Under the pieces are notes generated by a model, which had not been told where the DNA came from, did no database searches, and worked only from the letters and a program-made list of their open reading frames with translations. From Lewinellaceae bacterium (GTDB taxonomy: Bacteria > Bacteroidota > Bacteroidia > Chitinophagales > Saprospiraceae), in contig CANJPT010000012.1 in assembly GCA_947476195.1 (NCBI GenBank), positions 1 through 60,316 on the forward strand: a stretch of 60,316 nucleotides of DNA, in the 5' to 3' direction. Made by a program: the position numbers and the translations under genes. This document shows positions 1 to 60,316 of the stretch, piece by piece (the stretch's first letter is position 1; the number at the start of each line of letters is the position of its first letter).

Positions 1-360
1 CATTAAGGTATGAATTGGGGAGGCAAATTTTTTCTTTATCAAGGCGTGAGAAGGGCGCAATGCGGGACATTTTAACCGACGAACAACGCAGAGAAAGGAA
101 AAATTAGACCGCCATATTCACACCTTAATGGCCGGACGCGGCACTAGGCTATGACAAGCTTTCGGTTTCGGGCTACAAGAGCGGCAATAGATCCTCCATG
201 TTTTTTTTGCTACTTTTGATAAACGTTGCCAAATCAAGCTCACCTGAAGATTACGTTTACACAAAATTCTTTAGCCCCTCCGATTTGGGCATGCTTCTTT
301 ACGGTTAGGTTTCCTGTTCTCCTATTTGATCGTTCTCCCGTTCTCCCCAATTTAATTTAC
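1..360. other. Left-edge intergenic stretch
   Basis: No gene can be supported here; the open frames are under 40 codons. The right part is pyrimidine-rich with two tandem copies of the octamer GTTCTCCC near 331-346, of the same style as short tandem repeats in other gaps of this window. A gene lying to the left could end just before the window. Confidence 0.4.
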
Positions 361-2670
361 TCATTCCACCACTATCTCATCCAAAAATAGCCAGGCTCCA
401 TTCGTTGCGCCGGGGTAATCCTTTGGGATAATTCCGTAGTTCTTAGCCACAAATCTAAGATATCGACCTTTTGCATTAGGTGTTTCCAAGACCACATTTT
501 CTGTTGTTGAACCCTCCAGCGCATCTGCATCAATGGTTTTGGAGGTAAGCAGTTTGAAGTTGGTGCCATCATCTGATAGGTATACTTCAGCACCTATTGG
601 AGGCCAGATCCAGGAGGACTTAGCGTTCACGAAATTGAACGAAACCTTGCTAAATGCAGTAGGCTGCCCCAGGTCTATCACGGGGTCAATGTCATGGTTC
701 ACAAGGCCGATCCAATTATTCCAGGTTTTAATGTTTCCTGTTACTCCGTTGGTCAGTGCGAATACGTCACCGCCCGTATATTCAGAAGGTTTTTGGGGCA
801 AGATATAGGGTTTCCCAATGGCTTTGTGAATGGTATATTTTACAAGCGTCGCTTTCCCAAGGGGCTTTCCTTTTGCAAACACAGCGGCTTTTAGGGTAGT
901 GGTTTTGGTGATTGGAATCGGCGAAATATATTGGGGTGAATTTGGTGAAGGTGGTTTTCCGTCTGTGGTGTAGCGGATCTCCAGCGCGGGGTCGTTGGAC
1001 TTTAGGATGACCTTATTTTCTGAAAAAGAAGCGGTTATATCATAAAAACTCCGGGAAAATTTCAGTCCGACGGCATCGAGCCGGGTCATATGTACTTGGA
1101 TGCGTTTAGAAAAATCGGTCCAGCTGCGTTTCCCTTTAGCCGACCAGACTACCTCCGACAGGGCACAGGCACGTGGGAAAGCCATGTACTCTACCTGTTC
1201 TGACTTGGGCATATATTCAGTCCAGACATTGCCTTGTGCCCCAATGATATGCTTGGCTGCTTCAGGCGAAAGTCCTTCCGGTATTGGCTCATAACTATAT
1301 GCCCTTTCGAGCGTGGTGAGTCCGCCAATTGCCAATGGTTCTATGCTTGGGTCACTCTGATAAAAGTCGAAATAACAATGTGATCCAGGGGTCATGATCG
1401 CATCATGGCCTGCCTTGGCTGCTGCAAACCCTCCTTCAGTACCGCGCCAGCTCATTACGGTCGCTGTTGGGGCAATGCCACCCTCCAGGATCTCGTCCCA
1501 ACCAATAATTTTCCGATTATGGAGCGCCAGGGTCTTTTCCATCCGGCGAACGAAATAACTCTGGAGTTCGTGTGCATCTTTGAGCCCTTCGTCCTTCATC
1601 CGCTTTTGGCATTTTTCGCAGGCCTCCCATCTTGTTTTAGGGCATTCATCTCCGCCGATATGGATATAAGTGCTGGGGAATAAGTCGCATACTTCTGCCA
1701 TCACATCGTTGAGGAAAGCAAAGGTTTTTTCATTGCCAGCGCAAAAAACATCTTCAAAAACACCCCATTTCGTAGCGGCTTCATAGGGCCCGCCAGTGCA
1801 ACCAAGTTCAGGATAGGCAGAAAGTGCAGCCAGGGAGTGGCCCGGCATTTCGATTTCAGGAATAATGGTCACAAAGCGCTTTCTGGCATATTCCACGATG
1901 TCTTTGATCTCCTTTTGGGTATAAAAACCGCAGTATTTCTTACCATCGAAGCGCTGGGGCATTTCATTGTAATGTCCGATAAGGGTTTCTTTTCGGCAAG
2001 AGGCTGTATGTTGAAGCTCGGGGTATTTTTTTATCTCAATTCTCCAGCCCTGATCGTCAGTCAGATGCCAATGGAAGGTATTGAGTTTGTGCATGGCCAG
2101 CATATCAATATATTTTTTAACAAAAGCTGGCTGGAAAAACTGCCGCCCAGCGTCCAGGTGCATTCCCCGATAGGCGAACCTTGGGGCATCCTGGATCAGG
2201 CAGGCGGGTACTACCCACTTTACACTGCTATGGATGTGTGTGCCACCGAATTCAGGTGGGAATAATTGTCGTAAAGTTTGCACCCCATAAAATGCCCCGG
2301 CGGCAGTCTTTGCCCGAATCATTATTGCATTGGGTTTCACTTCTAAGGAATAGCCCTCGTCAGAGACAATATTGGCATCCTGAATGAAATAAATAGCGTT
2401 CCCTTTTGCTTCTTTAAATTTTTTATAAGGCTGGCTCATCAAGCGGTAACCAGTGCTGGTGCTTGTCACGGCCAAAAGATACTGTGCAGGCAATTCCCAG
2501 TCAGCAAGGCCTTCTGGGGTATATATCCGGGTGTCTTTTTTTAGCGTGAAAGCACCTTTTCTGGCCTCCAAACTTTGAGGCAAGGGGATGATATTGAAGG
2601 AACTGGATGCCAGCTGCGGGTAAGCGAATAGCGGGCAAAAAATTAAAAGAATCCAGAATTGTGACTTCAT
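361..2670 (-). CDS. Beta-N-acetylhexosaminidase, GH20
   Basis: A 769-residue secreted glycosidase expected to remove terminal GlcNAc/GalNAc from chito-oligosaccharides or glycoconjugates by substrate-assisted catalysis. The N-terminus (about 1-22) is a signal peptide; a GH20b-type alpha/beta domain covers roughly 24-160 and the GH20 barrel about 164-515. The catalytic Asp-Glu pair is D341-E342 in HIGGDECPK, and WHLTDDQGWR and PEIEMPGH are further family signatures. A chitobiase C-terminal-like beta domain (about 540-615) and a discoidin-like C-terminus (about 640-769) follow, the usual layout of long Bacteroidota GH20 enzymes. The start at 2670 gives an intact signal peptide. It sits alone on its strand, 123 bp downstream of thrB, with no partner glycan genes. 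Confidence 0.93.
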   Translation of the reverse strand: MKSQFWILLIFCPLFAYPQLASSSFNIIPLPQSLEARKGAFTLKKDTRIYTPEGLADWELPAQYLLAVTSTSTGYRLMSQPYKKFKEAKGNAIYFIQDANIVSDEGYSLEVKPNAIMIRAKTAAGAFYGVQTLRQLFPPEFGGTHIHSSVKWVVPACLIQDAPRFAYRGMHLDAGRQFFQPAFVKKYIDMLAMHKLNTFHWHLTDDQGWRIEIKKYPELQHTASCRKETLIGHYNEMPQRFDGKKYCGFYTQKEIKDIVEYARKRFVTIIPEIEMPGHSLAALSAYPELGCTGGPYEAATKWGVFEDVFCAGNEKTFAFLNDVMAEVCDLFPSTYIHIGGDECPKTRWEACEKCQKRMKDEGLKDAHELQSYFVRRMEKTLALHNRKIIGWDEILEGGIAPTATVMSWRGTEGGFAAAKAGHDAIMTPGSHCYFDFYQSDPSIEPLAIGGLTTLERAYSYEPIPEGLSPEAAKHIIGAQGNVWTEYMPKSEQVEYMAFPRACALSEVVWSAKGKRSWTDFSKRIQVHMTRLDAVGLKFSRSFYDITASFSENKVILKSNDPALEIRYTTDGKPPSPNSPQYISPIPITKTTTLKAAVFAKGKPLGKATLVKYTIHKAIGKPYILPQKPSEYTGGDVFALTNGVTGNIKTWNNWIGLVNHDIDPVIDLGQPTAFSKVSFNFVNAKSSWIWPPIGAEVYLSDDGTNFKLLTSKTIDADALEGSTTENVVLETPNAKGRYLRFVAKNYGIIPKDYPGATNGAWLFLDEIVVE

Positions 2671-2793
2671 AAAGTGATGATTGTCTATTTGCCCGCAAGA
2701 TAAAAACCACTATAACATGTCACACTTAAATTTATGAAAAGGAGTCTTTATGTTTTCATCTGTAAAAATTTGACAGCTATTCCGCAGCAGCGC

Positions 2794-3720
2794 TTAGCAA
2801 ATCACCGCTCCTTCCTGATTCACCATTGATACGTAAATAGTACTCTCGAACTTGTGCATTGCAAAGGCAAGCTGCATGGCCAGGCTCACATTTTCAGCGA
2901 TTAAACTATTGGCACACAGGGCAAAAACTGAAGGGCCAGCTCCGGAAATACTACACCCTAATGCTCCTTGCTGCATGGCTGCTTCTTGTACATCATAGAA
3001 TCCAGGAATGAGCGCAGCCCGTTGAGGTTCAATGATTTCGTCGCGAAGACTTCGGCCTACCAGGCCCAGATCACCGTTGAAAAGCCCTATGATAAATGCG
3101 GCTAAATTAGCATTGTGGCGCACATGTTTATCAAGGGGCACTTCCTGTTTCAAAATGGCCCGGGCATCTCGCGTCAGCAATTCCAGCTTTGGGTGTACCA
3201 CCACTACATACAGTCCGCGCGGTACATGAAGCCGATGCACGTCGAAGGTGGCATTGTCTCGGATCAATACGATGCCACCTAAAAGCGAAGGGACGATATT
3301 GTCTCCTTGAGGACTTCCTGAAGCCACCTGTTCGCCTGCCCAAGCGAAGGGCAGGAGTTCACGTTTGCTCAGCCCGGTGCGCAGCAATTCGCTTACGGCC
3401 AGGGTTGCTGCTGCCGCACTGGCCGCACTGCTGCCCAATCCACTATTGATGGGCATTTTTTTATGGATCTCGAGTTCGATACCTCGTCCGGTTTCACCGA
3501 GGTGTTCCAGCAAGCGTTGAACAGCCATCCCGGCTGTATTTTTTTCGGGTTCATAGGGCAGCTTGCTACCCGCGCCTGTTATTTTAGTAATACGCAGGCC
3601 AGGTGTGTCGCTTTTGCTTGCAATGACCTCATCGCCAGGCTTTTCGAGGGCGAGCCCCATGATATCAAAACCGATTCCAATGTTGCCCACAGATGCCGGG
3701 GCGAATGCTTTAATTCCCAA
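2794..3720 (-). CDS. thrB: Homoserine kinase
   Basis: A 308-residue GHMP-superfamily kinase that phosphorylates L-homoserine on the way to threonine. The GHMP ATP-binding loop is visible as INSGLGSSAASAAAA near residues 91-105, and the N-terminal PASVGNIGIGFDIMGLAL and C-terminal CSISGAGPSVFAL segments are typical of ThrB. The length matches the family (about 300). Bacteroidota usually place it between thrA and thrC; here neither neighbour is threonine-related, so the gene stands alone. Its upstream gap contains repeat-derived sequence and a terminator-like hairpin instead of an obvious promoter. Confidence 0.93.
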   Translation of the reverse strand: MGIKAFAPASVGNIGIGFDIMGLALEKPGDEVIASKSDTPGLRITKITGAGSKLPYEPEKNTAGMAVQRLLEHLGETGRGIELEIHKKMPINSGLGSSAASAAAATLAVSELLRTGLSKRELLPFAWAGEQVASGSPQGDNIVPSLLGGIVLIRDNATFDVHRLHVPRGLYVVVVHPKLELLTRDARAILKQEVPLDKHVRHNANLAAFIIGLFNGDLGLVGRSLRDEIIEPQRAALIPGFYDVQEAAMQQGALGCSISGAGPSVFALCANSLIAENVSLAMQLAFAMHKFESTIYVSMVNQEGAVIC

Positions 3721-3847
3721 AATTTGTGCGGGATATGAGCCAGCCGTTACTTTGGCTTAGGCGGGTTATTGGTTAAAGCCGCCTAAACGCCTGCCTGCCG
3801 AGTCATGGAGGGCAGGGAAGTTGCAGCGGGTGAAGTTGCTTGAACCC

Positions 3848-3880
3848 TCCTTCGCAAAAGCTACGGCGGGTGAGGCCGCA
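3848..3880 (+). repeat. SFAKATAGE-type dispersed repeat
   Basis: The DNA reads as PSFAKATAGE in the plus frame. From memory, this kind of peptide recurs in many bacterial draft genomes where a GC-rich dispersed repeat is translated by accident. It is embedded in non-coding sequence. Only one copy is evident in the window, so calling it a repeat rests on prior knowledge and not on internal comparison. Confidence 0.4.
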
Positions 3881-3894
3881 AAGATATCAGGAAT

Positions 3895-3947
3895 AAAAAA
3901 AAAGTGGCACAAATGGCTCTGTGAAAGTCATTTGTACCACTTTTTTT
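3895..3947. terminator. Hairpin with A/T tails on both sides
   Basis: Left arm 3895-3915 pairs with right arm 3929-3947: GTGGCACAAATG against CATTTGTACCAC with one mismatch, flanked by A- and T-runs so it can act in either direction. It is not downstream of an annotated gene but about 175 bp upstream of thrB. It could be an orphan terminator or an attenuator-like element for thrB. Confidence 0.55.
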
Positions 3948-4443
3948 GTTTTAGGAATATGTTAACGAAGAGACTTGATGAATTAGGAGGTTTTTTCCAA
4001 CAAGTCTGATATTCCAACCCTTTAAATTAGCCATGCAGGCTATTAAAAGGCCTCATTTCTTCGCCCAGCCAATTGATATTCCATTCATCTTTTGGAACAA
4101 GGATACTTTTTGCTTGACGTGTGATGGTGCGACGGAGATAAACGACGGCCAGTCGAGGAGATCTGCGCCAAATCCTGCGGAATTTATTAATACGGGGTAT
4201 CGCCATGATAAAATAGTTTTTGTGTTAAGATGAGCCAAGGATTAAATGACTGATTACTAAACGCTAACGAAGCTTTTGAATAATAAGTTTTCTCTTTTGA
4301 GAGAATTTTTTGTTAAATTTTGTGAACGACAAAAATCAGCTTAAAAGCAAGAATTAGCCAAGTATTGGGTCAAAGGAGCGCCTTGCGGTGAATCAAAACT
4401 GGTAACTTTTTAAAAGTTGTCCATGAATGCTATGCAGCCTGCT

Positions 4444-4451
4444 TACCTTTG
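4444..4451 (+). promoter_or_regulatory. Bacteroidota -7 box of the glycosyltransferase gene
   Basis: TACCTTTG fits TAnnTTTG. Transcription would start near 4458, downstream of the upstream-most possible start codon, which supports the ATG at 4473 as the real start. No well-spaced -33 TTTG is present. Confidence 0.5.
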
Positions 4452-4472
4452 CCACCCGAACTATTGCAAATT

Positions 4473-5192
4473 ATGAGCCAAATTCTATCCATTGTCATTC
4501 CTGCTTACAACGAAGAGCGCACGATTCACCGCATTTTAGACAAAGTGAAAGCGGTAGAACTAATTGGAGGTTTCCAAAAAGAACTCATTATTACGAACGA
4601 TTGTTCGAAAGATGATACCGAAGGTGCTATACACCGATATATGGAGGCAAATCCTGCGCTTAATATCCGGTATCTAAAACATGAGGTGAATCAGGGCAAA
4701 GGTGCAGCGCTCCATACGGGTATTCAACACGCTTCTGGCGACTACATCATTATTCAGGATGCTGATCTGGAATACAATCCCGAAGAATATAACATCCTGC
4801 TCAGGCCAATCCTGGATGGCTTTGCGGATGTTGTCTTTGGTTCAAGGTTCATGGGCGGCAGACCGCACCGAATCCTGTTTTTCTGGCATAGTATCGGCAA
4901 TAAGTTCCTGACCACGCTGTCCAATATGTTCACTAACTTGAATCTGACGGACATGGAGACTTGCTATAAAATGTTCCGCTCGGATATGCTGAAGGCACTC
5001 CATTTGCGCGAAAAGCGTTTCGGCTTTGAGCCAGAAGTGACGGCAAGAATTAGTAGGGTACCTGGGGTGCGCATTTATGAAGTGGGGATTTCCTACTACG
5101 GCCGCACCTATGCTGAAGGGAAAAAGATCGGCGCAAAGGATGGTTTTCGGGCGATCTATTGTATTTTGAAGTATAATCTTTGGGCGAAGTAG
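4473..5192 (+). CDS. Family 2 glycosyltransferase, dolichol-phosphate-mannose synthase-like
   Basis: A 239-residue GT-A fold enzyme without membrane segments, expected to move a sugar from a nucleotide donor to a polyprenyl-phosphate or similar lipid. The start [11 protein letters not shown], the donor-binding QDADLEY (DxD-type) and GSRFMGG are typical of the DPM1/ArnC-like branch; the C-terminus carries the family pattern EPEVTARI and [13 protein letters not shown]. The frame is open 8 codons upstream, but ATG 4473 lies just downstream of a TACCTTTG -7 box and is preferred. It converges with the thioesterase gene; the acceptor is unknown. Confidence 0.85.
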
Positions 5193-5211
5193 TATTTAGT
5201 TGCAAGTTTAC

Positions 5212-5263
5212 AAGTTTCAAGTGGTGCATCTACTGAATGTTAGCTGTTGACCATTTGAAACTT
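5212..5263. terminator. Inverted repeat between convergent genes
   Basis: AAGTTTCAAGTGG at 5212-5224 pairs with CCATTTGAAACTT at 5251-5263 with one mismatch and a 26-nt loop. It lies between the convergent glycosyltransferase and thioesterase genes and probably serves both ends. Extra AAGTTT-type octamers surround it. Confidence 0.45.
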
Positions 5264-5288
5264 GCCACTTTCTACTTTCCCCTTGAAA

Positions 5289-5696
5289 CTAAAAATAACT
5301 TGCAAGCTTCCCCATAAAATACTCCGGTGCAGGTACTACTTTTTTAGTTTTTGAGTCAAAGAAACAGAGTCGAACCCGACCAGCGTTCACGAGCTTTTTC
5401 TTTTCGTTGAAGATCTCCACATGAAAGGTGATGTACTCGTCCGGCAACTCCCTGATCTCGGAACGGACTGTGAGGAGATCATCGTAATGGGCCGGACGTA
5501 CATAGCGCATTTCCAGGCTGACAACCGGTAGCCAGATCCCATGAACTTCTTCTAATTCCTTGTAAGTCAAGCCTAAAGAACGGATCGTCTCCACACGGCC
5601 TACCTCAAAATATTGGGCATAGTGACCGTAATAGAGGTAACCCATCTGGTCGGTCTCGCCATAGCGGACTCTTATCTGTGTTTCGAAAGCATACAT
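5289..5696 (-). CDS. Acyl-CoA thioesterase, YbgC/4HBT hot-dog family
   Basis: A 135-residue single hot-dog domain that should hydrolyse acyl-CoA thioesters in the cytoplasm. The motif YGETDQMGYLYYGHYAQYFE (residues about 14-33) is the 4-hydroxybenzoyl-CoA thioesterase signature, with the catalytic-type Asp and the following Gly. Length and the single domain fit YbgC/FadM-like enzymes. There is no operon partner: the next gene upstream is 162 bp away behind heptad-repeat DNA. Substrate chain length cannot be read from the sequence. Confidence 0.85.
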   Translation of the reverse strand: MYAFETQIRVRYGETDQMGYLYYGHYAQYFEVGRVETIRSLGLTYKELEEVHGIWLPVVSLEMRYVRPAHYDDLLTVRSEIRELPDEYITFHVEIFNEKKKLVNAGRVRLCFFDSKTKKVVPAPEYFMGKLASYF

Positions 5697-5703
5697 TTTA
5701 GAC

Positions 5704-5743
5704 GGTTTACGGTATGCGGTTTACGGTGCCCGGTTTATGGTGG
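5704..5743. repeat. CCGTNNA-type heptad array (minus orientation)
   Basis: Read on the minus strand the tract is a run of seven-base units such as CCGTAAA, CCGGGCA and CCGCATA. It matches the consensus of the arrays at 5827-5862 and 54497-54550 and lies just upstream of the thioesterase start. Confidence 0.5.
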
Positions 5744-5826
5744 AATTATCGGAAATAAAAGTATTAACATTGGATTTCGCACCAATCACTCCAAACTAAA
5801 GAATAACAAAAAAACCTAAAATTGAA

Positions 5827-5862
5827 CCGTTAACCGTCCACCGTTAACCGTCCACCGTTCAT
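5827..5862. repeat. CCGTNNA heptad array
   Basis: Five consecutive heptads read CCGTTAA, CCGTCCA, CCGTTAA, CCGTCCA, CCGTTCA. The array abuts the 3' end of the arginine deiminase family gene (ends 5859) and has the same unit as 54497-54550. Confidence 0.7.
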
Positions 5863-7133
5863 AGTTCAATTGCTTCGCGCTCGATCGGACAAGTCATACA
5901 ATGGCTTCCGCCACGTGCCCGGGATAGTTCGTTAGAAGGAATGGTGATAATGGTATTCTCTACCTTTTCAGGATCCACTTTGCCATTATCGATATCGCGA
6001 AGCATTTTTTCTGCGCTCACTACTTTGTAGCCGAAATCTTTGAATGCCTTTTCGGTAATCGGGTTCCGGTCATAAGTGATTGCTACGCCTGGTTTAAGTG
6101 CTACGAGGTTGCAACCGTCGGTCCATTGCTCGCGCTCCTGGTAAGGGGTTTCTCCACGACCGGCCCAGATGAATTCCATCTTTGGATTCACCTCTGCTCT
6201 TAAGAAATCCACGATGCTTGGGTATTCCAGTTCTTCGCCTGTATGGCGGTGTACATCCACATAGGAGCCCAGACCGTCCTGTACAATGGGTTTATAGCCC
6301 ACCACATGATTGTGATTGATCTGTGTAAAAATGGTATCAATGTGCATGTAGGTACGCTCTGCGGGGATGTTTACCTGCACGATATTTTTGATGATGCCTT
6401 TTTCAAAAAGGTAATTTTTGAGCATCTCAAAAGCATAATTGTTGGTGCGTTCGGAATTGCCAATGAGTAGATAATCCTTGTGGAACATCATTACATCGCC
6501 GCCTTCAATGCTGATTGTTTCACCGCGTTTGTTGGGTGGGAATTTGTCTACCCGATTGAGGTTGATGGTTTTTCCATCTGCCTTGAGGCGTCGGAATACC
6601 GGGTGGCTGGAGAAAATGAGTCGGGTCAGGAAATTTTCACGGAAGCGGGCTTCTTTGGCAGCTTTGGTGATAATGACGTGTTCTTTTACCGTAACCGCCA
6701 GATCTCGGGTAAAGATGAGGTTCGGGATTGGGTCAAAAAGGATACGATCTTCTGGCTCGAGGTAGCCGGTAATGAGGGTATCGGCCAATTGTTCTGGTGA
6801 AAGACTTGCGAGCCGTGGGATGAAGGAGTATGGAAGCTCTTCAAAATCAACAATTTTGTTGATGATCTCGTAACGGCTTTCTTCATTCCGACAGCTTTCG
6901 GTCAGGAGGTCGCCTACTTCCAATACATTTTCTTTTCCGACAAAAGCGCGGAGTATATTCACGAAAATATCATGCTCGTCCTGCATGTTCGGAAGGTGCA
7001 CGATATCGTCAAAGAGCAATTCCTCCGCGCGTTTGGGCGTGATGCGGGCGATGCCTTCGTCCGGGCGGTGCACGATAACTTTTTTGAGTTTTCCGATTTC
7101 GGAGTCTACGTAGATGCGGCTATTCGCGTCCAT
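5859..7133 (-). CDS. Arginine deiminase family protein
   Basis: A 424-residue guanidino-modifying enzyme, probably hydrolysing arginine to citrulline plus ammonia. The N-terminus (SEIGKLKKVIVHRPDEG) is typical of the family. The C-terminal RARGGSHCMTCPIER, with Cys about 412, occupies the place of the catalytic cysteine loop of arginine deiminases; EGGDVMMF and HIDTIFTQ carry the expected acidic and His residues. The length suits ArcA (about 410). No arcB, arcC or arginine antiporter lies nearby, so fermentative use of arginine is not supported by context, and a peptidyl- or other amidinohydrolase role cannot be excluded. Confidence 0.85.
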   Translation of the reverse strand: MDANSRIYVDSEIGKLKKVIVHRPDEGIARITPKRAEELLFDDIVHLPNMQDEHDIFVNILRAFVGKENVLEVGDLLTESCRNEESRYEIINKIVDFEELPYSFIPRLASLSPEQLADTLITGYLEPEDRILFDPIPNLIFTRDLAVTVKEHVIITKAAKEARFRENFLTRLIFSSHPVFRRLKADGKTINLNRVDKFPPNKRGETISIEGGDVMMFHKDYLLIGNSERTNNYAFEMLKNYLFEKGIIKNIVQVNIPAERTYMHIDTIFTQINHNHVVGYKPIVQDGLGSYVDVHRHTGEELEYPSIVDFLRAEVNPKMEFIWAGRGETPYQEREQWTDGCNLVALKPGVAITYDRNPITEKAFKDFGYKVVSAEKMLRDIDNGKVDPEKVENTIITIPSNELSRARGGSHCMTCPIEREAIEL

Positions 7134-7276
7134 AAAATTTTGATGCTAAAAGTTGGTTGGGCAAATGGTTTGGACTTTTCTTTTTTATATTGTAAAAAAA
7201 GAGAAAGGTTTTTTACCCTCCGAAGTCTGTAGCTATAGCGGGTAAATGGTCTAAACCTGGGCGAAGGTAGTAGGAA

Positions 7277-8314
7277 TTACCGCCTCAAAAAAGCCTTTGT
7301 ACGTGCCTGTGCATTCTCCCTTATGTTTAGATAGTACAAGTTCATATCGCCAATGTGATAGTTCTTCCGCTGGAGCAGAATACTGCCTTTAAATGTAGGT
7401 TTTCGGGCCAACAGGATTCCTTTGTAAACCTCAGCATCCGTTACTGCCGGATAAATTTTATTAAAGGGGCGTAGCACCCCGCCCTGATTTTGAGATTTAG
7501 GTGCGTAGGATTTTTCGGTCGTCGTCCAAGTGAGCGGGTTGGTACAGATCACATGTTGCTCAAAGGCATGACGAAGACCATAATTGCGTTCCCAGGTGCG
7601 CCAAGAACAGAAGCAGTCGGTCTGTTCGGGGGTTTGGCACGGCTTGAAGGTTTTATAATAATCATCGCGTACCGGCCATCCTGCGATATAGGCGGCGACA
7701 AGTTGGGTTTCCAGGGGTTTCCCTTCCACCAATTCTTTGATCAGCGTCTTGGTATGAAGCGCACCCTGACTGTGCCCCACCAGGATGAACGGGCGTCCGT
7801 TGTTCCAGTGTTTGAGGTAATATTCGAATGCGGCTTTTGTATCGGTGTAGGCCAATTCAAGTGCCTGTCGTGCAGAAGCGGTATCCTTTTTAGTAAAAAA
7901 AGCATGTAAGTGTGCCTGACGATAGCGCGGCGCAAACACGCGGCCTACTCCGTTAAAAATTGAGGCCTGAAATTGAATGCTGCCATTGTCTGTTTTGAGA
8001 TTCGTTTTTGTGTCCGAAACACTGGCATTCCAATGATGCTGGTACCTGCTGTGTTTAAGACCGCCGGTATAGGAGGTCGGGTATAAAAAAATAACATCTA
8101 CCGGGGCATCCTTTTGAAGGTCGGGTAAGTCAGTGGAAGGAGAAAGGTCGGCGGGGTCGACTTTGTCGGGGTGGGCGGCCCAGTTTTCCAGGTTTGAGTA
8201 GTCTGGTATTGGTGGGACTTTGGCAGCATCAAATGGTTTTTTAGGATACACAGACATGCAGGAACAAAGGCCAAGCACTGTAGCTAAAAAAAGCAGGGTA
8301 GTTTTATGATTCAT
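7277..8314 (-). CDS. DUF3089 lipoprotein, alpha/beta hydrolase fold
   Basis: A 345-residue predicted lipoprotein with a lipobox-like LGLCSC at about residues 14-19. The segment VDVIFLYPTSY and the nucleophile elbow GHSQG (S182) mark the DUF3089 branch of alpha/beta hydrolases, whose members are inferred esterases or lipases without a firmly known substrate. ATG 8314 gives an intact signal sequence. It is transcribed away from the pseudouridine synthase gene, and the shared upstream gap contains copy A of the palindromic repeat. No operon partner is visible. Confidence 0.8.
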   Translation of the reverse strand: MNHKTTLLFLATVLGLCSCMSVYPKKPFDAAKVPPIPDYSNLENWAAHPDKVDPADLSPSTDLPDLQKDAPVDVIFLYPTSYTGGLKHSRYQHHWNASVSDTKTNLKTDNGSIQFQASIFNGVGRVFAPRYRQAHLHAFFTKKDTASARQALELAYTDTKAAFEYYLKHWNNGRPFILVGHSQGALHTKTLIKELVEGKPLETQLVAAYIAGWPVRDDYYKTFKPCQTPEQTDCFCSWRTWERNYGLRHAFEQHVICTNPLTWTTTEKSYAPKSQNQGGVLRPFNKIYPAVTDAEVYKGILLARKPTFKGSILLQRKNYHIGDMNLYYLNIRENAQARTKAFLRR

Positions 8315-8384
8315 TTGAAAAAATGTTTGAAGGCCTAAATTTACGAGACATTCTTCGTCTGGGATTCGTTTTCGTACTTAGGGT

Positions 8385-8539
8385 TCGCTTGGGGATTGGT
8401 TTTGAGTCGAAAGCAAGCAAATATTATTTCAGGAAAGGCAAAATTTGCACTTGTATGCGGGCCATCTGGCTCAAAATTTAACGCTGGATGAAATAAAATT
8501 TGCCGGTTGCCGGATAAAATCCAATTCCAGAACAAGCTC
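8385..8539 (-). repeat. Palindromic dispersed repeat, copy A
   Basis: Minus-strand copy of a roughly 155-170 bp element also found at 12290-12449 and 26520-26690. Shared blocks include GAGCTTGTTCTGGAATTGG at the 5' end, TTTTATTTCATCC, TGAAATAAAATTTGC-like sequence and CTCAAAACCAAT near the 3' end. A 66-codon frame runs through it but is interrupted in copy B, so the similarity is of DNA and not of a conserved protein. It occupies the divergent promoter gap between the DUF3089 and pseudouridine synthase genes. Confidence 0.8.
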
Positions 8540-8557
8540 ATAAGCCTGATTTACCCG

Positions 8558-8565
8558 TAACTTTG
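8558..8565 (+). promoter_or_regulatory. -7 box upstream of the RluA-type gene
   Basis: TAACTTTG fits TAnnTTTG and would give a leader of about 85 nt. It lies just outside repeat copy A; no -33 TTTG at proper spacing was found. Confidence 0.4.
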
Positions 8566-8656
8566 CAACCAGATCACTACCAATCCCACAGATCACTCTT
8601 TCAATCAGCGTTCACGCGCGCCAACACGCCAAGCGTGTCAAATATTCCAAGTATTG

Positions 8657-9520
8657 ATGCAAATTCTCTTTGAAGATCAGGACCTAATGGTCATTCACAA
8701 ACCCTCCGGCTTATCCTCTGAAAGTGGTACCGCCCGTCACCCCTCCGCGGAAAAAGAAGCCCTGGAACTATATAGTCACAAAGTGCTGGGCGATGGGGGA
8801 GGCATGCGGATGAAGATTAGCCCCTATCTTAGGGCTGTACACCGCCTCGATCGTGCTTCCAGTGGTGTACTGGTACTCGCCAAGTCAAAATCGATGCTCA
8901 CGGAAATGATGAATCAGTTCGAGCGTCGGGAGGTAGAAAAAACCTACAGGGCAGTCGTGCAAAAAGCGCCACCTGCAGCGGCAGGGATTCTTACACACTG
9001 GTTGAAACGGGACGATACAGGTAAAAAGGCATTGGTTTTCAGCCGTGCAGTTCCGGATACACAGCCTTGTGAATCAGAATATAAAGTGCTGGAAAAAAAT
9101 GATCAATATGCACTGTTAGAGATTCGGCCTCGCACAGGCAGGTTTCACCAGATCCGTGCTCAGTTAGCTCATATTGGCTGCCCGATAGTAGGTGATGTGT
9201 TATATGGTGGTAAATTATGGCGTGAACATGAAATCAAGCTTCATGCCCAGCGTTTGTCATTTTTCCATCCGCGCAGTCATGCGCCCATGGTCATCGAGGC
9301 GCCTTGGGAAAACGATGAATTTTTAAACCGCAAAAATGCTGAGCCTGTAGCCGTGAAGAAGGAGTCTGTTAAGAAGGCGGCCTCGGAAGTCGTGAAGAAG
9401 GAGTCTGTTAAGAAGGCGGCCTCGGATGCGGTAAAGAAAGTTGCCTCAAAAAAAGTGGCACCTGAAGCCGTGAAAAAGACAACCAAGAAACCAATAAAAC
9501 CCGAGATCGAAAAAGCTTAA
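8657..9520 (+). CDS. RluA-family pseudouridine synthase with Lys/Ala-rich tail
   Basis: A 287-residue RNA-modifying enzyme that isomerises uridines in rRNA or tRNA. The catalytic motif HRLDRASSGVLVLAKS with the nucleophilic Asp is at about residues 72-87, and RTGRFHQIRAQLAHIGCPI with GDVLYGG completes the family signature. There is no N-terminal S4 domain, so it resembles the short RluC/TruC-like forms. The last 60 residues are a low-complexity basic tail of VKK/KAAS units; inside it a 39-bp DNA unit (13 residues) is repeated in tandem at about 9352-9423. The tail probably adds non-specific RNA affinity (inference). ATG 8657 is preferred over the TTG one codon earlier. Confidence 0.87.
   Translation: MQILFEDQDLMVIHKPSGLSSESGTARHPSAEKEALELYSHKVLGDGGGMRMKISPYLRAVHRLDRASSGVLVLAKSKSMLTEMMNQFERREVEKTYRAVVQKAPPAAAGILTHWLKRDDTGKKALVFSRAVPDTQPCESEYKVLEKNDQYALLEIRPRTGRFHQIRAQLAHIGCPIVGDVLYGGKLWREHEIKLHAQRLSFFHPRSHAPMVIEAPWENDEFLNRKNAEPVAVKKESVKKAASEVVKKESVKKAASDAVKKVASKKVAPEAVKKTTKKPIKPEIEKA
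9352..9423 (+). repeat. Tandem 39-bp repeat in the pseudouridine synthase tail
   Basis: Two near-identical in-frame copies encode VKKESVKKAASEV-like units of 13 residues, a recent duplication that lengthens the basic C-terminal tail. Copy number may vary between strains. Confidence 0.75.
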
Positions 9521-9615
9521 ATCGGTGAGGCCGTTGATCAGAAACAAGGGCTGGGGGAGCGCGTAGTTTCCTGTTTTCCTGTTCCCCAATTCTCCTGTAA
9601 AACACTTAAATTCCC

Positions 9616-10860
9616 ATGCTTTACATCCTGTTACTCCTTTTTCCAATCGCCTTGTTTTCCCAAACGGAGAATCAGATCCTCGATCCTGATGTTTGTACAG
9701 CGCAACTTCATTTGGCAACTTCAGTGCTTTCACAGCCCATTGTCAATTTGCAGACAATGCCCCATGTGCTGGTGCTTGAATTCGATCACATGGGCGATCA
9801 ACTTAAGGACTATAAATACACAATTGTCCACTGCAATAGCGATTGGCAGCCCTCTGAGCTTGACGACAATGAATATATTGACGGCTTTACGGAGGATCGG
9901 ATCAATTCTATAGAAAACTCATTCAACACGCTTACGCAATATACCCATTATTCACTCGCCCTCCCCAACCAAAATATGAAATGGGCGCGTTCGGGGAATT
10001 ATGTACTTAAAATTTTTGATACCGACGATGATCGTCTGGTACTCGTAAGACGGTTTATGGTCGTAGAGCCCCTTTGGCGAATAGATGCGGAATTTGTGCG
10101 TACCGCACAGGTAGATAAAATGGATACGCACCATGAAATTGATTTTACGGTTGTCCCTAAATCTGTCCGTATTACGATGCCCCAAAACGATGTGAAAGCA
10201 TTTGTACTACAAAATGGTCGTTTTGACAACGCGCTCGGCCCTATCAAGCCCTATATTACCAGGGGCGACAATCTGGTGTTTGATTATCAGAATCAAATCA
10301 CTTTCCCGGCTGGCAAGGAGTTTCGATACTTTGACATCCGCTCATTTGACTTCCGGGGAGAGTTTGTGAAAAGTATCGTGAACAAACCCACGTACTATGA
10401 AGTGACGCTCAAGACCGATGAGACGCGTTTTGATCGCCCCGTTATTTTTCGCCCGGAAGCCGATGGCCGGTTTGTTATTGAAAATCAACACATAAACCAG
10501 ACATTGCTTGAATGTGATTATGCTTCCGTACTTTTTACTATTAAACAAAATCTCCCGCTGGACGAATACGACGTCTATGTGTTCGGGGAACTTTCAGACT
10601 GGCAATTCAAGCCTGAATTTAAAATGAAGTATGACGAGCAAGCTCAGGTCTATTGGTGCGACGCCTGGCTCAAGCAAGGTCACTACGATTATCAATATAT
10701 GGTCGTAGACCGTAAAACGGGCAAGCCTGAGCCGGATGGATTTGAAGGTAACTGGTATGGCACAGGCAATCAGTACACGATTCTTATTTATTACCGGCCT
10801 TTCGGTGCACGGTATGATCGGTTGATGGGAGCGGTTACGTTGAATAGTGCAAAGCTGTAG
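9616..10860 (+). CDS. DUF5103 / type IX secretion system plug-type protein
   Basis: A 414-residue protein with a signal peptide (about 1-16), matching the DUF5103 family. As I recall, members were linked to the plug that closes the periplasmic opening of the SprA translocon of the T9SS. Typical features are the N-terminal beta domain with LEFDHMGDQLKDYKYTI and HCNSDWQPSELDDNEYIDG, and the C-terminal carbohydrate-binding-like fold with YDVYVFGELSDW, GHYDYQYM and WYGTGNQYTILIYYR. Three T9SS-sorted proteins elsewhere in the window show that the organism uses this export route. It is a single gene facing a convergent glycosyltransferase 16 bp away. Confidence 0.83.
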   Translation: MLYILLLLFPIALFSQTENQILDPDVCTAQLHLATSVLSQPIVNLQTMPHVLVLEFDHMGDQLKDYKYTIVHCNSDWQPSELDDNEYIDGFTEDRINSIENSFNTLTQYTHYSLALPNQNMKWARSGNYVLKIFDTDDDRLVLVRRFMVVEPLWRIDAEFVRTAQVDKMDTHHEIDFTVVPKSVRITMPQNDVKAFVLQNGRFDNALGPIKPYITRGDNLVFDYQNQITFPAGKEFRYFDIRSFDFRGEFVKSIVNKPTYYEVTLKTDETRFDRPVIFRPEADGRFVIENQHINQTLLECDYASVLFTIKQNLPLDEYDVYVFGELSDWQFKPEFKMKYDEQAQVYWCDAWLKQGHYDYQYMVVDRKTGKPEPDGFEGNWYGTGNQYTILIYYRPFGARYDRLMGAVTLNSAKL

Positions 10861-10876
10861 CCAACTCAAAAAACCT

Positions 10877-12067
10877 TCATTCCCCCGCCCGTTTCGCTTT
10901 TTCCCACAATACCGATTGTTTCCCCCGCAGTAATCGCAGGAGGCCGGCGTACATAGCCCAGTTCATTAGACAAAAATAGTAGGGCACAAACAGGGCTTTC
11001 ACCTTTAGTTTTCGTTGTTCCAAAACCCAGCCTGCCATTGCAGCAAGGTAAAAGAGAATTTGCGCAAGGAGTAGGATTTGATAGAGTTGGCTGGCTTTGA
11101 TAGCAAGCAAAATATTGATGATCAGTAAAGCAGGCAGCAAGATTGGCGCTACCGTCCAGCGCAATACCCTATGTGAAATATATTGAAAACTAAATATTCC
11201 GTACTGAAATGGATTCAGCAGGGAGCGAAGCCGCCAAACGGCCTGTAAGCCCCCGGCAGCGATGCGTACCTTTCGTTTCATCTCTTCTGCCACAGAAGCA
11301 GAGGAGCCTTCGGCAGCCCAGGCACCTGATTCGTATTGTACCCGCCACCCGCGCTGCGCAATGCGCATGGTGAGGTAAAAATCTTCCACCAGCGTATCCG
11401 GTGGCACGGGTTCATAGCATTCGGTCCGGATAGCGAAAAGTTCACCTGCAGCGCCAACTACGCTCCAAAGCTCTGCATCCCATTTTTTTAGCAGACTTTC
11501 GTATTTCCAGTAAATACCCTCGCCTGCGCTACTGGCATCCTCTTTGTCAGCCATTGAGATTCGCTTTTCTCCGGCTACTGCGCCCACTTGTGAATCAGCA
11601 AAATGACTTACAAGTCGATGGAGGGCATCTGGATTTACAAGTGTATTGGCATCCGTACTGACCACCACGGGGCTGCTTATTTGCTCCATGGCACGTTGAA
11701 AGGCTGCAATCTTACCACGTCGTTCGGGCTGGTGAAGTAGTTGCCAGCGAACCTCAGTAGGGTAGGGGTAATGCCGTATTATTTCGGCGGTTTGGTCATC
11801 AGAGCCATCAGTCACGAAGCAAAACCTGATGAGCGGACGAGGATAGTTGAGGGCTAAGGAGTTGTCGATTTTCTGCCGGATCCAATCCGCTTCATTGTAG
11901 GCGCATACCACAAAGGTGATTTCTGGAAGAACAGTCAACACAGGCGCTTTTGAAGAGGAAAACAAACGCTTAAGGCGTACTAAAATCAATAACACCAGGC
12001 CATAGCCGAGGTAGGCATAAAAGACGAGGACCAGACCCAGCCAAAAGACAATTTTGAGCACGAACAA
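10877..12067 (-). CDS. Membrane family 2 glycosyltransferase (PgaC/cellulose-synthase-like)
   Basis: About 396 residues: one N-terminal membrane helix (about 5-30), a GT2 catalytic domain with VCAYNEADWI, VTDGSDDQTAEI, STDAN and the processive-type VEDFYLTMRIAQRGW, then three C-terminal helices. The QxxRW-like position reads KMKRKVRIAAGG in the usual place. Such enzymes build or extend surface polysaccharides across the inner membrane. No ATG is available near the N-terminus: translation must begin at TTG 12067 or GTG 12061, just downstream of a TACCTTTG box at 12082-12089. No polysaccharide export genes adjoin it. Confidence 0.8.
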   Translation of the reverse strand: MFVLKIVFWLGLVLVFYAYLGYGLVLLILVRLKRLFSSSKAPVLTVLPEITFVVCAYNEADWIRQKIDNSLALNYPRPLIRFCFVTDGSDDQTAEIIRHYPYPTEVRWQLLHQPERRGKIAAFQRAMEQISSPVVVSTDANTLVNPDALHRLVSHFADSQVGAVAGEKRISMADKEDASSAGEGIYWKYESLLKKWDAELWSVVGAAGELFAIRTECYEPVPPDTLVEDFYLTMRIAQRGWRVQYESGAWAAEGSSASVAEEMKRKVRIAAGGLQAVWRLRSLLNPFQYGIFSFQYISHRVLRWTVAPILLPALLIINILLAIKASQLYQILLLAQILFYLAAMAGWVLEQRKLKVKALFVPYYFCLMNWAMYAGLLRLLRGKQSVLWEKAKRAGE

Positions 12068-12081
12068 AGGTTTTGAAAGAC

Positions 12082-12089
12082 CAAAGGTA
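12082..12089 (-). promoter_or_regulatory. -7 box of the membrane glycosyltransferase gene
   Basis: On the minus strand it reads TACCTTTG (TAnnTTTG). A transcript would start near 12075, only about 8-14 nt before the TTG/GTG start, in line with the absence of an ATG upstream. Confidence 0.45.
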
Positions 12090-12289
12090 ATACGCGTGCT
12101 TTCAGTATAGGCATTTAGTCATAAATTTGGCCTATTGGGGTATTTCGAAGCGCTTTGCTTATTTTTTAATCCCCAGATTAAAGTGCAATCAGTAGCATTT
12201 AAAAATTTGACTAAAAATATCTTATATATATAAAATTTTTTTTTTATAAAAATATTAACATCCTATTACTGTACTTACGGATGGTTTAA

Positions 12290-12449
12290 GCGTTTGTTCG
12301 GGAATTATATTTTGCTGGAAAATCAGCAAGTTTTATTTCATCCCGCGTTATTATTTTCGCTGAATTGCCTGTATGCCACTGCAAATATTGCCTTGCCTGA
12401 AATAAAATTTGCTTAATTTCGGCTCAAAACCAATTTCCAAACAAGGTCA
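12290..12449 (+). repeat. Palindromic dispersed repeat, copy B
   Basis: Plus-strand member of the family at 8385-8539 and 26520-26690. It keeps TTTTATTTCATCC, GCCTTGCCTGAAATAAAATT and CGGCTCAAAACCAAT, but is more diverged at the 5' end, and a TAA interrupts the frame that is open in the other two copies. Confidence 0.78.
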
Positions 12450-12533
12450 ATGTAATTTGCCGGGACGAGTAAACGTTCAGGTATTTTTTTGTTTGGCTAG
12501 TTGCGCCGACCTTTGACCAAAATTTTCAACAAT

Positions 12534-12974
12534 ATGAAACGGCCTCTTTTCCTTACCGCGCTTATTTTATTGGGTTTTAACTCCTTGGTACAAGCCCAAA
12601 TGGAACGTACGACCTATCAGGTGTTTGAGGTAGACTCAGCCCAAACTGTAACATTTGAGGTAGCAGGAGAATATAAATTGCTTGCTTGGGCGGGCAACTC
12701 CATATTGGTAGAAACGAATGTTCAGATTTGGGACGCCTCGCGTGAAATACTGACAGAACTTATCAAAAATGGCCGCTACGATCTTACCACCGATTCTGCC
12801 ACAGTGCCTAATCCTAAACAGGTTAGGATTTTTACCAAATATCTGCATCGAAAGGCTATCAAACGCCTGGATGGTCAAAAATGCCTTGAAATTGCTGTCA
12901 CTAAAATATTTGTACCGGATATATTCCTTATTTCTGAGGATAAGCTAAGGCTTACGCGCAAAGAGGATAAATAA
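12534..12974 (+). CDS. Hypothetical secreted protein
   Basis: A 146-residue protein with a clear signal peptide (MKRPLFLTALILLGF, cleavage after VQAQ near residue 22). The rest is a beta-rich domain of about 120 residues with the segment TYQVFEVDSAQTVTFEVAGE; I do not recognise a family, although the pattern loosely resembles small adhesin-like beta domains (DUF4097 type). The frame is open to 12501, but ATG 12534 gives the signal peptide and lies below the -7-like GACCTTTG. It precedes the flavoprotein gene by 49 bp and may be cotranscribed with it. Confidence 0.65.
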   Translation: MKRPLFLTALILLGFNSLVQAQMERTTYQVFEVDSAQTVTFEVAGEYKLLAWAGNSILVETNVQIWDASREILTELIKNGRYDLTTDSATVPNPKQVRIFTKYLHRKAIKRLDGQKCLEIAVTKIFVPDIFLISEDKLRLTRKEDK

Positions 12975-13023
12975 TTTTTTTCAGGTATCAAGCTTTCTCG
13001 ATAAAAACGGGACACAAATCATT

Positions 13024-14676
13024 ATGCCACAATTAGTTGAACTCGTGTTGCTTCCACACGAACGTGAAGATCAAACCCTGATAAGACAAAAAGCTGCCCG
13101 TCAGACAGGCCTTCGCCTTGAGCAGATCTCCCATCTTGAAATTTTAAAATCCTCCCTGGATGCACGTTCACGTCAACCTTTATTCCGTGTTCGTGTGGAA
13201 GTATTTGGTCCAGGAGAGGTTTTTACGCCAGAGCCGGCCATTCTTGATGGCTTTCGTCCGGTAAACGGGAAGAAAAAAGTCATTATTGTAGGTGCCGGCC
13301 CGGCGGGATATTTTGCTGCATTAGAACTACTGGAGCTTGGGATCCAACCCATTGTACTGGACCGGGGCAGGGATGTACAACTCCGTCGGCGTGATCTGAA
13401 AGCAATACAGCAATATGGTGAGGTCAATCCGCATTCCAATTATTGCTTTGGAGAAGGAGGTGCGGGTACTTATTCTGACGGCAAATTATATACGCGTTCT
13501 CTAAAACGCGGCAATGTGCAAAAAGCCCTTCAGCTCTTGGTTGAGCACGGCGCTAAAAGCGATATTCTCACAGAGGCACACCCGCATATTGGCTCGAATA
13601 AACTTCCAATGGTGGTACAGAATATTCGTCAAACCATTCTTCAATATGGGGGAGAAGTACATTTTGAGCAATGTGTGACCGATTTTATCCTGAAAGAAGG
13701 AAAAATATTAGGGGTCGTGACAGTACCCACTGGCTCCCCTAAAATGGGTGGAGAAGCGACTGTTCCATTCATTGGCAAAAGATCTGCCCTTGAAATGGTT
13801 TCCCCTCTCAAGGGCGGGCTGGGGGAGGATTGGTTGGCTGATGCAGTGATCCTCGCCACGGGGCACTCAGCCCGCGATATTTACCGGCTACTTCATGCCA
13901 AAGGAATCCGGATCGAAGCCAAGCCATTTGCCTTAGGTGTTCGGGTAGAACATCCCCAACCTCTGATAGACAGTATCCAGTATAAGCAAAATCAACGTTC
14001 GGTCGAGCTTCCGGCAGCGAGTTACAGCCTGGTATGTCAGGTGGGCGGGCGAGGTGTTTTTTCATTTTGCATGTGTCCCGGCGGTCTGATCGTGCCTTCG
14101 GCCACTGCTCCTGGTGAGATCGTAGTGAATGGTATGAGCATGAGTCGACGGGATTCGCCCTTTGCCAATTCGGGTATGGTGACCTCAGTGGAGCCAGAAG
14201 ATCTTGCACCCTGGGCAAAACACGGCGTCTTTGCTGCGATGGAATTGCAGACCGAAGTAGAGCAACGACTCTTTGCTGCTGGAGACGGTGGGCAAAAAGG
14301 CCCGGCCCTGAGGCTACCCGATTTTATTGCGGGTAAGATCTCACAGAACCTGCCTGGAAGTTCCTACATTCCCGGACTGTACCCAGCTCCGATCCATGAG
14401 TTGTTGCCGGATTTTATTTACAAGCGTTTAAAGGAAGGTCTGGCCGATTTTGGTCGACAAATGCGAGGTTTCCTCACCAATGAAGCCAATGTAGTGGCCA
14501 CGGAAAGCCGCACGAGTTCGCCGATACGGATTCCTCGCGACCCGGCTACACTGATGCATCCAGAGGTGGAAGGACTTTTCCCTTGTGGTGAAGGCGCAGG
14601 CTACGCAGGCGGTATTATTTCTGCTGCTATGGATGGGCAGAATGTGGCGAGAAGGGTTGGTAGCTTAGTTGGCTGA
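13024..14676 (+). CDS. FAD-dependent dehydrogenase, COG2509 type, with repeat-derived insertion
   Basis: A 550-residue cytoplasmic flavoprotein. After an N-terminal RNA-binding-like domain (1-80) comes the dinucleotide-binding motif VIIVGAGPAGYFAALE at about 86-101; YCFGEGGAGTYSDGKLYTRS, ILATGHSARD and the C-terminal PCGEGAGYAGGIISAAMDG are hallmarks of this uncharacterised family. The reaction is unknown. Residues about 234-270 (13723-13833), between KILGVVT and WLADAVILATG, are unusual: Gly/Pro-rich, containing SPKMGGEA and SPLKGGLGE, as if a dispersed DNA repeat had inserted in frame in the loop between two beta strands. It converges with the small lipoprotein gene across a hairpin. Confidence 0.85.
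   Translation: MPQLVELVLLPHEREDQTLIRQKAARQTGLRLEQISHLEILKSSLDARSRQPLFRVRVEVFGPGEVFTPEPAILDGFRPVNGKKKVIIVGAGPAGYFAALELLELGIQPIVLDRGRDVQLRRRDLKAIQQYGEVNPHSNYCFGEGGAGTYSDGKLYTRSLKRGNVQKALQLLVEHGAKSDILTEAHPHIGSNKLPMVVQNIRQTILQYGGEVHFEQCVTDFILKEGKILGVVTVPTGSPKMGGEATVPFIGKRSALEMVSPLKGGLGEDWLADAVILATGHSARDIYRLLHAKGIRIEAKPFALGVRVEHPQPLIDSIQYKQNQRSVELPAASYSLVCQVGGRGVFSFCMCPGGLIVPSATAPGEIVVNGMSMSRRDSPFANSGMVTSVEPEDLAPWAKHGVFAAMELQTEVEQRLFAAGDGGQKGPALRLPDFIAGKISQNLPGSSYIPGLYPAPIHELLPDFIYKRLKEGLADFGRQMRGFLTNEANVVATESRTSSPIRIPRDPATLMHPEVEGLFPCGEGAGYAGGIISAAMDGQNVARRVGSLVG
13723..13833 (+). repeat. In-frame repeat-like insertion inside the flavoprotein gene
   Basis: Two related segments, one reading CCCCTAAAATGGGTGGAGAA and one reading CCCCTCTCAAGGGCGGGCTG, bracket the insertion. 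Sequences of the SPLKGGLGE kind are, from memory, widespread dispersed repeats in Bacteroidota and Cyanobacteria. The family motif on either side is uninterrupted and the frame is kept. Confidence 0.55.
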
Positions 14677-14742
14677 ATGGTGCGGGTGTTTTAATAGGCC
14701 CGGCTTCGTATTTATTGCAAAAATAAATTTTGAATTATTCAA

Positions 14743-14776
14743 AACCATCTAAGATTTAAAAAAATCTTAGATGGTT
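14743..14776. terminator. Bidirectional hairpin terminator
   Basis: A perfect 15-bp stem, AACCATCTAAGATTT (14743-14757) with its complement at 14762-14776, and an AAAA loop. It lies between the convergent flavoprotein and lipoprotein genes. Confidence 0.75.
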
Positions 14777-14840
14777 AAATTGCGATAATCCAGAATATTA
14801 TTTGTTGAAAATAGTTACAAATCTACGTTTGAGGTGCCTG

Positions 14841-15122
14841 CTACTTTGGGATTGTTTTTAACTGCTCCTCAATTTCATGTAGTCGAACTTTCTTGATGGA
14901 ATCTACCAATAGTGGCAATTGCGTGATTCGGGCTGCTTTGCAAAGACTGTCATGTTCTAATTGCGCTTTAGCAATTTGCGCATTGGCGATAGAGTCTATA
15001 CGGGTTCGCGTATCGGCATCAATGGGTGTGCTTTGGGAGCCACAGGCCAATAGGAATAGTGCAGAGGCCGTTGCCATACAATGGCTAAACGCTCGGGGAA
15101 AACAAAAATGAGCTAATGACAT
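14841..15122 (-). CDS. Small hypothetical lipoprotein
   Basis: Up to 93 residues. The segment MATASALFLLACGSQ is a lipoprotein signal with lipobox LLAC; starting at ATG 15077 gives a 78-residue precursor with a normal-length signal, which I prefer to ATG 15122. The mature part is a short, charged, mostly helical region (RTRIDSIANAQIAKAQLEHD) without a recognised domain. It follows asnS with 60 bp between the genes and might be read through from it. Function unknown. Confidence 0.6.
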   Translation of the reverse strand: MSLAHFCFPRAFSHCMATASALFLLACGSQSTPIDADTRTRIDSIANAQIAKAQLEHDSLCKAARITQLPLLVDSIKKVRLHEIEEQLKTIPK

Positions 15123-15182
15123 GGCCTTTATTTAAAAGTCTTGTTGCGGTGTCTGGATAACCGATACACCAACCACTAATCT

Positions 15183-16631
15183 TTAGAATTCTGCGCTGCC
15201 CGGATACCTCGGAAAAGCAATCACGTCGCGGATGTTGGTCATACCCGTAACAAACAGGATCAGGCGCTCAAAACCAAGGCCAAAACCGGCATGCGGACAA
15301 GAGCCAAAACGCCTGGTATCGAGATACCAGGAAAGTTCATGTTCAGGGATGTGCATTTCCCCCATCCGTTTTACGAGTCGGTCGTACCGTTCTTCTCGCT
15401 GAGAACCGCCGACGATTTCGCCGATTCCGGGGAACAGGATGTCCATAGCTGACACAGTTGGCCCTGGAACGCCCTCCTTTGGTTCGTCCTGGCGCATATA
15501 AAACGCCTTGATAGCAGCCGGGTAATTCGTCAGGATAACTGGTTTTTTGAAATGCTTTTCTACCAGAAATCGCTCATGTTCGCTTTGCAGGTCGGTGCCC
15601 CAACCTTCCACGGGGTATTGAAATTTGCCTTTTTTATTTGGTGTGGAGTTTTTCAGGATGTCGATCGCTTCGGTATAGGTTATCTTGACAAACTCATTGT
15701 CGATCACAAATCGCAGTTTTTCGGTCAAGGACATTTCACTGCGTTGCTCCTGTGGCTTTGATTTTTCCTCTTCGATAAGCCGTTCTTCCAAAATTTTCAG
15801 ATCATCGGCGCAATGCTCCAGGGCGTAGTTGATGACATATTGTAGCATCTCCTCAGCGAGGTTCATATTGTCGTTCAGGTCGTTGAAAGCAACCTCTGGC
15901 TCAATCATCCAGAACTCGGCCAGGTGGCGTGTGGTATTGGAGTTTTCCGCCCGGAATGTTGGGCCAAAGGTGTAGATTTCTCCAAGTGCCATCGCGGCTA
16001 ATTCTCCTTCTAACTGCCCGGAAACAGTAAGGTTGGTACTCCGACCAAAAAAGTCTTTGGAGAAGTCGATCTCTCCGGATTCTGTGCGGGGCGGTTTGTC
16101 CAGTTCGAGTGTGGTCACGCGAAACATTTCTCCAGCACCTTCGGCATCGCTGGAGGTGATAACCGGCGTATGCAGATAGAAAAACCCTTTGTCGTTGAAG
16201 AATTTGTGAATGGCAAATGCTAATGCATGGCGAATCCGGAATACAGCGGCAAAGGTGTTGGTGCGAAAACGCAGGTGAGCGTTTTCACGCAAAAATTCAA
16301 GGCTTTGTTTTTTGGGCTGTAGTGGGAATTCATCCGGGTTGCAATCGCCGAGTATTTCCAGTTCCGTAGCTTTTAATTCTACTTTTTGACCCTTGCCCTG
16401 GCTTTCTATGAGCAAACCCTTTGCGGAAATGGCTGCGCCGAACTTAATTCGGGCAAGCGTTGCTTCATCTGTATGTTCAAAATCCACCACTACCTGAATG
16501 TTGTTGGAGGTAGAGCCATCATTGAGGGCAATGAATTGGTTGTTTCGGAATGCTTTTACCCAGCCTTTTACGGTGACTTCAGTCCCTACAGGCTCTGTCC
16601 GAAGGAGTTCGGCGATTTTTATGCGTTTCAT
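15183..16631 (-). CDS. asnS: Asparaginyl-tRNA synthetase
   Basis: A 482-residue class IIb aminoacyl-tRNA synthetase that charges tRNA-Asn. The N-terminal OB-fold anticodon-binding domain (about 1-115, [20 protein letters not shown]) precedes the catalytic core with motif 2 ([20 protein letters not shown]) and motif 3 ([16 protein letters not shown]). The [16 protein letters not shown] segment is typical of AsnS rather than AspRS. Length is slightly above 466, with a family-specific insertion around 280-310. A possible -7 box (TACTTTTG, minus strand, 16705-16712) lies about 75 bp upstream. Confidence 0.95.
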
Positions 16632-16739
16632 GCTATTGAATAGAATGTGTTATGCTCGACGCTATGTGCTCAGAAAAACACGATATGTTTTTGAAAAAGA
16701 GCCGCAAAAGTAGGCTAAACCCTCGATTTTAAAAGGGTA

Positions 16740-17108
16740 TTAGTCGATTTTAAGCGTCTTAACCTTCCCATTAGGCGTAACAAGCATGAATTCTTTCTTA
16801 ATGACGGTTTTTTCGGCAGAGTTCACCTTGATGTTTTCCTCCATGTCAACCCATTGGGTACTGAAGGCCTGATAACTTTCATATCGGTTGATCGGGTAGA
16901 CTACCCAGGCATTTTTGGCGCTGACTACAATAGTCGAGTCAAGTCAAACTCCTAACATCTTGTACTGATTTTTAATCTTTTGGAGGTACTTGAATCTGAT
17001 TTCACGCAGTTGGGAATAAATCTCTTCTGAACTATTGTCAGGAGGTTCTAATTTTGCAACCGAAAATAGCTTTAGCTGTTTAATTCGTCGTTTCGTTTGC
17101 GCATGAGG
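16740..17108 (-). pseudogene. Gene remnant with an in-frame TGA
   Basis: The minus frame is open for 122 codons except for one TGA at 16944-16946. The two halves read like real protein: KRRIKQLKLFSVAKLEPPD and EEIYSQLREIKFRYLQK before the stop, NAWVVYPINRYESYQAFSTQ and KKEFMLVTPNGKVKTLKID after it. There is no good start codon within the frame, so the N-terminus is missing too. The stop sits in a short duplicated stretch (TTTGACTTGACT), suggesting replication slippage. I do not recognise the family. It fills most of the asnS-panD gap. Confidence 0.5.
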
Positions 17109-17196
17109 TTAAAGGTCAATGACCAGAAATGACTTGAATGACGAAATAACTCCCTCCTTTGCTCTGGCTTAGGCGGGTAAAAAATGACAAAATTCT

Positions 17197-17556
17197 ATGT
17201 TCATCGAAGTTTTTAAAAGTAAAATACACCGCGTCCGTGTTACGCAGGCCGATCTGAATTACATCGGAAGCATCACAATCGACGAAGACTTACTCGAGGC
17301 TGCCAATATCATGGAAGGCGAGAAAGTTCAGATCGTGAACAACAATAATGGTGAGCGTTTCGAAACCTATACCATTCGTGGTGAACGGGGCAGCGGGGTG
17401 ATTTGTCTCAATGGTGCAGCCGCACGTCGCGTGCAGGTAGGCGATATTATAATCATCATTTCTTACGCGTACATGACGCCGGAAGAGGCTAAAGATTTTC
17501 GGGGAACAGCGGTTTTTCCGGACGACAACAATCGGCTTGTGAAGGGCGGACAGTAA
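17197..17556 (+). CDS. panD: Aspartate 1-decarboxylase
   Basis: A 119-residue pyruvoyl-dependent enzyme making beta-alanine from aspartate for pantothenate and CoA. The self-cleavage site is Gly-Ser in YIGSITID at residues 24-25, where Ser becomes the pyruvoyl group; [20 protein letters not shown] and the [16 protein letters not shown] active-site region are canonical. Length is normal (116-126). No panB or panC lies nearby. The GGCTTAGGCGGGT 13-mer 19 bp upstream of the start is shared with the region before thrB. Confidence 0.95.
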
Positions 17557-17571
17557 ATTTATAAAAAGCCT

Positions 17572-18876
17572 TCAATACCGCTTTGGGTCAAACGATTCTA
17601 CCCCAATACTCGTAGCCTTCCCTCCGGCCATTTCAGACACCAATTTACCGGTAGCTGCAGCCATGCTCAGGCCAAGCATTGCATGCCCGGTTGCAATCAT
17701 CAGGTTCTCTGTTTTTTTGGCAAACCCGATATATGGCAGCCCATCGGCAGATAAGGGACGATATCCAAACCAGACCTTTTCCTGTATTTTTTCTTTTAGT
17801 TTTTTTAAATCAGCTAGTTCTTGGAATGCCGGATCATTGGCATATCCCGGAAAAAAACGCGGTACCGCTTCCAATATCCCCTGTACGCGCGGAAACAGGA
17901 TCTTGTCGTTCATTGCGCCGATTTCCATCGTGCTGCCGATACGCAGGCGTTTGGCCCAGGGTGTGATTGCTACTTTTGCTTCAAGTAAAATACAGGGATA
18001 GTGTAGTAGCTGATTTGGCACATCTACGGTCATGGAATAGCCTTTTCCAGGCATCATCGGAAGATATTCGCCCACCATTTTGGCTAAAGGCTGCGACCAG
18101 GAACCTGCTGCCAGGACGACGAGGTCTGGTTTAGTGATAGTCTCACTTATAGTGAGACTATCAGTCTTCCGATATCTGAGTGCTGAAATCATGCCCTTAT
18201 CCTTTTGAATGTCAACTACTTCGGCATTCCGAATAATTTTTACGCCACGTTTTTCCAGGTGATTGTAAAGCTGACGCATGAGCTCATTTGGGTACAACAT
18301 TGCATCGTCTTTGTACCAGGCTCCACCGCGTACATCGGGCGGAAGTTCGGGTTCCATCGCCTGGCATTGGGCGCGGTCGAGGATTTCGATCTGAAGCCCA
18401 AGTTCCCGACCCGTACGCACATTTTCGAGTTCACCTTTCTCGTATTTGGCAGTCTGGAAATAATTGATGCAGCCTTTGGGTTCGTATTCAAAATGCAATT
18501 CGCTGCTTGATTCCCACTGGGCGGTTAGGTCGCGGGAAAGAAGCAATAGTTCAGCCATGGGGCGTGCACTACGGGAGACATGGTCGGCGTTGCAGGCGCG
18601 TACGAATTTCATACCCCAGTCCATCAATCCCCAACTCAGCGCGGGTCTCACATAAAATGGGCTTTTTTGTTTGAACATCCACAAAATACCCTGACTAATG
18701 ACCCCTGGCTGTGCCAAAGGTGCGAAATGGGAGGGAGATAGATAGCCCATGTTGCCAAAAGAGCAGCCTTCTGAGCCGTCGCTACGATCAAGAATGCTTA
18801 CCTCCCAGCCTTCTTGTTGTAGGTAGTAAGCTGTGCTTAGACCAATGATGCCACCGCCGATGATGATTGCATTCAT
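17572..18876 (-). CDS. FAD-dependent D-amino-acid dehydrogenase-like oxidoreductase
   Basis: A 434-residue DAO-superfamily flavoprotein. The N-terminal Rossmann motif IIGGGIIGLSTAYYLQQEG binds FAD; GCSFGNMGYLSPSHFAPLA and the C-terminal GYRPLSADGLPYIG and GHAMLGLSMAAATG are typical of DadA and of D-hydroxyproline dehydrogenases. It should oxidatively deaminate a D-amino acid or D-imino acid and pass electrons to the respiratory chain. No alanine racemase or hydroxyproline genes adjoin it, so the substrate is open. It converges with panD (15 bp apart). Confidence 0.83.
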   Translation of the reverse strand: MNAIIIGGGIIGLSTAYYLQQEGWEVSILDRSDGSEGCSFGNMGYLSPSHFAPLAQPGVISQGILWMFKQKSPFYVRPALSWGLMDWGMKFVRACNADHVSRSARPMAELLLLSRDLTAQWESSSELHFEYEPKGCINYFQTAKYEKGELENVRTGRELGLQIEILDRAQCQAMEPELPPDVRGGAWYKDDAMLYPNELMRQLYNHLEKRGVKIIRNAEVVDIQKDKGMISALRYRKTDSLTISETITKPDLVVLAAGSWSQPLAKMVGEYLPMMPGKGYSMTVDVPNQLLHYPCILLEAKVAITPWAKRLRIGSTMEIGAMNDKILFPRVQGILEAVPRFFPGYANDPAFQELADLKKLKEKIQEKVWFGYRPLSADGLPYIGFAKKTENLMIATGHAMLGLSMAAATGKLVSEMAGGKATSIGVESFDPKRY

Positions 18877-18941
18877 ATTTATTGGTTTATTGATGATTGG
18901 TCAACCCGCAATCTAAATCTCCCCATCCACTAATCCACCAA

Positions 18942-20213
18942 TCACCTAACAATCAATTTTTCCCGCTCCGGCCCCGTTGAGATCATTTTGATTGGTACGC
19001 CAAGCATTTGCTCCAGTTCATCCAGATAAGCGCGGGCTTCAGAAGGCAGATTTTCAAAATTGCGTATATCGTCCAGGGAGGAATTCCAGCCTTTATAATT
19101 TTTAAACAGTGGCTTCACGTCGGTTTGACACAGGTCAAATGGCAGCTGAATGGTTGTTTTACCGCCATATTGATAATGCGTTGCGGCTGCGATCTCTTCA
19201 AAAATATTGAGCACATCGATCTTGGTCATACAGATCTCTGTAACGCCGTTGATGAGCATCGTGTAGCGCAATTGCGGAATATCGATCCATCCACAGCGCC
19301 GCGGCCGACCCGTGGTGGCTCCGAATTCCATACCCTCTTTGCGGAGCAGTTCGCCCGTTTCATTGTCAAGTTCGGTCGGGAAGGGCCCGCTGCCGACACG
19401 AGTACAATAGGCTTTTGTGATACCGATGACCCGTCCGATTTTCTGCGGAGCTACGCCCAGGCCTGTGCAAACGCCAGCGGTGACCGTATTGCTGGATGTT
19501 ACAAACGGGTAAGTGCCGAAATCAATGTCCAGCATACTCCCTTGAGCGCCTTCCGCAAGAATCTTTTTGCCATTCGAAAGGGCATCGTTCACGAAGTATT
19601 CGCTGTCTACCAAGGGCAATTTGCGCAAGGTTGCCAGGCTTTCAAACCAATCCTGTTCTGCGGTTTCGAGGTCGAAGTCTATCGGCGCATAAATTTTTAA
19701 TAGTTCTAAGTGCTTGGTTTTCAAGGCTTCGTATTGTTCGCGGAAATTAGGCGATTCTACATCCCCAATTCGAAGGCCATTGCGCCCGGTCTTATCCATA
19801 TAGGTCGGACCAATGCCTTTAAGTGTGGAGCCGATCTTGGCTTTTCCCTTGTGTGCTTCGCTGGCAGCGTCGAGCCAACGGTGCGTGGGCAGGATTAGGT
19901 GCGCTTTGCGTGAAACAAAAAGCCGCCGGCTAAAATCCACACCACTTTGTTCCAGATTCCGCAGTTCGCGCTGGAAGGTGACCGGATCCAGTACCACGCC
20001 GTTGCCGATGAGGTTATTTAGATTTTCTCGGAAGATCCCTGACGGGACTGTGTGCAACACATACTTGTTGCCACCGAATTTAAGGGTGTGGCCGGCATTG
20101 GGGCCGCCTTGGAAGCGGGCTACCATGTCGTAACCTGTGGCAAGATAATCCACAATTTTGCCTTTCCCTTCGTCGCCCCATTGGAGGCCCAGGATAACGT
20201 CTATTTTATGCAT
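18942..20213 (-). CDS. purA: Adenylosuccinate synthetase
   Basis: A 423-residue GTP-dependent ligase that joins IMP and aspartate in AMP synthesis. The N-terminal LGLQWGDEGKGKIVDYLA contains the phosphate-binding loop, and GGPNAGHT, GIGPTYMDK and TTGRPRRCGWID are diagnostic. The frame is open about 87 codons upstream to 20474, but that part lacks family similarity and overlaps the priA leader; ATG 20213 gives the standard length. It diverges from the priA unit, with 105 bp between. Confidence 0.96.
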   Translation of the reverse strand: MHKIDVILGLQWGDEGKGKIVDYLATGYDMVARFQGGPNAGHTLKFGGNKYVLHTVPSGIFRENLNNLIGNGVVLDPVTFQRELRNLEQSGVDFSRRLFVSRKAHLILPTHRWLDAASEAHKGKAKIGSTLKGIGPTYMDKTGRNGLRIGDVESPNFREQYEALKTKHLELLKIYAPIDFDLETAEQDWFESLATLRKLPLVDSEYFVNDALSNGKKILAEGAQGSMLDIDFGTYPFVTSSNTVTAGVCTGLGVAPQKIGRVIGITKAYCTRVGSGPFPTELDNETGELLRKEGMEFGATTGRPRRCGWIDIPQLRYTMLINGVTEICMTKIDVLNIFEEIAAATHYQYGGKTTIQLPFDLCQTDVKPLFKNYKGWNSSLDDIRNFENLPSEARAYLDELEQMLGVPIKMISTGPEREKLIVR

Positions 20214-20294
20214 AAAATCAGATTCGCTGCAAAAGTCGGCAAAAGCCAAAAGTTGGCGGCATCTATTTTTTATTAAACTCCAGATTTCATGTTT

Positions 20295-20302
20295 TATCTT
20301 TG
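20295..20302 (+). promoter_or_regulatory. -7 box of the HicB-like ORF/priA unit
   Basis: TATCTTTG fits TAnnTTTG, with a transcript start near 20309, about 10 nt before the small ORF. No well-placed -33 TTTG is seen. Confidence 0.5.
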
Positions 20303-20318
20303 TAAAAAAAAATCGGCT

Positions 20319-20465
20319 ATGAGCGCGCAAGCCCAAACTCAACACCAACCTCTTTTTTTTGTTAGCCAGGACTCCGATGGCGGCTATGTTGCTAAGGCTC
20401 CTAAATATGGGATTTATACTCAAGGAGAAACTTGGGAAGAACTCATGGAAATTCTTTTCGGATGA
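20319..20465 (+). CDS. HicB-like small protein, translationally coupled to priA
   Basis: A 48-codon ORF. Residues about 13-43 (FVSQDSDGGYVAKAPKYG, YTQGETWEELM) follow the pattern of HicB-like antitoxin domains, but the protein ends right after the helix start, so it is much shorter than typical members (70 or more residues). Its TGA at 20463-20465 overlaps the first ATG of priA as ATGA, and a -7 box sits 17 bp upstream; both argue that it is translated. No HicA toxin is present. It may be a truncated orphan kept because it couples translation into priA. Confidence 0.6.
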   Translation: MSAQAQTQHQPLFFVSQDSDGGYVAKAPKYGIYTQGETWEELMEILFG

Positions 20466-22939
20466 TGCTTCCAATCTACGCCGACATCATTCTTCCCCTG
20501 GCACTGCCCAAACGAACCTATACGTATTCGATTCCGGAGTCGATAGCCTCCCTCATGCAACCTGGAGTACGGGTAGAAGTCCAGTTTGGCCGTAGCAAAC
20601 GGTATAGTGGTCTTGTAGAGCGTGTCCATAATGTATCACCGGATTATCAGGTAAAGCCTATTCTTTCTGTGCTGGATGAGGTTACAGTGGTCACACCCCA
20701 ACAATTTAAGCTCTGGGATTGGATGGCAGACTACTATTGCTGTACCCTTGGAGAAGTGATGTCTGCTGCACTGCCGGGGCATTTAAAATTGACGAGTGAG
20801 ACGAAACTAGTATTCAATCTGGCCTTTGGCGACAATTTTTTTGACCTTGATGCAGATGAATACCTGATTGCCGAAGCACTTCAGATCCAGCAGGAGATTA
20901 TTGTAGAAGACGCGCGGAAAATCCTGAATAAAAAAACCGTATTCCCTGTTATTCAACGACTTTTAAATAAAGGCGTGATGTTCCTTCGGGAGGATTTGCA
21001 GGAAAAATTCAAGCCCCGGAAGGTCAGTGCGATACGCCTTGCTGAGCCATTTCGAACGCAACCTGATTTGTTGCGTGAAGTATTTGCTGAACTGAGCGGT
21101 AAAGAGCGGCAGGTAGAGATTCTCATGGCTTTTCTGGCCCTCGAAAAACGCCATCCCTTTGTACTCAAACAGGATGTGCTCAGTAAAGCGGATGTTTCAG
21201 AAAGCTCGCTCAATACGGTGGTAAAAAAAGGAATCCTCGAAAAATACGACCGTGAAGTGAGCCGGCTCAGTGGATATGAAGATGAATTGGTAGAAGCGGA
21301 TGAGTTGAGTACGCAGCAGGTTCGGGCTATAGAAGAAATCCGAAGCCTCGTGGGCTTTAAAAACCTGTCAGGTTTAAAAGGAAAAAACGTTGTCCTCCTG
21401 TACGGGGTAACCGGCAGCGGAAAAACCCGCGTGTACGTAGAGCTCATGCGCGAGGTGATGAAACAAGGCGGACAAGTGCTGTATCTCCTGCCTGAAATTG
21501 CCCTCACGACCCAGATCATCAATCGTTTGCAAAAGGTTTTTGGGAATGAAGTGGCCGTGTATCATTCCAAAATAAACACCCAGGAACGGGTGGAAGTCTG
21601 GAAATCAGCCGCTGCCGGCAAACCCATTATACTTGCCGCCCGGAGTGGCCTTTTTCTGCCGTTTCAAAATCTGCAACTGGTTATTGTGGACGAAGAACAC
21701 GATTCGTCTTTTAAGCAATACGACCCGGCTCCGCGCTACCATGCCAGGGATACGGCCATTTTTTTGGCCAATCTATATGGAGCCCAAACCCTGCTTGGCA
21801 CGGCTACGCCCTCCCTGGAAACCTGGCATAATGCCCAAACAGGCAAGTTCGGATTGGTGGAAATGCCCGAGCGTTTTGGAGGATTAGAATTGCCCTCCAT
21901 GGAGACGATCGATCTCCGCGAACAAATGAAAAACCGCCAGATGCAGAGCATTTTTTCCACGCCGTTGCTGGAAAACCTGCAAAAGGCCCTGGATAATGGC
22001 GAACAGGCGATTCTTTTCCAAAACCGCCGGGGGTACGCCCCCATGCTCGAATGCGAGGTCTGTGGCTGGAATGCCATGTGCCGACACTGTGATGTGAGCC
22101 TTACCTACCATAAACATACAGACCGCCTGCGTTGCCACTATTGCGGCTATGTGCAGGAGCCGGCCAAAATCTGCCCCGCCTGTGGTTCAGGCAAGATCAC
22201 CTTCAAAGGATTCGGCACCGAAAAAATCGAAGACGAACTCAAGATCTTCCTGCCCACTGCCCGAATCGGACGTATGGATCTGGATACCGCGGGCACTAAA
22301 AGTAACCTCACCGCCCTGCTCAATGATTTTGAAGAACGCCGTCTGGATATTTTGGTGGGTACTCAGATGGTAACCAAAGGGCTTGATTTTGATAATGTTG
22401 CGCTGGTAGGTGTTTTGGGCGCGGATGCGCTTACTAAGTTCCCGGACTTCAGGGCAGGGGAGCGGGCCTTTCAACTATTGACCCAGGTTTCCGGACGCGC
22501 CGGACGTAAGCATAAGCGTGGAAATGTGCTGATTCAAGCCTTTGATCCCAAGCATCCCGTGGTACAGGAAGTGTTGCAGAGCGACTTTTTGGGCTTTGTT
22601 GATCGGGAGTTGAAAGAACGGCTGGAGTTCAAATATCCGCCTTTTACCCGCTTAATTAACCTCGAATTGCGGCATAAAGAGCCCAGGATTGTAAATGAAG
22701 CCGCGGTATTTTATGCCAAAGCACTTCGGGCCAAGCTCGGCGATCGTGTGCTGGGTCCTGTGATCCCCAACATTGCCCGGATTCGAAACTATTTTGGGCA
22801 GAACATCATGCTGAAACTCGAAAAATCAGGGCCGGTCTTATTGGGGGCAAAGGCTTTGATCCGGCATACTACAGAGGTTATGTTGGGTAGACCGGGATTG
22901 AGTCAGGTGCAGGTGGCGGTGGATGTGGATCCGGTGTGA
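20462..22939 (+). CDS. priA: Primosomal protein N', replication restart helicase
   Basis: A 3'-5' superfamily 2 helicase of about 825 residues that recognises stalled forks and reloads the replisome. The N-terminal DNA-binding domain begins PIYADIILPLALPK. Helicase motif I is GVTGSGKT, motif II DEEHDSSFKQYDPAPRYHARD; the zinc-binding region has paired cysteines in CEVC, CRHC, CHYC and CPAC. Motif V/VI is seen as VGTQMVTKGLDF and QVSGRAGRK. Either of two adjacent ATGs (20462, 20465) can start the protein; the first overlaps the stop of the preceding small ORF. The upstream extension to 20432 is unlikely. Confidence 0.95.
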   Translation: MMLPIYADIILPLALPKRTYTYSIPESIASLMQPGVRVEVQFGRSKRYSGLVERVHNVSPDYQVKPILSVLDEVTVVTPQQFKLWDWMADYYCCTLGEVMSAALPGHLKLTSETKLVFNLAFGDNFFDLDADEYLIAEALQIQQEIIVEDARKILNKKTVFPVIQRLLNKGVMFLREDLQEKFKPRKVSAIRLAEPFRTQPDLLREVFAELSGKERQVEILMAFLALEKRHPFVLKQDVLSKADVSESSLNTVVKKGILEKYDREVSRLSGYEDELVEADELSTQQVRAIEEIRSLVGFKNLSGLKGKNVVLLYGVTGSGKTRVYVELMREVMKQGGQVLYLLPEIALTTQIINRLQKVFGNEVAVYHSKINTQERVEVWKSAAAGKPIILAARSGLFLPFQNLQLVIVDEEHDSSFKQYDPAPRYHARDTAIFLANLYGAQTLLGTATPSLETWHNAQTGKFGLVEMPERFGGLELPSMETIDLREQMKNRQMQSIFSTPLLENLQKALDNGEQAILFQNRRGYAPMLECEVCGWNAMCRHCDVSLTYHKHTDRLRCHYCGYVQEPAKICPACGSGKITFKGFGTEKIEDELKIFLPTARIGRMDLDTAGTKSNLTALLNDFEERRLDILVGTQMVTKGLDFDNVALVGVLGADALTKFPDFRAGERAFQLLTQVSGRAGRKHKRGNVLIQAFDPKHPVVQEVLQSDFLGFVDRELKERLEFKYPPFTRLINLELRHKEPRIVNEAAVFYAKALRAKLGDRVLGPVIPNIARIRNYFGQNIMLKLEKSGPVLLGAKALIRHTTEVMLGRPGLSQVQVAVDVDPV

Positions 22940-22944
22940 GGGGG

Positions 22945-22990
22945 ATGAATTAGGATTTTCTTGATTTTTTAAGGATTTGAAAGATTTTTG
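22945..22990 (+). repeat. Direct repeat left of the GxxExxY gene
   Basis: Begins ATGAATTAGGATTTTCTTGA and continues AAGGATTTGAAAGATTT. A near copy (about 33 of 36 positions) lies at 23548-23585 on the other side of the gene, and an inverted relative at 23604-23645. Confidence 0.7.
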
Positions 22991-22993
22991 AGT

Positions 22994-23001
22994 TAACTTT
23001 G
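22994..23001 (+). promoter_or_regulatory. -7 box of the GxxExxY gene
   Basis: TAACTTTG fits TAnnTTTG, 41 bp before the start codon and directly after the left flanking repeat. Confidence 0.45.
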
Positions 23002-23041
23002 AAAACAGAAGGATTCAAAACAACTCAAAACTAACCAAATC

Positions 23042-23551
23042 ATGGAAAAAGGTGATCTCACTTACCGGATTAATGGCTGCGCTATTACAGTACACAACAA
23101 ACTCAAACGCGGCTTCATGGAATATGTCTATTGCCGCGCTTTGGCGATTGAATTGAAGCGGGAAGGCATTCAATTTGAACGAGAAGTTTGGCTTCCTATT
23201 CATTACGACAATTTGAAGATTGCCTGGAGACGCTGTGATTTTTATTGCCAGCAAGCAGTGGTCGTAGAAATAAAAGCAAAGGCAATTTTGGCAAATGAAG
23301 ACATTGTTCAAGCCATCAATACCCTCGAAAGGCTCAACGTAAAAGATGGGCTTCTTATTAATTTTGGGGCGGATAGCCTCCAGTATAAGCACATTTTCAA
23401 CAACAAATATCGATCGGAAACGGAGTTTCAAAACATCACTTCAGAACAAGTTGGGGAATCGGATGAGGATACGTTTGAATCAAGGCATTACCTCCCCAGT
23501 TGGCTTGTCGAAAAGATACAACGGGATAAATTGAGGGGGCAAAAAGTATGA
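23042..23551 (+). CDS. GxxExxY family protein
   Basis: A 169-residue protein of the GxxExxY family, named for a motif present here as GFMEYVY (residues about 22-28). The fold is restriction-nuclease-like in my understanding: a PD-(D/E)xK-type core would be RRCDFYCQQAVVVEIKAKA, with D, E and K visible. Function is not established; such genes are scattered singly in many genomes and often sit among short repeats. Here it is bounded by direct repeats (22945-22990, 23548-23585), begins one -7 box after the left repeat, and its stop codon lies inside the right one. It converges with yhhN. Confidence 0.8.
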   Translation: MEKGDLTYRINGCAITVHNKLKRGFMEYVYCRALAIELKREGIQFEREVWLPIHYDNLKIAWRRCDFYCQQAVVVEIKAKAILANEDIVQAINTLERLNVKDGLLINFGADSLQYKHIFNNKYRSETEFQNITSEQVGESDEDTFESRHYLPSWLVEKIQRDKLRGQKV

Positions 23552-23585
23552 ATTAGGGTTTTCTTGATTTTTAAAGATTTGATTG
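23548..23585 (+). repeat. Direct repeat right of the GxxExxY gene
   Basis: Begins ATGAATTAGGGTTTTCTTGA and matches 22945-22990 closely. The gene's TGA stop (23549-23551) is formed by the first bases of the repeat. Confidence 0.7.
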
Positions 23586-23603
23586 ACACAGTTTTCTGAA
23601 CAC

Positions 23604-23645
23604 TCTCAAGAAAATCAATCCTTCAAATCCTTCAAATCCTTCTCC
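23604..23645 (-). repeat. Inverted relative of the flanking repeat, entering yhhN
   Basis: On the minus strand it reads AAGGATTTGAAGGATTTGAA followed by GGATTGATTTTCTTGA. It supplies the stop codon and last residues (KDLKDLKD) of the YhhN protein. TCAAGAAAA here can pair with TTTTCTTGA of 23548-23585, making a hairpin between the convergent genes. Confidence 0.6.
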
Positions 23646-24328
23646 CATCCTAATAAATCCTGCTTCATAACCCTTAACACCCCCAATACCAACAAAAACT
23701 GTCCCCCAATATAAGTCCCCATGATAACCAGTCGTTCTCCATCAAATGGCTGCCCAAATTTAGCCACCGCAAGGGAACTGTCTGAGATCAAAAACAACAT
23801 CGCTCCTGCCAGCAAGGCCCAAAATGCAGAGTCCGCTATTTTTTCTTTCAAATTTACGACACTTAAGGCCATCACGCTGATGACGCATGCATAGGCTGCA
23901 ACAGGGACTTTCATGCCTTCCGGTATACCTTTCCAAAGGAAGATCAGGAGGCAGACAGGGAACGCCACAAACGGGGTCGCCCACCAGGGTTTTTGACTTA
24001 AAAAACCGTTTTTGAAACTTGTAATGGAGGAAAATGCGCTGATATACAACACATGAGCCAGCAAAAAGTCTCCCAGGCCCAGTAGGAAAAATAATGGACT
24101 GGAAAACATCAGAAGCACATCGCCCAGCATTGAAAATAGCAAGGCACCCAAAAGAGCCTTTCTAAGAAAAGAATGCTCGCTTTGCCGACTTGAGGTGAAT
24201 AACCACACCGCCAATAAAGGCATGAGCAATGGTTTAGTGCTGAAAACCAAGGTGTTATTCGCAAGTGCACTGCCCAGCAGATCTAGCAGGGCGACCGCGA
24301 AAAAGGCCAGGCGCGGGAGGTTTTTCAT
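23615..24328 (-). CDS. YhhN/TMEM86 family membrane protein (lysoplasmalogenase-like)
   Basis: A 237-residue polytopic membrane protein with about eight helices and the family features STKPLLMPLLAVW (helix 2 region) and a Asp in LLFSMLGDVLLMF. Characterised relatives hydrolyse the vinyl-ether bond of lysoplasmalogens; the bacterial role is otherwise unclear. The final KDLKDLKD is encoded by intergenic repeat sequence, so the C-terminus looks recently altered. ATG 24328 overlaps the HIT gene stop by four bases (ATGA), and both follow the 3-hydroxyacyl-CoA dehydrogenase gene in one operon. Confidence 0.83.
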   Translation of the reverse strand: MKNLPRLAFFAVALLDLLGSALANNTLVFSTKPLLMPLLAVWLFTSSRQSEHSFLRKALLGALLFSMLGDVLLMFSSPLFFLLGLGDFLLAHVLYISAFSSITSFKNGFLSQKPWWATPFVAFPVCLLIFLWKGIPEGMKVPVAAYACVISVMALSVVNLKEKIADSAFWALLAGAMLFLISDSSLAVAKFGQPFDGERLVIMGTYIGGQFLLVLGVLRVMKQDLLGWEKDLKDLKD

Positions 24329-24726
24329 AATTCTAACGCTGCAGTGATCTTAGCCGCCAGATCGCTCATCTCTTCTGCGGAAAGATGCACTTTCGCCTGG
24401 CCGCTGAATGTCACATCTGCCATGCTATTGAATGGAAGCAGATGCACGTGGGTATGTCGTACCTCATCTCCAATGACCACGATGCATACGCGCTTACAGG
24501 GTACGGCCTTTTTTACGCCCTTGGCCACAAGCTTGGCAAAAAGCCAGAGTCCAGCGTATAACTCGTCTTCCACATCAAAAATGTAATCTATCTCTTGCTT
24601 GGTGATGCAGAGGGTATGTCCGTAAGTCTGTGGGCGTACATCCAGAAAAGCCAGATAATTTTCAGTCTCGGCTATCTTGTGACAAGGTATTTCGCCCGTT
24701 ACGATTTTAGTGAAGATGGAAGCCAT
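24325..24726 (-). CDS. HIT family nucleotide hydrolase
   Basis: A 133-residue histidine-triad protein, likely a purine nucleoside phosphoramidase or dinucleotide hydrolase (Hint branch). The triad is HTHVHLLPF at about residues 97-105, and the N-terminal SIFTKIVTGEIPCHKIAE is characteristic of bacterial Hint-like proteins. It lies 39 bp after the 3-hydroxyacyl-CoA dehydrogenase gene and overlaps yhhN by ATGA, so the three are very probably cotranscribed, although no shared pathway is obvious. Confidence 0.9.
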   Translation of the reverse strand: MASIFTKIVTGEIPCHKIAETENYLAFLDVRPQTYGHTLCITKQEIDYIFDVEDELYAGLWLFAKLVAKGVKKAVPCKRVCIVVIGDEVRHTHVHLLPFNSMADVTFSGQAKVHLSAEEMSDLAAKITAALEL

Positions 24727-24765
24727 ATGTTAATCTGATTAATGTGTTTGGAATGTGGTCATTTT

Positions 24766-25923
24766 TTAAAAAAAACGCTTCTGGTTGCGGCTCATTTTTC
24801 GAAGGAGCGGACTGCAACGATAACGGTCTTCCAGGTATTCAACATAGAGTGAATCGAGCTTTTCCACTACCTTTTGAATGCCTATTTCATCAGCCCAACT
24901 GAGCAGGCCTTTGGGATAGTTTACGCCTTGTGTCATAGCAAGTTCAATATCTTCCCGGCTGGCTACGCGGAGGTAAAGGGCGTCAGCTGCCTCATTGATT
25001 AGCATAGAGAGTATCCTGGTGGCAATTTCGTGGCCTAATGCTTCGTCTTTGGTGGGCTCTGGAAGTGTGGCACCGTTGCGGTAATCGTAAAAACCTCGCC
25101 CGCTCTTCCTTCCAAAGTAGTGCGCTTCAACCAGTCGTTTCTGGGTGAATGACGGTTTGTAACGCGGATCAAAGAAGAAGTTGGAAAAGACCACCTCTGT
25201 TACGGCGTAGTTGATGTCGTTGCCAATGAAATCCATCAATTCAAAAGGCCCCATGCGGAATCCGCAGATTTCGCGCATTGCCCAATCGATGGTAGCCTCA
25301 TCGGCAATACCCTCATCAAAAATCCGCAATGCCTCGCCATAGTATGGCCGGGCTACGCGGTTGACAATGAATCCCGGGGTGTCTTTCGCCACCACAGTGG
25401 TTTTACCCCAGCCATCGATCAGCTTTTTACCACGTTCGACCACCTCAGGATCTGTCTGCAATCCAGGGATGATTTCCACGAGTCGCATGAGCGGTGCCGG
25501 GTTGAAAAAATGCACGCCGAGGATACGTTCCGGGTGCTTGAGTGGCGCACCCATTGCCGAAATAGAAAGCGAGGAGGTATTGCTGGCAAGAATGGTTCCT
25601 TTATCTACGATCGCCTCCATACTTCTAAAGGCGATCTGCTTCTGTTCAATGTCCTCCACAATAGCTTCTATAACAATGGAGCAGTTCCGGAACTCACTCA
25701 TGTGGTCAGTGAATTTTAGGCGACTAAACAATGCATAGGATTCTGCATCGGTCATTTTACCCTTTTCCACCAATGTTTTAAGGGTGGCTTGTACGTTGCG
25801 ACTTGCTTTTGAAAGCGCGATAATCAGGTTATCGCAGATCACTACATTGTGCCCTGAGGCTGCCGCTACCTGTGCTATTCCGCTCCCCATTGCGCCTGCG
25901 CCTAAAATGCCTATTGTGTCCAT
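24766..25923 (-). CDS. 3-Hydroxyacyl-CoA dehydrogenase
   Basis: A 385-residue NAD-dependent enzyme oxidising 3-hydroxyacyl-CoA in beta-oxidation, or reducing acetoacetyl-CoA. The N-terminal Rossmann motif is IGILGAGAMGSGIAQVAAAS; the catalytic-type His is in GVHFFNPAP and the Asn in TPGFIVNRVARPYYGEA. After the first C-terminal domain (about 186-282, with YGRKSGRGFYDY-like FGRKSGRGFYDY) there is a second one (about 295-385), as in PaaC-like proteins. It is the first gene of a three-gene operon. Acetoacetyl-CoA synthetase at 30.5-32.5 kb could be metabolically linked. Confidence 0.9.
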   Translation of the reverse strand: MDTIGILGAGAMGSGIAQVAAASGHNVVICDNLIIALSKASRNVQATLKTLVEKGKMTDAESYALFSRLKFTDHMSEFRNCSIVIEAIVEDIEQKQIAFRSMEAIVDKGTILASNTSSLSISAMGAPLKHPERILGVHFFNPAPLMRLVEIIPGLQTDPEVVERGKKLIDGWGKTTVVAKDTPGFIVNRVARPYYGEALRIFDEGIADEATIDWAMREICGFRMGPFELMDFIGNDINYAVTEVVFSNFFFDPRYKPSFTQKRLVEAHYFGRKSGRGFYDYRNGATLPEPTKDEALGHEIATRILSMLINEAADALYLRVASREDIELAMTQGVNYPKGLLSWADEIGIQKVVEKLDSLYVEYLEDRYRCSPLLRKMSRNQKRFF

Positions 25924-26013
25924 TACATTTATGTATTTAGCTGTCCCATAAAGTTTGAGGGCGCAAACTTACAAACCCTCTAATCCTCCGTATCTTTTTT
26001 GAAGGTTTATCCT

Positions 26014-26021
26014 TACCTTTG
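26014..26021 (+). promoter_or_regulatory. -7 box of the Cys-rich protein gene
   Basis: TACCTTTG fits TAnnTTTG; transcription would begin near 26028, which rules out the upstream TTG at 26019 and supports ATG 26040. Confidence 0.5.
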
Positions 26022-26039
26022 TCTAAGTTTTTGGATGAA

Positions 26040-26510
26040 ATGATCTCCCGCGCAAATAAATCGTTCGTTTGGCTTTGGATGGTGGCACTGCTTTGTGCTT
26101 CTGTTGGCGTGAGCGTACAGCAGGTCTACTGCTATTGCCTGGGTAAAACAACGGTTTCGCTTTTTGCAGCAGCAAATACCTGCCATGATGAAAAGCCAGC
26201 ACTGATCGCGGCGCATTGTTGCTCCAAAAATGCTGTAAAACGCTCCTGTTGTAAAACGCCCGACGCTGAGCAGCAGGGATGTACAAAGCGATCCACCAGG
26301 GTTTTTCAGCTCAAAGCTGAATATGAGGTCGCCAGTTCAGGCTTTAAAAAGCTTGACGTCCCTAAACTCCGGGCAAGCGAGCTTTCTTTTTTTGCTTTCT
26401 CCTTCTATTCGCCAATTGTTCAAGGGATTGCTTTTCAATATTTTGAACAACCACCGCCTGCCCTTTCCGGACGTCTGCGCTGTCTGCGCTTCGGGGTTTT
26501 TCGCTGTTAA
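26040..26510 (+). CDS. Cys-rich secreted/membrane protein, HYC_CC_PP-like
   Basis: About 156 residues with an N-terminal hydrophobic signal (LWMVALLCASVGVSV) followed by VYCYCLGKTTVSLF, then AHCCSKNAVKRSCCKT, and late EQPPP. The order (Y)C, CC...CC, PP fits the small family called HYC_CC_PP in Bacteroidota, which as I recall tends to accompany metal-linked TonB receptors. Its cysteines could bind a soft metal in the envelope (inference). It is followed by a TonB-dependent receptor with a Cys-Cys plug motif and a heavy-metal-associated domain protein on the same strand. Family assignment is from memory. Confidence 0.6.
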   Translation: MISRANKSFVWLWMVALLCASVGVSVQQVYCYCLGKTTVSLFAAANTCHDEKPALIAAHCCSKNAVKRSCCKTPDAEQQGCTKRSTRVFQLKAEYEVASSGFKKLDVPKLRASELSFFAFSFYSPIVQGIAFQYFEQPPPALSGRLRCLRFGVFRC

Positions 26511-26841
26511 TTGTGCTTAGAGCTTGTTCTGGAATTGGATTCTGGCCTGCAACCGGCCAATTTTATTTCATCCAGCGTTATCCTGCCTCAAGCGGTACGC
26601 CGGATCGCCCGGATACGACTGCAAATTTTGCCTTGCCTGAAATAAAATTTGCTCGCTTTCGGCTCAAAACCAATTCCCGAATAAGAGCTCTTAGTTGAGT
26701 GGAAGTAGATTCCACCAACAGCCTCTGAAGCGCCTGCTTTGGGATGTAGCTTTAGTCGAAATACCTGTTTCGGCTGTCACTGACCATACGACTTTACCTA
26801 GATATTGGGTGTCGCCGTATTTTAAAAGCAATTTAGCAACC
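26511..26841. other. Intergenic region with repeat copy C
   Basis: 330 bp between the Cys-rich protein and receptor genes, half of it occupied by repeat copy C (26520-26690). The remainder, 26695-26841, keeps the receptor frame open upstream but looks non-coding. No TAnnTTTG box was found before the receptor, so it may be transcribed from upstream. Confidence 0.5.
26520..26690 (+). repeat. Palindromic dispersed repeat, copy C
   Basis: The most complete copy. Ends are imperfect inverted repeats (AGCTTGTTCTGGAATTGG against the complement of CCAATTCCCGAATAAGAGCT), and an inner pair TTTTATTTCATCC / CCTGAAATAAAATTT makes a nested palindrome. CTTAG occurs at both junctions (26516-26520 and 26690-26694), a possible 5-bp target duplication. 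Related copies: 8385-8539 and 12290-12449. Confidence 0.82.
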
Positions 26842-29130
26842 ATGAAAAGCATTATTGTACTACTAGGATTTTTAGCCGGATGTGTCATCGGCCATGCTCA
26901 GACGGATCCATCATCTCCCAATAAGTCGACAGTTATCATCGGCCTTGTCACAAATGAAAAAGAAGAAATTCTTATCGGCGCATCCGTATTTTGGAAAGAT
27001 ACCAAACAAGGCACCGTAACCGATGCAGAAGGTCGCTTTAGCCTTGCCGCTCGGAATATAGCCGCGACATTGGTAGTCAATTACGTTGGTTATACCGCTG
27101 CGGAGGTCGAAGTGCTTCCGGGAGAAGAGAAGATCTGGATAGAAGTCACGGGTGTAACCCAACTGAAGGAAGTGACAGTGCAGGGCAAAGGCTTTGACAC
27201 CCATATATCCACCCTCGGTATCCGAAATATAGAAAACATCACCAGCAAAGAGCTTCGCAAAGCGCCCTGCTGCAATCTATCTGAAAGCTTCCAGACCAAT
27301 GGCGCCATTGATGTGACCTACCCCAATGCATTGACGGGGGTGAAGGAGATTCAGCTGCTCGGATTGCGCGGAATTTATAGTCAGTTCATGGTAGAAAACC
27401 GCCCCACCATGACGGGCATTGCTACGCCTTATGCGTTTGAATACATTCCGGGTACCTGGCTTAGCGGAGTAGATCTGGCCAAAGGGGCAAGTTCGGTCAA
27501 AAACGGGAACGGGGGCATAACCGGGCAGGTCAATGCAGAGATCGTGAAGCCTGACATAGACAAACCTTTGTTTGTCAACATGTTCACCAGCACTGAAGGC
27601 CGCGGAGAGGTCAATGTACATTTGAATAAAAAGGGCAAAATGATGCATAATGGTTTGCTACTCCATGGATCTTTTGTGGAAAATGGCTGGGATATGAACC
27701 ATGATAAATTCAAAGATTCTCCCAACAGACAGCAACTAAACGGAATGTACCGTTGGAAATACGACGGTCCGGCTGGTTGTGCTCAATTCAATGTCCAGGC
27801 GCTAACCGATCGTCGCCAAAGTGGACAGTTCAGAGACATAGAAGGGTATTCGGGGCCGCGTTTTGAGATCGATCAGCAGAATGATCGATTAGAAGCCTGG
27901 GGAAAGTATGGCAAGGAGGAGCTTTTTGGTAAAAAATTCCTTCAAGTTGGAAACATTGTGGGCGCATCCTGGCATCGCACCCGTTCGAAATTTGGTCCAA
28001 ACGTCTATGCTGCAGAACAAAAATCGCTGTACGTCCAATCCATTTTTCAGAATATTATCGGGACTACAGATCATAAGATCGAGGTGGCGCCATCCATTCA
28101 ATATAATGATATACAGGAAAGTGTGAACGAAGGGAACCTGGATCGCCGGGAATTTGTGCCGGGCATCATGGCAGAATACACCTACAGCCGACCCAATTTA
28201 AAGATGGAGATTCCGGATCTGGTAATCGTATTGGGTGGCCGGATCGACTGGAACAGCCGTTTTGGCTGGCAGGCCACGCCACGTTTGAGCGCAAAGTATA
28301 ATTTTACGCAAAAAAGTATAGTACGCGTGTCTGGAGGGCGGGGATTCCGTTCGCCCAATGTCATGGCAGAAAACATTAGTTTGCTGGCCAGTAACTGCAA
28401 TTTCGTTTACTCCGCTCCGCTTTCTTCCGGGGGAAATGCGCAACTGGGACCTGAAGAAGCCTGGAATTATGGTGTAAACTACACCCGGAATTTTAAGGTT
28501 GCGCAGCGGGATGCGAGTTTCAGTGTGGATGTATACCGTACCGATTTTGTACATCAGGTATTGGTAGATGTCGAACAGCCGCCGAGAGATTCCCAGCTTT
28601 CGGTTTATTTTTACAATTCAGCAGGCCAATCCTTTAGTAACAGCGTGTTGCTCAACTTTCAGTTCAGTCCGCTGGAGGGTCTGAATGTGAAATTTGCGTT
28701 CAAATGGAACGATGTCAGGGCAGAATTTGCAGATGGCAATTTAAAAACGATTCCATTGGTAGCGAAGCAGCGTGGCTTGGTTTCAATAGATTATTCGACC
28801 CCAAACAAACGCTGGTCAATGAATACCTACGTCCAGATCGTGGGTCCACAACGTTTGCCCGATAACTCCTTTGTACCGCATGAACTGCGGCATGATTTTT
28901 CGCAAATCACCCCCACTTTTGCGCTTTTGAATGCACAGATTACGCGCAAAATAGGCCAGAATTTAGAACTGTATGGTGGGTGTGAAAATATCACGGGTTA
29001 CCAGCAGCACCATGTGATCATCAGTGCCGAAGATCCGGGGTCGATCTATTTTAATGGTTCTCAGGTTTGGGCGCCTATGATGCGGCAGGTGGGATATCTG
29101 GGTGTTCGGTGGTCGCCAAGCGGTTTGTAA
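26842..29130 (+). CDS. TonB-dependent receptor, probable metal-linked type
   Basis: A 762-residue outer-membrane receptor: signal peptide (MKSIIVLLGFLAGCVIGHAQ), carboxypeptidase-D-like N-terminal domain (about 33-115, GASVFWKDTKQGTVTDAEGR), plug (about 120-240) and a 22-strand barrel ending in VRWSPSGL. The plug contains RKAPCCNLSESFQTNGAIDV and GVKEIQLLGLRGIYSQFMVE; I associate the adjacent Cys pair with receptors encoded beside HMA-domain proteins, suggesting copper or another soft metal, though this is not proven. ATG 26842 yields the signal peptide; the longer frame to 26695 is discarded. The HMA protein gene follows 148 bp downstream. Confidence 0.88.
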   Translation: MKSIIVLLGFLAGCVIGHAQTDPSSPNKSTVIIGLVTNEKEEILIGASVFWKDTKQGTVTDAEGRFSLAARNIAATLVVNYVGYTAAEVEVLPGEEKIWIEVTGVTQLKEVTVQGKGFDTHISTLGIRNIENITSKELRKAPCCNLSESFQTNGAIDVTYPNALTGVKEIQLLGLRGIYSQFMVENRPTMTGIATPYAFEYIPGTWLSGVDLAKGASSVKNGNGGITGQVNAEIVKPDIDKPLFVNMFTSTEGRGEVNVHLNKKGKMMHNGLLLHGSFVENGWDMNHDKFKDSPNRQQLNGMYRWKYDGPAGCAQFNVQALTDRRQSGQFRDIEGYSGPRFEIDQQNDRLEAWGKYGKEELFGKKFLQVGNIVGASWHRTRSKFGPNVYAAEQKSLYVQSIFQNIIGTTDHKIEVAPSIQYNDIQESVNEGNLDRREFVPGIMAEYTYSRPNLKMEIPDLVIVLGGRIDWNSRFGWQATPRLSAKYNFTQKSIVRVSGGRGFRSPNVMAENISLLASNCNFVYSAPLSSGGNAQLGPEEAWNYGVNYTRNFKVAQRDASFSVDVYRTDFVHQVLVDVEQPPRDSQLSVYFYNSAGQSFSNSVLLNFQFSPLEGLNVKFAFKWNDVRAEFADGNLKTIPLVAKQRGLVSIDYSTPNKRWSMNTYVQIVGPQRLPDNSFVPHELRHDFSQITPTFALLNAQITRKIGQNLELYGGCENITGYQQHHVIISAEDPGSIYFNGSQVWAPMMRQVGYLGVRWSPSGL

Positions 29131-29240
29131 AGTCTTAAATATAACTAAAAAAATTTAACAGGAAAACCAGAGAACAGGAAAATATAGAACCTTGCAACAT
29201 GATTGTAAGACGGCCATTTTTCGTACAGTTTTTCTGGTTA

Positions 29241-29264
29241 CCCGTTCACCCGTTCACCCGTTCA
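29241..29264 (+). repeat. Triple CCCGTTCA octamer
   Basis: Three exact tandem copies of CCCGTTCA lie 15 bp before the HMA-domain gene start, in its leader. The unit resembles the CCGTTCA heptad at 5856-5862. Confidence 0.75.
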
Positions 29265-29278
29265 AAAATTTAAAAATT

Positions 29279-29638
29279 ATGAAATTCATTCTCTTTTTCA
29301 GCACCATTTTCCTCCTAAACCTCACAAATCCTATCACAGCTACGGCACAAACCAATGCCCCTGCAGGCATGACCTCCAAGTTCAAGGTGTATGGCAATTG
29401 CGGCATGTGCGAAAAGCGCATCGAAAAAGCAGCCAAGATCAAGGGGGTTACAAAGGCAGATTGGGATGGAGATTCTCAAATGCTTACCATTCAGTTTAAC
29501 GAGAAAAAAGTGACTCCAGCGAAAGTCCAGAAAGCAGTTGCAGCCGTTGGACATGACACCGACAATGATCGGGCAAAGGATAAGGTTTATAACAAACTAC
29601 CAGACTGTTGCCAGTACGAGCGTCCATTGAAGTCCTAA
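29279..29638 (+). CDS. Secreted heavy-metal-associated (HMA) domain protein
   Basis: A 119-residue protein with a signal peptide (MKFILFFSTIFLLNLTNPIT) and one ferredoxin-like HMA domain. The metal-binding CxxC is in YGNCGMCEKRIEKAA; a C-terminal extension contains DCCQYERP with two more cysteines. It should carry Cu(I), Hg(II) or a similar ion in the periplasm, like MerP/CopZ relatives. ATG 29279 fits the signal peptide; the frame is open upstream to 29192. It follows the Cys-Cys plug receptor, supporting a shared metal-handling role. Confidence 0.88.
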   Translation: MKFILFFSTIFLLNLTNPITATAQTNAPAGMTSKFKVYGNCGMCEKRIEKAAKIKGVTKADWDGDSQMLTIQFNEKKVTPAKVQKAVAAVGHDTDNDRAKDKVYNKLPDCCQYERPLKS

Positions 29639-29700
29639 TTAAGTTAAGGCTCAGGCAGGGATAAAACTAATTGTCCCTACCATTCAATAATAATAAAAAC

Positions 29701-30351
29701 ATGTCAAAATCTTCCAAAAAAGCACTTGTCCTGGGCGCCTCCGGCCTGGTTGGCGGACATCTGCTACAACAATTGCTGGACAGCGATCATTACGACCAGG
29801 TCGTGTCGCTGGGCCGACGCCCGCTCGATATTCAGCATCCTAAACTCGTTCAGGAAACCCTCGATTTTGACCAGCCGGATCCTGTCAAAATTGTGGGGGA
29901 CGACTTGTTTTGTGCCCTGGGCACCACGCTTAAAAAAGCGGGCTCTAAAGCGGCGCAATACCGGATCGATTGCCTTTACCCCTATGAGATCGGTTGCATT
30001 GCCAAGCAAAACGGGATACGCAGCTATTTGCTGGTCTCTTCGGTAGGCGCCGATGCCAATTCATCCAATTTTTACCTGCGCACCAAGGGAGATCTGGAAA
30101 AACGGATCGAAGGCCTTGGCTTTGAATGTTTTGTAGCGGCAAGGCCTTCTTTTCTGCTGGGAGATCGGACGGAATTTCGCCTGGGAGAAAAGATTGGTAT
30201 TGTAATGGTTCAATTCCTTGCACCCATCATTCCTAAAAGCTACCGGGGTGTTCAGGCGGCATCAGTAGCGAAGGCCTTGATTCAGGCAGCCAATGGCAAT
30301 TTAAGTGGGACGCGCTTTTGGGAGAACACTGAGCTGATTGCGGCTATTTGA
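29701..30351 (+). CDS. NAD(P)H-binding oxidoreductase, HTATIP2-like
   Basis: A 216-residue atypical short-chain dehydrogenase with the nucleotide-binding motif VLGASGLVGGHLLQQLL at the N-terminus and SYLLVSSVGAD where the catalytic Ser usually lies; the Tyr-x-x-x-Lys becomes FYLRTKGDLEKRI, typical of the HTATIP2/YbjT-like group. Substrate unknown. ATG 29701 (MSKSSKKALV) is preferred to the upstream start. It lies 62 bp behind the HMA protein gene and could be transcribed with it, but no metal role is evident. Confidence 0.78.
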   Translation: MSKSSKKALVLGASGLVGGHLLQQLLDSDHYDQVVSLGRRPLDIQHPKLVQETLDFDQPDPVKIVGDDLFCALGTTLKKAGSKAAQYRIDCLYPYEIGCIAKQNGIRSYLLVSSVGADANSSNFYLRTKGDLEKRIEGLGFECFVAARPSFLLGDRTEFRLGEKIGIVMVQFLAPIIPKSYRGVQAASVAKALIQAANGNLSGTRFWENTELIAAI

Positions 30352-30372
30352 ATCTGAAACACAGGTTGTTTT

Positions 30373-30546
30373 GAAACACGTAGGCGCGTAGGACCATACT
30401 ACTGGATATTTTTGTTTTGGCCCCAGACCTATAAGGGTTTTGAAAACCTTATAGGTCTCGATTTTAGAAAATGTCCAGTAGTCTGGCGTAGGACACATAG
30501 TTTTTAAAACTTTGACCGCTATGTGACCTATGTGCCTATGTGTTTC
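30373..30546. terminator. Nested palindrome between convergent genes
   Basis: Three concentric inverted pairs: outer 30373-30392 with 30527-30546 (GAAACACGTAGGCGCGTAGG against CCTATGTGCCTATGTGTTTC, differences at a few positions), middle 30398-30411 with 30469-30482 (ACTACTGGATATTT), inner 30425-30441 with 30443-30458 (AGACCTATAAGG). The inner hairpin is a plausible bidirectional terminator. The right outer arm touches the stop codon of the acetoacetyl-CoA synthetase gene. Confidence 0.65.
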
Positions 30547-32536
30547 ATACCAACCCTTCAGCCATTTCAATAAAAAACTCCATCGCCTCCGGATTCCGCA
30601 TAGAGTCCCGGTTGTACGCCTTATCCAAGGGCTTTCTTTGTAGAACCTTCTTCACAGGCGTTTCCATTTTTTTGCCTGAAATCGTATAGGGAATATCAGG
30701 GGTTTCCAGAATTTCATCCGGCACGTGGCGGGGACTGTAGGCGGTGCGAAGGGCCGTTTTGATCTTGTTTTTTAATTCGTCCGTAAGGATTTGGCCGGGA
30801 TTTAGTGCGACGAAAAGTGGCATCCAGTCTGAGCCATCCGGCCGCTCGAGGTTGATGATCAGGGTGTCCCGCAGTGCTGTGATCTGATCCAGCGCGCGGT
30901 AAATCTCTGCCGTACCGATACGTACGCCCTGGCGATTGAGGGTGGCATCTGAGCGACCCAAAATAAGAAGACTGTTTCGTTCCGTGATCTGTATCCAGTC
31001 ACCGTGCCGCCAGACCTTGGGATAATGTTCAAAATAGGAAGCCTGGTATTTTGACCCATCGGTATCCCCCCAAAAAAAGACAGGCATAGAGGGCATCGGC
31101 CTGGTCACCACCATTTCGCCCACTTCGCCTGCGGGTACAGGATAACCTGCTTCGTCCCAGCTTTCCATCGCGCAACCCAGACAGAGACATTGTATTTCTC
31201 CCTGATAAACAGGTAGTTGTGGGTTTCCACCCACCCAGGCGGTGCACACATCTGTGCCGCCAGCCATGCTCGAAAGCCAGAGATCAGACTTTATATTTTC
31301 GTACACCCAGGCATAGGCTTTTGGTGGTAGTGGAGAGCCGGTGGAGCCGATGCTGCGCAAGTAGCTCAGGTCAAAATCAGCCCTCGGTGAAATGCCCGCT
31401 TTCATACAACTGACCAGAAATGGCGCACTGGTTCCAAAATGTGTGATCCTGGTTTTTTCTGCCAGTTCCCACAGCACATTCATGTCTGGATAGCCCGGAC
31501 TGCCATCGTACAAGACGATAGTAGCGCCTGCCAGCAAGGCGCCCACCGTGAAATTCCACATCATCCAACCCGTGGTAGAGTACCAGAAAAACCGTTCACC
31601 GGGACGAATATCATTGTGTAATTGGGTGTATTTGAGGTGCTCCATTAAGTTACCCCCGTGTGAATGCACGATGGCTTTAGGAATGCCAGTAGTGCCGGAG
31701 GAATAAAGAACCCAGAGTGGATCTGAAAAAGCACTGGGATGAAAGGCGAGGGATCTATTTTTGGTGGACGCAGTTAAGATGTCGCTCCAGCGGGTGACAG
31801 ACTGATCAATATTCAAGGTGGCGTTTTCATCTAGAAAAGGAATAAAGATTACCTTTTCGACACTGGGCAGCAGTGCACAGATCTCCTGCAAGGTTTCACG
31901 CTTGTCAAAAGCTTTTCCGCCGTAAGCGTAGCCATCCACGGCAATAAATATCCTGGGTTGGATCTGCGCAAAACGGTCGGCCACACTCGCTGCGCCAAAA
32001 TCCGGTGAACAACTCGACCATACCGCGCCAACCGACATGGTGGCCAGCACAGATACAATAGCATGCGGTGAATTGGGCAAAAACGCCGCCACACGGTCGC
32101 CGGGCTGAAGGCCGCTTTCGCGAAAAAAATGAGCCAATGAAGCAGTTTGATCTTCCAGTTCCGCCCAGCTTATTTCGGTCAATGGATGTCGTTCGCTCTG
32201 GAAAATGATTGCAGGGCGTTCATTTGTTTTTTGCCTGAAAATATGCTCGGCATAGTTCAGGGTCGCGCCTTCAAACCATTTATAATCGGGCATATGGTCG
32301 CCTGAAAGCACTTGCTTGTAAGGGGCATGGTGAATTATTTTAAAAAAGTCCCAGAGGCTTTCCCAAAAATCTTCGAGATGATCAGTGCTCCATTTCCAGA
32401 GGGCCTGATAATTGTCAAAGTACAGGTTTTTTTCCTTCGCCAGCCATTCGGTATAGCGGGCAAGGTTGCAGTCGCGCAGAAGCTTGGCAGAGGGTTGCCA
32501 GAGAAGTTTGGGTAGCGGTGTATTGGTGTCGGACAT
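30545..32536 (-). CDS. Acetoacetate--CoA ligase
   Basis: A 663-residue AMP-forming acyl-CoA synthetase of the ANL family that activates acetoacetate. The P-loop-like WVLYSSGTTGIPKAIVHSHG and the adenylate-binding RSDATLNRQGVRIGTAEIYR are canonical; the N-terminal LLWQPSAKLLRDCNLARYTE and WFEGATLNYAEHIF segments mark acetoacetyl-CoA synthetase rather than acetyl-CoA synthetase. The C-terminal Lys region is SGKKMETPVKKVLQRK. The frame runs 56 codons upstream to 32704, but ATG 32536 gives normal length. It diverges from the Uma2 gene. A weak -7 box (TATTTTTG, minus, 32543-32550) is almost at the start. Confidence 0.9.
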   Translation of the reverse strand: MSDTNTPLPKLLWQPSAKLLRDCNLARYTEWLAKEKNLYFDNYQALWKWSTDHLEDFWESLWDFFKIIHHAPYKQVLSGDHMPDYKWFEGATLNYAEHIFRQKTNERPAIIFQSERHPLTEISWAELEDQTASLAHFFRESGLQPGDRVAAFLPNSPHAIVSVLATMSVGAVWSSCSPDFGAASVADRFAQIQPRIFIAVDGYAYGGKAFDKRETLQEICALLPSVEKVIFIPFLDENATLNIDQSVTRWSDILTASTKNRSLAFHPSAFSDPLWVLYSSGTTGIPKAIVHSHGGNLMEHLKYTQLHNDIRPGERFFWYSTTGWMMWNFTVGALLAGATIVLYDGSPGYPDMNVLWELAEKTRITHFGTSAPFLVSCMKAGISPRADFDLSYLRSIGSTGSPLPPKAYAWVYENIKSDLWLSSMAGGTDVCTAWVGGNPQLPVYQGEIQCLCLGCAMESWDEAGYPVPAGEVGEMVVTRPMPSMPVFFWGDTDGSKYQASYFEHYPKVWRHGDWIQITERNSLLILGRSDATLNRQGVRIGTAEIYRALDQITALRDTLIINLERPDGSDWMPLFVALNPGQILTDELKNKIKTALRTAYSPRHVPDEILETPDIPYTISGKKMETPVKKVLQRKPLDKAYNRDSMRNPEAMEFFIEMAEGLV

Positions 32537-32598
32537 GGTGGGCAAAAATACGTTGCGGAACGGTTGCAGTTCAGCACTTGCGGCGCAAAGTTCAAAAC

Positions 32599-32631
32599 TT
32601 TGGGAGAGTGCGAAGTGTTTGCTTATATTTG
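32599..32631 (+). promoter_or_regulatory. Promoter of the Uma2/acpH unit
   Basis: TTTG at 32599-32602 and TATATTTG at 32624-32631, separated by 21 bp, fit the Bacteroidota -33/-7 pattern. Transcription would begin near 32638, 14 nt before ATG 32652. Confidence 0.65.
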
Positions 32632-32651
32632 TCCAGCAAAAATTTAAGCCC

Positions 32652-33230
32652 ATGAAAGAATATACGGTGACCAATACACGCCCGATGACCGTGGAGGAGT
32701 ACATCGAGTTTGAGGAAAACTCAGAAGTGCGCCATGAATTTATTGAAAATCAACTTTACCCAATGCCTGGAACTACTGATGACCACAATGATATTTGTAT
32801 CAACCTCACGCAACTACTCAAAATGCTTTTGAAAACGATTGGGAAATTCAAAGTACATCAGGAAAACGTCAAAGTCCAAATATTGCACGAAAAAGACTAC
32901 ACTTACCCGGATGTGATGGTGGTCTCAGATCCGCAAGATTTTGATGCCCGTTATATCAAAAAATACCCACCAGTTATATTCGAAGTTATTTCCAAAACTA
33001 CCCGCATGGATGACCAAGTGGACAAATTCATCCGTTATAAAAACATCGCTGCGCTGCAAAACTATATATTGGTAGATTCCGAAAAAGTATTGGTAGAAGT
33101 GCGTTGTAAAACCACAGAAGGTAATTGGGAGGCCAACACATACCTGAGGTCTGACGGGCATTTCCCGATACCAGCCCAGGGCATAGACCTAAACATAGAG
33201 GACGTGTACGAAGGAGTCAGCTTCTTATGA
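32652..33230 (+). CDS. Uma2 family (DUF820) endonuclease-like protein
   Basis: A 192-residue protein of the Uma2/DUF820 family, predicted PD-(D/E)xK nuclease fold. The N-terminal MTVEEYIEFEENSEVRHEFI and the core DYTYPDVMVVSDP (with the acidic residue) followed by YPPVIFEVISKTTRMDD (E and K positions) are typical. No function is established; such genes are often plentiful and associated with mobile DNA. The frame is open upstream to 32466, but ATG 32652 lies just below a good promoter. Its stop overlaps the acpH start by ATGA. Confidence 0.85.
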   Translation: MKEYTVTNTRPMTVEEYIEFEENSEVRHEFIENQLYPMPGTTDDHNDICINLTQLLKMLLKTIGKFKVHQENVKVQILHEKDYTYPDVMVVSDPQDFDARYIKKYPPVIFEVISKTTRMDDQVDKFIRYKNIAALQNYILVDSEKVLVEVRCKTTEGNWEANTYLRSDGHFPIPAQGIDLNIEDVYEGVSFL

Positions 33231-33814
33231 ACCACCTCGCTCATTGCTTCCTTTCCTTTGGGGACGAAGATCTCTTGCTAGGTAATTTTTTAGGCGATGT
33301 TGTGAAAGGTCATAATTGGAAAAAGTATCCAAGGCCCGTCCAGCGAGGTATACTCCTGCACCGGACCATTGATTTCTTTACAGACAATCATCCGCTCACG
33401 GATCGATGCGTAGCGCGTATCCGGCCTTTTGCCAGGCGGTATTCCCCCCCTTTTGTCGATATTCTGTACGATCACCTGCTGGCAATACATTGGGAAAAAC
33501 ATACTATGGAGCTATTTGAGGACTTTGCACAGAATACCTATCTTCAACTGGGAAACAGGGCCTCTGAAATGCCGCCCATCCTTCAGGAGCGCCTGCCAAA
33601 AATGCTTGCCGGGAAATTCTTACACGGCTACAGGAATCGGGAAGGATTAGACTGGGTATTGAACCGGTTTACACACAGGCTTACTGGTCAATTTGACTCT
33701 CAAGCCATTTCAGATGCTTTTTTTGAGGAAATTGATGCGTTTTCAGAAGACTTCAATGGCTTTTTCCCTGATTTGGTGGCGCATGCCAGACTTTTTTTAG
33801 CGCAAAACAGGTAG
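33227..33814 (+). CDS. acpH: Acyl carrier protein phosphodiesterase
   Basis: A 195-residue AcpH/DUF479 protein, which removes 4'-phosphopantetheine from acyl carrier protein. The opening MNHLAHCFLSFGDEDLLLGN and the metal-site segments GILLHRTIDFFTDNHP and YDHLLAIHW are diagnostic; Asp and His ligands of the HD-like site are present. The length agrees with E. coli AcpH (193). It overlaps the Uma2 gene by four bases and is probably translationally coupled to it, an unusual partnership with no evident functional logic. Confidence 0.9.
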   Translation: MNHLAHCFLSFGDEDLLLGNFLGDVVKGHNWKKYPRPVQRGILLHRTIDFFTDNHPLTDRCVARIRPFARRYSPPFVDILYDHLLAIHWEKHTMELFEDFAQNTYLQLGNRASEMPPILQERLPKMLAGKFLHGYRNREGLDWVLNRFTHRLTGQFDSQAISDAFFEEIDAFSEDFNGFFPDLVAHARLFLAQNR

Positions 33815-33819
33815 TTTTG
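33812..33819 (+). promoter_or_regulatory. -7 box of the propeller/HTH regulator
   Basis: TAGTTTTG fits TAnnTTTG and overlaps the acpH stop codon. The transcript would start near 33826 and give a very short leader before ATG 33830. No -33 TTTG at ideal distance. Confidence 0.4.
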
Positions 33820-33829
33820 CACGGTGCAG

Positions 33830-36553
33830 ATGCTTCTCAAAAACATACTTTCCGGACTTTGGTGCTTGCTTGCAGTCAGTGCATGGGCACAACACACCCC
33901 CCGTTTGCGCAATTTCCAGCCCGGCGATTACGAGGCTCAAAACCAGAATTGGTCTTTGGCGCAGTCGCCCGAAGGCTGGCTGTACGCTGGAAATAACGGG
34001 ATGCTTATGGAGTTTGACGGCTCCCGTTGGCGGCATTTTGCACTGCCTGAAAAACAAGCCATTCGTGCCGTTGGGATTGGCCGTTCCGGAGAGATCTTTT
34101 GCGGTGGTTTTGCAGAATTCGGCTTTTGGGCAAAAGAGGCTTCGGGTCAATTGAGTTATACGTCATTGAGTGCACAATTGGGGGAAGGACAGATAGGCAA
34201 GGAAGAGATCTGGCACATTTTAGTATTGCCGGAGTATGTCCTTTTTCAGTCCTTTTCAACGCTTTATAAATATGATTATCATAAGGTTGTGCCAATAAAG
34301 CCCCCTAATGCGATCATGTTCGCACAATTGGTAAACGGGCAGGTCGTGCTGCCAGTCATTGAGCGAGGCTTGTATGCGTTGCTGCCGGATAACACCTTTC
34401 GGGAATTGGCTGGTTCGACGGTTTTGAAAGACAAGATCGTACAGTTTCTCGTGTCAAATGGGACTGGCGGGATTTGGGCGGGTACTTCCAGTGACGGTAT
34501 TTTTGAGCTTCAGGGCGGCCAATGCAAACCCTGGAACAACCCACTCAATGAGGTGTTTCGCAAAAAACAACTCAATAAAGCGGTCGCCTTGCGGGACGGC
34601 GGCTGGGCATTTGGAACCATTCTGGATGGTAGTTATATTCTGTATTCCTCAGGCAAATTGCGAAGCCATTTGCACCGAGAAAATGGCCTTCAGAACAATA
34701 CAGTATTGGCGCTTTTAGAAGATCGGGATGGCAACCTCTGGCTGGGCCTCGATCGGGGCATTGATTTTGTCGCCCTGCGCTCACCCCTTACTTTTTTTAC
34801 GGATCAAACGGGTAAAATTGGTACGGTCTATACGGCTGCTGTATACAAAGACTATCTGTATATTGGCACCAATCAGGGTGTCTTCAGAGCCCCGTATCCG
34901 TCACCCCTTTATCCGTCTCCTTTTACTTTGGTAGAAGGTTCTCAGGGGCAGGTGTGGCAGCTTCAGGTATTTGACAATCAATTGATCTGTGGCCATAACA
35001 GTGGCACCTTTCTGGTGGAAGGAAATGCAGTACGAAGGATCTCCAATATTACAGGAGGCTGGTGCACGATCAGAATGCCAGGACATCCCAATACGCTTTT
35101 ACAAGCGACCTATACCGGGTTGGTATTGTATGAAAAGCAGGCCAGGGGCAGCTGGGCTTTTGCCGGGCGAATCGGCGGTTTTGGCGAACCGTTAAAGAAA
35201 ATAATCTTTGACGCGGCAGGAAATATTTGGGGTGCGCATCCTAATAAGGGGCTTTTCCGACTTCGATTGAGTGATAACCTTTTGCAGGTTCGGGAGTTCA
35301 AAACCTTTACCCGTGATGATGGGTTGGCGACGGACTTTCAACTTGGACTGAGTCTCTTGCCCGACAGTCAATCCGCCGTAGTTGTGGTCAATACCTTCCC
35401 AACGGCCCTTCTTCTGCAAAATGATTCGGGATATACCACTTTCGAGCCCATCAATAAACCGCTTGCCGCGAGGAAGTGGTTGCCCGGCCGGGACGAGGAG
35501 CGGTTTGGACTCGACGGGAGTGGGCTTTGGCTTTTGAAGACGGATGGACGCCTTCAAAAGATCCCGCTGGCGCTGGTGCCTTCTTTTGAGAATGTGGAAA
35601 CGCTCTCCAGTGGTGAATATCTTTTCTGTCTGGAAAATGGCTTTGCACTACTCAATCAAGATTCATCCGCATCAGAAACCAGTCCGCATGTCCTTCCTGC
35701 TACCGTTATCAGCAGGATGAGAACAGCTGATAATCAATCGTTTTTGCCGGTAGAAGGCTTGACATTTACTTACAGAAATAACAGCCTGACTTTTCAATTT
35801 GCCCAACCGTTTTACGAACATCCGGTTCGGTTTTCATGGTTTTTAGAGGGGTTTTCTACATCCTGGTCCTCTTGGGCAATTATGTCAGAAAAGGAATTTA
35901 CCAGCCTTCCTTCTGGTCGTTATAGCCTTCGCATAAAGAGTGAGATAGGAGGGGAGGAGGCCGTAATTTCATTTCGTATTGAGCCACCCTGGTATGGTTC
36001 TGTATGGGCATTTATTGGGTATACGCTCGTCTTTTTCGGCATGCTTTGGTTGTTGGAAGTATTCAATCGGCGACGTTTGGAGCGACAACGTGAACGCCTG
36101 GAAACCGAAAAGGAAAGAGAGATCCTGGTCCTGGAGGTAGAAAACAAAAGTCGGGAACTTTCAAACGCAGCTTTCAACTTAATTCGAAAGAACGAGGCGC
36201 TGCAAAGTCTGAAAGATAATTTGTTGGATGCTAAAAATGAACCTCGTGCGCTCTCCCGGATCGTCCGGGAAATTGATTCCCACCTGGAGGGAGACCATGA
36301 TTGGGAGATATTTGAAGAGTCATTTAACCGCGTGCACGATGATTTTTTTAAACGACTGATGCAGACCTTCCCGGATCTTACACCCGGAGATCTCCGCCTG
36401 GCGGCCTATTTAAAAATGAACTTATCGTCAAAAGAGATCGCGCCGCTACTCAATATCTCTGTCAGGGGAATCGAAAACAAGCGGTATCGATTGCGCAAAA
36501 AAATTGGTTTGCCGGAAGAAGCAAATCTTACGGAGTTTATAATGGCATTCTAA
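33830..36553 (+). CDS. Membrane-spanning sensor/regulator: two-component propeller, Y_Y_Y domain, LuxR-type HTH
   Basis: A 907-residue protein beginning with a signal peptide (LLKNILSGLWCLLAVSAWAQ). A periplasmic beta-propeller of reg_prop-like blades follows (about 25-610, for example DRDGNLWLGLDRGIDFV), then a Y_Y_Y domain (about 640-715), one membrane helix (WAFIGYTLVFFGMLWLLEVF, about 725-745), a coiled coil, and a C-terminal helix-turn-helix of LuxR/GerE type (LRLAAYLKMNLSSKEIAPLL, ISVRGIENKRYRLRKKI). It lacks histidine kinase and receiver domains. Such one-piece regulators sense glycans in the periplasm and act on DNA at the membrane. It lies upstream of the glucan locus and is its likely regulator (inference). 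Confidence 0.87.
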   Translation: MLLKNILSGLWCLLAVSAWAQHTPRLRNFQPGDYEAQNQNWSLAQSPEGWLYAGNNGMLMEFDGSRWRHFALPEKQAIRAVGIGRSGEIFCGGFAEFGFWAKEASGQLSYTSLSAQLGEGQIGKEEIWHILVLPEYVLFQSFSTLYKYDYHKVVPIKPPNAIMFAQLVNGQVVLPVIERGLYALLPDNTFRELAGSTVLKDKIVQFLVSNGTGGIWAGTSSDGIFELQGGQCKPWNNPLNEVFRKKQLNKAVALRDGGWAFGTILDGSYILYSSGKLRSHLHRENGLQNNTVLALLEDRDGNLWLGLDRGIDFVALRSPLTFFTDQTGKIGTVYTAAVYKDYLYIGTNQGVFRAPYPSPLYPSPFTLVEGSQGQVWQLQVFDNQLICGHNSGTFLVEGNAVRRISNITGGWCTIRMPGHPNTLLQATYTGLVLYEKQARGSWAFAGRIGGFGEPLKKIIFDAAGNIWGAHPNKGLFRLRLSDNLLQVREFKTFTRDDGLATDFQLGLSLLPDSQSAVVVVNTFPTALLLQNDSGYTTFEPINKPLAARKWLPGRDEERFGLDGSGLWLLKTDGRLQKIPLALVPSFENVETLSSGEYLFCLENGFALLNQDSSASETSPHVLPATVISRMRTADNQSFLPVEGLTFTYRNNSLTFQFAQPFYEHPVRFSWFLEGFSTSWSSWAIMSEKEFTSLPSGRYSLRIKSEIGGEEAVISFRIEPPWYGSVWAFIGYTLVFFGMLWLLEVFNRRRLERQRERLETEKEREILVLEVENKSRELSNAAFNLIRKNEALQSLKDNLLDAKNEPRALSRIVREIDSHLEGDHDWEIFEESFNRVHDDFFKRLMQTFPDLTPGDLRLAAYLKMNLSSKEIAPLLNISVRGIENKRYRLRKKIGLPEEANLTEFIMAF

Positions 36554-36589
36554 GCGTTTTTTTCAGGTTTTGAGGGGCTAAAAGGGGTT

Positions 36590-36666
36590 TTCACACAGCC
36601 CCACGATGAAGCAAGGATGGACATCGAGGATAACCCAAATGCAATGTTGTCGCGGGGTTGTGTGAA
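36590..36666. terminator. Long inverted repeat between convergent genes
   Basis: TTCACACAGCCCCACGA (36590-36606) pairs with TCGCGGGGTTGTGTGAA (36650-36666), 15 of 17 bases, with a 43-nt loop. It lies between the regulator and the opposing receptor gene. Confidence 0.55.
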
Positions 36667-36697
36667 ATAATAAGGACCTGCTACAAATTTTTAGCGC

Positions 36698-38869
36698 TTA
36701 GAACGTCTTTTCCAGCCCTACCACAAACATTTGCGGAATCCCTACTTTGATCCCCTGTGGTCTGCGAGAAGCAATGTACCGTTCGTCGGTCAGGTTTTTT
36801 ACAGAGCCCGACACACTTATTTTCCATACAGGGATATGATATCGCATTGAAACATCCGCAACAAAATAAGCCGGTATTTTGCCAATGCGTCCATCTGGGC
36901 TGGGTTCGCTGGTATTCAGATCATTGGAAAACTGGCTGGAAACATAGGAGCTGCTCATTTGGAATTCCAGATTCCAGGGTGCAATAAAACCAATGGTTTG
37001 GGTGCTCAGCCATTCAGGGGCATAAGGCAATTTGTTGCCCTTAAGATTTACCAAGTCTACCCCAACATAACGGTCTGAGTTATAAGTTGCCTGCGCGTAA
37101 GTGGCGTTGCCTTGCCAGTAAATGGAATAAGTTGAGCCGAATAATTTTCCAAAATCAATGCGTAAAGATGCTTCTGCACCCAGGTGTTTGGTTCGGCCGG
37201 CATTGGTATAGCCACTCCCGGAGCCTCCCGAAGACTCCGATGCCGGGATCACTTGTTTGTCAAAATCCAGAAAAAAACCGGTCAGCTCACCCTCCACGCT
37301 TTCAGACAATACACTGCGTATACCCAGTTCATAGTTCCAACTTTCCTGGGCGTCCAGTGGAAAGACCTCCCCTGCAGTGGATACAGAATTTTTGATCGCA
37401 GGCGGTGCAAAACCCTTGTGAAAGCCTCCAAATATCGTGACTTTTTTGTTGAAATTATAATTGAATCCCAAGCCTGGAATCAGGGCACTGACATGGCTGG
37501 GTGCTGTAATATTGGTGTCGCGGTAGGCTCCGGAGCTGTTTTTGTACAGATAGATGCTTCGTTCAAAATGATAATCTTCCACCCTTAAGCCTGTAGTAAT
37601 ACTCAATTGTTTGCCAAGTGAAAATTTGTTCTGGATAAAACCACTCCACGCAAGGCCAGGGCGTACTTCATCCCGTACCAATGTCCCGGATAATGCATCA
37701 GGGCGTTTCCCCAGTACTTCTTGCTCCCGGGCTTGCTCTGAGAGAACACGTACGCCTACATCCATCTGACTTTTTTGCCGGCCCAATGTATAGTCCCAAG
37801 TCAGTTTCGTCTCTGCTCCCCCTACCATAAAACCGCGGTTGCGATAAAGCGTCTCATTGAGCATAAAGACCGCTCCACCTGGGATGTTTGTATCCCCCCA
37901 GATAATACCGGTTTGATTGGCGGTATTCGGGTTGACGGAAAACCCCTGTCTCCGCCAATTACGGCTGGTAGTATAGGTATATGCAAGGGTGGTCAGTTTT
38001 AAGTTTTTGGAAATGAAATACTTATGGGTTGCATTCAAGGCATACCGCCGCACTTTTAACTGATCATCCGGAGCCATGACCGTGTAGTATTCACCATGCT
38101 CAAACATAGGTTGTGTCAGGCCAATATAGGTGGCATTCGAAGTCTCATCATACAACTGAATTTTTAGTCCAAGGGAAGCTTTATGACCCAGAATAAACCT
38201 GAACTTTGCATTCAGATCGTGTACATTAAAGCCGGTCACTCCGATTTGATCGGCCTGTTTGTACTGGTATTGAACCGCCATACCTGTATTGCCAAGCGTT
38301 GTTCCATATCCTAATCGGCCCCCAAAAAAACCTCCTGACCCTCTGTTGATTGCGAGGCTGGTTTCTGAAGTACCAGGAGGGTCTGCTGTGATATAGTTGA
38401 CTACGCCTCCAATGGTCCGTGGGCCAAACATGATCTGACCACTGCCTTTCACGATCTCCAGGGCCGACATCCGATCCATGGAGGGGGTATAATAGAGCTC
38501 TGGCTCGCCATATGGATTGAGTTGTACTGGAATACCGTCTTCCAGTACCAGCACATTGGCGCTTCGGTCCGGATCAAGGCCGCGAATGCCGATGTTTGCA
38601 CGCAGGCCGAGGCCCTCTTCATCTACCACATTGACCCCGGGAAGTTTACGAAACACCTCGTTGCCGCTGATCGGATTGATCCGGCGCATCTCAGCAGGAT
38701 TGATATAAGCAGCTGAACCCGGCACACCACTTAAAAGGTGGTCTTTTTGGGCAATGATGGTGATCTCCGATGCTTCGATCTGGATTAGGCTATCAGCACC
38801 AGTTACCTGCGCATGGGAATGATTAAGGGATAAGGTGATTGAAAAAAGGAGAAGAATTGCGGCTTTCAT
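36698..38869 (-). CDS. TonB-dependent receptor, FecA-like
   Basis: A 723-residue outer-membrane receptor with a signal peptide (about 1-20), plug (NEVFRKLPGVNVVDEEGLGL, IGIRGLDPDRSANVLVLEDG) and barrel ending in MFVVGLEKTF. It lacks the N-terminal carboxypeptidase-like domain of SusC proteins and resembles ferric-dicitrate/siderophore receptors, so iron import is the best guess. Regulation is unusually well defined: TTTG-N19-TACATTTG at 38914-38944 (minus) and an AT-rich dyad over the predicted transcription start. It faces away from the glucan genes, so its membership in that locus is doubtful. Confidence 0.88.
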   Translation of the reverse strand: MKAAILLLFSITLSLNHSHAQVTGADSLIQIEASEITIIAQKDHLLSGVPGSAAYINPAEMRRINPISGNEVFRKLPGVNVVDEEGLGLRANIGIRGLDPDRSANVLVLEDGIPVQLNPYGEPELYYTPSMDRMSALEIVKGSGQIMFGPRTIGGVVNYITADPPGTSETSLAINRGSGGFFGGRLGYGTTLGNTGMAVQYQYKQADQIGVTGFNVHDLNAKFRFILGHKASLGLKIQLYDETSNATYIGLTQPMFEHGEYYTVMAPDDQLKVRRYALNATHKYFISKNLKLTTLAYTYTTSRNWRRQGFSVNPNTANQTGIIWGDTNIPGGAVFMLNETLYRNRGFMVGGAETKLTWDYTLGRQKSQMDVGVRVLSEQAREQEVLGKRPDALSGTLVRDEVRPGLAWSGFIQNKFSLGKQLSITTGLRVEDYHFERSIYLYKNSSGAYRDTNITAPSHVSALIPGLGFNYNFNKKVTIFGGFHKGFAPPAIKNSVSTAGEVFPLDAQESWNYELGIRSVLSESVEGELTGFFLDFDKQVIPASESSGGSGSGYTNAGRTKHLGAEASLRIDFGKLFGSTYSIYWQGNATYAQATYNSDRYVGVDLVNLKGNKLPYAPEWLSTQTIGFIAPWNLEFQMSSSYVSSQFSNDLNTSEPSPDGRIGKIPAYFVADVSMRYHIPVWKISVSGSVKNLTDERYIASRRPQGIKVGIPQMFVVGLEKTF

Positions 38870-38886
38870 GTTTAATGTTATTAAAT

Positions 38887-38910
38887 TTTATTTAGACTGT
38901 TTAAATTTAA
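38887..38910 (-). promoter_or_regulatory. Dyad over the receptor transcription start, possible iron-regulator operator
   Basis: The core TTTAGACTGTTTAAA has imperfect dyad symmetry extended by AT-rich arms and overlaps the expected start near 38907. Placement is that of a repressor site; DtxR/Fur-type control is a guess from the receptor class. Confidence 0.35.
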
Positions 38911-38913
38911 CGA

Positions 38914-38944
38914 CAAATGTACTCTCCTAATTTATTCTACCAAA
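38914..38944 (-). promoter_or_regulatory. Consensus promoter of the FecA-like receptor
   Basis: On the minus strand TTTG (38944-38941), exactly 19 bp, then TACATTTG (38921-38914): an ideal match to the Bacteroidota TTTG-N19-TAnnTTTG promoter. The leader would be about 38 nt. Confidence 0.75.
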
Positions 38945-39277
38945 TGGATAGGGCAATTTGTTTTGCTACGCATCAATATCACCTTGAACAGTGTAGGTAT
39001 CAGGGCCGAGAATTTGTATCGGACCCTAACCTTGGGGCAAAAAATAAAATGATAAAACGCTTCCCACAAGTTTTGCTGGTTCGGAATGACAGCTTAAATA
39101 ATGTAAATTGATTGATTTTTGATCGGTTTTGACCAGTTTTTGGCATGGCGTAGTAGTGGTGAGGTGTTTTTTTCTTTGAGAAGGGACTAGTTGTCATAAT
39201 TTCATGCTGTCAAAAAAGAGGCTGTCCCAATAATTTTCTGAATCTAAAAAAGGAAGCCAGATTGTCCAAGTCACAAT

Positions 39278-41140
39278 ATGAATCAAACTTGCTATACGCT
39301 TCTCTTACTTATTTTTGTCAATTCATGTGCGGTGGCTCAGTTGCCATCCATTCCAGTGGGGCTTACCGCTACAGGTTTTGAAAGGCACATTGAATTGACC
39401 TGGCAAGCCAATACTGCATCGAATGTGACAGGGTATAAAATCTATCGTTCTAGCAATGGAGGGGCTTCCTTTGATTTTTTTAAGCAAGTTGGGAAAGAAC
39501 CGATCACAACGGACTGGACCGGCGATGAAGGACTAAATCTGAGCCGACAGTACCAGATCACAGCCATGGCAAGTTCGGTAGAAAGCTCAATTAGTCCCGC
39601 CGTAGTAGGCACTACTCAGTCGTTGAGCGATGATGCACTGTTAGACATGACCCAACGTGCCACCTTTCGTTATTTTTGGGATTATGCACACCCGGTAAGC
39701 GGCCTTGCCCGGGAGCGCTCTAATGGTGATCCCAATATTGTAACTACCGGAGGTTCCGGTTTTGGTATTATGGCGATTATCGTTGGGGCGGAACGTGGTT
39801 GGGTGACCCGGGCTGCAGCGTTGGATAGACTGGTCCAGATTGTCTCTTTTTTGCAATTTGCAGACCGGTTTCATGGCGTTTTTCCACATTGGATGAATGG
39901 CACCAATGGCAATGTAATCCCGTTCAGCCAGTATGACAATGGGGGTGATTTGGTTGAAACAGCCTTTATGATGCAAGGTCTTCTCGCTGCCAGGGCGTAT
40001 TTTGATCAAAACACGCCACTCGAATCAGCACTCCGCGATGTCATCACAGGTCTTTGGGAAGAGGTGGAATGGGATTGGTACCGTAAAAATAACAGTGGAG
40101 TGCTTTACTGGCACTGGTCGCCCAATTACGGCTGGCAAATTAATTTTGCTTTGCGGGGCTTTTATGAGGCCCAGATTGTTTACATTCTTGCAGCAGCTTC
40201 ACCTACCCATCCGGTACCCGGGAGTCTGTACCAAACCGGCTGGACGTCCTTAAATTACGCTAACAATAGTATTCACTTTGGCCGAAAAATTTATTGCGGG
40301 CCGTTCGGTGGCGGGCCAATGTTTTTTGCGCATTACTCCTACCTGGGTTTTGACCCGCGTGGACGAAAAGATGCATTTTGCAACTACTTTGTCCGCAATC
40401 GCAACCATGTACTCATTCAGCAGTCCTATTCAATAGCCAACCCTGAAAGCCATTTGGGCTATTCCGCGGATTGTTGGGGCCTCACCGCCTGCGACGGTCC
40501 GAACGGATACTCGGCACATGATATTTATCCGTCCAATGATGAGGGGACGATTGCACCTACTGCAGCACTTTCCAGTATGCCGTATGCGCCTCAGGAATGC
40601 CTCGCAGCACTCCGTTATTTTTATCGGGAACAAGGGGAACGATTGTGGGATTCCTATGGCTTTTACGATGCCTTTAACCTGGATCAAAATTGGTTTGCCA
40701 GCGCTTATCTTGCCATTGATCAGGGGCCTATTATTGCGATGATCGAAAACCATCGTACTGGTTTGCTCTGGCAACTTTTCATGAAAAATCCGGAGATCGC
40801 ACCAGCCTTGCAAGCGCTTGGATTTCAGGCAGATAGTTCACCTGCGGAAGAAGCTTTTATAGCAAAAAACGGATTTGACGTTTTACTTTTCCCTAATCCA
40901 TTACCTGCTGATAATGGTGAATTGAACCTTGAATTTTCCCTGCTCCAAAAACAAAAAATGACTGCTCAGATCCTGGATGCACAAGGGCGGGTACTTCAGA
41001 TCTTATTTCAGGACAAAGAGATGTCTACGGGCGTTTTTCAGGAGAAATTTCAGGTGAAGCACCTGCCACATGGGGTGTTTTTTGTTGAAATAAAAAATGG
41101 AACTGGCGGGAGCTGGGTACAAAAACTTGTGACAGCATAA
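39278..41140 (+). CDS. Secreted GH144-like (PF10091-type) glucanase with FN3 and T9SS sorting domain
   Basis: A 620-residue exported enzyme: signal peptide (about 1-21), one fibronectin-III-like domain (about 25-112), an alpha/alpha-barrel catalytic domain (about 118-530) and a T9SS type A C-terminal domain (LLFPNPLPADNGELNLEFS to the end). The barrel carries RATFRYFWDYAHPVSGLARE, GFGIMAIIVGAERGW, GLTACDGPNGYSAHD and DEGTIAPTAALSSMPYAP, the pattern of the glucoamylase-like PF10091 family that includes GH144 endo-beta-1,2-glucanases. It should cut beta-1,2-glucan outside the cell (inference). It is the first gene of a six-gene co-directional locus. Confidence 0.8.
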   Translation: MNQTCYTLLLLIFVNSCAVAQLPSIPVGLTATGFERHIELTWQANTASNVTGYKIYRSSNGGASFDFFKQVGKEPITTDWTGDEGLNLSRQYQITAMASSVESSISPAVVGTTQSLSDDALLDMTQRATFRYFWDYAHPVSGLARERSNGDPNIVTTGGSGFGIMAIIVGAERGWVTRAAALDRLVQIVSFLQFADRFHGVFPHWMNGTNGNVIPFSQYDNGGDLVETAFMMQGLLAARAYFDQNTPLESALRDVITGLWEEVEWDWYRKNNSGVLYWHWSPNYGWQINFALRGFYEAQIVYILAAASPTHPVPGSLYQTGWTSLNYANNSIHFGRKIYCGPFGGGPMFFAHYSYLGFDPRGRKDAFCNYFVRNRNHVLIQQSYSIANPESHLGYSADCWGLTACDGPNGYSAHDIYPSNDEGTIAPTAALSSMPYAPQECLAALRYFYREQGERLWDSYGFYDAFNLDQNWFASAYLAIDQGPIIAMIENHRTGLLWQLFMKNPEIAPALQALGFQADSSPAEEAFIAKNGFDVLLFPNPLPADNGELNLEFSLLQKQKMTAQILDAQGRVLQILFQDKEMSTGVFQEKFQVKHLPHGVFFVEIKNGTGGSWVQKLVTA

Positions 41141-41194
41141 CTTAAATTGTAACTAATTCATTTTCAAACATAACCATTCTAAAAAGAAGTGCGT

Positions 41195-44100
41195 ATGAAA
41201 AATTTCTTTATCACAACCTTACTTTTGGTATTTGGCTGCCTGGGACTTAATGCCCAGGTAACTTACGAAGACTTTGAAGGAGGCGCCGCCGACCTCGGCT
41301 GGGCCGGTCTAAACGGTAGCTACAACGGAGCGGTCGTTAATCCAGACCAATCTGGTATCAACACCAGTACCGGTGTAGGCTCCTACACCAATGCTGCGGC
41401 TTTTGACTTTTGTTTTGCGTTGTACACTTTCCCTTCGACCTTAGATATCAGCGAGTTCAACCAATTCAAAATGAAAATCTGGTCGCCTACAGCACCTTGT
41501 AAAGCCCTTCTGAAACTGGAAGGTTCTGGAGGTCCGGCGGTAGAAAAAATCGTGGATATCACGGTAGCCAATCAATGGGTTGAATATACCTTCGACCTAT
41601 CTGCAGGCGCAGGCTACACCAATTTGAAAACGATTTTGGTCTCTTTCAACTCTTTCGTTTTGGGTGATGATAAGACCTACTATTTTGACGATATTCGTGC
41701 TGAAAAAGCAGAAATTTGTCATGAAACTTTTGAGCCAGCTGCTTCTGCAAACTGGATTGGTTTGAATGGTACTTTTAATGGTGCAATCGCGAACCCCGGC
41801 GTTGATGCCGTAAACGGCTCTGCAACGGTAGGTTCATTTACCAATAACCCTGCGGAAGCTTACAATTTTGCCTTTGGAACCTTTGCTGCGCCACTTGATC
41901 TGAGCGTTTATAACCAATTCAAAATAAACGTTTGGCTGCCTGCTGCTACCAAGGTTTTATTTAAAGTGGAAGGCACTGGAGAATCTTTGGAGCAGACAAA
42001 ATATGTCGCCGTGGGTGGAGCCTGGCAACAGCTTAGCTTTGATATGTCAGCAGCTAAAGCTTTTACGACCATTACTAAGATCCTCATCGTATTTAATCCG
42101 GGAGCTACAGGAGACAACAATACGTACTACTTCGATAACATTTGTTCGAATCCAAATGCTTGTAATGGCGTAGTCCCTGATCCTGAAATTATTGACGATT
42201 TTGAATGCAACCGGAATGCATCCTATACTGGTGACTGGAGCGCCCTTTCTGTGGTGGCCAATCCTGCACCAACAGGTGACAACAATTCCTCTAAAGTGGG
42301 TAGGTTTGAAGACCCAAGTGGAAACGGTACAGAATATTCTAATTTGTCCATTGGCTATGCAGACCCGATTGATCTATCAGTTCGCAATCGTTTCTCCTGC
42401 CAGGTTTGGGCGCCCAAGACCGGCAATCTGCTAATCAAACTGGAAGGTGGTCCAAACGCACCCATGGAAGTTGGCACGCAGGTCACAGAGCTTAACAAAT
42501 GGGTGACCTATACCGTAGACTTTAGCAGCCAGATCGGCAAAGGCCACAAGAAGTTTGTCATCTTCTTTAATGCCGGCGTCAATGGCGAACCAGGCGATGT
42601 CTATCACATCGACAACATCAAGCTTTCAGCTGCTCCTACGGCTCCACCACTGGAAGATTTTCAGGATGGTGTTCATCTGGGCTGGCAGTCGCTGGAGCAA
42701 AATGACGTGATCCATGGTGTATTCCAGGGCCCGGTGGCTAATCCAAATCCTAATGCAGTGAATGGTTCTACACAAGTGGGCTGTTATGCAAAAGGCAGCT
42801 CTGCGTTTTCCACCTTGCAAGGTATTTCGCTGACTAATTTTGATCTGTCTGTTTATGGTCAGTTTAACCTGGACGTACTCAGCCCGGCGAGCGGTGGTAG
42901 CGTTACGCTTCTTTTGAACTCTCCTACCGAAGGTAACAAAGAGGCAGAGGCAACGATCACTACACCAGGCCAATGGGAGACCCTCAGTTTTGATTTTTCG
43001 GCGTTTAGTGGAATCACTAATTTTAGTGAAGTGCGTATCATTTTTAATGCAGGAACGGCCAGTGCTGGTCAGATTTGGTACTTTGATAACCTTGCACAGA
43101 CGAAGGTTACGATTGATCCTTGTGCAGGGGTATTGCCTGTTGCCAACATCATTGATGATTACGAATGCCAACGCAACTATACGCAGATATTCTATGGAGC
43201 CAGCGATCTTAAAGTAGTGAACAATCCACATCTGGCCCCTGAAAACGGCTCACTAAAAGTGGGTGAATATACCGATCCTTCAGGCGGAGGCACCGAGTTT
43301 GCTGGCATTGGCATTGAGTTTCCTGCCCCTCCGGATCTGAGCCTTTTCAATCACCTTTCCATGCAGGTTTGGGCGCCGGCTGACAATGTTCCATTCCTGT
43401 TTAAGCTGGAAGGCAGTGGCCCGGGAAACGAGGTTTTCGATACCTTGCCACAGGGAAACAAGTGGTATAAATTTGACATCGACTTTAGCGGTGCAGTAGG
43501 TACACAACATACGAAGCTTGTAATATTTACCAATGTATTAAGTGCCACCGGCGGCGGCACCTATTACTTTGACAACATCAAATGGTCACGTGCCGGCTAC
43601 AATGGATGTATCCTTGATAATGAGACAGCACTGACTACTTTCGATTTTAAATACTTCGCCAACGCAGCTCTTGAAAACACTTTTGCTGAGGTCATTGACA
43701 ATCCAAATCCTTCCGGGATCAATACCAGCAGTAAAGTGGGTAAATTCATTAAAAAAGGCGACGCATTGCCGTTTGCCGGGATGTACACCAATCCGGATCT
43801 GGAGGCTCCAATTGATTGGAAAGGCTTGAAAACAGTGAAGGCCAAAGTCCACATGGATCACATTGGCAACTTTGCGGTAAAGGTGGAAGGCTCCCAGACG
43901 GGTGCGTCCCCGCTTGAACTAAAAGTCCCCAATACATTGACCAACCAGTGGGAAGAACTCACTTTTGATTTCTCAGCGGTACCGGATAATGGCGAATACC
44001 GTCGTTTGACCTTGTTCTTCGACCTTGGAATTGATGCTACAGGCAGTGACGTGACCTCTTACTACGATGATATCGTAATAGGCGCCGGCAAGTGTGGTTC

Positions 44101-44365
44101 TGTAGGTACGTTCAGCCCGGCCGAGGTGGTTGCTATGCGCGTATCACCCAATCCAACGGCTGATTTTCTTTTGGTTGAAAACATGGAAGGTGTAACCCGG
44201 CTTGAAGTATACGACCTGTTTGGCCGCCGTCTGGCACAGGCAAGTACTTCCGGAGATACTTATACTGATCTTAACGTTTCACAGTTTCCTGCTGGTATGT
44301 ACTTGTTGAGTGGTTACGACCGTAATGGTGCACTGGTGAGTAAAGCCAAGTTTGTGAAAAAATGA
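41195..44365 (+). CDS. Six-repeat secreted protein, glycan-binding candidate, T9SS-sorted
   Basis: A 1056-residue protein with signal peptide (MKNFFITTLLLVFGCLGLNA) and six tandem beta-sandwich repeats of about 150 residues, starting near 27, 180, 335, 490, 655 and 810. Each opens with a (D/E)(D/T)FE-like motif, contains a NP...NxSxxVGxY/F turn and an (F/V)KxEG strand, and ends with YYFDNI/IWYFDNL. The layout recalls carbohydrate-binding galactose-binding-like modules. A T9SS type A domain (SPNPTADFLLVENMEG to the end) anchors or releases it at the surface. The locus has no SusE/SusF gene, so this may take the surface glycan-binding role. ATG 41195 is preferred over GTG 41189. Confidence 0.75.
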   Translation: MKNFFITTLLLVFGCLGLNAQVTYEDFEGGAADLGWAGLNGSYNGAVVNPDQSGINTSTGVGSYTNAAAFDFCFALYTFPSTLDISEFNQFKMKIWSPTAPCKALLKLEGSGGPAVEKIVDITVANQWVEYTFDLSAGAGYTNLKTILVSFNSFVLGDDKTYYFDDIRAEKAEICHETFEPAASANWIGLNGTFNGAIANPGVDAVNGSATVGSFTNNPAEAYNFAFGTFAAPLDLSVYNQFKINVWLPAATKVLFKVEGTGESLEQTKYVAVGGAWQQLSFDMSAAKAFTTITKILIVFNPGATGDNNTYYFDNICSNPNACNGVVPDPEIIDDFECNRNASYTGDWSALSVVANPAPTGDNNSSKVGRFEDPSGNGTEYSNLSIGYADPIDLSVRNRFSCQVWAPKTGNLLIKLEGGPNAPMEVGTQVTELNKWVTYTVDFSSQIGKGHKKFVIFFNAGVNGEPGDVYHIDNIKLSAAPTAPPLEDFQDGVHLGWQSLEQNDVIHGVFQGPVANPNPNAVNGSTQVGCYAKGSSAFSTLQGISLTNFDLSVYGQFNLDVLSPASGGSVTLLLNSPTEGNKEAEATITTPGQWETLSFDFSAFSGITNFSEVRIIFNAGTASAGQIWYFDNLAQTKVTIDPCAGVLPVANIIDDYECQRNYTQIFYGASDLKVVNNPHLAPENGSLKVGEYTDPSGGGTEFAGIGIEFPAPPDLSLFNHLSMQVWAPADNVPFLFKLEGSGPGNEVFDTLPQGNKWYKFDIDFSGAVGTQHTKLVIFTNVLSATGGGTYYFDNIKWSRAGYNGCILDNETALTTFDFKYFANAALENTFAEVIDNPNPSGINTSSKVGKFIKKGDALPFAGMYTNPDLEAPIDWKGLKTVKAKVHMDHIGNFAVKVEGSQTGASPLELKVPNTLTNQWEELTFDFSAVPDNGEYRRLTLFFDLGIDATGSDVTSYYDDIVIGAGKCGSVGTFSPAEVVAMRVSPNPTADFLLVENMEGVTRLEVYDLFGRRLAQASTSGDTYTDLNVSQFPAGMYLLSGYDRNGALVSKAKFVKK

Positions 44366-44433
44366 GTTTAGTTTGACTTGCTGTCTGTATTGACGGCGAC
44401 TGCACCAGATTAAAACGTCCATTATCAGGGCGT

Positions 44434-44467
44434 ATTCAGGCGGTGGCTTTTGGGCTACCGCCTGAAT
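44434..44467 (+). terminator. Hairpin inside the glucan operon
   Basis: ATTCAGGCGGTGGC (44434-44447) pairs with GCTACCGCCTGAAT (44454-44467) with one mismatch. There is no U-run after it, so it may protect RNA ends or cause partial termination between the repeat protein and the GH144-esterase gene. Confidence 0.5.
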
Positions 44468-44540
44468 TTGGACAGTAGCGTTGAAGTAGGTGTGGCAAGG
44501 TTCTCCGGTTACTTTGCTTGCGATTTGTTGAACCATTTCT

Positions 44541-46730
44541 ATGAAAAAAATCTCTCTTATTTTTTTGCTCGGGTTAATGGCTTGCCATTCAGCGCCGGCA
44601 CAGATGCCGTCAGCTACCGACAGGGTGGATAAGCCTCCATTTAACTTGGACGAGGTGCAAAAACGGCATTTTTTATTCTTTTGGGAATTGGCGAACCCCG
44701 TCAATTTTCAGGTTCCGGATAGGTATCCAACCGATAATTTTTCAAGTATTGCGGCCACTGGTTTTGGGCTCTCTGCCTATCTAGTAGGAGCAGAACGTGG
44801 TTGGATCACGCGCGCTCAGGCTGTAGAACGGGTACAAAAAACCCTCGAATGCTTAAAGAACTTGCCACAAGGCCCTGATGCCAGTGGCGTAGCCGGCTAT
44901 CGTGGCTGGTTCTATCATTTTCTGAACACTCAAACCGGGCTTCGATATAAAACCGTCGAGCTCTCGAGTATTGACACAGGTTTGCTCATGGCAGGAATCT
45001 TGTCCTGCATGACCTATTTTGATCAGAATAATCCAACCGAAGAGGCCATCCGCCAAACTTCCGATTTCTTGTTTCGCCGCGTAGAATTTGACTGGTTTTT
45101 GAACGAACAAAATCGCCTGAGCATGGGCTGGTTTCCAGAACGTGACGGATTTTTATCTGCTGAGTGGCATGGCTACAATGAAGCTATGATCCTCAATATC
45201 ATGGCACTGGGTTCTCCAACCCACCCCGTTCCAGCAAAAAACTGGCAAAAATGGTGTGATACATACTTTCGCGCTGAATTCCAGGGGCAGGATTATGTGA
45301 ATTTTGGTCCACTTTTCGGACATCAGTACAGCCATTGCTGGATCGATTTTCGGGGTATTCAGGATCCTTACATGCAAAAGGCCGGGTTCGATTATTTTGA
45401 AAATTCCCGCCGGGCTACGCTAGCACAACGGCAATATGCGATCAAAAATCCTGGCAAGTTCAACGGTTATGGCCCCAATATCTGGGGGCTTACCGCTGGC
45501 GACGGACCAGATGCCGAAGTGCTACACGAAGGGAAAAATATTTTTTGTCCCGGCTACAGTGCGCGTGGCGTAGCCATTGATTATCAAGAAGATGACGGTA
45601 CTATTGCCCCTACTGCGGCAATCAGTTCGCTGCCATTTGTACCGGAATTTTGCCTGCCTACCCTTGAAGCGATGTGGAATCGCTGGCCTGTGGGTAAATA
45701 CGGGTTCTTTGATGGGTACAATGAAACCTTCACTGAGACCAGCCGTTCCCCCAATGCCCAGCCCGGTTTTCCATTTTGGGTCGATAAGGACTACCTTGGT
45801 ATTGACCAAGGTCCTATCGTACTGATGATGGAGAATTATCGCTCCGGGTTTCTTTGGGATTTGATGAAGCGCAACCCGTATATCGTACAGGGACTGAAAC
45901 GTGCTGGTTTTACTGGTGGCTGGCTTGCACAAACGGATATTGCCAAACGGACCCAAGCCTTATCCTTTACAGAGGGAGAAAATGTCAAAATTAATCCGTC
46001 GATTCCGATCGATCCGCAAGGCTTTTTTCAAAGATCTATATACAAGGACAAAACAGGGAATAGCCTGCCATACCAGCTAATGACACCTTGGCAAAAAGCC
46101 CCCAGCCACCAATCAACAGCGACCAACTACCCCCTGGTTATTTTCCTTCATGGCTCTGGCGAACGTGGTACGGAGAATCACGAGCAAATGAATAATGGCG
46201 TATTTGCATTTTGTGAAAAATGGATGCTTGAACAACATCCGCATTACTTATTGGTACCTCAATGTCCCCCGGATATTCGATGGGGTGGCAGTAATAAAGA
46301 CTGGCAAACGCTATATCAGGCAGACCCGACAGTGCCTGGACGTATGGTTTTGGAATTGGCAAAAAAAATGCTTCGGGAGCACCCGGATATTGACCCCGAT
46401 CGGGTGTATATCACAGGATTGAGCATGGGCGGTTTTGGCACGTTTGATCTGTTGGCTCGCAGCCCCGACTTGTTTGCTGCCGGACTGCCCCTTTGCGGTG
46501 GCGGTGACCCGGTCTATGCCGATAAAATCAAAAATATACCCCTTTGGGTATTCCATGGTAGTTTGGATGATGTAGTGAACCCCCGATGTTCAAGGCAGAT
46601 TGTGGCTGCCCTGGAAAAATTGGGCGGGAACGTGAAATACACGGAGTATTCAACGATGCACCATGATATCTGGAATGTCACGTACTACAATCCTGCGGTG
46701 TTAGAATGGCTGTTTGCACAGCACAAGTAA
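44541..46730 (+). CDS. Lipoprotein fusing a GH144-like glucanase domain to an alpha/beta-hydrolase esterase
   Basis: A 729-residue predicted lipoprotein (lipobox LMAC at about residues 12-15). Residues about 32-460 are a PF10091/GH144-like barrel (TGFGLSAYLVGAERGWITRA, GLTAGDGPDAEV, DDGTIAPTAAISSLPFVPEF), clearly homologous to the enzyme at 39278 but lacking FN3 and sorting domains. Residues about 480-729 are a PHB-depolymerase/CE1-like hydrolase: LVIFLHGSGERGTENHEQ, nucleophile in GLSMGGFGTFD, Asp in HGSLDDVV and His in MHHDIW. The fusion suggests that glucan cleavage is tied to removal of acyl or similar ester groups. The linker is unbroken and both catalytic sets look intact. Confidence 0.82.
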   Translation: MKKISLIFLLGLMACHSAPAQMPSATDRVDKPPFNLDEVQKRHFLFFWELANPVNFQVPDRYPTDNFSSIAATGFGLSAYLVGAERGWITRAQAVERVQKTLECLKNLPQGPDASGVAGYRGWFYHFLNTQTGLRYKTVELSSIDTGLLMAGILSCMTYFDQNNPTEEAIRQTSDFLFRRVEFDWFLNEQNRLSMGWFPERDGFLSAEWHGYNEAMILNIMALGSPTHPVPAKNWQKWCDTYFRAEFQGQDYVNFGPLFGHQYSHCWIDFRGIQDPYMQKAGFDYFENSRRATLAQRQYAIKNPGKFNGYGPNIWGLTAGDGPDAEVLHEGKNIFCPGYSARGVAIDYQEDDGTIAPTAAISSLPFVPEFCLPTLEAMWNRWPVGKYGFFDGYNETFTETSRSPNAQPGFPFWVDKDYLGIDQGPIVLMMENYRSGFLWDLMKRNPYIVQGLKRAGFTGGWLAQTDIAKRTQALSFTEGENVKINPSIPIDPQGFFQRSIYKDKTGNSLPYQLMTPWQKAPSHQSTATNYPLVIFLHGSGERGTENHEQMNNGVFAFCEKWMLEQHPHYLLVPQCPPDIRWGGSNKDWQTLYQADPTVPGRMVLELAKKMLREHPDIDPDRVYITGLSMGGFGTFDLLARSPDLFAAGLPLCGGGDPVYADKIKNIPLWVFHGSLDDVVNPRCSRQIVAALEKLGGNVKYTEYSTMHHDIWNVTYYNPAVLEWLFAQHK

Positions 46731-46800
46731 CCCGGAACGCAGTTCGGGGACAAATAAATACACTGATTTATCCTAAAAACGAAAAGATTGAACATCTTTC

Positions 46801-49026
46801 ATGCAAAAAATGATCTATTTAAGACTTATTCCAACGCTATTGCTCTTTTTGAGCATCCAGTTTTTAGACCCGATTGTTGCACAAAATTACCGCCCCTCCA
46901 AAGGCATCGAAGCACGCGTGAATGCGCTGCTTGCTAAGATGACTCTGGATGAAAAGATCGGTCAGCTTACGCTTTACACTACCGACTGGGGAAGCACCGG
47001 GCCGACCATCCGCGAGGGTTACAAAAATGATATCCGTAGTGGTGCCTGTGGCAATCTCTTTAATTGTCATACCATCGGTTTTGTCCACGACCTTCAAAAG
47101 GTGGCCGTCGAAGAAACCCGTATGAAGATCCCGCTGCTTTTTGGTTATGATGTAATTCATGGTTATAAAACAATTTTCCCCATTCCGCTGGGCGAGGCTG
47201 CCAGTTGGGACCTGGAGGCCATCGAAAAATCTGCCCGGGTTGCTGCGATTGAAGCTACTGCAGCGGGCCTGAACTGGACTTTTGCGCCTATGGTAGATAT
47301 TGGCCGCGACCCCCGCTGGGGCCGGGTAATGGAAGGCGCAGGCGAAGATACCTGGCTGGGCTGCCGTATTGCAGAAGCCAGGGTACATGGTTTTCAAGGT
47401 AAAAAACTGGGCGATACCGATGCTATGCTCGCTTGTGTAAAACACTTTGCCGGATATGGAGCACCCATAGGCGGGCGGGAATACAATACAGTGGATATGA
47501 GCGAGCGGTACTTTCGGGAGTATTATTTGCCAACCTATGAGGCAGCCGTAAAAGCTGGCGCTGCAACGGTGATGACTTCCTTTAATGATTATGATGGGGT
47601 GCCTGCTTCCGGAAATAAATACCTGATAGATGGTATTCTGCGCAAAGAATGGGACTTTCAGGGCTTTGTGGTCACAGATTATACCAGTACCAATGAAATG
47701 GTAAATCATGGTGTGGTAGTTGATGAAAAAGAGGCGGGTGAACTTTCCTTAAATGCCGGGGTGGACATGGATATGCAGGGCGGGATTTACCAGCGTTTTT
47801 TAAAACAATCCTTAAAAGAAGGAAAAGTCAGTACGAAACAGATCAATGAAGCTGTGCGTCGTGTGTTGCGCCTCAAATTTGAACTGGGACTCTTTGAAGA
47901 CCCTTATAAGTTTTGCAATGCAGATCGGGAAAAAAAGGCAATGCTTGCTCCAGAACACCGGGCTGCAGCCCGGGACCTGGCCCGTAAATCCATCGTTTTG
48001 CTCAAGAATGAGCAGCAGGTTTTGCCCTTAAAAAAGGGTCAAAAGATCGCACTGATCGGCCCTTTGGCCGATAATAAAAGCGAACTTATTGGCAACTGGA
48101 ACGGGGCAGGAAATGCAAATGACTGTGTGAGCCTGCGCGAGGGCTTTTCACCTGCCCAAGGCTCCTTGGTGGTATATGCTAAAGGTTGTGATCTGGAAGT
48201 CACCGATCGCTCGGGCTTTGCTGCTGCCCTTAAAGCCGCACAAAATGCAGATGTTGTGGTGATAGCTGTTGGAGAAGGAGCTATGATGAGTGGTGAAGCC
48301 GGCGCACGTGCTGAACTCGGATTGCCTGGAATTCAGGAAGAATTGGTCTTGGAGCTTTGCAAAACGGGCAAGCCTGTAGTCGTGATATTGATGAATGGCA
48401 GGCCACTTGCTATTCCCAAAATTGCTGAAAATGCCACCGCTATTCTGGAAACCTGGTGGCTTGGAACAGAAACGGGCAACGCTATTACAGATGTGTTGTA
48501 CGGTGTTCACAATCCTTCTGGCAAGCTGCCTATGACCTTCCCGCGCTCCGTGGGCCAGGTGCCGATTTTTTACAACTACAAAAATACAGGTCGCCCGTAC
48601 GACTCAAATTCGAAATGGACCAGTAAGTATATTGACATGCCTAATTCGCCGCAGTGGCCTTTTGGCTTTGGGCTAAGTTATACGAGCTTCGGCTATAGCG
48701 AGCCAAAGGTGGCCCTTAAGTCAGGCGGCAACTTGCTGACTATAACGGTTAATGTGACGAATACTGGCAAACTGCCAGGAGAAGAGGTTGCACAACTTTA
48801 TGTTCGGGACCTTGTAGGTTCCGTAACCCGTCCGGTGAAGGAGTTGAAAGGCTTTCAGAAAATCATGCTTCAGCCAGGAGAAACCAGGGAATTGAAGTTC
48901 ATCCTGACAGAAAAAGACCTGAGTTTTTACCGCAGGGATATGACATTCGGCACAGAACCAGGGGAATATGAGATCATGATCGGTGGTGATTCTGAAACAG
49001 TCAAAAAAGTAAAAGTCAGACTGTGA
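46801..49026 (+). CDS. bglX: Beta-glucosidase, GH3 (BglX family)
   Basis: A 741-residue exported GH3 enzyme: signal peptide (about 1-27), (beta/alpha)8 domain (about 30-385), alpha/beta sandwich and fibronectin-III-like domain (about 655-735). Substrate-binding CVKHFAGYGAP and the nucleophile Asp in GFVVTDYTST are present; GEGAMMSGEAGARAELGLPG leads the second domain. It should release glucose from beta-linked gluco-oligosaccharides. As I recall, a Bacteroides GH3 beside a GH144-type protein prefers sophoro-oligosaccharides, which fits this operon. ATG 46801 and 46810 are both possible; the gene lies 70 bp after the GH144-esterase gene and 79 bp before susC. Confidence 0.92.
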   Translation: MQKMIYLRLIPTLLLFLSIQFLDPIVAQNYRPSKGIEARVNALLAKMTLDEKIGQLTLYTTDWGSTGPTIREGYKNDIRSGACGNLFNCHTIGFVHDLQKVAVEETRMKIPLLFGYDVIHGYKTIFPIPLGEAASWDLEAIEKSARVAAIEATAAGLNWTFAPMVDIGRDPRWGRVMEGAGEDTWLGCRIAEARVHGFQGKKLGDTDAMLACVKHFAGYGAPIGGREYNTVDMSERYFREYYLPTYEAAVKAGAATVMTSFNDYDGVPASGNKYLIDGILRKEWDFQGFVVTDYTSTNEMVNHGVVVDEKEAGELSLNAGVDMDMQGGIYQRFLKQSLKEGKVSTKQINEAVRRVLRLKFELGLFEDPYKFCNADREKKAMLAPEHRAAARDLARKSIVLLKNEQQVLPLKKGQKIALIGPLADNKSELIGNWNGAGNANDCVSLREGFSPAQGSLVVYAKGCDLEVTDRSGFAAALKAAQNADVVVIAVGEGAMMSGEAGARAELGLPGIQEELVLELCKTGKPVVVILMNGRPLAIPKIAENATAILETWWLGTETGNAITDVLYGVHNPSGKLPMTFPRSVGQVPIFYNYKNTGRPYDSNSKWTSKYIDMPNSPQWPFGFGLSYTSFGYSEPKVALKSGGNLLTITVNVTNTGKLPGEEVAQLYVRDLVGSVTRPVKELKGFQKIMLQPGETRELKFILTEKDLSFYRRDMTFGTEPGEYEIMIGGDSETVKKVKVRL

Positions 49027-49105
49027 GCATTGCTTGTATACTTGTTCTTAGCCTCGTATAGGCTAAACATTGGTAGCATCCGACAAATCATTCAAACCAT
49101 TCAAT

Positions 49106-52039
49106 ATGAAGCAGTTTAACAAAAGAATCAACCTTTTAGGGCTAATAATTTGCCTATTGGCAAGTTCGGCATTTGCCCAAACCCGTATCACCGGGCGTAT
49201 CACAGATTCCGCCAACGGAGATGCGATCATCGGTGCCTCTGTACTTGAAAAAGGCACCTCCAATGGTATAATTACTGATCTGGAAGGCAATTTCATGTTA
49301 AGTGTCAGTGATCCAAATGCTTTATTGGTTGTAAATTATGCAGGTTACACCTCGCTGGAGGTGGCGATTGCGGGCCGTTCGCAGGTTAATATTTCCATCA
49401 TAGAAGCGGAAAGTCTGTTGGAAGAGGTTGTCGTAGTCGGCTACGGTGTTCAGCGTAAGAGCGATCTTACGGGTGCTGTGGGTACCGTCAAAGCCAAAGA
49501 CATCGAACGTATTCCGACGGCATCGGTAGAGCAGGCCTTACAAGGTAAAATTGCCGGGGTTTATGTCTCGCCTTCCAGTGGAGAGCCTGGCAGTGGCGCG
49601 ACCATCCGGATCCGGGGTACCGGTACGCTCAACAACGCAGGCCCGCTTTATGTCGTGGATGGAATGTTGCTGGATGATGCTTCCTTCGTTAATCCCCAGG
49701 ATGTGGCGAGTATTGAAGTGCTAAAAGATGCTTCCTCCACAGCGATCTACGGTAATCGGGGTGCAAACGGGGTTATTATCATCACAACCAAGCGTGGTAC
49801 AAAAGATCGGAAAGCAGTTGTTTCGATCAGTTCCTACTATGGAATTCAACAAATCGCTAAAAAAATATCCCTCGCAAACGGATCTGAGTTTGCGCAGATG
49901 TACAACGAACTGCCAGGCAACACCAATCCTTTGCCCGATCCAGAGCAGTACGGCAATGGAACCGATTGGCAGGATGTTATTTTTCGGGATGCGCCCATAG
50001 CCAATGCACAATTGAGCGTCAATGGAGTGTGGAAAAAACTCGATTACAATGTCTCCGGCAACTATTTTAACCAACAGGGAATTATTGAAGAAACCGGGTT
50101 TGAACGCTATACCGGCCGATTCAACGGCGAATATCCCGTTTTAAAAAACCTCAAAATTGGAACAAATGTGGCCTATTCAAAGACCGTGCTCCAAAGTGTT
50201 GGCGGCGGCGTTTTGGGCGGCGTATATCGGATGCCATCGATCTATTCGGTTTATGACAGCACAGGAAAATTCTCTGATCCAACCAAGTTCGGCCAGTCTA
50301 TCGGAAACCCGGCTGCCGACTTATTTTACAAAAACGATCAGGATACCCGGGTGAACCGTCTGGTAGGTACGGTTCATGCGGACTGGACTTTTCTGAAGGA
50401 CTTTACGTTCCGTACAAACTATGGTTTTGACCGTCGTGACGACCGTTTTCGATACCATGAGCCTGTGTTTATGGTGACTACCTCCCAGCTCAATAATCTG
50501 GATCGTACCACGCGCGACACCACCATAACCAGGAACTGGCTCTGGGAAAATACCCTGAATTATAACAAAGCATGGGAAGATGTCCGCCTGAATGTCCTGG
50601 CTGGCCAATCTGCCCAGGAAAACTATTATAAAAGACGCAACACCATAAATGATATCCTGCAACCCAATGGCGAGGGTATCGCAGAATGGGCAATGCTGAG
50701 CTACCTCGGTCGCGTAAATGCCACCTTTTTTGATCGCTATCTATTTACGGCTTCGATGCGTGCAGATGGATCTTCCCGGTTTTCTAAAGCCAATCGCTGG
50801 GGATATTTCCCTTCTTTGGCGGCTGGGTGGAACATTGCGGAAGAACCCTTCATGCGCAACCAGAAGGTCTTTGACCGGCTGAAACTCCGCGCCTCCTGGG
50901 GGATCACGGGCAACGATAAAATCCAGGAATATCCGTCTTTGGGTACCATCACTGATGAATTGTACAGTGCATTCGGGGATACCGTTCAATCAGGCGCTAC
51001 CCTGGTCAACTACGCCAACGCTGATGTACGCTGGGAAACCACCCGACAGACAGATGTAGGCCTGGAATTTGCGTTATTGAATGGCCGGTTTACAGCCGAG
51101 ATCGACTGGTATAAACGTTTTACCTATGATATTTTGAGTGATCTCCCCATTCCCGATTACGTCGGATCCGGTTCATTCCCATTCGTGAATGCTGCTCAGG
51201 TGGAAAATACCGGTTGGGATTTTACCTTGCAATGGCGTGAAACAAAAGATAAAATCACCTACAATTTTGGGGTGATCCTTTCGCCTGTTAAAAATAAAGT
51301 GTTGAAGATCAATGAAGGTAAATCAGAGATCTTCGAGGGCCAGACCAGTCAGGGTGACTTTGCAACCCGCACCACCATTGGCTCTCCGATTGGCGCATTT
51401 TACGGGTATCAGGTAGCGGGTGTTTTTCAAAATCAGGAGGAAATTAACAGTTCGCCCCATTTTGGGAACGAAAAACCCGGCGATTTCCGCTTTGCCGACC
51501 TCAATGGCGACTCTGTACTCAACTCCCTGGATCGCACTTATCTGGGAAGCCCGATACCAAGTCTGTCGTATGGGTTTTCAGCGGGCCTGGAGTTGTTTGG
51601 GTTTGATTTTGCCGCCGACTTTTTTGGGGTAAAAGGGAACAAGGTCGTGAATGCCAAAGCCGTGGCCCGTTTCGACACCCCCAATTGGGAAACCCTGTGG
51701 AACGATAACCATTGGACAGGCGAAGGCACCAGCAATTCCGTACCCCGTATTACCAATGGTGGTCATAATTATAAGATGTCCAGTTTTCTGGTAGAAGACG
51801 GCTCCTTTTTTCGCTTGCGGACGGTGGTACTTGGCTATTCTCTTCCCAAACGTTGGCTTTCCAATATCGGGATGAGCCGCGCCCGCTTGTATGCAAGTGG
51901 TACCAATCTATGGACCAAACAAGCGTATTCAGGCTTCACGCCTGAATTTCCAGGTGAAAATTCCTTTCGGGCAGGCATAGATTACCTGAGTTACCCGATG
52001 GCTAAAACGATGTTGGTAGGGCTTGATGTGACGTTTTAA
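49106..52039 (+). CDS. SusC/RagA-family TonB-linked glycan transporter
   Basis: A 977-residue outer-membrane importer: signal peptide ending LLASSAFAQ, carboxypeptidase-D-like domain (about 25-105, GRITDSANGDAIIGASVLEK), the TonB-box-like EEVVVVGYGVQRKSDLTGAV, plug (about 115-235, YVVDGMLLDDASFVNPQDVA, STAIYGNRGANGVIIITTK) and a barrel ending VGLDVTF. Paired with the SusD downstream, it would import oligosaccharides made by the surface glucanase. ATG 49106 starts the signal peptide; the TTG at 49070 is rejected. Spacing to its neighbours (79 and 84 bp) is that of one operon. Confidence 0.95.
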   Translation: MKQFNKRINLLGLIICLLASSAFAQTRITGRITDSANGDAIIGASVLEKGTSNGIITDLEGNFMLSVSDPNALLVVNYAGYTSLEVAIAGRSQVNISIIEAESLLEEVVVVGYGVQRKSDLTGAVGTVKAKDIERIPTASVEQALQGKIAGVYVSPSSGEPGSGATIRIRGTGTLNNAGPLYVVDGMLLDDASFVNPQDVASIEVLKDASSTAIYGNRGANGVIIITTKRGTKDRKAVVSISSYYGIQQIAKKISLANGSEFAQMYNELPGNTNPLPDPEQYGNGTDWQDVIFRDAPIANAQLSVNGVWKKLDYNVSGNYFNQQGIIEETGFERYTGRFNGEYPVLKNLKIGTNVAYSKTVLQSVGGGVLGGVYRMPSIYSVYDSTGKFSDPTKFGQSIGNPAADLFYKNDQDTRVNRLVGTVHADWTFLKDFTFRTNYGFDRRDDRFRYHEPVFMVTTSQLNNLDRTTRDTTITRNWLWENTLNYNKAWEDVRLNVLAGQSAQENYYKRRNTINDILQPNGEGIAEWAMLSYLGRVNATFFDRYLFTASMRADGSSRFSKANRWGYFPSLAAGWNIAEEPFMRNQKVFDRLKLRASWGITGNDKIQEYPSLGTITDELYSAFGDTVQSGATLVNYANADVRWETTRQTDVGLEFALLNGRFTAEIDWYKRFTYDILSDLPIPDYVGSGSFPFVNAAQVENTGWDFTLQWRETKDKITYNFGVILSPVKNKVLKINEGKSEIFEGQTSQGDFATRTTIGSPIGAFYGYQVAGVFQNQEEINSSPHFGNEKPGDFRFADLNGDSVLNSLDRTYLGSPIPSLSYGFSAGLELFGFDFAADFFGVKGNKVVNAKAVARFDTPNWETLWNDNHWTGEGTSNSVPRITNGGHNYKMSSFLVEDGSFFRLRTVVLGYSLPKRWLSNIGMSRARLYASGTNLWTKQAYSGFTPEFPGENSFRAGIDYLSYPMAKTMLVGLDVTF

Positions 52040-52123
52040 ATTACACGTTCCTTAGTTTTTGAGCAATCCGAAATCTAAGTTTCGGCGCACATTTTACAAT
52101 CAAACTTAAAAAATAGAAAGCGC

Positions 52124-53617
52124 ATGAGCACACCATTTAAATCACTCATCGCCGCAGCATTCGTGCTGTTTGCTGTTACCAGTTGCCAGAAGGATTTTCT
52201 CGATCGCAAACCACCCAACAAACTGACGTTTGAGGAGTTTTTCAAAACCGAAGCCCATGCTTTCGAAGCCACCAATGCGGTGTATGAGCAATTCCGTAAT
52301 TTCGACTGTATCGCACTTCCTTACATCGCCTGCACCGATGTGCTGAGCGACGATGCAGACAAAGGGTCCACGGCCAACGATGCGCCGCTCATGAGTGATA
52401 TCGACAATTTTACCGTAGAAGCCACCAATCCTTTGGTGGCCCCTATTTACAAGGGCTATTACCGGGCCATTGCCCGCGCCAATGTTGCCATTCAAAATAT
52501 CCCGAATATAGACATGGATGTTGATACCCGCAATCGATTGATTGGCGAGTGTAAGCTTCTGCGGGCGTATAGCTATTTGTTGCTGGTGCAGTGGTTTGGT
52601 GAATTGCCTATCATCACCACAACCCTGCAGGATGATGAATATTATGCGAAGGCCCGTCAGCCACGCGAGCAGGTGTACGCCCAGATTGAGGCTGATCTGA
52701 CGGATGCACTTAGCGTTTTGAAAGAAAAAAGTGCCTACGCTCCGGCCGACCTGGGTCGCGTGACCAAAGGTTCCGCGCGAGGCTTACTCGCCAAATTGTA
52801 TATGATCAAAAAGGAGTGGGCCAAGGCAGAAATCCAGTGTATGGATATCATCCAATCTTTGGAATACAGCCTTCTGCCCAAATACAGCGACAACTTTCTC
52901 CCTATTGGAGAAAATGGATCGGAATCTGTTTTTGAACTTCAGGCCGTTGCTTTGCCGACACAACAAGCTGCTGGTCCAGGATCTTCTCCATTTAATATGG
53001 TCCAGGGGGTAAGGGGCAATCCAAACCTGGGCTGGGGCTTTAACCGTCCTTCAGATAACCTCGTGACCTCCTACGAAAATGGCGACCCACGCCGCGAAGC
53101 GACCGTTATTTATGTCGGAGAGATCCTTCCGGATGGATTAACACAGGTACAGGACAACGTCGAGATCATCAACGAACGCTTCAACCAAAAAGCATGGGTG
53201 CCTGGTCATCCAGGCCTGCAGGACAATGGTCCGGGCAATATCCGGGTCATTCGGTATTCGGATATCCTGTTGCTGGCTGCGGAGGCTAAGAATGAGTTGA
53301 GCAAGGCCGCTGAGGCCCTGCCATTGCTGAATCAGGTCCGCAAGCGGGCGCGTGGCACCAACAACTTTATTCTTCCGGATGTAACCGTAACCGATCAGAC
53401 CTTGCTGCGCGAGAAGATCTACAAAGAACGCCGGGTAGAACTGGCCATGGAGCAACAACGCTGGTTCGATCTGTTGCGCTGGGGCCGTGCAGGTTCGGTC
53501 ATGCAAGCAGCCGGGAAAACAAATTTCATTATAGGGAAGCATGAATTACTCCCGATCCCGCAAACAGAAATTGATCTGACCAGTGGGCGGATCGTGCAGA
53601 ATCCGATGTATAATTGA
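52124..53617 (+). CDS. SusD/RagB-family glycan-binding lipoprotein
   Basis: A 497-residue surface lipoprotein with lipobox SCQKDFLDRKPP (Cys about 21) and the all-helical SusD fold; AEAKNELSKAAEALPLLNQV and KERRVELAMEQQRWFDLLRW are the highly conserved C-terminal segments. It caps the SusC barrel and hands over oligosaccharides. It is the last gene of the locus; a strong hairpin follows only at 54107-54138, beyond two repeat elements. Confidence 0.95.
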   Translation: MSTPFKSLIAAAFVLFAVTSCQKDFLDRKPPNKLTFEEFFKTEAHAFEATNAVYEQFRNFDCIALPYIACTDVLSDDADKGSTANDAPLMSDIDNFTVEATNPLVAPIYKGYYRAIARANVAIQNIPNIDMDVDTRNRLIGECKLLRAYSYLLLVQWFGELPIITTTLQDDEYYAKARQPREQVYAQIEADLTDALSVLKEKSAYAPADLGRVTKGSARGLLAKLYMIKKEWAKAEIQCMDIIQSLEYSLLPKYSDNFLPIGENGSESVFELQAVALPTQQAAGPGSSPFNMVQGVRGNPNLGWGFNRPSDNLVTSYENGDPRREATVIYVGEILPDGLTQVQDNVEIINERFNQKAWVPGHPGLQDNGPGNIRVIRYSDILLLAAEAKNELSKAAEALPLLNQVRKRARGTNNFILPDVTVTDQTLLREKIYKERRVELAMEQQRWFDLLRWGRAGSVMQAAGKTNFIIGKHELLPIPQTEIDLTSGRIVQNPMYN

Positions 53618-53692
53618 GCAGGAAAACTTGTTGGTTTTGAAGCGAGTGGTATGTACACAAGATTCCAAAATACCAAGATTGATATATTTTTA

Positions 53693-53851
53693 GACAGGAT
53701 TTACAGGATCAACAGGATGCTCAAGATAGGTCGGCTTCGCCGACGTGCTTCGATAATTTATTTGTTATGGTTCCGGACGATTAGCCGCCACAAATTTTCA
53801 TCCTACGCAGCCGGCGAAGCCAACTATCCTGTTGATCCTGTAAATCCTGTC
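53693..53851. repeat. Inverted repeat with 26-bp perfect arms
   Basis: The left arm (53693-53718) begins GACAGGATTTACAGGATC and the right arm (53826-53851) is its exact reverse complement. The arms consist of ACAGGATTT/CAACAGGAT units, akin to the AGGATTTGA tracts around the GxxExxY gene. The 107-bp centre includes a small hairpin (GTCGGCTTCGCCGAC). Confidence 0.78.
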
Positions 53852-53895
53852 AAAAAATATCCTTCCGTGTGGCAAGAAAAGATGTGTGCCTGCCT

Positions 53896-54062
53896 TAGAG
53901 TGTGTCTGAAAAACATTCATCGGGCTGAAAATGCATCTTTTGAAACCTGCCTTTCGCGTCTTTTTCGGGCAATAAGCCCCATTATTCCCCGAAAAAGGGC
54001 GCTCAGTCAGAACCCAAAATCTGCTATTTTCATCTCCGGTAATGTTTTCCAGACACACTCTA
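53896..54062. mobile_element. MITE-like palindromic element, 167 bp
   Basis: Terminal inverted repeats of 22 bp with one mismatch: 53896-53917, beginning TAGAGTGTGTCTG, and 54041-54062. Similarity between the halves continues inward (TGAAAAT, TTTTG, then CTTTTTCGGG against CCCCGAAAAAG), so the whole unit can fold into one long hairpin. It encodes no protein. Ends in TA resemble targets of Tc1/mariner-type elements, but no target duplication can be assigned with certainty. Confidence 0.6.
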
Positions 54063-54106
54063 GTGTTTAAAGCCTGGGAGGTCTAAATTTCAAATCTACA
54101 ATTTTC

Positions 54107-54138
54107 AATGGCCGGGCGATTCCAATCGCCCGGCCATT
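54107..54138. terminator. Perfect GC-rich hairpin
   Basis: AATGGCCGGGCGATT (54107-54121) with its exact complement at 54124-54138 and a short T-run after it. A strong bidirectional terminator, probably the effective end of the glucan operon transcript. Confidence 0.7.
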
Positions 54139-54256
54139 TTTTATGGCAGCTCCTACGCTCGTCTCTGATCTCCTTTCATTCGTCTTGATAAACAGGTAGT
54201 TGGCAGTTCTGATGCATCCAGACTGTAACCTGCATGTCATTGGATTGGTCTATGGA

Positions 54257-54334
54257 GGGGATTTGGGGAACTGGTTATTTGGTTATTCAAGTTCCCTGGC
54301 CTGGCCACTCGAATAACCAAATAACCAAATCCCC
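54257..54334. repeat. Palindrome of GGTTATTT units
   Basis: Left part 54257-54289 contains GGGGATTTGG and GGTTATTTGGTTATTC; right part 54311-54334 is the complement of the same words, with a 6-bp interruption in the left arm only. Confidence 0.55.
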
Positions 54335-54496
54335 GAATCCGTTCATCCCCCAAAACACTACAGTTTATACAAAAGAACTTTGCATTGGCAAGTTCTATGT
54401 TTTACAAACTACCTACATTGTTCACCTTTGTATCACAGAAACAAAAACAACCTGGACGTTGGACCGCTGAATGTTAGACCCTGGATATGACTCTAT

Positions 54497-54550
54497 CCAC
54501 CGTCCACCGTCCACCGTGTACCGTCCACCGTCCACCGTCCACCGTCTACA
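54497..54550 (+). repeat. CCGTNNA heptad array upstream of the beta-barrel gene
   Basis: Seven consecutive units at its core: CCGTCCA twice, CCGTGTA, CCGTCCA three times, CCGTCTA, ending 10 bp before the ATG at 54560. The same consensus forms the arrays at 5704-5743 and 5827-5862. Confidence 0.75.
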
Positions 54551-54559
54551 AATTAAGCT

Positions 54560-57028
54560 ATGAAATCAATTTTCTTCCTACCGGTTTTCGTCCTTTTCCT
54601 GGCAATATCGGTCGCTTCTGCCCAAAAGATCAGTGGTTTGATCCAGGAACCTGGTGGTTTGCCGGCTACCTACACTACGGTCACCTTACACCGGTCTGCC
54701 GATTCCACCCTTGTCACGGGCGCCATCACCGGCGACGATGGTGCGTATGAGCTCTCAGGCGCCAGCGCTGGCGTGTATTTCATCCAGGCAAATTTGATCG
54801 GTTCCGGTGAGGCATCTGGTGCTGTTTTCAATTATGCCGGTGGAGATCAAACGCTTGAACCGCTCAGCCTTAAAGTTGCTGAAAACCAACTTGCCGAAGT
54901 TGCTGTGATCGCTCGTCGCGCGCCTGTGGAAGTGAAGGCGGATAAGACTATCCTCAACGTAGAAGGCACCGTGAACTCCACAGGCCTTAATGCCCTGGAA
55001 CTGCTTCGAAAAGCCCCCGGGGTAACTGTTGACAACAACGATCAGTTGAATGTGCGGGGCAAAAATTCCGTAAAAGTGATGATCGACGGGCGTGATGTGC
55101 CACTGGATGGCAAGGAGCTGGCTGCTTTATTGAAAGGCACCCAGGCTGCTGACATCTCGAACATTGAGATCATTTCCAACCCGTCGGCCAAATATGATGC
55201 CGCTGGCAATGCCGGGATCATCAACATTCGCCTGAAAAAGAACAAGGCGATGGGCACAAACGGCAACTTTGGATTGGAAGGCATTTATCGCGAAACACTC
55301 AAAGGCGGCGGGAACTTCGGCCTCAACCACCGGGGCAAAGAATTCAATGCTTTTGGCAACTTCAATGGCAATTGCGGCGATTGGCACAACCATCAAAATT
55401 TTATCCGTGAACAACTCCAGGACAACGAACGGGCGGATGGGCTGCCTGGGGAAGATTGGCGTCTGTTTAACCAAAAAAACACGGAGTACTCAGAAAGTCG
55501 GTATTTCGGCTACCGCGCCGGGGTCGACTGGTTCCTAAATTCGAAACACACCGTTGGTGTACTTGTAAATGGCAGCACAAACCCGGGCGACTGGCATTCG
55601 AGCAGCGTGGCTGAGATCAGCGATCTGCATACCCCGAACCGGATTGATTCGCTTTTGGTGGCTACCAATGATGCAGATAATGACCGAAAAGACCTGAACC
55701 TTAACCTGAATTATCGCTTTGCAGATACCAGTGGTCACTCGTTCAATGTTGACCTTGATCGCGGTTCTTACCGGATTCGCGGGGCTAGTTATCAGCCTAA
55801 TTATTACCGTACGCCGGATAATTCTGAACTGATCCGGGAGGCAATTTACCTCAACAATACGCCGACTGACATCCATATCATGACGGCCAAGGCAGATTAC
55901 GAACAACGCCTCTGGAAGGGTAATTTAGGCCTGGGCGCCAAAATTTCGGATGTGGAAACCTTCAACACCTTTGATTTCTATAACGTCCAAAATGGTGCCC
56001 CGGTTAAAAACGAGGCCCAGAGCAATTCGGTGGATTACACGGAACGTACCAATGCGGGGTATGTTAATTATAACCGCAATTTTGGCAAAAAACTAAAGTT
56101 GCAAGCTGGATTGCGCTTAGAAAATACGGATTACAAAGGCGTTGGGAAAGACTCGACGTTCACCAACAACTATACCGAGCTATTCCCAAGCGCAGCTGTA
56201 ACCTACACTTTTACGCCCAAGGTCGGGCTGAACGCCACGTATAGCCGCCGGATCGATCGTCCGAGTTATCAGGATCTGAATCCGTTTGAGAACAAGTTGG
56301 ATGAGCTGACATACCAAAAAGGCAACCCGATGTTGCGTCCTCAATTCACCAACTCCTTTGAGATCAGCCCGATGTATAGCGGCTACCCGATAATGACCTT
56401 TGGCATCAGCCACACCACAGATGTGTTCACCCAGATCCTGAAACGGGATGTGCGTGATACCCGCGCCACTTTCATCACCCAGGAAAACATTTCGGATCAG
56501 AAAAACTACACCCTGAGCATCAACGCACCTACCCCTATTGCCAAATGGTGGGATGGATTTATAAGCCTTACGGGTATCCGCAGCCACTTCCGCGCTGATT
56601 TCAGCACGCCTGAAACGCCCGGCTTTATTGTAGATCAGTCGTTTAACACCTTCAATGCCTATGCGGAGCAGAACTTCAAACTGCCCATGGGTTTTGGTTT
56701 GCAGCTTTCAGGCTGGTACAATAGCCCTGCTTTCTGGGGTACACTTCGCACCAGGCCACAAGGGGCCATGGATGTAGGTTTGCAAAAGAAGGTTTTGAAG
56801 GATAAGGGCGAACTCCGTTTGCGGGTGGGTGATATCCTTGGAACGGCAGGCTGGGCAGGTGAGAACCTGTTTACCCCCGGATTGTACATGCTGGCAGAAG
56901 GCCGATGGGAAAGCCAAACCGTAACGCTCAATTTCTCATACCGCTTTGGTTCCAATGAAGTAAAAGGAGCACGTCAGCGCAAAACCGGTCTGGAAGATGA
57001 GAAGAACCGGGTGAAATCGGGACATTGA
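54560..57028 (+). CDS. Outer-membrane beta-barrel family protein (TonB-receptor-like)
   Basis: An 822-residue outer-membrane protein with signal peptide (about 1-21), carboxypeptidase-regulatory-like domain (about 22-105), plug-like region (TILNVEGTVNSTGLNALELL, RKAPGVTVDNNDQLNVRGKN, SAKYDAAGNAGIINIRLKKN) and a C-terminal barrel of the OMP_b-brl_3 type ending NFSYRFGSNEVKGARQR. These proteins resemble TonB receptors, but ligands are mostly unknown. A short charged tail (KTGLEDEKNRVKSGH) follows the last strand. It is a single gene preceded by a heptad array and followed by two hairpins. Confidence 0.85.
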   Translation: MKSIFFLPVFVLFLAISVASAQKISGLIQEPGGLPATYTTVTLHRSADSTLVTGAITGDDGAYELSGASAGVYFIQANLIGSGEASGAVFNYAGGDQTLEPLSLKVAENQLAEVAVIARRAPVEVKADKTILNVEGTVNSTGLNALELLRKAPGVTVDNNDQLNVRGKNSVKVMIDGRDVPLDGKELAALLKGTQAADISNIEIISNPSAKYDAAGNAGIINIRLKKNKAMGTNGNFGLEGIYRETLKGGGNFGLNHRGKEFNAFGNFNGNCGDWHNHQNFIREQLQDNERADGLPGEDWRLFNQKNTEYSESRYFGYRAGVDWFLNSKHTVGVLVNGSTNPGDWHSSSVAEISDLHTPNRIDSLLVATNDADNDRKDLNLNLNYRFADTSGHSFNVDLDRGSYRIRGASYQPNYYRTPDNSELIREAIYLNNTPTDIHIMTAKADYEQRLWKGNLGLGAKISDVETFNTFDFYNVQNGAPVKNEAQSNSVDYTERTNAGYVNYNRNFGKKLKLQAGLRLENTDYKGVGKDSTFTNNYTELFPSAAVTYTFTPKVGLNATYSRRIDRPSYQDLNPFENKLDELTYQKGNPMLRPQFTNSFEISPMYSGYPIMTFGISHTTDVFTQILKRDVRDTRATFITQENISDQKNYTLSINAPTPIAKWWDGFISLTGIRSHFRADFSTPETPGFIVDQSFNTFNAYAEQNFKLPMGFGLQLSGWYNSPAFWGTLRTRPQGAMDVGLQKKVLKDKGELRLRVGDILGTAGWAGENLFTPGLYMLAEGRWESQTVTLNFSYRFGSNEVKGARQRKTGLEDEKNRVKSGH

Positions 57029-57171
57029 CGAATTTGGACGCTAGACGATGGACCTTGGATTTATTCAGTTTGGAGTTAGAGATTTCCAGCTTTTTTGATC
57101 GAATGTTCAATGTCTAAAGTCCAATGTCCTAAAAGAATATGAAAGTTTGATTTGGTTTATCGGAGAAAGTT

Positions 57172-57206
57172 GCCCCGCCGTCGGAAGATGGTTGGGGCTT
57201 TTTTTT
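57172..57206 (+). terminator. Rho-independent terminator of the beta-barrel gene
   Basis: GCCCC (57172-57176) pairs with GGGGC (57194-57198), followed by eight T residues. Confidence 0.6.
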
Positions 57207-57260
57207 GGGAATGAACTCACCGGGTGACTATCAGTCACCCGGTGAGTTCATTCCCAAAAA
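57202..57260. terminator. Perfect 28-bp palindromic hairpin
   Basis: Left arm 57202-57229 (containing GGGAATGAACTCACCGGGTG) and right arm 57233-57260 are exact complements around a 3-nt loop (ATC), with T-runs/A-runs at the ends. It lies between convergent genes and overlaps the T-run of the preceding terminator. Confidence 0.75.
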
Positions 57261-57283
57261 CAAGACCTTCCCGCCGATCACTT

Positions 57284-59789
57284 TCAAAAAATCGCCCAAC
57301 GCAGCACCCCTCGTTTCCCCGAATCCATCCGGATTTCCACCTGATAAATCCCCGAAGGCCAATGAGCAATGAGTTGGGCAGACGCACCGGGAACCAGTGT
57401 TTTTTTCTCCAAAAGTCTCCCTTTCAGATCCAAAACCCGAAGGCTTGCAGGTTCATTACCAAGCCATTCCATGGAGGCAGTTTCACCTGAGGATGTGGGG
57501 TTAGGGCTGAGTTTCAATAAATGATTTATGGTTTCTTCTTTTGTATCCGAGGTAACGTTAATGGTAAAGCATGGAACGATGGTACATCCTGCAGCATCTG
57601 TAATGGTGAGGCAATAATGACCGGCTGGCAGATCAAACATCGAGGCCGGAAGCGGCGGATTTGTTCCCCCAATTATGCTGTCAAAAACGATGCTGCCGTC
57701 TGAACAACCCATACAAGTTACATCCTGAATGGTATAAAAAACCTGAATCGGGTCGGGTGAACCGATACTGGCTTGTGTGGCGGCGGTGCAGCCATTGGCA
57801 TCCGTGACCGTTACAAAGTAAGTACCCAAAGGCAGGTTGTAATGTGAAGCAAGGGGCGGAAGCGGTGGATCCCAGTAGTACTGAAAAGAGGGCGTGCCGC
57901 CGCTCACAAAAGTTTCCACGCGCCCACTTGGGAAACCGTAGCAATGGGCATCTTTGGCTACTGCAGTGACTTCCAAGGGCAACGGTTCGCTGATAATGAG
58001 GGTATCAGACACCGGAATGTTGTTCGATCCGGTGGCGGTAAAAACATAGTTGCCGGCAGCAAGGCCTTCGGTGTTTGTGCCAGTGGTTTGGCCATTGCTC
58101 CAAACAAAGTTGTAGGGTGGACAAATGTCGGGGCTGAACTCGATCGCGCCATCGCTTGCCCCTGCGCAGGCAGGCTGTGCAGCTACGCCGGGGTGGAGTG
58201 AAATAAGGGTTTCATACGGCCCCATATCCACTACACCGTTGCGAATGCGCGGCTTTCCATCGAGATCAGTGGTGATGTCCAGCGAATCGAGGATCGCATT
58301 TGCACCTGTATTGATGGCGGGGGAGCAAGGTTGGAGGTGGAAGTCTGATTCTGAAGGGTTTATGAAGAGCGGGTCGAGGCCGAAGAGGTTGTTTGTATTA
58401 CAGATGACCGTGGTATTGGTGTAGCCAAGCGCAGCGCAGTTGGGCAAACTAAACAAGCAGTTTGAAACTTGGAAGGAGGCTACTCCATTAAAAACTCTGG
58501 ATAGATTATTGGTCTGCTCATTTATAAAAATGCAGTTATTAATATATGCAGATGCAGACTGAGTGCTGATTGAATACAATGAGATCGCATAATTTTCATT
58601 TTTGTAGAAAAGGCAATTGGTAAAAAATGCTTCAGACTTATTTCCATCGGTTTGCAGCTGAACTAAATTGGACCCATTAATAACCAATATGGTAATTTCG
58701 AATAAAGGCACAATTCTCAAATTCTGCGTGAAATTTTGGAGATAAATTAAAATCTGCAAATACAGTTGGGGTACCATTCTCCGCAAATACACAGTCCTTT
58801 AATTTGAACTGTGCATCATTGGCTACTTGATAAATGGGCGAATAAGATATTGTATAATTTGCATTATTACTAAAATTACAATTATAGATATTAACAGGGT
58901 AATTGCGATCCATTTCAGCAAAAGAAATTGTTGATGCCCACCATGGAGATCGGTTGTGAAGAAATCTGCAATCGGAAAAAGTAACAGCTTGGTTTGCCCG
59001 GAGCCATACCGCTATGCCTCCTGAAAAAGCATAGTTTTCTTTAAACTCACATGCTTTAATCTCCAACTCAAATGGCTGAGTGAAGTAATTTTCCAATGAA
59101 AACCCACCTCCATAAGTGTGTGATACATTTCGTTCAAAAAGACAATTTTCCAATCGAACAATAGCCATTCCACCCTCTCGCCCATTGGCATAGATCCCGC
59201 CCCCCTGATACTGTGCCCTATTCCGCCTAAAAATACAATTGGATACGCTCAGCTGCGCATACCCAAAGTTTTCCCCGTCCAGATAAATACCTCCACCAGA
59301 GCGGGTAGGCCGATGTGCATCTGTTTGGGGGTTGGTATCGTCGGCGTTACCCTCTTCGAAAATAAGGCCATCCAAACTGGTTTTTTCATTTGGACTATAG
59401 GCATACAGGATGGTGAATGAATTGTCGGTGCTGTCGCCCGGCTCGCCAATATCCCCACTCAGTATGCAAGGGTTGACCACCCAATCACGCTGCTCCCGCA
59501 AGGTTTCTGTACCTGCAAAACCACCATATACTTTTACCCCACTTGGAAGATTGTAGTAGGCAAAGCGGTCGTTCATTGTAGTGGGTTTGTAGGTTCCTTT
59601 GGCTACCCAAATTTCGTCGCCATCCTGGGCCACTGCCAGGGCTTGTTGAAATTGGATGAAAGCACTGGCCCAGGAACTGCCATTGCCATTGCCGGTGGCA
59701 TTGTGGTTGACGTAGCGAATGGTTTGGGCTGTAATTGGAGCAATGGAAAGCAGGAAAAGCAGGAAGCAGGGGAAATGTTTAAGTTTCAT
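57284..59789 (-). pseudogene. T9SS-exported right-handed beta-helix protein, frameshifted
   Basis: Two overlapping frames make up one protein of about 834 residues. The first (59789 down to 58677, 370 residues) has a signal peptide (MKLKHFPCFLLFLLSIAPIT), the polymorphic-outer-membrane-like opening IRYVNHNATGNGNGSSWASA and beta-helix rungs (NCIFRRNRAQYQGGGIYAN). The second (to 57284) continues with rungs (FFTNCLFYKN, CAALGYT), then SprB-like repeats (VTVTDANGCTAA, LTITDAAGCTIV) and a T9SS type A domain (LLKLSPNPTSSGETASMEWL). One extra T near 58677 explains the break: removing it gives RNYHIGYNGSNLVQLQTDG. A genuine mutation and a sequence error are both possible. It was probably a surface adhesin or secreted protein. 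Confidence 0.75.
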
Positions 59790-59861
59790 CAGGCAGGTAA
59801 TTTAGATACGCTCAGACACATGCTAAAGTCCCGAACTATGGCGTCGAAAATCTTGAGCTGC

Positions 59862-59869
59862 CAAATATA
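59862..59869 (-). promoter_or_regulatory. -7 box of the beta-helix gene
   Basis: On the minus strand TATATTTG (TAnnTTTG), giving a leader of about 65 nt before ATG 59789. No clear -33 element. Confidence 0.4.
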
Positions 59870-59905
59870 AGCACCGCATAACTTGCCGGGACATTAATTC
59901 TACCC

Positions 59906-60316
59906 TTATTTCGCCGAAACAATAAAATACATATCCACCAACCCCTTGTTGTGTACCTCTTTTTTTCCACGGTGCCTTGCGTGAAAAAGGTGTTTGACGG
60001 CCTCTTTGGTGGCGCCGGAGATGTTGACCTGACCCGGTTCGCCGTGTTCTTCGAGGCGGGCTGCCAGGTTTACGGCATCGCCCCAGATATCGTAGGCGAA
60101 CTTGTTTTTGCCGATCACACCGGCCATCACAGGCCCCGTATGGATGCCGATCCGCATTTCTGTAAGGTGTGCATCCGCACGTTCGTGCTTGCGTGCTATC
60201 AGCCATGCCGACATTTCCAGTCCGGCGCGGACGGCGTCTGCGGCGTGGGTCTCGTTGGGAACAGGCAGTCCTCCCGCGCACATATAGGCATCGCCGATGG
60301 TCTTGATCTTTTCCAG
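59906..60316 (-). CDS. Class III adenylate/guanylate cyclase, C-terminal part (runs off the window)
   Basis: The last 136 residues of a class III nucleotide cyclase catalytic domain; the 5' part lies beyond the right edge. Visible motifs are KIKTIGDAYMCAGG (metal-binding Asp), MRIGIHTGPVMAGVIG and YDIWGDAVNLAARLEEHGEP, with the Asp and Asn/Arg positions of functional cyclases. The C-terminus ends directly after the domain (KGLVDMYFIVSAK). In Bacteroidota such domains usually follow tetratricopeptide or sensor modules, which cannot be seen here. Confidence 0.9.
   Translation of the reverse strand: MEKIKTIGDAYMCAGGLPVPNETHAADAVRAGLEMSAWLIARKHERADAHLTEMRIGIHTGPVMAGVIGKNKFAYDIWGDAVNLAARLEEHGEPGQVNISGATKEAVKHLFHARHRGKKEVHNKGLVDMYFIVSAK

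Follow-up and report, generated by a model that had tools for sequence, protein, structure and literature searches.

What would a bacterium gain from carrying a beta-1,2-glucanase and an esterase in one polypeptide? The question is raised by a gene at positions 44541..46730 (+) of a 60,316-nucleotide stretch of Lewinellaceae DNA (GenBank assembly GCA_947476195.1, contig CANJPT010000012.1), referred to here as the window. The gene starts with ATG, runs without an internal stop and encodes 729 amino acids that, from the open reading frame, Pfam and a structure model, comprise a signal peptide, a GH144 beta-1,2-glucanase domain, a linker, and an esterase domain. PF10091 matches residues 208-446 (266 bits in the Pfam scan), and three alpha/beta-hydrolase models, PF00326 (604-666), PF02230 (530-713), and PF12146 (663-712), match above their Pfam cut-offs. 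A preliminary description of this DNA had read the protein as a GH144-like domain joined to an alpha/beta hydrolase and had proposed structure prediction as a check. The AlphaFold2 model, built on 63 sequences, reaches a mean pLDDT of 91.7 and a pTM of 0.86; its top Foldseek match is 8XUL (XcSGL), with a target-length TM-score of 0.95, and its C-terminal half matches 3DOH best. The two-domain architecture is therefore borne out by the reading frame, by Pfam and by its presence in 10 other genomes; since the fused frame is open in each of these, an assembly artefact, a chance joining or a frameshift fusion is ruled out.

The N-terminal half forms an (alpha/alpha)6-barrel domain of the XcSGL type (approximately residues 33-465; 44637..45935, +), assigned from its match to 8XUL and the Foldseek result. 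In a phmmer search of the PDB the best relative is XCC2207 (8XUL), with 480 bits over residues 20-463; far below it come CpSGL (5GZH; 196 bits) and 'putative glucoamylases' from Bacteroides. XCC2207, or XcSGL, is an endo-beta-1,2-glucanase specific for beta-1,2-glucan that its authors place in GH144 (PMC12102758). Its general acid E239, replaced by Q in the crystallised mutant, aligns with E214 (45180..45182, +), and its clan-defining residues F286 and Y367 correspond, in an alignment counted by eye, to F259 (45315..45317, +) and Y339 (45555..45557, +); D145 (44973..44975, +) aligns, by eye, with the candidate general base, likewise an acidic residue in CpSGL (E142; roles from PMC12102758). 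The half thus combines what is expected of GH144 in clan GH-S: sequence similarity, the conserved Glu, Phe, and Tyr, and, in the model, a single (alpha/alpha)6-barrel. Placement in the new families GH192-194 was considered and rejected, as the best match, XcSGL, stays in GH144 according to its authors (PMC12102758). Because that closest solved relative is classed as GH144 and the clan residues are kept, the 'GH144-like' of the preliminary description can be sharpened: as judged from sequence, the half is GH144 proper, with predicted inverting endo-glucanase activity on beta-1,2-glucan. XcSGL shares with it the general acid, both clan residues and the fold, and differs in having a disordered C-terminal extension and no esterase (PMC12102758). 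The Parabacteroides distasonis beta-1,2-glucanase BDI_3064 (PDB 5Z06) aligns with the GH144 half through its chain residues 273-699 (137 bits), whereas its extra part is N-terminal, and BDI_3064 has no match to the esterase half of the window protein.

The C-terminal half is a putative esterase of the alpha/beta-hydrolase fold (approximately residues 492-729; 46014..46727, +). All three motifs quoted for its catalytic triad in the preliminary description are there: S628 in GLSMGGFG (46422..46424, +), D676 in GSLDDVV (46566..46568, +), and H708 in MHHDIW (46662..46664, +). All 62 domains of an alignment made without the degenerate relative L176 have these three residues, and the triad is kept in all 11 GH144-fused proteins. 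The closest solved relatives are the esterase 3DOH (181 bits; approximately 40% identity in Foldseek) and the C-terminal esterase domain of LC-Est1 (LC-Est1C, 3WYD; 84 bits), the latter without GH144. The 3DOH/3DOI protein, presumably the Thermotoga maritima esterase, differs in having approximately 148 residues ahead of the matching part, which we take to be an Ig-like domain, and in lacking a glucanase. Regarding the label 'CE1-like', alignment, model, and Foldseek agree on an alpha/beta-hydrolase fold with a Ser-His-Asp triad, as in CE1, so that this part of the claim stands; membership itself is weakened, as PF00756 (Esterase), present in the linked relatives L086, L092, and L101, has no match in the fusion at E 0.001 and TIGR01840 (PHB depolymerase esterase) reaches 46 bits, below its cut-off of 108. 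Both models are, we assume, CE1-associated. In the esterase-domain alignments no residue of the C-terminal half stood out as a partner for an acidic acyl group, as would be typical of a succinyl pocket; R580, present in 10 of the 11 fused proteins where other esterases mostly have Tyr or other residues, is a feature of the fused clade, as is R498 (11/11).

The protein starts with a 21-residue signal peptide (44541..44603, +), recognised from its sequence and from the N-termini of the 10 fused relatives. It had been called a lipoprotein, and a possible lipobox, LMAC with its cysteine at position 15, is readable in the window protein. That cysteine recurs in 2 of the 11 fused proteins, those of the window and of locus L003, a count that is approximate since the start codons of the relatives were set mechanically. 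As a description of the fusion protein in general the lipoprotein reading is therefore doubtful, and a plain Sec signal with a periplasmic location appears more likely, although the window protein, taken by itself, may yet be a lipoprotein.

The fused relatives are 50-81% identical to the window protein. An uninterrupted match over both halves is found in five of 199 genomes of the family (the window's own, G040, G141, G120, and G013), the last of them cut by a contig end at residue 710; in 395 genomes of the phylum, only the window's own spans both halves uninterrupted among the matches listed. A scan of contigs from named MAGs, which also provides the coverage outside the phylum, gave six more fused loci, confirmed among 25 stretches and labelled Saprospiraceae (four), Chitinophagales (one), and Bacteroidota (one). 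A GH144 tree was built from 91 rows, leaving out rows shorter than 350 residues and three of every four CpSGL-type rows; in it the 11 fused proteins form one clade (SH-aLRT 99) nested in a clade with 27 unfused XcSGL-type proteins. The esterase tree, with 67 rows after removal of one shorter than 170 residues (L171), likewise unites them in one clade (92/99; 89% of bootstrap trees). Because the fused proteins group together in both trees, the simplest reading is a single fusion event that started from a stand-alone GH144. A second, independent GH144-esterase fusion was suspected from spanning tblastn matches in 11 genomes (G223, G299, G364, G395, G399, G415, G419, G478, G509, G103, and G170) and was rejected: each match held a stop, and the maps resolve into two neighbouring genes. 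The idea that the fused and the linked stand-alone esterases make up a single lineage was likewise dropped, as the esterase tree sets them apart.

In the window the fusion gene lies within a set of genes for glycan utilisation. Upstream are a second, CpSGL-like GH144 with a T9SS sorting tail (39278..41140, +; PF10091 at 257 bits, PF18962) and a long, T9SS-tailed protein that matches CBM_4_9 (41189..44365, +; Pfam) and is kept beside GH144 in relatives. Downstream follow a GH3 beta-glucosidase of the BglX type (46801..49026, +; NCBIfam PRK15098, 825 bits against a cut-off of 666), a SusC-like TonB-dependent transporter (49106..52039, +), and a SusD-like glycan-binding protein (52124..53617, +), both assigned by Pfam. 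A Reg_prop regulator (33824..36553, +; Pfam) probably belongs to this locus, as many related loci have a relative of it next to GH144. Adjacent susC and susD with genes for carbohydrate-active enzymes, and similar sets in relatives, make this a SusCD-type polysaccharide utilisation locus. Where the XcSGL-type GH144 is unfused (28 loci of the family), 22 loci also encode both the CBM protein and the CpSGL-like GH144, and 17 add GH3, SusC, and SusD to these two (within the stretch fetched). The best solved relative of the window GH3 is 3U48 (807 bits), ahead of 5XXL (731 bits) and 4ZO6 (590 bits), the latter two presumably beta-1,2-glucooligosaccharide enzymes; the order is such that these matches do not decide the linkage preference of the GH3. 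Other genes in the window include one for a TonB-dependent receptor (36698-38869, -), which separates the regulator from the GH144 genes, runs opposite to them and has a 79% identical counterpart at the same place in L004, and two overlapping frames for a beta-helix protein and an SprB-repeat protein with a T9SS tail (58680-59789 and 57287-58792, -), which are possibly one interrupted gene.

The probable explanation is that the fusion is a periplasmic enzyme of a beta-1,2-glucan locus, predicted both to de-acylate and to cut bacterial beta-1,2-glucans. Inferred here are the action of the esterase on beta-1,2-glucan, the nature of the acyl group, the location, and the order of the steps, which would run as follows. 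On the outer surface, the T9SS-tailed GH144 and the CBM-like protein with its own T9SS tail would bind and cut the glucan, and SusC and SusD would bring the pieces in. The esterase domain of the fusion would then take off O-acyl groups, most likely succinyl or acetyl, and its GH144 domain would cut the backbone; GH3 would act last, freeing glucose once the ends are bare. Esters on the glucan would presumably hinder both GH144 and GH3, and joining the esterase to the endo-glucanase would keep de-acylation beside chain cutting.

Known substituents of these polymers fit such a scheme. Periplasmic glucans with beta-1,2 backbones occur in most Proteobacteria (PMC4726272); succinyl, acetyl, phosphoglycerol, and phosphoethanolamine groups have been reported on periplasmic glucans, O-succinyl and O-acetyl among them (PMC4726272; PMC11842490). 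Succinyl and acetyl are favoured as the best candidates for the acyl groups removed because they are reported as O-acyl groups of these glucans. A passage of PMC11842490 states that the positions of the substituents in linear periplasmic glucans are not identified, and plain glucan was the assay substrate for the beta-1,2-glucanases of PMC12102758.

Genes that may remove such groups were counted in 92 loci with GH144 and 29 loci without it, representative sequences serving as BLAST queries. Exo_endo_phos genes occur in 4 of 92 versus 1 of 29, GDPD genes in 6 (all of one genus code) versus 0, and BD-FAE genes in 6 versus 3. Of 28 loci whose esterase is unfused, 10 hold Exo_endo_phos or GDPD, as against none of the 10 fused loci fetched and none of 54 GH144 loci without the esterase; in the window, a scan of 18 of the 39 ORFs of at least 150 residues likewise gave no phosphodiesterase-type gene (Exo_endo_phos, GDPD). 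The name of PF04336, 'acyl carrier protein phosphodiesterase', matched at 33227-33814 of the window, points to another substrate. Separate Exo_endo_phos genes lie in L150, L151, and L164. GDPD genes lie downstream of a GH144-esterase-GH3 set in L103 (13412-14182, +) and in L104, L106, L155, L156, and L157; these six loci come from genomes with a single genus code and have genes for GH43 and peptidase M28 nearby. The kinds of genes thus parallel the known glucan substituents, and in the window locus the esterase alone fits, a parallel that is suggestive and not proof.

The same counts bear on another substrate. Sulfatase genes and genes for GH43 with an F5/8 domain each occur in 13 of the 92 GH144 loci and in none of the 29 loci without GH144, which would suit a different glycan with beta-1,2-glucan stretches, an environmental exopolysaccharide instead of a periplasmic glucan of Proteobacteria, whose esters the esterase would act on and whose backbone GH144 would cut. 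The literature contains a related proposal: GH144 loci are described as abundant, the marine ones with a sulfatase gene, from which an unknown sulfated marine polysaccharide has been inferred (PMC6499787), and a cluster of GH3, GH144, susCD, and sulfatase genes has also been described (PMC8072126). However, neither a sulfatase nor GH43 with F5/8 is among the 18 window proteins scanned, and for the window locus this substrate is unlikely.

De-acylation as a function of the C-terminal domain can also be weighed by the company that the esterase keeps when unfused. The esterase half and PF10091 were each searched alone in the same 199 family genomes, leaving out the five fused genomes and eight PF10091 matches below 80 bits, none of which is near an esterase place. 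GH144 is present in 59 genomes, 41 of which hold 45 unfused esterase places. Sixteen of the 45 places, in 16 genomes, lie within 15 kb of a GH144 gene versus 0.25 expected at random (P approximately 4e-25 if independent), an expectation that assumes positions uniform along the genome, ignores contig breaks and rests on a limited number of candidates scored per genome. Because the 16 places belong to about four lineages of the esterase tree, they overstate the number of independent events; with four events in place of 16, a hand estimate against the same 0.25 gives approximately 1e-4. Linkage is far from universal, as 29 of the 45 places are not linked to GH144. Among the 59 family genomes that hold GH144 but not the fusion, 43 lack an esterase within 15 kb, so most GH144 loci function without it; it is also absent from 54 of the 92 GH144 loci compared, which were partly chosen for the esterase and some of which are cut by contig ends.

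Arrangement within linked loci is tight. Of 19 loci in the 'pul' group, 17 have their closest GH144 or GH3 gene on the strand of the esterase, either touching it or separated from it by no more than 35 bases; the gap is 137 bases in L148 and 2144 bases in L169. In genomes of code f5, another family of the same class that is probably, as a guess, Flavobacteriaceae, a divergent esterase lineage is placed between GH144 and GH3. Many of these loci were chosen for an esterase match and are illustrative, the linkage count over 199 genomes being the measure of frequency. Further fusions occur: G020 and G126, of one genus code, carry the same type of esterase on the N-terminus of GH3 (994 residues each), and in G113 an Exo_endo_phos domain is fused to the esterase in a 513-residue protein between GH144 and GH3 genes (L168:9905-11446, +). 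The two GH3 fusion genes (L147:3274-6258, -; L167:9970-12954, +) come directly after two GH144 genes. Double hydrolases of esterase and BD-FAE type, divergent from the regulator, are found in four family loci (L092:298-2076, -; L086:16462-18162, +; L087:1822-3522, -; L071:3-1301, -), three of them whole at 566-592 residues and one cut by the fetched stretch.

GH144 itself also occurs in other forms. XcSGL-type proteins of 941-1031 residues with long extra regions lie near a shorter GH144 at L107:4066, L108:3864, L113:6041, and L120:14594, with a solute-binding-protein gene in L107 and L108. In part of the family's genomes, PF10091 also matches open frames of 2895-2907 residues (G120:C19:33861, G062:C1:122346, G007:C60:4710, and G117:C49:59097), which we take to be the size of cyclic beta-1,2-glucan synthases; G120 holds both such a frame and a GH144-esterase fusion.

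It could be argued that the C-terminal half is an esterase of general use, or a peptidase-like hydrolase, with no part in glucan breakdown, the fusion mirroring only neighbourhood or co-expression. The best alpha/beta-hydrolase model in Pfam is indeed that of the prolyl oligopeptidase family, the closest solved relative is annotated just 'esterase', and relatives are also found without GH144 nearby: for 29 of 67 esterase rows the fetched stretch holds no GH144, so the esterase family is not specific to beta-1,2-glucan. Against this, linkage to GH144 recurs in several esterase lineages, the esterase sits between both enzymes of the pathway, and separate fusions have joined it to GH144 and to GH3, all of which makes a bystander hydrolase quite improbable. 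That the domain is mainly a binding or spacer module, catalytically dispensable, is very improbable given an intact triad in 11 of 11 GH144-fused proteins, even though the counterpart in G073, a GH3 with a degenerate esterase-like N-terminal domain (L176:9296-12178, +), has lost the serine motif. De-acylation joined to glucan cutting is thus the reading retained. The suggestion in the preliminary description that the second domain removes substituents of natural cyclic beta-1,2-glucans gains indirect support from the linkage (16 of 45 places versus 0.25), from the GH144-esterase-GH3 order and from the fusions to GH3 and Exo_endo_phos; this support does not extend to the acyl group or to cyclic as opposed to linear glucan.

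The claim that the pairing is undescribed is not contradicted by the open-licence literature, covered mostly by titles and abstract openings, in which no GH144-esterase fusion was found. Fusions of glycoside hydrolases with esterases in utilisation loci are already known, and it is the pairing with GH144 that appears new. Bacteroidota proteins such as CE15-GH8 (PMC8417218) and fused acetyl-feruloyl esterases (PMC7110780) likewise combine an esterase with another catalytic domain in a single chain; the latter differ in being described for xylan, and the abstract openings of both sources do not name beta-1,2-glucan. Nor did the titles, abstract openings, and passages of open-licence literature give an enzyme that strips these glucan substituents for catabolism.

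A more specific version of the preferred reading is tentative, with the balance leaning slightly against it: the esterase may be a dedicated de-acylase of osmoregulated periplasmic or cyclic beta-1,2-glucans that, together with its GH3- and Exo_endo_phos-fused versions, marks loci dismantling decorated glucans. If so, succinyl and acetyl groups would be stripped by the esterase and phosphoglycerol-type groups by Exo_endo_phos or GDPD enzymes. The fusion and the linked esterases are candidate tools for mapping substituents on beta-1,2-glucans, and the tie of an esterase to both GH144 and GH3 suggests that the natural, decorated polymer serves as food for some Bacteroidota.
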